Shown here: positions 1-21,203 of the stretch, in pieces
Position numbering within the stretch: the stretch's first letter is position 1
How the letters are laid out: every line of letters starts with the position of its first letter
Source of the DNA: a virus
IMG/VR virus record: IMGVR_UViG_3300032323_001710
Span: 1 to 21,203 of that record
Strand: one strand, 5' to 3'
Length of the DNA: 21,203 bases
The notes under the pieces: generated by a model
Database searches by the model: none
The model's input: the letters and a program-made list of their open reading frames with translations, nothing else
Told to the model about the DNA's origin: nothing
Program-made: the position numbers and the translations under genes

Positions 1-60
1 CCAACACCTACTTCCACCCCAACACCTACGCCAACTCCTACCCCTACACCCACTCCCACA
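1..60 (+). repeat. Pro-Thr dipeptide coding repeat
   Basis: About ten PT dipeptide codon pairs in a row, one with a Ser substitution. The codons vary (CCA/CCT/CCC with ACA/ACT/ACC/ACG), so the repeat is kept at protein level and is not simple DNA slippage. Followed by PAPLPP. Confidence 0.8.
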
Positions 61-363
61 CCAGCCCCACTTCCACCGTGCCCTGGAACCGTTACAAACC
101 CAACATCGGCAACATGTTCTGAACTTGGACTTACCACACTTGGTAATTGGACCCAGTACTCTGGAGTTCCAACTGGATGGTCTTGCTGTGGATCTGCTCC
201 ATCTCCATCATTCCCATTTTTCCCATTTTTCCCATTCTTCCCATTTTTCCCACCTTCATTTACACCTGCACCAACTCCAGCACCTACATCTGCTCCAACA
301 CCTGCACCTACATCTGCACCTCCATCATTCCCATGGTTCCCATTTGATGCAACTAGAAGATAA
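1..363 (+). CDS. Pro/Thr-rich low-complexity protein, C-terminal end (5' partial)
   Basis: Frame 1 is open from the first base to a TAA at 361-363, giving 120 residues with no start, so the gene begins upstream. Three parts are visible. Residues 1-26 are Pro-Thr alternation. About 45 residues of ordinary sequence follow, with four cysteines (one CPG, one C in a TSATC context, one CC pair). The end has four FPF units, then a PAPTSAPT-type repeat, finishing in FPWFPFDATRR. Pro/Thr-rich stretches of this kind act as extended, often glycosylated linkers or stalks. At the end of a phage structural block the likely role is a tail fibre or virion decoration protein, but no domain proves it. The hydroxylase and glycosyltransferase genes just downstream make it a candidate substrate. 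The reading frame is certain; the function is inferred. Confidence 0.75.
   Translation, partial: PTPTSTPTPTPTPTPTPTPTPAPLPPCPGTVTNPTSATCSELGLTTLGNWTQYSGVPTGWSCCGSAPSPSFPFFPFFPFFPFFPPSFTPAPTPAPTSAPTPAPTSAPPSFPWFPFDATRR
211..255 (+). repeat. 9-bp tandem repeat (TTCCCATTT) coding Phe-Pro-Phe
   Basis: Four consecutive 9-bp units starting at 211, 220, 229 and 238, differing by one base (ATTC in the third), then a degenerate fifth unit coding FPP. Each unit codes FPF. Unlike the PT tract, the units are nearly identical in DNA, which suggests recent expansion by slippage. Confidence 0.85.
262..321 (+). repeat. TPAP / TSAP coding repeat
   Basis: Twenty codons made of TPAP and TSAP units (TPAP TPAP TSAP TPAP TSAP), near the C-terminus of the Pro-rich protein. 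Coding tandem repeat with a few synonymous differences. Confidence 0.75.
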
Positions 364-373
364 TCTTACTTTG

Positions 374-382
374 TGCTACAAT
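374..382 (+). promoter_or_regulatory. Extended -10 promoter for the modification cassette
   Basis: TGCTACAAT fits the extended -10 pattern TGnTAnAAT, 11 bases after the upstream stop codon and 25 before the ATG at 408. No TTGACA-like -35 box is seen at 16-18 bases. The same pattern recurs at other block starts in this window, which raises confidence. Confidence 0.55.
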
Positions 383-407
383 AGAATGGGATAAGGGGTA
401 AATAAGT

Positions 408-641
408 ATGAATGATAACAATAATAAACCTGTTAAGCCATGGGATTTATTAAAGCCAACTACTCAATATGTATCTGATGATATTTCTAAACAAAGGTAT
501 GACCTATGCAAATCCTGTCCAGAGTTTATAAAATTAACTGCTCAATGTAAAAAATGTGGATGCTTAATGAAAATAAAAACCACCATGTCTATGGCTTTTT
601 GTCCAATTGGAAAGTGGGGTATAGAAAATGTGGAACTATGA
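408..641 (+). CDS. Small Cys-rich zinc-binding protein (DUF6171-like)
   Basis: A 77-residue protein with an SD (AAGGGG at 393-398) about nine bases before ATG 408. After an N-terminal Lys/Pro-rich arm, six cysteines are arranged as C34-x2-C37-P, C47-x2-C50-G-C52 and C65-P, with a closing IGKW. This spacing suggests a zinc-binding fold. I recall the pattern from small proteins in cyanophage and other environmental phage genomes, often near tail and oxygenase genes; no function is known to me. It overlaps the oxygenase gene by 14 bases, so the two are probably translated together. Its presence at the head of the modification operon could mean an accessory or substrate-binding role, but that is a guess. 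Confidence 0.8.
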   Translation: MNDNNNKPVKPWDLLKPTTQYVSDDISKQRYDLCKSCPEFIKLTAQCKKCGCLMKIKTTMSMAFCPIGKWGIENVEL

Positions 642-1236
642 AGAATTGGCACCAGGAATAGCAAGTTATGAAAATGTTATGGAGGATCCAAAAACATTTA
701 TATCAGATGTTGAAAGCCTTGTAGGTATCCACAACTTAGCATGGCATGACGCTAACCAAACCAATGGTGGAAAATATGAAGAGCCAAGCAATAAGCCATC
801 AATTAGGGATTGTAAAGTAATGTCAATTCCACCATATGATTCAGACCCCGAACTTGCTCAAAAAATTCCAGGGGCTCAACTTGCTATACATTTGCATCTA
901 AATAACTCTCTTTATCCAGCAATAAATGATTATAGAAATAGGTATCTTGCTGGACAATGGGATAAAGCCGAAGGATGGCAACTATTAAAATATGGAAGTG
1001 GCAATCACTTTGTAAATCATTTTGATGATTCAAGACCATTTCCCAGAACACTTTCAATGAGTTTTTATCTGAATGATGACTATGAAGGTGGAGAAATAGA
1101 ATTTGGAAGATTTAATCTTAAGATTAAGCCTAAAGCAAATCAAATGATTCTTTTTCCATCTAATTATATATATAACCATACAGTGCATCCAGTAAAAACT
1201 GGAACAAGATATGCTGTCGTAGCCTGGTGGGATTAA
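628..1236 (+). CDS. 2OG-Fe(II) oxygenase, prolyl-4-hydroxylase-like
   Basis: A 202-residue cupin-fold dioxygenase. The Fe(II) triad is visible as H131-x-D133 (in HFVNHFDD) and distal H184. The 2-oxoglutarate-binding arginine R194 lies ten residues after H184 in the typical H-x-V-x-P-V-x2-G-x-R-Y arrangement. An EGGEIEF strand between them is also typical. Members of this superfamily hydroxylate prolines or other residues using 2OG, O2 and Fe(II), and phages often carry them. The start ATG 628 lies inside the preceding gene, and the stop TAA directly abuts the GTG of the radical SAM gene. Because a hydroxyproline-type glycosyltransferase follows and a Pro-rich protein precedes it, peptidyl-proline hydroxylation is the favoured role. 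Fold and catalysis are well supported; the substrate is inferred. Confidence 0.9.
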   Translation: MWNYEELAPGIASYENVMEDPKTFISDVESLVGIHNLAWHDANQTNGGKYEEPSNKPSIRDCKVMSIPPYDSDPELAQKIPGAQLAIHLHLNNSLYPAINDYRNRYLAGQWDKAEGWQLLKYGSGNHFVNHFDDSRPFPRTLSMSFYLNDDYEGGEIEFGRFNLKIKPKANQMILFPSNYIYNHTVHPVKTGTRYAVVAWWD

Positions 1237-2205
1237 GTGTCGCAAATTCAATTAGTTCAATTAGATCCAAATGGATTGTGTAATTCTGGGTGCTGGTTTT
1301 GTCCAGTAGCATATAAGCCTAACCCAGAGGTAGCAAGAAAAGATATGCCAATTGAAACAATTAAAGACATAATTATACAATTAAAAGGTGGAATGGGGGA
1401 TTTTGTTTCATCTACCTTTAACTTTATTTATACAGCACACTACAATGAGGTACTGCTGTACAAATATTTTGAAGAATTTTTGTCTTTATTGCGTGAGTTT
1501 AAATTAAGAACTATGGTTCTGACTAACGGCATACCACTATCAAAAGAAAAAACAGATCTAATATATAACTATTTAGATGTTGTTGACTTAATTAATTTTA
1601 ATGTTCCATCCGCAGACTCTGCTACATGGTCAATGATGACTAATAAAAACGAAAAGATTCATAACAAAGTTATGGGCAATATTTTATATGCAACTACAAA
1701 ACTACCACTGGACATGCTTTCAATTCAGGTAAATGGTATAGATGAAATGTCTTTGCCAGAAAATGGTGGCTGGATGAAGCCTCTTAAAAATATGCCAAAT
1801 ATCAATATGTCTATTCAAAATGGAGATTTAAAAATAGCACTTAATAAATTTAAAGAACTTTTCCCAGGGGTTAGGGTATTTAGTAATTCTGGACTAGTAG
1901 ACAGGGCTGGATTTCTTGATAAAGCAGAAGTTATGACAAATGAACCTGCAATAAGTAGATACAATAAAAAAGGTGATAATGTTATTGGATGCTCTAACAT
2001 GGGGGATAGGACAAAGACATGGATACACATAAATGCTAATGGAGATGTTTTTATATGTTGTAATGACTATGACTTTGATACAGTGTTTGGAAATATTAAT
2101 AGTTCTACTTTAAAAGAAATATGGGAAAGCGATGATAGGCAAAAAATGATTGATTATTCTTTTAAAACACTGTGTACAACCTGCTCAAATGCGATATGGG
2201 GATGA
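1237..2205 (+). CDS. Radical SAM protein with SPASM-like C-terminal domain
   Basis: A 322-residue protein starting at GTG 1237, immediately after the oxygenase stop. C15-x3-C19-x2-C22 (CNSGCWFCP) is the canonical [4Fe-4S] motif binding S-adenosylmethionine. A TIM-barrel-like middle follows (MVLTNG strand, NFNVPSAD). The C-terminal part has C252, the C274-C275 pair after HINANGDVFI, a GNI-x5-LKEIW segment, and C313-x2-C316. This matches SPASM/twitch domains, which hold auxiliary Fe-S clusters in peptide-modifying enzymes, although only five cysteines are seen, so perhaps one auxiliary cluster. SPASM enzymes make thioether links, epimerise residues or oxidise peptides. The target here is unknown; a virion protein is plausible from context. 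Class assignment is firm, reaction unknown. Confidence 0.88.
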   Translation: MSQIQLVQLDPNGLCNSGCWFCPVAYKPNPEVARKDMPIETIKDIIIQLKGGMGDFVSSTFNFIYTAHYNEVLLYKYFEEFLSLLREFKLRTMVLTNGIPLSKEKTDLIYNYLDVVDLINFNVPSADSATWSMMTNKNEKIHNKVMGNILYATTKLPLDMLSIQVNGIDEMSLPENGGWMKPLKNMPNINMSIQNGDLKIALNKFKELFPGVRVFSNSGLVDRAGFLDKAEVMTNEPAISRYNKKGDNVIGCSNMGDRTKTWIHINANGDVFICCNDYDFDTVFGNINSSTLKEIWESDDRQKMIDYSFKTLCTTCSNAIWG

Positions 2206-2207
2206 TA

Positions 2208-3116
2208 ATGAAAAGCATTTTTGTACAAATCACATCCTATCATGATTTTGAATTAGAAAAAACTATTTTAGATGCTATAAATAAATCATCTGGAATAAAT
2301 CAAATTAACTTTGGCATACACTCTATTTTTTATAAAGATAATCTAATTGGCATACCAAGTTTGCCAAATATTAAATCAGTTATTAGTAGAGCACCAGAAA
2401 ATATTGGAATGGGGCGTGGTAGAGCCTTGGCTCATCAGTTTTATTCAGGTGAAGATTATTATTTACAAATAGATTCTCATAGCAGATTTGATAAAAATTG
2501 GGATAGTTATTTAATTAATTTAGTTGATCACTACAAAAGTATTGGAATAAAAAAACCACTAATTACAAATTACCCTAAGTTATACTGGTACGAAGGTGAC
2601 AAAGAAACTGTTAGGCCAATAGAAGATCCAGTAACACATTTTTATTGGAAAGATAGACAAAGGTTTAAAGCAACAAGAACCCCTATGCAGGGTACATACT
2701 GTCCTGCAGATTTTCCTACTAGATCAATCAGTGTATCAGGAGGATCCATCTTTGTTGAGGGAAAGTTTATGGAGCCAAATGAATTAATTTTTGCTGATGG
2801 AGAAGAAATACTTATGGCAGCAAGAGCATATACTATGGGGTACGATTTAGTTGTTCCAACTAAACAGTTTATGTATCATCTATATTGGGAAAATGATAAG
2901 GATAATAAGAGAAGGCAAGTATATCCTGATTTTCCAGAACTCTCTGCTTCATTAAATCAAACATCTATGGATGAGATAGTTAACATTTTAACTAATGGTT
3001 TAGTTGGAGATTTTAGATTAGGTAATGAGAGAACATTAAAAGAATATGGAGAATATTGTGGTCTTGATTTTAACTTAGGCACAATAATACAATACGGTCC
3101 AGAAGTAATACAATAA
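2208..3116 (+). CDS. GlcNAc-type glycosyltransferase, GT60/Skp1-Gnt1-like
   Basis: A 302-residue protein. I chose ATG 2208 because GGGG at 2198-2201 sits six bases upstream; ATG 2202, overlapping the previous TGA, is the alternative. Features: an N-terminal beta strand (SIFVQITSYHD), a GRGRALAH segment, then YYLQIDSHSRF with D89-S90-H91 as the metal/nucleotide-sugar DxH motif, followed by NWD. Later come SISVSGGSIF and FADGEEILMAARAYTMGYD. From memory this order matches the Glyco_tran_GlcNAc family (CAZy GT60), whose best-known member, Dictyostelium Gnt1, adds GlcNAc to a hydroxyproline of Skp1. A glycosyltransferase is near certain; the hydroxyproline acceptor rests on the family recall and on the adjacent hydroxylase. 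Last gene of the cassette. Confidence 0.85.
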   Translation: MKSIFVQITSYHDFELEKTILDAINKSSGINQINFGIHSIFYKDNLIGIPSLPNIKSVISRAPENIGMGRGRALAHQFYSGEDYYLQIDSHSRFDKNWDSYLINLVDHYKSIGIKKPLITNYPKLYWYEGDKETVRPIEDPVTHFYWKDRQRFKATRTPMQGTYCPADFPTRSISVSGGSIFVEGKFMEPNELIFADGEEILMAARAYTMGYDLVVPTKQFMYHLYWENDKDNKRRQVYPDFPELSASLNQTSMDEIVNILTNGLVGDFRLGNERTLKEYGEYCGLDFNLGTIIQYGPEVIQ

Positions 3117-3127
3117 ACCTTGAATTA

Positions 3128-3136
3128 TGATATACT
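3128..3136 (+). promoter_or_regulatory. Extended -10 promoter (TGATATACT)
   Basis: TGATATACT lies in the 35-base gap between the glycosyltransferase stop and ATG 3152. It is identical, base for base, to the element at 12960. No -35 box. The mRNA leader would be only about ten bases, just enough for the GGGAG SD. Confidence 0.6.
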
Positions 3137-3151
3137 TGATTGGGAGAAAAC

Positions 3152-3382
3152 ATGTCGTATGAATTAAGTAAAGAAGAAAAGTCTAATATTATTAACCAAC
3201 ATTTAAAGAATTTGGAATATAATAAATACACCTTAAGAATATCCCTTTTAGAAATGAATTCTGGATTTATTGTAAAAAAAGAATCTATACAGGATATAGA
3301 GGATCAAATTCTTTCAATTAATTCAAAACAAAAGGCTTTGCTAAAAGAACTAAATAGTTTAGAGGAGAAAGACAATGGATAA
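3152..3382 (+). CDS. Small coiled-coil protein, function unknown
   Basis: A 76-residue, Lys/Glu-rich protein. ATG 3152 is preferred over the in-frame TTG 3140 because GGGAG at 3142-3146 is spaced five bases from it. The sequence is almost wholly helical, with an LxxxLxxL-type pattern and a C-terminal coiled coil (KQKALLKELNSLEEK). No enzymatic motif. It overlaps the next gene by eight bases; both encode short charged helices, so they might form a hetero-oligomer. I do not recognise a family. Confidence 0.75.
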   Translation: MSYELSKEEKSNIINQHLKNLEYNKYTLRISLLEMNSGFIVKKESIQDIEDQILSINSKQKALLKELNSLEEKDNG

Positions 3383-3554
3383 GGTAGAACTAATCGTAAC
3401 TGCACTACAGCAACGAATTGGAGAGTTGGTTTCTAATTATGAAACACAGATTGCTGTACTTAGAGCAGAACTAACAGAATTGTCACAAAGCATTAAAGAC
3501 AAAGAAGAAGCAATACAAAACTATAACAAGAGTTTAGAAGAAAAGATTCAGTAG
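3375..3554 (+). CDS. 59-residue coiled-coil protein
   Basis: Starts at ATG 3375, inside the end of the previous gene, with SD GAGGAGAAAG directly upstream, and stops at TAG 3552-3554. The product is one continuous predicted amphipathic helix (TALQQRIGELVSNYE and AVLRAELTELSQSIKDKEE) with heptad spacing of Leu/Ile, so a parallel coiled coil is likely. It is short enough to be missed by a 60-codon cut-off. Good SD, tight overlap and coding-like amphipathicity support it. Function unknown. Confidence 0.75.
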   Translation: MDKVELIVTALQQRIGELVSNYETQIAVLRAELTELSQSIKDKEEAIQNYNKSLEEKIQ

Positions 3555-3561
3555 GAATACA

Positions 3562-3753
3562 ATGTTAAATTGCAAAAGGTGTAGCGGTAGAATTTTTATT
3601 GACAGGCAGTACACCACTACTGGTCACATAGAGATATTTTGTGTTATGTGTGGATTTAGAAAATTCTATCATCCACCTACTGAAAGTCAGGAAGGCAAAT
3701 GGCTACTACTAAAGGAAAAATCCAGAGCGAAGAATACAATAACCAGCCTGTAG
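3562..3753 (+). CDS. Small zinc-ribbon protein
   Basis: A 63-residue protein with an SD (AGGA at 3553-3556) before ATG 3562. Two knuckles, C-x2-C near residue 4 (CKRC) and C-x2-C near residue 27 (CVMC), with about 20 residues between them, form a classic zinc ribbon. The tail is Lys-rich. Such proteins bind nucleic acid or mediate protein contacts. The next gene starts inside it and overlaps by 55 bases, an unusually long overlap here, so the last 18 residues are double-coded. No specific role can be assigned. Confidence 0.75.
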   Translation: MLNCKRCSGRIFIDRQYTTTGHIEIFCVMCGFRKFYHPPTESQEGKWLLLKEKSRAKNTITSL

Positions 3754-4241
3754 TTAAGGGCAAGGTTAAGGTATGGTTTCTTAATGGTGACTTGGTAAGA
3801 GTTCACCATAGGTCAAGATCTACTGGAATGGTTACTTTTTATAATATTACTAAAGATAGGCTAGAAACATGCTTGCTTTCTGATTTTAAAAAGAATCGAG
3901 AAAGAGCGTATAGTGTAGCAGAGACTGCAATACTTGTCAATAGACACAGAAAGTATATTCCAACTTTAATTAAACGAGGAGTCATTCCTCCACCAATAGG
4001 TGCACAGTTAAATGGAGAAAGGCACTGGCAGGTAAGAGCATACTATTCAGAATCACAGGTAAGAGAAATTCGTGCTATACTTGCAAGTATACATATTGGA
4101 CAACCAAGAAAAGACAAATTAATAACTAATAACATGACTCCTACAAGCCAAGAATTGACACGGCGAATGGGAGACGGTATACTTACATATACAAAGACCG
4201 AGGATGGAAGATATATTCCAGTCTGGTCCGAAAGTATTTAA
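3699..4241 (+). CDS. HTH DNA-binding protein, MerR/excisionase-like
   Basis: A 180-residue protein with AGGAAGG at 3689-3695 upstream of ATG 3699. Residues about 20-60 form a small beta-rich region. Residues about 66-115 contain a winged-helix pattern of the MerR/excisionase type: RAYSVAETAILVNRHRKYI (first helices), TLIKRGVIPPP, a GERHWQV wing, and YYSESQVREIR. This resembles phage regulators that recognise DNA with an HTH plus wing. The remainder is polar. It lies between small accessory genes and the replication block, so a switch regulator or replication-initiator role is plausible but unproven. Confidence 0.7.
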   Translation: MATTKGKIQSEEYNNQPVVKGKVKVWFLNGDLVRVHHRSRSTGMVTFYNITKDRLETCLLSDFKKNRERAYSVAETAILVNRHRKYIPTLIKRGVIPPPIGAQLNGERHWQVRAYYSESQVREIRAILASIHIGQPRKDKLITNNMTPTSQELTRRMGDGILTYTKTEDGRYIPVWSESI

Positions 4242-4259
4242 AATAGGAATGGGTGGGGA

Positions 4260-4466
4260 ATGGAAAACGATTCAACTAAGGTAAATGTAACACTAGGCTA
4301 TACACTTAATCTAGGCAATTTTCAGTCGCTTAGACTTGATCTTGGCGTAGTTGATAGCAAGCGTGATGGTGAAACAACAAATGAGGCTTTTGAAAGAGTT
4401 TACAAGTTTGTTGAAGATAAACTCACTGAGAAGATTAACGAAGCAAAAGAAGAAATCAACGAATAA
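4260..4466 (+). CDS. Small conserved-looking phage protein, unknown
   Basis: A 68-residue acidic protein; GGGTGGGG just before ATG 4260 serves as a strong SD. It begins with a beta-strand-rich part (KVNVTLGYTLNLG, SLRLDLGVV), then GETTNEAFERVYKFVEDKL and an acidic helix ending in EEINE. I have seen similar strand-plus-helix small proteins in phage replication regions but cannot name a family. Its stop TAA overlaps the next ATG by one base (TAATG), so it is coupled to the replication genes. Confidence 0.75.
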   Translation: MENDSTKVNVTLGYTLNLGNFQSLRLDLGVVDSKRDGETTNEAFERVYKFVEDKLTEKINEAKEEINE

Positions 4467-4774
4467 TGGCTGAACGCAAAGACCGAATGGCTTTGCTCAG
4501 TAGATTTAACAAGTTGTATCTGCAAAGATATGAGCAAAAGTCTAACATGAACCTCAATGTTGAGCAGTGGTCTGCTGATGCATTGGTAGAGTCTTATGGA
4601 ATTTCTCAGTGTTATGATGTTCTAGACTACTATTTTTCTATTGCTCAAGAACCAACATGGAATTATTTTGCTTATAATATGGAAAAAATTATTAATGGTA
4701 AACTTGAAGTAGAGCAAGATTATAGAGAACGCAAAGAGCGCAGGGCATTGGCTAAGGAGTGGTTAAGTGAATAA
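4466..4774 (+). CDS. Possible helicase loader
   Basis: A 102-residue, mostly helical charged protein. Starts at ATG 4466, sharing one base with the previous stop, and ends eight bases inside the DnaB-like helicase gene. No catalytic motif. Conserved-looking aromatics (WSADALVESYG, VLDYYF, PTWNYFAYN) and a basic/acidic tail resemble small phage proteins found just upstream of replicative helicases, some of which are loaders. The assignment rests only on position, size and helical content; sequence identity to a known loader could not be tested. Confidence 0.6.
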   Translation: MAERKDRMALLSRFNKLYLQRYEQKSNMNLNVEQWSADALVESYGISQCYDVLDYYFSIAQEPTWNYFAYNMEKIINGKLEVEQDYRERKERRALAKEWLSE

Positions 4775-5990
4775 TACAGAAGCAAAGGTAATATCTGCAG
4801 TACTTGAAGACAAGCAGATACATGTATTATTGCAAGCCAATGTAGAAACATTGCTCAGAACCCATAACGATATCTGGAACTTTATTCGTTTATACTCAGA
4901 AAACAATCAGTGTCTTCCGCCAGCAGATCTTGTTAGAGAAAAGTTTAGAGACTTTGAGCCAGTTGCTGGAGTTGGTTCTACAAAGCATCATCTTGAAGAA
5001 CTTCAAACAGAGTATCTTAACGATAGTCTAAAAGATATTCTTCGTAATGCAGCAGGTGAAGTTCAAGGTGGTAATGGTTTATCAGCGCTAGATCAACTAA
5101 TCACCAAAACATCTGAACTAAAAAAGAACACTGCAGCAATTCGTGATATCGATGCTACAGACCTAGAAGATGCTGTTGCATATTTTGAAAGAGTTAAGAG
5201 ACAGAATGAACTTGGCGCTGTTGGAATTAAGACTGGATTACCAGGGTTTGATAACTATCTACCTGCAGGAATTATGCCAGGTCAACTTGGAGTATTCCTA
5301 GCCTATCCTGGAATTGGTAAGTCATGGATGGCACTATACTTTGCAGTTCAAGCATGGAAACAAGGCAAGTCTCCAATGATTATTTCTCTTGAAATGTCAG
5401 AAACTGAAGTTCGTAACCGTGTGTTTGCAATCATGGGTGAAGGCCTATGGTCCCATCGCAAGTTGTCCAATGGTGAAGTTGAAATTGACATGCTTCGTAA
5501 ATGGCATGCAAATAAAGTGCAGGGTCGTCCAGAGTTCCACATCATATCTAATGACTCTGGTGGTGAGGTAACCCCTTCAGTTATTCGTGGAAAGATTGAC
5601 CAATATAAGCCAGACTTTGTTGTGGTTGACTATCTTCAATTGATGAGTCCAAATCAAAGGGCTGATAATGAAACGGTAAAGATGAAGAATCTTTCTCGTG
5701 AACTTAAACTAATGTCTATTAGCGAAGAAGTACCTATTATCGCTATCTCATCTGCTACACCTGATGATGTAAAAGACTTAAGCACACCACCTACACTTGG
5801 TCAAACAGCATGGTCTAGACAGATTTCATACGATGCTGACTGGCTATTAGCACTTGGTCGTGGTACAAATAGCGATATTATTGAATGTGTATTTAGAAAG
5901 AACCGTAATGGTTTTATGGGAGACTTCTTAGTTCAAGTTGACTTTGATAAAGGCTACTACAGATATAAGGATTTTGAAGATGGCAAGTAA
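4767..5990 (+). CDS. DnaB-like replicative DNA helicase
   Basis: A 407-residue SF4 helicase that would unwind DNA at the phage fork. Starts at GTG 4767 with AAGGAG at 4754-4759 ending seven bases upstream. The N-terminal ~100 residues form a reduced helical domain. The RecA-like core has Walker A AYPGIGKS at 179-186, a SLEMSE segment (H1a-type), Walker B FVVVDYLQL with D288, an AISSATPDD sensor-like stretch and AWSRQISYDADWLL. The C-terminus ends in the strand VQVDFDKGYY. Somewhat shorter than E. coli DnaB (471). It overlaps the primase gene by 11 bases, matching the usual phage helicase-primase pair. Confidence 0.93.
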   Translation: MNNTEAKVISAVLEDKQIHVLLQANVETLLRTHNDIWNFIRLYSENNQCLPPADLVREKFRDFEPVAGVGSTKHHLEELQTEYLNDSLKDILRNAAGEVQGGNGLSALDQLITKTSELKKNTAAIRDIDATDLEDAVAYFERVKRQNELGAVGIKTGLPGFDNYLPAGIMPGQLGVFLAYPGIGKSWMALYFAVQAWKQGKSPMIISLEMSETEVRNRVFAIMGEGLWSHRKLSNGEVEIDMLRKWHANKVQGRPEFHIISNDSGGEVTPSVIRGKIDQYKPDFVVVDYLQLMSPNQRADNETVKMKNLSRELKLMSISEEVPIIAISSATPDDVKDLSTPPTLGQTAWSRQISYDADWLLALGRGTNSDIIECVFRKNRNGFMGDFLVQVDFDKGYYRYKDFEDGK

Positions 5991-6903
5991 CATTTATAGC
6001 GAAGAACAGATACGCAGAGTCCTTAATGGCGCTGGTGTTGAGATTGAAGCAGAGTTTGGTAATAACTTTATTGTATTCTGTCCGTATCATAATAATACAA
6101 GAACTCCTGCAGGTGAAGTTTCTAATGAGAGCGGTTTGTTCTTTTGTTTTGGATGTCAAACTACCAAGGGTCTTGAAGAGTTTATTATGCACATGACTGG
6201 CAGAACCTACTTTGAAACTGTTAGATACATTAAAAGCAAGCAGACAGAGACTAATATTGAAAATGTAGTAAACAAGGCTATGTATGCAGCACCAGATTTT
6301 GTACAATATGATGAATTACTTATTAAAAGATTAAACAATCAGGCACTTGAATCACCAAGAGCAATGAGATATTTTGAAGGAAGAAGGATTACTCGTGACT
6401 CAGTTGTTAAGTTTAATCTTGGTTTTTCAGAGAAGCAGGATTCGGTAACTATACCAATGCAGTCTCCAGATGGAATGACGATTGGTTTTGTTGCTAGAAC
6501 AATTGAGGGTAAAGAGTTTAAGAATACACCAGGACTACCTAAAGGCAAGATCCTTTTTAATTTGCATAGGGTGAAAAGTTCAAATACAGTGTATGTCGTA
6601 GAGTCATCTTTTGATGCAATACGACTAGATCAAGTAGGTTTCCCAGCAGTTGCAACACTGGGTGCTAATGTGTCTATATCACAAGTTAGACTATTAGAAA
6701 AGTACTTTCCAAACATTGTACTTGTTGCAGACAATGATGAGGCTGGCAGCATTATGAAAGATAAGTTAATTGAAAAACTTGGTTCTGCTGTTAGTGTTAT
6801 TCAACTAGATAAAAAATATAAAGACATTGGTGATATGGATGATGATGCAATCAGGGGTATTGAATTCCAGTTTGACAAATCTATATCATCTATGCTAAAC
6901 TAA
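5980..6903 (+). CDS. DnaG-type DNA primase
   Basis: A 307-residue primase that would lay RNA primers for the phage polymerase. ATG 5980 is preferred over an upstream TTG at 5938 because it is preceded by AAGGA and restores the family's usual N-terminus. A CHC2 zinc finger is visible: C34, H37, C56, C59 (CPYH and CFGC). The TOPRIM domain has E208 (VVESSFDAIR) and D251-x-D253 (VADNDEAG). It lacks a C-terminal helicase-interaction domain of normal length, so contact with the DnaB-like helicase must be made differently. Compact phage primases of this size are common. Confidence 0.93.
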   Translation: MASNIYSEEQIRRVLNGAGVEIEAEFGNNFIVFCPYHNNTRTPAGEVSNESGLFFCFGCQTTKGLEEFIMHMTGRTYFETVRYIKSKQTETNIENVVNKAMYAAPDFVQYDELLIKRLNNQALESPRAMRYFEGRRITRDSVVKFNLGFSEKQDSVTIPMQSPDGMTIGFVARTIEGKEFKNTPGLPKGKILFNLHRVKSSNTVYVVESSFDAIRLDQVGFPAVATLGANVSISQVRLLEKYFPNIVLVADNDEAGSIMKDKLIEKLGSAVSVIQLDKKYKDIGDMDDDAIRGIEFQFDKSISSMLN

Positions 6904-6926
6904 TAAAAACAACAGAAGGAGATAAC

Positions 6927-7583
6927 ATGAGCGTAGTAAAGGGATTAAAAGCAATCAACGCCCTGCTCGATAAGCCAAAGTATGACGAAAATGCACCAAA
7001 GGTAAAGTGGCTTAAACTTGCCGATGGTCAATCAGTAAAGATTCGCTTTATTGAAGAACTAGATGAAGACTCTGCAAACTATAATGCAGACCGTGGTCTT
7101 GCACTAGTTGTTAAGGAACACACAAATCCAAAGGACTACAAGCGTAAGGCTGTAGATACAATGGAATCAGAGGGCCGTGACTGGGCCGAAGAAATGCACC
7201 GCAAGGATCCAAAGGCTGGCTGGAGAGCCCGTCTTCGCTTCTATTGCAATGTACTTGTAGATGATGGCATTGAAGCGCCATATGTTGCAATCTGGTCAAT
7301 GGGTATCAGCAAGCAATCATCATTTAATACTATTCGTGAGTATGCTCTCGAAACAGGAAGCATCTCAAATGTTCAATGGAAACTAAAGCGTAATGGTCAG
7401 GGAACTGAAACTAATTACACACTTATTCCATCTGCACCAGATAAGGAACCATTTGATTGGTCTGGTGTTCAACCATTCCCATTGGAACTTGCACTTAAGA
7501 AGATTCCATATGCGGAGCAAGAAGCCTTTTATCTAGGCTTTGACGGTCCTACAACAACTTCTGCTACCAACACAGATTGGTAA
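6927..7583 (+). CDS. Single-stranded DNA-binding protein (phage type)
   Basis: A 218-residue protein with a perfect AGAAGGAGAT SD six bases before ATG 6927, which suggests high expression. The N-terminus is a basic/helical arm, then KWLKLADGQSVKIRF, a strand pattern of OB-fold phage SSBs. The middle contains RARLRFYCNVLVDDG and PYVAIWSMG strands, and the C-terminus is Thr/Asn-rich ending TDW. No T4 gp32-like zinc site is seen. Its place between primase and polymerase and its expected abundance support ssDNA coating. Assignment is by fold pattern and context. Confidence 0.7.
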   Translation: MSVVKGLKAINALLDKPKYDENAPKVKWLKLADGQSVKIRFIEELDEDSANYNADRGLALVVKEHTNPKDYKRKAVDTMESEGRDWAEEMHRKDPKAGWRARLRFYCNVLVDDGIEAPYVAIWSMGISKQSSFNTIREYALETGSISNVQWKLKRNGQGTETNYTLIPSAPDKEPFDWSGVQPFPLELALKKIPYAEQEAFYLGFDGPTTTSATNTDW

Positions 7584-7584
7584 T

Positions 7585-10500
7585 ATGAATTACGTAGGTC
7601 TACACATCCATACACACTATTCATTATTTGATGGTGTTGCTACTCCAGAAGAATATATTGACCGAGCAGTTGAACTTGGTATGCCAGCATTGGCTATCAC
7701 AGATCACGGAACCTTATCTGGGCATCGGGAACTGTACCGAATTGCAAAAGCAAAGGGTGTTAAACCTATTCTTGGCGTAGAAGGATATTTTTGTGCTGAT
7801 AGATTTGATAAGAGGCCGAAGGCAGAACGCACAGAGCCAACAGATCTAATCTATAACCACATTATCCTTCTCGCTAAGAATCAACTTGGTTTAGAGAATC
7901 TAAACAAAATTAATGAAATCGCTTGGACTGAAGGATATTTTAATAAGCCACGCTTTGACTTTGAAGTTCTTGAAAAGTACTCAGAAGGCATTATTGTTTT
8001 ATCTGGATGTCTAAGCGGTATCATTGCAAAAGCATTAGAGCACGGAGAATATGCACAGGCCAAAAAGCATATTGAATGGTTTAGCCGTGTATTTAAAGAT
8101 GATTTTTATATGGAACTCATGCCACACAATGGCGCAGAAGTTAACAAGCAACTTGCAGAACTTGCAGATGAATTTAAAATACAGACAGTTGTTACTCCAG
8201 ACTGTCACCATGTTGATCCATCACAAAAAGAAATTCAAGAGTTTAAACTATTGATGAACTCTCATGCCAAAGTAGAAAAGACTGCTACATACGATAAGTC
8301 AACAAAGCATGATGATATGATGAAGCGACTTGACTACCTATATGGCGCAGATAGACAAATGTCATTTAATAAGTTTGACATTCATTTACTATCATATGAA
8401 GAGATGAAGCAAGCCATGGAATCGCAGGGTATTGTAAGAGAAGATATGTACATTAACTCTATAGACATTGCTGATAAGGTAGAAGACTATGAGATTAAAG
8501 ATGGTCTAAACCTATTACCAGTACAATATAAGAACCCAGATAAAGAGTTAAAATCTCTTGCATTAGAAGGTTTGAAGGCTCGTGGTTTGGACAATGATGA
8601 AACCTATTTGGCTCGTCTTGATGAAGAGTTAGAGATTATTAAAGCAAAGAAGTTTGGACCATACTTCTTGGTTGTTCAAAGCATGATTGCCTGGGCAAAG
8701 AAAGAAGGGATCATGGTAGGTCCAGGCCGTGGATCTTCAGCAGGATCACTTCTTTGCTACACGCTAGGTATTACAGACATTGATCCTATAAAGTACGGAT
8801 TGCTGTTCTTCCGTTTTATTAATCCAGAGCGCAATGACTTCCCAGACATTGATACAGATATTCAAGACTCACGCCGTGAAGAAGTTAAAGATTATCTTGT
8901 TAGACAGTATAGGCATGTTGCTTCTATTGCTACATTCTTAGAGTTTACTGGTAAGGGTATTGTGCGAGATGTATCAAGAGTCCTAAACATTCCTTTGTCA
9001 GATGTAAACAAGGTTCTTAAAACAGTAGATACATGGGATGATTTTTGCACATCAAAATCAACAAAAGAATTTAGAGAAAAATATCCAGAGGTAGAGGTTT
9101 ATGGGGAGCAATTACGTGGTCGAATTCGGGGTACTGGTATTCACGCTGCAGGAGTTGTTACTAGTAAAGATCCAATCTTTAGGTTTGCGCCGATGGAGAC
9201 TCGCTCTGCTACTGGATCTGACGATAGGATTCCAGTGGTTGCAGTCGATATGGAAGAGGCTGAAAGAATTGGTTTAATTAAGATTGATGCCCTTGGTCTA
9301 AAAACACTAAGCGTAATCAAAGACACATTAGAGATGGTTAAGGAAAATCACTTTAAAGATATTAATCTATTAGAGATTGACCTTGAAGATGCAAATGTAT
9401 ACGAGATGTTGTCTAGCGGTTTTACAAAGGGTGTGTTTCAGTGCGAAGCAACACCTTATACAAACTTGCTGATTAAGATGGGTGTAAAAAACCTTAATGA
9501 GTTGGCTGCCTCAAATGCTTTGGTTAGACCAGGGGCTATGAACACAATTGGTAAAGATTACATTGCTCGCAAACACGGAAAGCAAAATGTGTCTTATATC
9601 CATCAGATTATGAAAGAGTTTACAGGAGACACTTATGGTTGCGTTCTTTACCAGGAACAGGTTATGCAAGCATGCGTACACCTTGGCGGTATGTCCATGT
9701 CGGAAGCAGATAAAGTTAGAAAGATCATTGGAAAGAAAAAAGATGCTAAAGAATTTGATGAGTTCAAAGATAGGTTCATCAGTGGTGCTTCTAAGTTTAT
9801 TTCCCCTAATGATGCTCTTGATCTTTGGCAGGACTTTGAAGCGCATGCTGGGTATTCGTTCAACAAGTCGCATGCCGTTGCTTACTCTACTGTCTCGTAC
9901 TGGACAGCGTGGCTCAAATACTACTACCCACTAGAGTTTATGTACTCTCTATTGAAAAATGAAAAGGATAAAGATGGGCGAACTGATTATCTTATTGAGG
10001 CAAAAAGAATGGGCATTCCTGTTAAACTACCTCACATTAACGATTCGGATAAAGATTTTAAAATTGAGGGTAAGGGTATTCGGTTTGGACTCAGTGCTAT
10101 CAAGTACATATCTGACACAATTGCAGAAAGATATATCGCAGCAAGGCCATTTAGATCTTACAAAGAACTTGAAGAGTTTACATTCACAAAAGGAAATGGA
10201 GTAAACTCTCGTGCACTGCAGGCCTTAAGATCTATTGGAGCAGCAACATTTCCAGATAATCCTAGAAATGATAGTGAGATTAAAGAAAACCTATATGAAT
10301 ATTTAAATCTTCCAGAATTCAATATCACAATACCTTCGCACTACTATGCATTTATTAACGATATTGAAGATTTTGAAGAGAAAGGCTCATTTATATTAAT
10401 GGGCATGGTAAAATCTATTAAACGAGGAACAGGGTGGTCAAGAGTTGAAATTTTGGACAAAACTGGGAGCATCGGTATATTTGATGATGAAGGTACGACC

Positions 10501-10857
10501 ATTGAGACTGGTCGCAGTTATCTTATTCTTGCAAGTGACAATAGGATTGTGTCTACAATTCCTGTTGATGAAATAAAAAATTCTAGCAATGCGCTGGTTA
10601 AGTTTTTAAGTTACAAGCAATTACCATTTAAAGATGAAGAGATGTTTGTAATATCATTTAAGCCAAGACTAACTAAGGCTGGCAAAAAGATGGCAACTCT
10701 TACTCTTGCAGATACGACAAGAGATTTACATTCAATTACTGTATTTCCTACAGCGTTTTCTAAAGCATATATGCACATAGAAGAAGGCAAGGCATACAAG
10801 TTTAGTTTTGGTAAAACAAAAGATGGAACAAGAACACTGGAGGATATAAATGTTTGA
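7585..10857 (+). CDS. dnaE: DNA polymerase III alpha subunit (DnaE-type)
   Basis: A 1090-residue replicative polymerase. ATG 7585, one base after the SSB stop, gives the canonical N-terminus; an upstream in-frame TTG at 7540 would only add residues overlapping the SSB. Its SD is weak, so translation is probably coupled. The PHP domain shows all nine likely metal ligands: H7, H9, D40, H41, E66, H92, C142, D206, H208. The palm has GPGRGSSAGS and PDIDTDI (D421, D423), with the third aspartate D568 in IKIDALGL. The C-terminus holds a helix-hairpin-helix-like stretch (GNGVNSRALQALRSIG) and an OB fold (SFILMGMVKS). No separate exonuclease is seen, so the PHP domain may proofread, as reported for mycobacterial DnaE1. 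Confidence 0.97.
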   Translation: MNYVGLHIHTHYSLFDGVATPEEYIDRAVELGMPALAITDHGTLSGHRELYRIAKAKGVKPILGVEGYFCADRFDKRPKAERTEPTDLIYNHIILLAKNQLGLENLNKINEIAWTEGYFNKPRFDFEVLEKYSEGIIVLSGCLSGIIAKALEHGEYAQAKKHIEWFSRVFKDDFYMELMPHNGAEVNKQLAELADEFKIQTVVTPDCHHVDPSQKEIQEFKLLMNSHAKVEKTATYDKSTKHDDMMKRLDYLYGADRQMSFNKFDIHLLSYEEMKQAMESQGIVREDMYINSIDIADKVEDYEIKDGLNLLPVQYKNPDKELKSLALEGLKARGLDNDETYLARLDEELEIIKAKKFGPYFLVVQSMIAWAKKEGIMVGPGRGSSAGSLLCYTLGITDIDPIKYGLLFFRFINPERNDFPDIDTDIQDSRREEVKDYLVRQYRHVASIATFLEFTGKGIVRDVSRVLNIPLSDVNKVLKTVDTWDDFCTSKSTKEFREKYPEVEVYGEQLRGRIRGTGIHAAGVVTSKDPIFRFAPMETRSATGSDDRIPVVAVDMEEAERIGLIKIDALGLKTLSVIKDTLEMVKENHFKDINLLEIDLEDANVYEMLSSGFTKGVFQCEATPYTNLLIKMGVKNLNELAASNALVRPGAMNTIGKDYIARKHGKQNVSYIHQIMKEFTGDTYGCVLYQEQVMQACVHLGGMSMSEADKVRKIIGKKKDAKEFDEFKDRFISGASKFISPNDALDLWQDFEAHAGYSFNKSHAVAYSTVSYWTAWLKYYYPLEFMYSLLKNEKDKDGRTDYLIEAKRMGIPVKLPHINDSDKDFKIEGKGIRFGLSAIKYISDTIAERYIAARPFRSYKELEEFTFTKGNGVNSRALQALRSIGAATFPDNPRNDSEIKENLYEYLNLPEFNITIPSHYYAFINDIEDFEEKGSFILMGMVKSIKRGTGWSRVEILDKTGSIGIFDDEGTTIETGRSYLILASDNRIVSTIPVDEIKNSSNALVKFLSYKQLPFKDEEMFVISFKPRLTKAGKKMATLTLADTTRDLHSITVFPTAFSKAYMHIEEGKAYKFSFGKTKDGTRTLEDINV

Positions 10858-11182
10858 TCAGTTAGCAATTGACCTGCACAAGATTGCAGTAGAAAAAGGA
10901 TTTTGGGGAAGCCCAGAAGATCATGATGCAATTAATGATATTTTTATTGCAAAGCAGTGCATGATGATTGTCTCAGAAGTAACTGAGGTTATGGAGGCTG
11001 TTCGTAAAGATAAGGGTGGAGAAGAAATTGCTAAAGAGTTTGCAGACATTATTATTCGCACACTAGACCTTTATGCGGGAATGGTTGAAGCAGGGTATAC
11101 TAGAGAATCACTTGACTATATTCTAAAACAAAAAGCGGAATTTAATAAGACTAGACCAGAGAAGCATGGAGTACGATTTTAA
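10850..11182 (+). CDS. MazG-like nucleotide pyrophosphohydrolase
   Basis: A 110-residue all-helical protein with SD GGAGG spaced six bases before ATG 10850 and overlapping the polymerase stop. The metal motif is E43-x2-E46 followed by E63-x2-D66 (SEVTEVMEA and EFADIIIR), the EExxE/ExxD pattern of MazG/dUTPase-like enzymes. The family hydrolyses (d)NTPs to monophosphates; in phages it is proposed to shape nucleotide pools or lower (p)ppGpp. Being next to the polymerase favours a nucleotide-pool role. Substrate unknown. Confidence 0.85.
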   Translation: MFDQLAIDLHKIAVEKGFWGSPEDHDAINDIFIAKQCMMIVSEVTEVMEAVRKDKGGEEIAKEFADIIIRTLDLYAGMVEAGYTRESLDYILKQKAEFNKTRPEKHGVRF

Positions 11183-12198
11183 TGTCAGTAACAATGGAAG
11201 AAGTATTAGCACAACTTAACCCTAAGTTGCGTAAGACTATTATGGTAGGAGACTCAGTTCCACCTACAGAATATGCAGCAACCCCTAGTTTTGGTTTAAA
11301 CCGTGCACTATCAGGTGGTTTACCTTATGGTCGCCAAGTACTTATATGGGGCTCTAAATCGTCTGCAAAGTCCTCTCTGTGCCTTCAGATGATTGGTCTA
11401 GCACAAAAGGAAGGCAAGATCTGTGCATGGATTGATTCAGAAATGTCATATGATAAGGCTTGGGCAGAAAGACTTGGCGTTGACTCATCTAAGTTAATTT
11501 ATTCGCAGGCTAGAACAATTAATGAGATGGTTGATGTAGGTACAAACCTAATCAATGCAGGTGTTGATATTGTAGTTGTTGATTCAATTACTTCCTTGCT
11601 TCCTGCAATTTATTTTGAAAAAGATTCAGATGAACTCAAGCAACTAGAAAATACAAAGCAAATTGGTGCGGAGTCTCGTGACTTTAGTAACGCATGGAAG
11701 ATGATTAACTATGCAAACAATAAAATTAAACCAACACTTTTTGTTTTAATTTCTCAGTCACGTAATAATATTAATGCAATGTACACAAGTCAGCAACCTA
11801 CTGGAGGACAGGCTACTAAATTTTACTCGTCAACAGTTATTAAATTGTTCTCGTCAGAATCAGACAATCAGGCCATTAAGGGCAAGATTAAGATTGGTGA
11901 TAAGTTGATTGAAGAAAAAATTGGAAGAAAGATTCGTTGGGAACTGCAGTTCTCTAAAACTTCTCCAGGATTTCAATCAGGCGAGTATGACTTTTACTTT
12001 AGAGGGGATGAGGTTGGAATCGACTCTATTGGAGATCTTGTAGATACAGCAGAGGCATCAGGTCTTGTTAATAGAACTGGTGCATGGTATCAACTAGATG
12101 ATGGAACAAAGGTTCAGGGAAGAGATGGCTTTATCAATCGTGTTAAAGAAGACCTTGATCTACAAGAAAGTTTAAAGAGTAAGTTGGCTAATGGCTAA
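11182..12198 (+). CDS. recA: RecA-like recombinase
   Basis: A 338-residue strand-exchange ATPase for recombination-dependent replication or repair. ATG 11182 overlaps the preceding stop (TAATG), with GGAG about nine bases upstream. The core shows P-loop GSKSSAKSS (57-65), the catalytic glutamate region CAWIDSEMSYD, Walker B DIVVVDSIT, and an L2/base-contact region ISQSRNNINAMY then PTGGQATKFYSS. Compared with bacterial RecA (GPESSGKTT) the second P-loop glycine is alanine (A62), an unusual change. The C-terminus is short and lacks a long acidic tail. RecA-like proteins of this type are common in actinophages. Confidence 0.92.
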   Translation: MSVTMEEVLAQLNPKLRKTIMVGDSVPPTEYAATPSFGLNRALSGGLPYGRQVLIWGSKSSAKSSLCLQMIGLAQKEGKICAWIDSEMSYDKAWAERLGVDSSKLIYSQARTINEMVDVGTNLINAGVDIVVVDSITSLLPAIYFEKDSDELKQLENTKQIGAESRDFSNAWKMINYANNKIKPTLFVLISQSRNNINAMYTSQQPTGGQATKFYSSTVIKLFSSESDNQAIKGKIKIGDKLIEEKIGRKIRWELQFSKTSPGFQSGEYDFYFRGDEVGIDSIGDLVDTAEASGLVNRTGAWYQLDDGTKVQGRDGFINRVKEDLDLQESLKSKLANG

Positions 12199-12376
12199 TA
12201 AAGACTTTATTGTTTTTAATGGAAAACTTACATGCAAGAAATGTAGTGAGCATGTTGCATCTTTTAGATTTTGGCCAGAGTCAGGTGACACTACTTGGAT
12301 GTGTAGTCAAAAACATGTGAGCAAGGTTGAACTAGTACCAAGAAAAAAGAAAAAGGGTGATTTTGTTAATGAGTGA
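12191..12376 (+). CDS. Small zinc-finger protein
   Basis: A 61-residue protein overlapping the RecA stop by eight bases. C-x2-C (CKKC, residues 15-18) pairs with C-x3-H (CSQKH) about 20 residues later, so one zinc site is likely. The middle is beta-rich with two Trp, and the tail is a Lys/Arg run (PRKKKKG) suited to nucleic-acid contact. No strong SD, so coupling to recA is likely. Function unknown; the context suggests recombination or DNA binding. Confidence 0.7.
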   Translation: MANKDFIVFNGKLTCKKCSEHVASFRFWPESGDTTWMCSQKHVSKVELVPRKKKKGDFVNE

Positions 12377-12653
12377 GAGATCAGAATCTAAAAGACTTGG
12401 TGCTAAACAACATAAAAATTCTGGTAGAAATAACACCAAGGGCGATGCCTCCTGGAATAATTTTGTTATTGATTTTAAAGAGTGCTCAAAATCATTTACT
12501 TTAAATCAAGATGTTTGGGCTAAAGCAGTTACAGATGCTCTTAAGAAAAGCATGGATCCAGCATTAGTAATTGTTTTAGGCGAGGGTACACAAAAGGTAA
12601 GGCTTGCTATAATTGAATTAGATATGTTAGAGCAGTTAGTAGAGGGGGAATAG
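12369..12653 (+). CDS. PD-(D/E)XK nuclease, Hjc-like resolvase candidate
   Basis: A 94-residue protein. I prefer ATG 12369, with AAGGG 11 bases upstream; GTG 12357 is in frame but sits on that SD. Motif pattern: E6 in the first helix, then GA-x7-GRNNTKGD with D26, and V-I-D35-F-K37, which is the E...D...(D/E)xK set of Holliday-junction-resolvase-type nucleases. A KSFTLNQDVWAKA helix and ALVIVLGE strand follow as in that fold. It would cut branched recombination intermediates. It lies directly after recA, consistent with the role. Only motifs support it. Confidence 0.7.
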   Translation: MSERSESKRLGAKQHKNSGRNNTKGDASWNNFVIDFKECSKSFTLNQDVWAKAVTDALKKSMDPALVIVLGEGTQKVRLAIIELDMLEQLVEGE

Positions 12654-12654
12654 T

Positions 12655-12957
12655 ATGACTGATACAACAACATTAGAACAGGTTAATGGATTAGTAGAGA
12701 TAGCAGAGTTTATGGATGATGAAGAGTTAACTGCTGCTTTATCAATGATTGCTAAGTTAATCATTAAACCAGACATTCCTATACAGGTTGCAACAATTGA
12801 GATTGTTAGACTACAGGCTATTGCCAGCAAACTAGCGCTAAAGGCTACTTGGATGGCTAATGTAGACAAGAACAACAGGGCAAAGAAGAACATATATTAC
12901 ACTGCAGCAGAGGCAGTAAATAATCTGGTGTCAGCACTTAAATATATTATGCGCTAA
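12655..12957 (+). CDS. Helical phage protein, function unknown
   Basis: A 100-residue, almost entirely helical protein with a GGGGGAA SD before ATG 12655. Contains FMDDEELTAALSMIAKLI, PDIPIQVATIEIVRLQA, and a KNIYYTAAEAVNNLVSALK end. I recall similar small proteins beside recombination genes in actinophages but know no function. A recombination mediator role (UvsY-like) would fit the location next to RecA and the nucleases, but nothing in the sequence demonstrates it. Confidence 0.75.
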   Translation: MTDTTTLEQVNGLVEIAEFMDDEELTAALSMIAKLIIKPDIPIQVATIEIVRLQAIASKLALKATWMANVDKNNRAKKNIYYTAAEAVNNLVSALKYIMR

Positions 12958-12959
12958 CC

Positions 12960-12968
12960 TGATATACT
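12960..12968 (+). promoter_or_regulatory. Extended -10 promoter (TGATATACT)
   Basis: Same nine bases as at 3128, placed in the 31-base gap between the helical protein's stop and ATG 12989. No -35 box. The leader would be about 14 bases and contains AAGGG. It probably starts the nuclease-to-terminase unit. Confidence 0.6.
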
Positions 12969-12988
12969 TATATAAACAAGGGAATGAA

Positions 12989-13822
12989 ATGACAAAAAAT
13001 TTACTAAAGCAGGTTATGTTAAAAGAGTCAGAGCACAAAGAGGCTATGGCTAAGCAGAATATTATTTTTAATGCAGAGGATATGGTTGCAAAGATTCAGT
13101 CAGGATATGTTGCAGATCGTGGACCAAAGTTTACTAAAAAGAAAAGTTTTGCCCCATCTACAATTGCCTACCAGCATGGTCAGTGTCCAAGATACTGGTA
13201 TCTAGCATTTGATGGGACTGTGTTTGAAGACTACAGCGATGCCTACGGCGTTGCTAATATGGGGTCTGGAACAATGGGCCATGATCGAATCCAGAGTGCA
13301 ATGCTATCTTCTGGTGTTGCAGTTGAGTATACCGATGACAAGGGTTTGCCTACAACAGAGTTTAAAGTAATTGCTAATGATCCACCAATTTTTGGATATG
13401 GCGATGCTATGATTAACTGGGAAGGCGAAGAAATCGTTGGTGAAATTAAGACAATGATGAATGAAGCCTATGAGTACAGAAAGAAAACCAATAAGCCAAA
13501 GGCTGGGCATTTAATTCAGTTGCTTATCTATATGAAGATTCTTGGCAAGCAAAAGGGTGCCTTGATATATGAAAATAAAAATAATCATGACTTGTTGATT
13601 ATTCCAGTAGCAGTCAATGACCACTATAGAGAGTGGATAGAGTATGCATTTAAATGGATGCGTGAAGTGCGTAAGGCTTGGGAAGATCAAACAATTCCAA
13701 CCAAAAACTATCGTGGTAACTCAAAGATTTGTAAAACATGCCCAGTAAAGGCAGCGTGTGCAGAGGCAGGCACGGGAACATTAAAGATTGCTTCTCTGGA
13801 GGAACTGAGTGAAACTATGTAG
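12989..13822 (+). CDS. Cas4/RecB-like PD-(D/E)XK exonuclease with Fe-S cluster
   Basis: A 277-residue nuclease. A first cysteine C66 lies in QCPRYWYL and three more, C248, C251 and C257 (CKTCPVKAAC), are near the C-terminus. This split arrangement is the [4Fe-4S] latch of Cas4/AddB-type exonucleases. The catalytic set is D139 (GYGD), E152-x-K154 (GEIKT) and a QLLIYMK helix (motif QxxxY). Such enzymes degrade DNA ends during recombination or host-DNA breakdown. No CRISPR array or Cas1 is present, so a recombination nuclease is the sound reading. Starts at ATG 12989 with AAGGG upstream. Confidence 0.88.
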   Translation: MTKNLLKQVMLKESEHKEAMAKQNIIFNAEDMVAKIQSGYVADRGPKFTKKKSFAPSTIAYQHGQCPRYWYLAFDGTVFEDYSDAYGVANMGSGTMGHDRIQSAMLSSGVAVEYTDDKGLPTTEFKVIANDPPIFGYGDAMINWEGEEIVGEIKTMMNEAYEYRKKTNKPKAGHLIQLLIYMKILGKQKGALIYENKNNHDLLIIPVAVNDHYREWIEYAFKWMREVRKAWEDQTIPTKNYRGNSKICKTCPVKAACAEAGTGTLKIASLEELSETM

Positions 13823-14099
13823 CAGATGTGATACATACTTTCTTCCAAAAGTAAGTTATCAGGTATATTGCAGTGAAACTTGTAGAGAAGAGGCTACAAG
13901 AGAAAAAATTGCTGAAAGATACCAAGCAACACGAAGACAAAAAAGAATTGGAAAAGTTCGTAAATGTTTGGGTGGTTGCGACACATCTCTATCTATATAC
14001 AATGATTCAGGATTTTGTGCAAACTGTAATGTTAGTGCAAAGCAAGTATCAAAAATGTTAAAAGAATTAAAGGGGTTCATAGAATATGAACAAGACTAA
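13809..14099 (+). CDS. Double zinc-knuckle protein
   Basis: A 96-residue protein starting at GTG 13809 (SD GGAGG six bases upstream), overlapping the nuclease gene by 14 bases. Four cysteine pairs: CSRC, C-x3-C (YCSETC), C-x3-C (CLGGC) and C-x2-C (FCANC), enough for two zinc sites separated by a very basic helix (ATRRQKRIGKVRK). It probably binds nucleic acid. No named family recognised. It overlaps the RuvC-like gene by 14 bases, so it may work with the resolvase. Confidence 0.75.
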   Translation: MKLCSRCDTYFLPKVSYQVYCSETCREEATREKIAERYQATRRQKRIGKVRKCLGGCDTSLSIYNDSGFCANCNVSAKQVSKMLKELKGFIEYEQD

Positions 14100-14682
14100 A
14101 TGGGGTATTCCAATGATGCCTGATACTATATGTGCTATTGATGCCAGCACTAATAGTCTTGCCTTTGCTTTATTTGATACTAAAACAAAAGAACTAGGTT
14201 TTGTAGGAAAGATTCAGTTTCAAGGTAATGATATTTACGAAAAGGTTTTAAATGCTGGTGATAGAGTTAAGGCAGTATTTGATCACTACGGTGGATTTCA
14301 GGCTATCATAATTGAGCATACCGTATTTATGAATAGCCCTAAGACTGCTGCTGATCTTGCACTGGTTCAAGGAGCAATACTCGGAGCAGCAGGACAAACT
14401 GGAACCGAGATTGTTGGAAAGGTTTCTCCAATAACCTGGCAAAATTTTATTGGGAATAAAAAGATTTCTAAAGAAGAGCAGTTAGTCATCAGGTCTCAAA
14501 ACCCTGGTAAATCTGTTTCTTGGTATAAAGCCTATGAAAGAAACCTTAGAAAAGAAAGAACTATTAAGTTTATTAATACTATTTATGATAGGAAGATTGA
14601 AGACAACGATGTTGCAGATGCATGCGGTATTGGGCATTGGGCATTAAGTAATTGGACAAAAGCAATTGGGGTTGACAAATAA
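14086..14682 (+). CDS. RuvC-like Holliday junction resolvase
   Basis: A 198-residue RNase H-fold nuclease. D19 ends the first strand (CAIDAST), E77 ends the fourth (IIIEHTVF), and D175 and D178 lie in the C-terminal DNDVADACGIG helix, giving the four acidic residues of RuvC-type resolvases. A VSPITWQNFIG stretch resembles the junction-binding part. It would resolve branched DNA before packaging. AAGGGG is 12 bases before ATG 14086; ATG at residue 10 or 11 is a possible later start. Adjacent to other recombination genes. Confidence 0.88.
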   Translation: MNKTKWGIPMMPDTICAIDASTNSLAFALFDTKTKELGFVGKIQFQGNDIYEKVLNAGDRVKAVFDHYGGFQAIIIEHTVFMNSPKTAADLALVQGAILGAAGQTGTEIVGKVSPITWQNFIGNKKISKEEQLVIRSQNPGKSVSWYKAYERNLRKERTIKFINTIYDRKIEDNDVADACGIGHWALSNWTKAIGVDK

Positions 14683-14686
14683 TACT

Positions 14687-14842
14687 ATGGCTGGTAAACT
14701 ATATACAAGCGAAGTTTGGCTACGCAAGCGGTATTTGATGGATAAGAAAAGTCCAGAAGATATTGCTAAAGAGTGTGGTGCAAGCGTAGAAACCATCTAT
14801 GTTTACCTTGCTAAATTTGGATTAAGGAAATCAAAACGATGA
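14687..14842 (+). CDS. 51-residue HTH protein
   Basis: Begins at ATG 14687, four bases after the resolvase stop, and ends at TGA 14840-14842. Residues 10-45 match a homeodomain-like HTH: WLRKRYLMDK, SPEDIAKECGAS (turn), VETIYVYLAKFGL, then a basic tail RKSKR. Such minimal HTH proteins bind DNA. Its location just upstream of the terminase genes could suit a late regulator or packaging accessory, but this is inference. Easily missed because of its length; the 4-base ATGA overlap with the next gene supports it. Confidence 0.75.
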   Translation: MAGKLYTSEVWLRKRYLMDKKSPEDIAKECGASVETIYVYLAKFGLRKSKR

Positions 14843-14961
14843 ATAAGTTGCAAAAGGTAGTAATTGGTTTAGGTGTTGCAGGTGCAGTAGGTTTAACCTA
14901 TGTTGTGACGGCACTAAGAGGTTTGCCAGAAGCATTTGAATGGGACGAAGAAGATGAGTAA
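14839..14961 (+). CDS. 40-residue membrane protein with acidic tail
   Basis: ATG 14839 overlaps the previous TGA (ATGA), with AAGGA about ten bases upstream. The product has a short basic start (MNKLQK), one hydrophobic helix of about 20 residues rich in Gly/Val/Ala, and an acidic tail FEWDEEDE. I recall very similar single-span proteins with an EAFEW/DEEDE-like end in many actinophages. Role unknown; membrane insertion is the only confident prediction, and a holin-like function would be speculation. Confidence 0.75.
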   Translation: MNKLQKVVIGLGVAGAVGLTYVVTALRGLPEAFEWDEEDE

Positions 14962-15196
14962 TAATCTAAATATTACAGTTGATCAAGTTAATCACCCTAT
15001 GCACTACACATCTGATCCTTCAGGCGTAGAGTGTATTCAGATCACTCGTCATAGAAATTTTAATATTGGCAATGCTTTTAAGTATCTGTGGAGAGCAGGA
15101 CTTAAAGATGAAGCAAAGACAATTCAAGATTTAGAGAAGGCAATCTTTTATATTAAAGATGAAATCAATAGACTAGAGGGTAAGTATGTCAACTGA
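14954..15196 (+). CDS. DUF3310-type protein
   Basis: An 80-residue protein. I chose ATG 14954, inside the previous gene's end, over an upstream TTG at 14936. The sequence VNHPMHY, then VECIQITRHRNFNIGNAFKYLWRAG and DLEKAIFYI (helix), is the DUF3310 signature, frequent in phages and often annotated 'nucleotide kinase' without proof. The stop overlaps the small terminase start. Confidence 0.88.
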   Translation: MSNNLNITVDQVNHPMHYTSDPSGVECIQITRHRNFNIGNAFKYLWRAGLKDEAKTIQDLEKAIFYIKDEINRLEGKYVN

Positions 15197-15722
15197 AGAA
15201 GATCTAGTCAAACACCTTGACCAAGTTAACACTGTTGTAAGTGAATACCTTAAAGGCAATGATCCAACCGTAATTTCAAAAGAGTTAGACATTCCACGCA
15301 CTCGTGTTGTTACACTTATTAATGAGTGGAAAGCCATGGCTTCTGATAATTCTGCAATTCGTGCTAGAGCAAAAGAAGCACTTGTAGGAGCAGATACACA
15401 TTACACAAAACTTATTTCAAAGTCTTATGAAGTTATTGATGAAGCAAGTATGACTAATAATCTTAGTGCAAAGACTGCTGCAATTAAACTTGTTATGGAC
15501 ATTGAATCAAAGCGTATTGATATGCTGCAAAAGGCTGGGCTTCTTGAGAACAAAGAACTTGCCGAAGAGATGGTTGAGATAGAACGCAGACAAGAAGTTC
15601 TAGTTGGAATTTTAAGAGACATTGCTTCTGAGCATCCAGAGGTTCGTGACCTAATCATGCAAAGACTTTCTGCCGTTGCAAGAGAAGGAGAAGTGATTAC
15701 AGTTGTCCACGATGTTCAATGA
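15186..15722 (+). CDS. Terminase small subunit (putative)
   Basis: A 178-residue helical protein ending inside the large terminase gene. SD AGAGGG is five bases before ATG 15186. Residues about 25-50 form an HTH (DPTVISKELDIPRTRVVTLINEWKA) as expected for pac/cos site recognition. The rest is long charged helices (AAIKLVMDIESKRIDMLQ) suited to ring oligomers. Assigned by position upstream of TerL plus the HTH; small terminases diverge strongly, so homology could not be confirmed by eye. Confidence 0.75.
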   Translation: MSTEEDLVKHLDQVNTVVSEYLKGNDPTVISKELDIPRTRVVTLINEWKAMASDNSAIRARAKEALVGADTHYTKLISKSYEVIDEASMTNNLSAKTAAIKLVMDIESKRIDMLQKAGLLENKELAEEMVEIERRQEVLVGILRDIASEHPEVRDLIMQRLSAVAREGEVITVVHDVQ

Positions 15723-17490
15723 TTTTCTTGAGGTACTTAAGGAAAATCACTTTATAGAAACTCCTGTAGATGCAAAGACATTTGTTGAGTCTCCAGACTA
15801 TCTTGGGCAACCACCACTATCTGATATTCAGTATCAAATTGTAGAAGCAATGAGCCAGATATATAAGAAGGAAGACCTACAGACTTTGCTAGGTGATACT
15901 GCTGGAGAATCATACTATAAAAAGTTTACAAAGAATGAAATCATCTTGCAACTTGGCAAGGGTAGCGGTAAGGACTTCGTATCTACAGTAGCCTGTGCAT
16001 ATGTAGTGTATAAACTTTTATGTCTAAAGGACCCAGCAGTTTACTATGGTAAGCCTGCAGGAGACGCTATTGATATTATCAATGTTGCTATTAACGCTCA
16101 ACAGGCTAAGAATGTTTTCTTTAAAGGTTTTAAATCTAAGATTGAAAGATCGCCATGGTTTGCAGGAAAGTATAATCCAAAAGCAGACTCAATTGATTTT
16201 GACAAGTCTGTGACAGTTTACTCTGGTCACTCAGAGCGTGAATCACATGAGGGTTTGAACTTGTTTATGGCAGTTCTTGATGAGATTTCTGGTTTTGCAT
16301 CTGAAGTTGGTACTGGAAATGAGCAGGGCAAGACTGCTGAAAATATTTACAAAGCATTTCGTGGTACCGTAGATTCTCGTTTTCCTGATCTTGGTAAGGT
16401 TGCATTGCTATCGTTTCCTAGATATCAAGGTGACTTTATTTCACAACGATATGAATCCGTTATTGCAGAAAAAGAAACAATAGAGCGTAAGCATAAGTTT
16501 ATTATTAATGAAGATCTTCCACATGATGACCCAGGAAATCAGTTTGAAATTTCGTGGGATGAAGACACTATCATCTCATATAAAATACCAAAAGTTCTAG
16601 CATTTAAAAGACCTACATGGGAAGTAAACCCAACCCGTAAGATTGATGATTTTAAGATTGCATTCTATACAGACCTTGGTGATGCAATGATGCGTTTTGC
16701 ATGTATGCCAACATATGCGTCAGATGCTTTCTTTAAAGATAAAACAAAACTAGAAAAGGTAATGACACTTAGAAATCCACTAGATCAATTTAGAAGGTTT
16801 GATGAGTCATTTAAACCAGACCCAGATAAGATTTATTATTTGCATGCTGACCTTGCACAGAAGCATGACAAGTGTGCTATTGCAATTGCCCATGTAGATA
16901 AATGGGTGAACATTCAAGTTATTAAAGACTATGAGCAGGTAGCCCCAATGGTTGTGGTCGATGCCGTTGCTTGGTGGGAGCCAAAGTCTGAAGGTCCAGT
17001 TAACCTTTCGGAAGTAAAGCAATGGATTATGAATTTACGAAGACAGGGATTTAACATCGGTATGGTTTCTTTTGACCGATGGCAGTCATTTGATATTCAG
17101 AATGAATTGCAGGCTGTTGGTATGAGAACTGAAACTGTTTCTGTTGCTAAGAAACACTATGAAGATTTAGCAATGATGATTTATGAAGAGCGTGTAGCGC
17201 TTCCTATGATTCCATTATTGTTAGAGGAAATGTCTGAGTTAAAGATTATGAAGGGGAATCGTGTTGATCACCCCCGCAAGAAATCTAAAGACTTAGCAGA
17301 CGCTGTATCTGGAGCGGTATTTGGTGCTATCTCACATACTCCAAAGACTACTAATACAGTTATTGAGGTACATACTTGGTCTGCTTCTGCTGCTCAACTT
17401 GCAGAGAAGAAGAGAAGTATGATAGAATTAGAACCTAAGCAAATGACGGACGATGTTCGTGATTTCTTGGGAAAATTCAATTTATTATAA
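15703..17490 (+). CDS. terL: Terminase large subunit
   Basis: A 595-residue packaging motor and nuclease. The start is uncertain: TTG 15703 has AAGGAG 12 bases upstream, while ATG 15712 is 21 bases from it. ATPase: Walker A LGKGSGKD (residues 84-91), Walker B FMAVLDE followed by ISGF. The C-terminal RNase H-like nuclease has D in YYLHADLAQ, D in VSFDRWQSF and D in KDLADAVSG. These are the marks of TerL, which pumps DNA into the procapsid and cuts concatemers. The next gene would normally be portal, but a secreted protein follows instead. Confidence 0.95.
   Translation: MSTMFNDFLEVLKENHFIETPVDAKTFVESPDYLGQPPLSDIQYQIVEAMSQIYKKEDLQTLLGDTAGESYYKKFTKNEIILQLGKGSGKDFVSTVACAYVVYKLLCLKDPAVYYGKPAGDAIDIINVAINAQQAKNVFFKGFKSKIERSPWFAGKYNPKADSIDFDKSVTVYSGHSERESHEGLNLFMAVLDEISGFASEVGTGNEQGKTAENIYKAFRGTVDSRFPDLGKVALLSFPRYQGDFISQRYESVIAEKETIERKHKFIINEDLPHDDPGNQFEISWDEDTIISYKIPKVLAFKRPTWEVNPTRKIDDFKIAFYTDLGDAMMRFACMPTYASDAFFKDKTKLEKVMTLRNPLDQFRRFDESFKPDPDKIYYLHADLAQKHDKCAIAIAHVDKWVNIQVIKDYEQVAPMVVVDAVAWWEPKSEGPVNLSEVKQWIMNLRRQGFNIGMVSFDRWQSFDIQNELQAVGMRTETVSVAKKHYEDLAMMIYEERVALPMIPLLLEEMSELKIMKGNRVDHPRKKSKDLADAVSGAVFGAISHTPKTTNTVIEVHTWSASAAQLAEKKRSMIELEPKQMTDDVRDFLGKFNLL
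17420..17428 (+). promoter_or_regulatory. Possible extended -10 promoter inside terL 3' end
   Basis: TGATAGAAT fits TGnTAnAAT, 78 bases before ATG 17507, within terL coding sequence. It could drive the secreted protein gene separately. Weaker than the intergenic examples because coding DNA can produce this pattern by chance. Confidence 0.35.
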
Positions 17491-17506
17491 AATAACAAGG
17501 AGAAAG

Positions 17507-19210
17507 ATGAATTCATTGAAGAAAATTGCCCTAGGTCTTGCTGCAGCGATGACCTTTGGCGTTATGTCAGCGCTTCCGACAAGTGCTGCTGTAATCGCAC
17601 CAACACTAACGATTGATTCTGCTACAGACACAATCACTGCTGGTGAGACTGCTACAGCGGTAGTAACATTGTCATTTATTTCAGAAACAGCAGCAGACAC
17701 AGCGACTGTGCTATCTGCTATTTTCACACAGCCATCAGGCTCATCAAAGAGTGCAACGCTCTCATTGCTTGAAACAACAACTTCCACAGTTGCAATTGCA
17801 GCAGGTGGACTTTCAGCAGATGTTAACTCAACAGTTGGTACACCAGGATATGTAACTGCAAAGTTTACAGTTTCATTGGTTGCTCCATCAGTTGCTGGTA
17901 CATATGAGGCACGTATTCTAACAACTCGCCCAGCAACAGGTCCATCCGTTGCATGGACAGTAACAGTTAAGGCAGCAGATATTACACCTTCTGCAGCAAC
18001 AACAACTTCAATTCTTAACCGTGGTGAAGTTACTACAGCAACAGCAGATGATTCTGTGTTTGCTCCAAAGGCTACTTCTACAGATGCAGCAGCAGTAATT
18101 GTTGTTACACCTAAGAATGCAGCAGGCGGATCAGCAACTGAATCAATTCTTGCAACAGTTTCAGGAACAGGTTTGATTGGTTATGGCACAAACGCTACAA
18201 CTATCTCTGCCCTTGGTCGTGCATTGGTAATCCCTACAGGAAATCACATTGGTGTATTTGCTGACGGTACAGCAGGAGTAGGAACAATTACTCTTACAAC
18301 ACTTACAGGTACAGTTCTTGCAACAGAGCAAGTAACATTCTATGGCGATATCGCAACAATCGTTGCTACTCCAGTTAAGTCTGTTATTGCAGTTGGTGCA
18401 AATGCAACTACTGTAAAGGCAGTTGCTAAGGATGCATCTGGCGTAACAGTTGGAGCAGGAACACTTTATGCTAACTCATCCGATGTTGCAACAGTATCTG
18501 ATTCAGGTACAGCAGCAACAATCGTAAATGGTGAAGCGGTATTTACACTTACAGGTGTTAAGGCTGGAGGAGTTGCAGTTACAGTTAGAAATGCAGCAGG
18601 AACAATCGCATCTGCTCCAGTTTCTACTCGTGTAGAAGCAGCAGCAGCAACAGTTAAGTTATCATTCGATAAGGCTACATACCTTCCAGGTGAAGCAGCA
18701 ACTATCAAGGTACAGGTTCTTGATGCAGCAGGTCTTCCAGTATCTGGAAAGACACACGCCAACCTCTTTGCTACAGGTGGAATCACTTCATCATATGCAT
18801 TTGGTTCAGGATCAGATGTTCTTACAGCAACATCAATTACAACTGATACAGAAACAGTAAAGTCATACAAGGTATTTATGCCATTGACAGAAAACACTGT
18901 AACAATCTCAGCAACTGGTGGATCATCTCTTCCAGCAGCAGGTCAGGTTGTAGTTACAGCATCAGCAGTTGTCTCAAATGAAGCAGCAAAGGCTGCTACA
19001 AAGGCTTCTGAAGATGCAGCAAAGGCTGCTAACGCAGCAACAGATGCTGCTCTTGATGCGGTAAAGGCAGCAGATGCAGCAACACTTGCAGCAGAAAATG
19101 CTTCTGCAGCAGTTGCAGCACTTACAAAGTCAGTTAATACTGCACTTTCAAACCTCAAGAAGCAGTTGACAGCATTGACTGCTCTTGTTAATAAGATTCT
19201 TAAGAAGTAA
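17507..19210 (+). CDS. Secreted Ig-like, Ala-rich surface protein
   Basis: A 567-residue protein. ATG 17507 is chosen for its AAGGAG SD and for giving a clean signal peptide: MNSLKKIALGLAAAM, then a hydrophobic core and a cleavage site near TSAA. The mature part is Thr/Ala/Val-rich beta sequence with at least two Big/Ig-like repeats, e.g. TPVKSVIAVGANATTVKAV and LSFDKATYLPGEAATIKVQ. The last ~75 residues are an Ala/Lys-rich helix ending LTALTALVNKILKK. From memory this layout resembles abundant surface proteins of freshwater Nanopelagicales. Possible roles: virion decoration, host-surface mimic or superinfection block. A secreted protein directly after terL is unusual; it ends at a strong terminator. 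Confidence 0.85.
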   Translation: MNSLKKIALGLAAAMTFGVMSALPTSAAVIAPTLTIDSATDTITAGETATAVVTLSFISETAADTATVLSAIFTQPSGSSKSATLSLLETTTSTVAIAAGGLSADVNSTVGTPGYVTAKFTVSLVAPSVAGTYEARILTTRPATGPSVAWTVTVKAADITPSAATTTSILNRGEVTTATADDSVFAPKATSTDAAAVIVVTPKNAAGGSATESILATVSGTGLIGYGTNATTISALGRALVIPTGNHIGVFADGTAGVGTITLTTLTGTVLATEQVTFYGDIATIVATPVKSVIAVGANATTVKAVAKDASGVTVGAGTLYANSSDVATVSDSGTAATIVNGEAVFTLTGVKAGGVAVTVRNAAGTIASAPVSTRVEAAAATVKLSFDKATYLPGEAATIKVQVLDAAGLPVSGKTHANLFATGGITSSYAFGSGSDVLTATSITTDTETVKSYKVFMPLTENTVTISATGGSSLPAAGQVVVTASAVVSNEAAKAATKASEDAAKAANAATDAALDAVKAADAATLAAENASAAVAALTKSVNTALSNLKKQLTALTALVNKILKK

Positions 19211-19230
19211 TTCTTAATAGTCCAACAATT

Positions 19231-19260
19231 AGGGGAGTCTAGCAATAGGCTCCCTTTTTT
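19231..19260 (+). terminator. Rho-independent terminator
   Basis: Stem GGGAG (19233-19237) pairs with CTCCC (19250-19254). A T-G wobble and CTA/TAG extend it inward to a GCAA tetraloop (19242-19245), and six T follow at 19255-19260. It sits 20 bases after the Ig-like protein stop and just before a new promoter, so it isolates the two surface-protein genes. Confidence 0.92.
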
Positions 19261-19271
19261 GTTGCATAAAA

Positions 19272-19280
19272 TGATATAAT
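19272..19280 (+). promoter_or_regulatory. Extended -10 promoter (TGATATAAT)
   Basis: TG-A-TATAAT: a perfect -10 hexamer with the TGn extension, 12 bases after the terminator T-run and 36 bases before the proposed start of the PA14 protein. No clear -35. Strongest promoter match in the window. Confidence 0.7.
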
Positions 19281-19300
19281 AGGGTTATAAAACATCTCCG

Positions 19301-19318
19301 AAAGGATGGCCCTCTATT
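19301..19318 (+). promoter_or_regulatory. SD plus probable ATT start codon
   Basis: AAAGGA (19301-19306) lies nine bases before ATT 19316, ideal spacing. No ATG, GTG or TTG in that frame sits near it; the first is TTG 19343, with no SD and no basic N-region. An ATG at 19306 opens only a four-residue reading frame ending at TAG 19318-19320, overlapping the ATT by one base. Confidence 0.5.
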
Positions 19319-21203
19319 AGAAATATCCTACTAAAAAGTGGGTTGGTTGCTTTTTTGGTGGGTATTTGGCTAATCTTTAGTTCTGCAGAAATGGCTCATG
19401 CTGATGAGTTAACAGTGCAGGTATCTAACTCAGACACATCCACAGTAGTGATCAGTGCTGGTTCTACAGTAACAATTGAAAGCGCAACAGTCATTATAGA
19501 GGCAGCACAGACTGCAATTACTCAGGCTGAAAGTGCAACGGCACTCATACAAACCCAAGCAGCAGCCATTACAAGCCCTACAGAGACCATTACAGCCACT
19601 ATCACACAGGCTCAGACCTCTATAGTACAGGCTCAAACAGTAGTAGATAGTGCTACTGTTGCTGTGGCTCAAGTTGATTCCGCTACCGTTTTAGTTGCTG
19701 AGGCTGAAGAAAATGTTGAAATTGCTCAGATCGCAGTAGATTCACAAACAGTAGTAGTTGGAACAAATATAGGTTTAGTAGACTCTGCTACTGCAGTAGT
19801 AAATGCAAACACTAGTCCTGGTTTGACAATGACTGTTTATCATAACCCAGGAACAAATGCCTCTCCTGCAATGGGTGGAAATTTAGTTTATACTGGAACA
19901 GACACAAATGGTATTAATGAACAATGGGGTAGTAGTGGTCCAACAGTAAATGGTGGAACAACAACAATTACTGAAACTTTTGCAGGAAATAGGTTAAATA
20001 CTAATATTGGTATTACAGTAAACGGAACTCCTGTATCAACTACAAACAATAATCAAGTATACATTGGATCAATTGGATTCCCTGGTCCTGGACAAGATCC
20101 CTCTCTAACACTTAGAGGTTCAACTGCAGACACACTTATAACTATGCCAGCAAATACAACTTCTGCAAGTTTCCAGGTATTTGCTAAAAATGGTGATCAT
20201 AATGCTGTTGTTACATATACTGATGGAACTACAAGTACTTTTAGTATTCAACATAATGTTAGTGAAACATATCCTAACTATGTGCACCAAGAAATAATTA
20301 CTGCCCCTGCAGGAAAAACAATTGCAACAATAAACATTCCAGCAAACTGGGACTATTATGGTGTTGATAATGTGTCTGCAACTACTCAAACAACTACAAC
20401 TGTTACAGAAGATTTCCAAGTAAGGTGGCAAGGTCTTTGGACACCACAATATACTGGTACACAATATATAACAGCATCAGCAGATGATGGAACTAGGCTT
20501 TACCTTGATGGAGAATTAGTTATTGATGACTGGTTTGATAAGGGTGGTGGAGGATCAACTGCTGATGTTATGACTACCGCAGGTGTTTCTAAGACTTTAG
20601 ATTTTTGGTATTATGAAAATGGTGGAGGAGCAGGAGTAAGTCTACTTAGATATAGTGATAACTTGGGATGGGCAGTCATACCTGGATCAGAGTTTTCAAC
20701 ATCTACTGCAACACCACAACAGATTCAGGCTCTTAATACAGCACAAACAAATCTTGAGATTGCACAAGCCACACTAGATATTTTAGAATCAGATCTTGAG
20801 ACAGCAGAAGAAGATCTTATTGAAGCAGAAGAAAACCTAGAGGATGCTCAAGATGAATTAAACTCAGCAATAGTTGCAGTAACAAATGCGGTATCTTCAA
20901 TGAATACAAATGTAACAGCAGCACAAAACCTAGTCGTAGAGACTCTTGCTGCAGAAGAAGCAGAGAGAGCAAGAATTGCTGAAGAGGCAAGATTAGCAGA
21001 GATTGCTAGACAAGCAGCAGAGGCTGCAGAAGCAGCCAGAATTGCTGCAGCACAGGCATATGCAGCAGAGCAAGCAAGTGCAGCAGCACAAGCAGCAGCA
21101 GCCCAGGCTGAGGCAGATCGTGTAGCAGCAGAAGAGGCTGCAGCACAGGCAGAAGCAGAAGCACAACAAGCAGAAGCAGATAGGATTGCTGCAGAAGAAG
21201 CAG
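19316..21203 (+). CDS. Secreted PA14-domain coiled-coil protein (3' partial)
   Basis: Open from a stop at 19280-19282 to the window end, 629 codons from the proposed ATT start. An ideal signal peptide is read from there: R/K-containing start, hydrophobic GLVAFLVGIWLIF, cleavage after AHA. Then an Ala/Val/Gln helical region (~30-160), a beta-rich Gly/Asn/Thr domain (~165-350), and a PA14 domain (~365-460) shown by VRWQGLWTPQYTGTQYI, SADDGTRLYLDGELVIDDW and GVSLLRY. From 473 a seven-leucine heptad helix leads into an Ala/Glu-rich TolA-like helix that runs off the end. PA14 domains bind glycans or act in adhesion. Likely a surface adhesin or a virion fibre; its own promoter argues for separate control. 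Start codon uncertain, coding certain. Confidence 0.85.
   Translation, partial: MRNILLKSGLVAFLVGIWLIFSSAEMAHADELTVQVSNSDTSTVVISAGSTVTIESATVIIEAAQTAITQAESATALIQTQAAAITSPTETITATITQAQTSIVQAQTVVDSATVAVAQVDSATVLVAEAEENVEIAQIAVDSQTVVVGTNIGLVDSATAVVNANTSPGLTMTVYHNPGTNASPAMGGNLVYTGTDTNGINEQWGSSGPTVNGGTTTITETFAGNRLNTNIGITVNGTPVSTTNNNQVYIGSIGFPGPGQDPSLTLRGSTADTLITMPANTTSASFQVFAKNGDHNAVVTYTDGTTSTFSIQHNVSETYPNYVHQEIITAPAGKTIATINIPANWDYYGVDNVSATTQTTTTVTEDFQVRWQGLWTPQYTGTQYITASADDGTRLYLDGELVIDDWFDKGGGGSTADVMTTAGVSKTLDFWYYENGGGAGVSLLRYSDNLGWAVIPGSEFSTSTATPQQIQALNTAQTNLEIAQATLDILESDLETAEEDLIEAEENLEDAQDELNSAIVAVTNAVSSMNTNVTAAQNLVVETLAAEEAERARIAEEARLAEIARQAAEAAEAARIAAAQAYAAEQASAAAQAAAAQAEADRVAAEEAAAQAEAEAQQAEADRIAAEEA
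20732..20860 (+). repeat. Seven-leucine heptad repeat (leucine zipper), coding
   Basis: Leucine codons at 20732, 20753, 20774, 20795, 20816, 20837 and 20858 are exactly 21 bases apart (residues 473-515 counted from ATT). Intervening residues are acidic/Ala/Gln. This is a textbook dimeric coiled coil inside the PA14 protein. Confidence 0.85.
20961..21203 (+). repeat. Ala/Glu-rich degenerate coding repeat
   Basis: Degenerate GCA-GAA-GCA type repeats coding AAEEA, ARIAEEA and AEADRIAAEEA units, the last seen twice in similar form (AEADRVAAEEA, AEADRIAAEEA). A long, probably stiff alpha-helix like TolA domain II or surface-protein stalks. Continues past the window. Confidence 0.7.

Follow-up and report, generated by a model that had tools for sequence, protein, structure and literature searches.

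The question raised by this locus is what the enzymes encoded behind the proline-rich end of a candidate phage tail gene act on. The window, i.e. the whole stretch of DNA that was analysed, is a linear virus record of 21,203 bases from an aquatic phage. Judged from its sequence, the region 408-3116 is probably a modification cassette matched to its substrate, the phage's own upstream Pro/Thr-rich tail protein. This reading builds on the protein families, the order of the genes, the match in composition, the exchange of modules and gene fusions; the chemical steps and the benefit to the phage are what we infer from them.

Table. Features at the start of the window, with the evidence used for each assignment
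Feature	Position	Strand	Evidence
Pro/Thr-rich protein, C-terminal part, truncated at the end of the contig; substrate candidate	1..363	+	sequence and composition
Cys77, an ORF of 77 aa, Cys-rich and zinc-ribbon-like; core element conserved in the locus	408..641	+	phrog_13558, six invariant Cys
2OG-Fe(II) oxygenase, prolyl-hydroxylase type, 202 aa; proposed hydroxylase of Pro-rich tracts	628..1236	+	PF13640, HxD...H, fold
Radical SAM enzyme (rSAM) with C-terminal SPASM/twitch domain	1237..2205	+	PF04055, PF13186, invariant Cys
GT60 glycosyltransferase; proposed as a retaining enzyme that places HexNAc on Thr/Ser, hydroxyproline or both in the tail protein	2208..3116	+	PF11397, DxH, fold

The most likely start of the transferase is the ATG at 2208; position 2172, given in the list of open reading frames, is an upstream GTG. 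The junctions between the four genes, from Cys77 to the transferase, consist of a 14-nt overlap, 0 nt and 2 nt. A scan of the window for promoter-like and terminator-like sites gave nothing above chance, and with junctions this tight the four genes appear compatible with a single operon. The Rfam search gave zero matches. The initial annotation had the oxygenase and the transferase as neighbours, directly behind the end of a Pro/Thr-rich protein. That protein does lie upstream, but the Cys77 gene intervenes, and the pair is split by the radical SAM/SPASM gene, which had been overlooked.

The upstream ORF encodes 29% Pro and 20% Thr, with 40% Pro in the best 40-aa segment, and contains PT repeats, FPFF repeats and Cys-containing blocks. 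It matches positions 6107-7714 of a related locus (L003) in short stretches, and its place corresponds to the end of the tail module of Streptomyces phage BillNye. The ORF thus appears to close a tail module, its membership in the virion being suggested by position and relatives.

The oxygenase matched PF13640 (2OG-FeII_Oxy_3) with an E-value of 3e-17 and 63.8 bits, the cut-off being 27. H131, D133, H184 and R194 are all found at exactly the residues first claimed; the two histidines and D133 are invariant among 45 relatives, and R194 is present. In the profile comparison with the PDB the nearest solved relatives were prolyl 4- and 3-hydroxylases, the best being the P4H of B. anthracis (2.5e-15), with P3H1 at 1e-11. 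The predicted model (pLDDT 95) was nearest in fold to the P4H of P. putida, PHD2 and an algal P4H, the last of these in a structure that contains a (Ser-Pro)5 peptide. Kinship with prolyl hydroxylases, as first proposed, is upheld, and prolyl hydroxylation of the tail protein by this enzyme is likely. A second oxygenase group, 2OGb, was assigned by an invariant HxD...H and by PHROG matches to families labelled 'ferrochelatase'. One such family, phrog_3531, is matched by 2OGb and by the window oxygenase alike; compared by profile, 2OGb and the main 2OG family gave no significant match.

The transferase belongs to GT60, as first suggested, with 113.7 bits in the PF11397 profile search against a curated cut-off of 21. 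The motifs named earlier are in place (DSH at 89-91, SVSGGSIF at 175 and GEEILMAARAYTMGYD at 198), with EE at 199-200, and D89, H91, W98 and D99 are invariant among 54 relatives. D89-S-H91 agrees with the DxH that GT60 carries where others have DxD (PMC7185993). The predicted model (pLDDT 94.5) has a GT-A fold close to GT27, and every one of its best fold hits in the PDB is a ppGalNAc-T, a mucin-type Ser/Thr transferase (E 1.6e-9, TM 0.6). Transfer by GT60 onto hydroxyproline is possible, and Thr/Ser would be at least as likely an acceptor. Among isolated phages just three distant GT60s were found, and the window has no DNA match there.

The folds also bear on a role in DNA modification or repair, with the oxygenase acting like AlkB or in hydroxymethylation and GT60 as a DNA glycosyltransferase. 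In cyanophages, where 2OG enzymes are frequent, they have been explained by DNA repair or by modulation of 2-oxoglutarate (PMC2984593, PMC3037559), the P4H-domain genes being proposed as repair enzymes (PMC2984593), and the GT60 gene of Xanthomonas phage XacN1 lies by a carbamoyltransferase gene, near a DNA polymerase. Such a role is nevertheless highly improbable here: the closest oxygenase relatives are peptidyl-proline hydroxylases and not AlkB or TET, the GT60 fold is of the polypeptide transferase type, the locus is tail-linked, and enzyme content is linked to amino-acid composition.

This last link was found in a deduplicated set of 114 viral loci collected around the Cys77 gene. ORF 1-363 was read in the wrong frame by the automatic gene caller, and the window was left out of these refined statistics. 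A Pro-rich upstream protein is present in 53 of the 63 loci with a 2OG gene and in 13 of the 51 without (p=2.6e-10), the background frequency of Pro-rich genes being 4.8%; the expected linkage of the oxygenase to Pro-rich, tail-linked proteins is thereby borne out. A Thr-rich upstream protein is present in 36/47 loci with GT60 and 20/67 without (p=1.3e-6). Among the fresh loci, i.e. those fetched after the idea arose, a Pro-rich protein accompanied 31/34 loci with 2OG and 7/19 without (p=5e-5); the GT60-Thr link was not significant within these loci alone, which include 10 with GT60 (p=0.15). Pairs matched for Cys77 similarity gave p=6e-7 for 2OG-Pro and 4e-5 for GT60-Thr, and a single locus per upstream-homology cluster (40% linkage) gave median p values of 7e-3 and 4e-3, respectively. 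The Cys77 gene tree for a formal phylogenetic test offered just two supported independent contrasts. The matching is not absolute, since 10 of the 63 2OG loci, several of them truncated, have no Pro-rich upstream gene in reach, and 13 loci have one without a 2OG gene. L004, one of these 13, has a weak 2OG by Pfam.

No cross-association (2OG with Thr, GT60 with Pro) was positive, and GT60 is negatively associated with Pro. Separate associations of this kind, and the predominance of loci with one enzyme but not the other, suit two independent decorations, in which 2OG acts on Pro only and GT60 on Thr/Ser only, with no shared intermediate. Coupling, at least in bacteria, is suggested on the other side by proteins that combine hydroxyproline O-arabinosyltransferase (HPAT), GT60 and 2OG in one chain. 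The GT60s of the window, L003, L068 and L004 moreover form one supported clade in which all loci have a 2OG gene (that of L004 by Pfam only) and mixed Pro/Thr repeat tracts. Independent action has, in our judgement, slightly less than an even chance.

The same clade and the bacterial fusions would fit a strict relay, in which 2OG makes 4-hydroxyproline and GT60 adds GlcNAc to hydroxyproline only. The model is the Skp1 pathway of Dictyostelium and Toxoplasma, where PhyA is the prolyl 4-hydroxylase and Gnt1, a GT60 enzyme, requires hydroxylated Skp1 (PMC6939170). Both pair a P4H-type 2OG enzyme with GT60; in the Skp1 pathway the target is a single proline in a cytosolic subunit of a ubiquitin ligase, whereas the target proposed here is a phage tail protein with its low-complexity Pro/Thr tracts, and the window has a radical SAM enzyme and Cys77 in addition. 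The co-occurrence expected earlier is partial: the two enzyme classes are linked in the window and in 15 of the 47 GT60 loci, but the other 32 have no 2OG gene nearby, counted in the neighbourhood of the locus; a distant one may lie elsewhere in the genome. A strict dependence of GT60 on a partner hydroxylase was therefore not found, and the Gnt1-like relay is weakened. The GT60 of the window is also nested in a clade of GT60s without 2OG genes. Acceptor preference points away from the relay as well, considering the association with Thr, the negative one with Pro, the resemblance in fold to Ser/Thr transferases, and the membership in GT60 of a trypanosome Thr enzyme (PMC6939170, PMC9472816), OGNT of Trypanosoma cruzi, which makes GlcNAc-alpha-O-Thr on mucins (PMC9472816). 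OGNT differs in being a protist Golgi enzyme that does not require a hydroxylase; its mucin-like acceptor is comparable to the poly-Thr proteins adjoining phage GT60 genes. We regard the strict relay as rather unlikely, and of the two-step modification of virion prolines first envisaged the hydroxylation stands as likely while the restriction of GT60 to hydroxyproline does not.

The backbone of the window (3699-12957) is 65-91% identical to three loci, L032, L039 and L187, in which the cassette includes GT60 but lacks 2OG and rSAM; positions 628-3116 are 66-72% identical to L003 and L068. The backbone kin carry other cassettes, and the module therefore appears to be exchanged as a unit, tail protein and enzymes moving together among phage backbones. 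Phage glycosyltransferases are frequent modifiers of host surface sugars, and in L003 and L068, both close kin, sugar epimerases follow the cassette. The enzymes might thus act on a host target (a cell-wall polymer, a host protein or a sugar nucleotide), the slot behind the tail gene being a convenience of expression. We find this improbable, considering that enzyme content is tracked by the composition of the upstream protein, that enzymes and tail protein swap together, and that Cys77 is found fused to the enzymes.

These fusions join Cys77 to GT60 in three loci (L168, L202 and L221) and to rSAM in one (L086). Cys77 matches phrog_13558 (4.8e-14) and is DUF6171-like, below the Pfam cut-off; its six cysteines are invariant among 34 relatives. 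In isolated phages the gene often adjoins tail-fibre genes where no enzyme of the cassette is recognised; that of Stenotrophomonas phage Moby has no tail linkage at all. Cys77 was consequently rejected as a marker of modification.

The radical SAM enzyme is above the cut-off for PF13186 (1.6e-12) and PF04055 (1.7e-9). It has CxxxCxxC and the SPASM/twitch cysteines C252, C274/275, C313 and C316, with the Cys invariant among 15 relatives. It falls far below the cut-off of every named NCBIfam maturase, and had no match among isolated phages. Fusions with GT60 occur in two loci (L303 and L323). The nearest solved relative is BtrN (1.4e-11), which suggests that the enzyme perhaps oxidises an alcohol.

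In the cassette reading preferred here, 2OG would hydroxylate prolines in the low-complexity Pro-rich tracts, and GT60 would add a sugar, probably alpha-linked HexNAc, to Thr/Ser and possibly to the new hydroxyprolines of the same tracts. The radical SAM enzyme may further alter the protein or the attached sugar; Cys77 would be an accessory component, found fused in some loci to GT60 and in another to rSAM. A stiff stalk carrying hydroxyl groups and sugars would result, shielding or displaying the receptor-binding end. The sugar epimerases behind the cassette in L003 and L068 count in favour of this reading too. The occurrence of 2OG with Pro-rich and of GT60 with Thr-rich tails across about a hundred related phages suggests that phages probably build such sugar-coated stalks, resembling those of plant and mucin glycoproteins.

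More tentatively, and somewhat short of probable, interchangeable modules for stalk decoration may be widespread in phages, with low-complexity composition (Pro, Thr or both) matched to the enzymes so as to yield hydroxyproline-rich or mucin-like stalks, and with a bacterial counterpart in the fused HPAT-GT60-prolyl-hydroxylase. In all four loci of the latter a Pro/Thr-rich gene lies on the opposite strand within about two genes. HPAT gave zero matches in 50 phage records, in a search in which the control genomes were equally silent, and zero in the fetched loci with a purpose-built profile. If the proposal is true, bacteria and the viruses that infect them have hydroxyproline O-glycosylation, glycoproteins of the hydroxyproline and mucin types also occur outside eukaryotes and eukaryotic viruses, and decoration probably alters host range or virion protection. 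Very many phage 2OG-Fe(II) oxygenases (phrog_61) are of unproven role, having been placed in DNA repair or nitrogen signalling; for a large group of these the neighbouring Pro-rich protein becomes a specific candidate substrate. Phage GT60s are likewise linked to Thr-rich proteins, enzyme and substrate travelling between genomes together, and attention is drawn to a bacterial enzyme with all three domains in a single chain.

A prior description of a phage prolyl hydroxylase/GT60 was not found in the open-access literature. Hydroxyproline-rich glycoproteins of plants and algae are made by P4H and Hyp-arabinosyl or -galactosyl transferases. They share with the window the SP/TP/AP/VP-type repeats and the hydroxylase, the Chlamydomonas P4H being a top fold match; their transferases differ from phage GT60. 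To our knowledge, neither a hydroxylase nor a radical SAM enzyme is part of virion glycosylation in mycobacteriophages. Phage-encoded glycosylation of structural proteins is described for those virions (Freeman 2023, as cited in PMC12619734); it concerns capsid and tail-tube C-termini, unlike the Pro/Thr tracts here. The GT60 of XacN1 (ORF334) is 25% identical to that of the window and not tail-linked; this isolated phage combines a GT60 with virion glycoproteins, at least two in number (PMC5852040), as is proposed for the phage studied here.

The record is a linear virus DNA of 21,203 bases. The cassette junctions in the window are tight (a 14-nt overlap, 0 nt and 2 nt), and a scan found no excess of promoter or terminator patterns, so the cassette genes are likely to form a single operon. 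The initial annotation had linked an oxygenase (2OG) to a GT60 glycosyltransferase directly behind a Pro/Thr-rich ORF. One operon is likely and the ORF does lie upstream, but two genes had been overlooked: Cys77, the anchor of the compared loci, behind the ORF, and a radical SAM gene (rSAM) between the two enzymes. The oxygenase residues and transferase motifs that it named are positioned exactly as claimed. GT60 is followed by small genes, a replication block (DnaB-type helicase, primase, DNA polymerase III alpha and RecA) and a terminase-like gene. Downstream of the terminase are two large ORFs (17453-19210 and 19343-21202) of a kind unusual in phage: their starts resemble signal peptides, their ends are Ala-rich coiled coils, and they carry PA14 or Big_1-like domains, the latter below cut-off.

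Features of the window and of fused or divergent proteins in compared loci (L-numbers)
Feature	Location	Evidence or remark
Pro/Thr-rich ORF	1-363	window begins inside ORF
Cys77, 77 aa, Cys-rich	408-641	
2OG-Fe(II) oxygenase	628-1236	PF13640 E 3e-17
Radical SAM/SPASM enzyme	1237-2205	PF13186 1.6e-12, PF04055 1.7e-9
GT60 glycosyltransferase	2208-3116	PF11397 113.7 bits, cut-off 21
HPAT-GT60-2OG fusion	L281:2300-5854	Pfam domains above cut-off
HPAT-GT60-2OG fusion	L304:412-4122	Pfam domains above cut-off
HPAT-GT60-2OG fusion	L353:615-4127	Pfam domains above cut-off
HPAT-GT60-2OG layout	L352:3585-7187	custom profiles only
GT60-rSAM, 622 aa	L303:6799-8667	
GT60-rSAM, 622 aa	L323:6725-8593	Radical_SAM match alone slightly under Pfam cut-off
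2OGb, about 190 aa	L231:5095-5670, L239:8191-8745, L212:7957-8547	invariant HxD...HW(R)
2OGb joined to ordinary 2OG domain	L185:5314-6459	

Both enzyme assignments held. The best solved relatives of a profile of 45 oxygenases, that of the window and 44 adjoining Cys77 elsewhere, were the prolyl 4-hydroxylase of Bacillus anthracis (2.5e-15) and prolyl 3-hydroxylase 1 from humans (1e-11). The AlphaFold model of the window oxygenase (pLDDT 95) matches the folds of Pseudomonas putida P4H, PHD2, Chlamydomonas P4H with a (Ser-Pro)5 peptide, the PBCV-1 collagen hydroxylase and a Dictyostelium enzyme. The transferase belongs to PF11397, and the top PDB fold matches of its model (pLDDT 94.5) are all mucin-type ppGalNAc-transferases, in agreement with the placement of GT60 beside GT27, with DxH replacing DxD (PMC7185993). 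For rSAM, BtrN was the only solved relative at E ≤ 1e-4, and every named maturase in NCBIfam scored far below cut-off.

Relatives of the four cassette proteins were collected from IMG/VR, and in a first pass the genes 3' of Cys77 seemed to vary with the composition of the protein 5' of it. The refined test comprised 114 deduplicated Cys77 loci, excluding the window, scored by the richest 40-aa stretch among the three upstream genes; 2OG was counted if the main family or the divergent 2OGb lay within three genes downstream. With the thresholds and the inclusion of 2OGb chosen after data inspection, at least 25% Pro was found in 53 of 63 loci with 2OG and 13 of 51 without (p=2.6e-10), and at least 35% Thr in 36 of 47 loci with GT60 and 20 of 67 without (p=1.3e-6). 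The expected co-occurrence with Pro-rich proteins is thus seen for 2OG, while GT60 goes with Thr-rich ones; the cross-associations were absent or negative in these loci. Pairs matched on Cys77 similarity gave p=6e-7 (2OG/Pro) and 4e-5 (GT60/Thr). Because of the post hoc choices, loci fetched after the idea arose were rechecked: 31 of 34 with 2OG were Pro-rich upstream against 7 of 19 without (p=5e-5; 5e-3 under the original definition of 2OG), and GT60/Thr, for which there were just 10 GT60 loci, gave p=0.15. Both associations persisted when each upstream-homology cluster was represented by a single locus, with median p values of 7e-3 (2OG/Pro) and 4e-3 (GT60/Thr) at 15 clusters, mostly smaller with more clusters (2OG/Pro 1.3e-2 at 23). 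Of the genes of at least 100 aa in the compared loci, 4.8% reach the same Pro richness. Tracts beside 2OG are PTPTPT, APTPV, VVPP, FFPPFF and PDPD repeats; those beside GT60 without 2OG are TTTTTTAAP and poly-T.

The cassette is exchanged as a module. Over genes 3699-12957 the window shares 65-91% identity with L032, L039 and L187, which carry Cys77 and a more distant GT60 (31-41% identity to that of the window), lack 2OG and rSAM, and differ in the upstream protein where visible. Positions 628-3116 instead share 66-72% identity with L003 and L068; the backbone genes of these two are distant or missing in the stretches compared, except for a 59-aa ORF (3375-3554), and the boundary lies near 3116-3550. 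In both, the upstream protein is Pro/Thr-rich and has PT repeats, and a sugar epimerase gene lies 3' of GT60.

The window polymerase shares 56% identity with its counterpart in BillNye-type Streptomyces phages, and an actinobacterial host is probable. The gene order of these phages (minor tail proteins, small genes, helicase, primase, SSB, DnaE polymerase) places the Pro-rich ORF at the end of a tail module. Among isolated phages, the Cys77 homologue comes after an annotated tail fibre gene in S-CBS2, after an annotated adhesin tip gene in S-SRM01, and 5' of putative fibre genes in Syn9. In S-SRM01, a cyanophage, an annotated tryptophan halogenase (L274:3327-4784), perhaps a further tail-modifying enzyme, lies between the tail fibre and adhesin-tip genes, immediately 5' of Cys77.

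On this comparative evidence the pairing of enzymes and substrates is well supported, and the cassette is probably a genuine system for modifying tail proteins that is widespread among phages; its chemistry is inferred. Cyanophage P4H-domain oxygenases have been interpreted as acting in repair or in modulating 2-oxoglutarate (PMC2984593, PMC3037559), and XacN1, with at least two virion glycoproteins (PMC5852040), carries a distant GT60. No account of phage prolyl hydroxylation together with GT60 turned up in the open-access library searched.

The two-step pathway first proposed, hydroxylation followed by glycosylation, is weakened in its strict form by the 32 of 47 GT60 loci that have no 2OG gene nearby. 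The GT60s of the window, L068, L003 and L004 form one clade (support 99), all with a 2OG gene (that of L004 by Pfam only), nested among GT60s without one. GT60 therefore generally seems independent of hydroxyproline. Its more likely acceptor overall is Thr/Ser, as with the trypanosome enzyme (PMC9472816). Within the window clade and certain bacterial fusions, hydroxyproline, the acceptor of Gnt1 (PMC6939170), is a real possibility. These fusions are the most telling of those found: three proteins of 1170-1236 aa combine PF23452 (HPAT, hydroxyproline O-arabinosyltransferase), GT60 and 2OG-FeII_Oxy_3. All four loci with this layout have a Pro/Thr-rich gene on the opposite strand at most about two genes away, its product in L304 and L353 bearing, as judged by eye, a twin-arginine-like signal. 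A strict hydroxyproline-GlcNAc relay and independent decoration of Pro and Thr are two live versions of the tail-modification explanation, their confidences overlapping with its own; the relay is not the better supported.

Cys77 is fused to GT60 in L168, L202 and L221 and to rSAM in L086. In two proteobacterial contigs GT60 and rSAM form a single chain, the rSAM part being of the same kind as in the window. A separate phage GT60 clade (L042:9998-10906 and kin in L043-L051, L054 and L055) lies among small genes with no adjoining Thr/Pro-rich protein, Cys77 or 2OG, and possibly uses another acceptor.

The 2OGb proteins of L231, L239 and L212, likely a divergent 2OG family, adjoin Pro-rich tail proteins and had no match in Pfam. 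In L134 (4249-7105) and L161 (4711-7568), 2OG oxygenases alternate with a phrog_7084-type family (about 240-258 aa) after proteins made of FFPPFF repeats. Two GT60 copies in L067 (8345-10912) and several consecutive 2OG genes in L084 (from 4332) suggest stepwise or multi-site modification.
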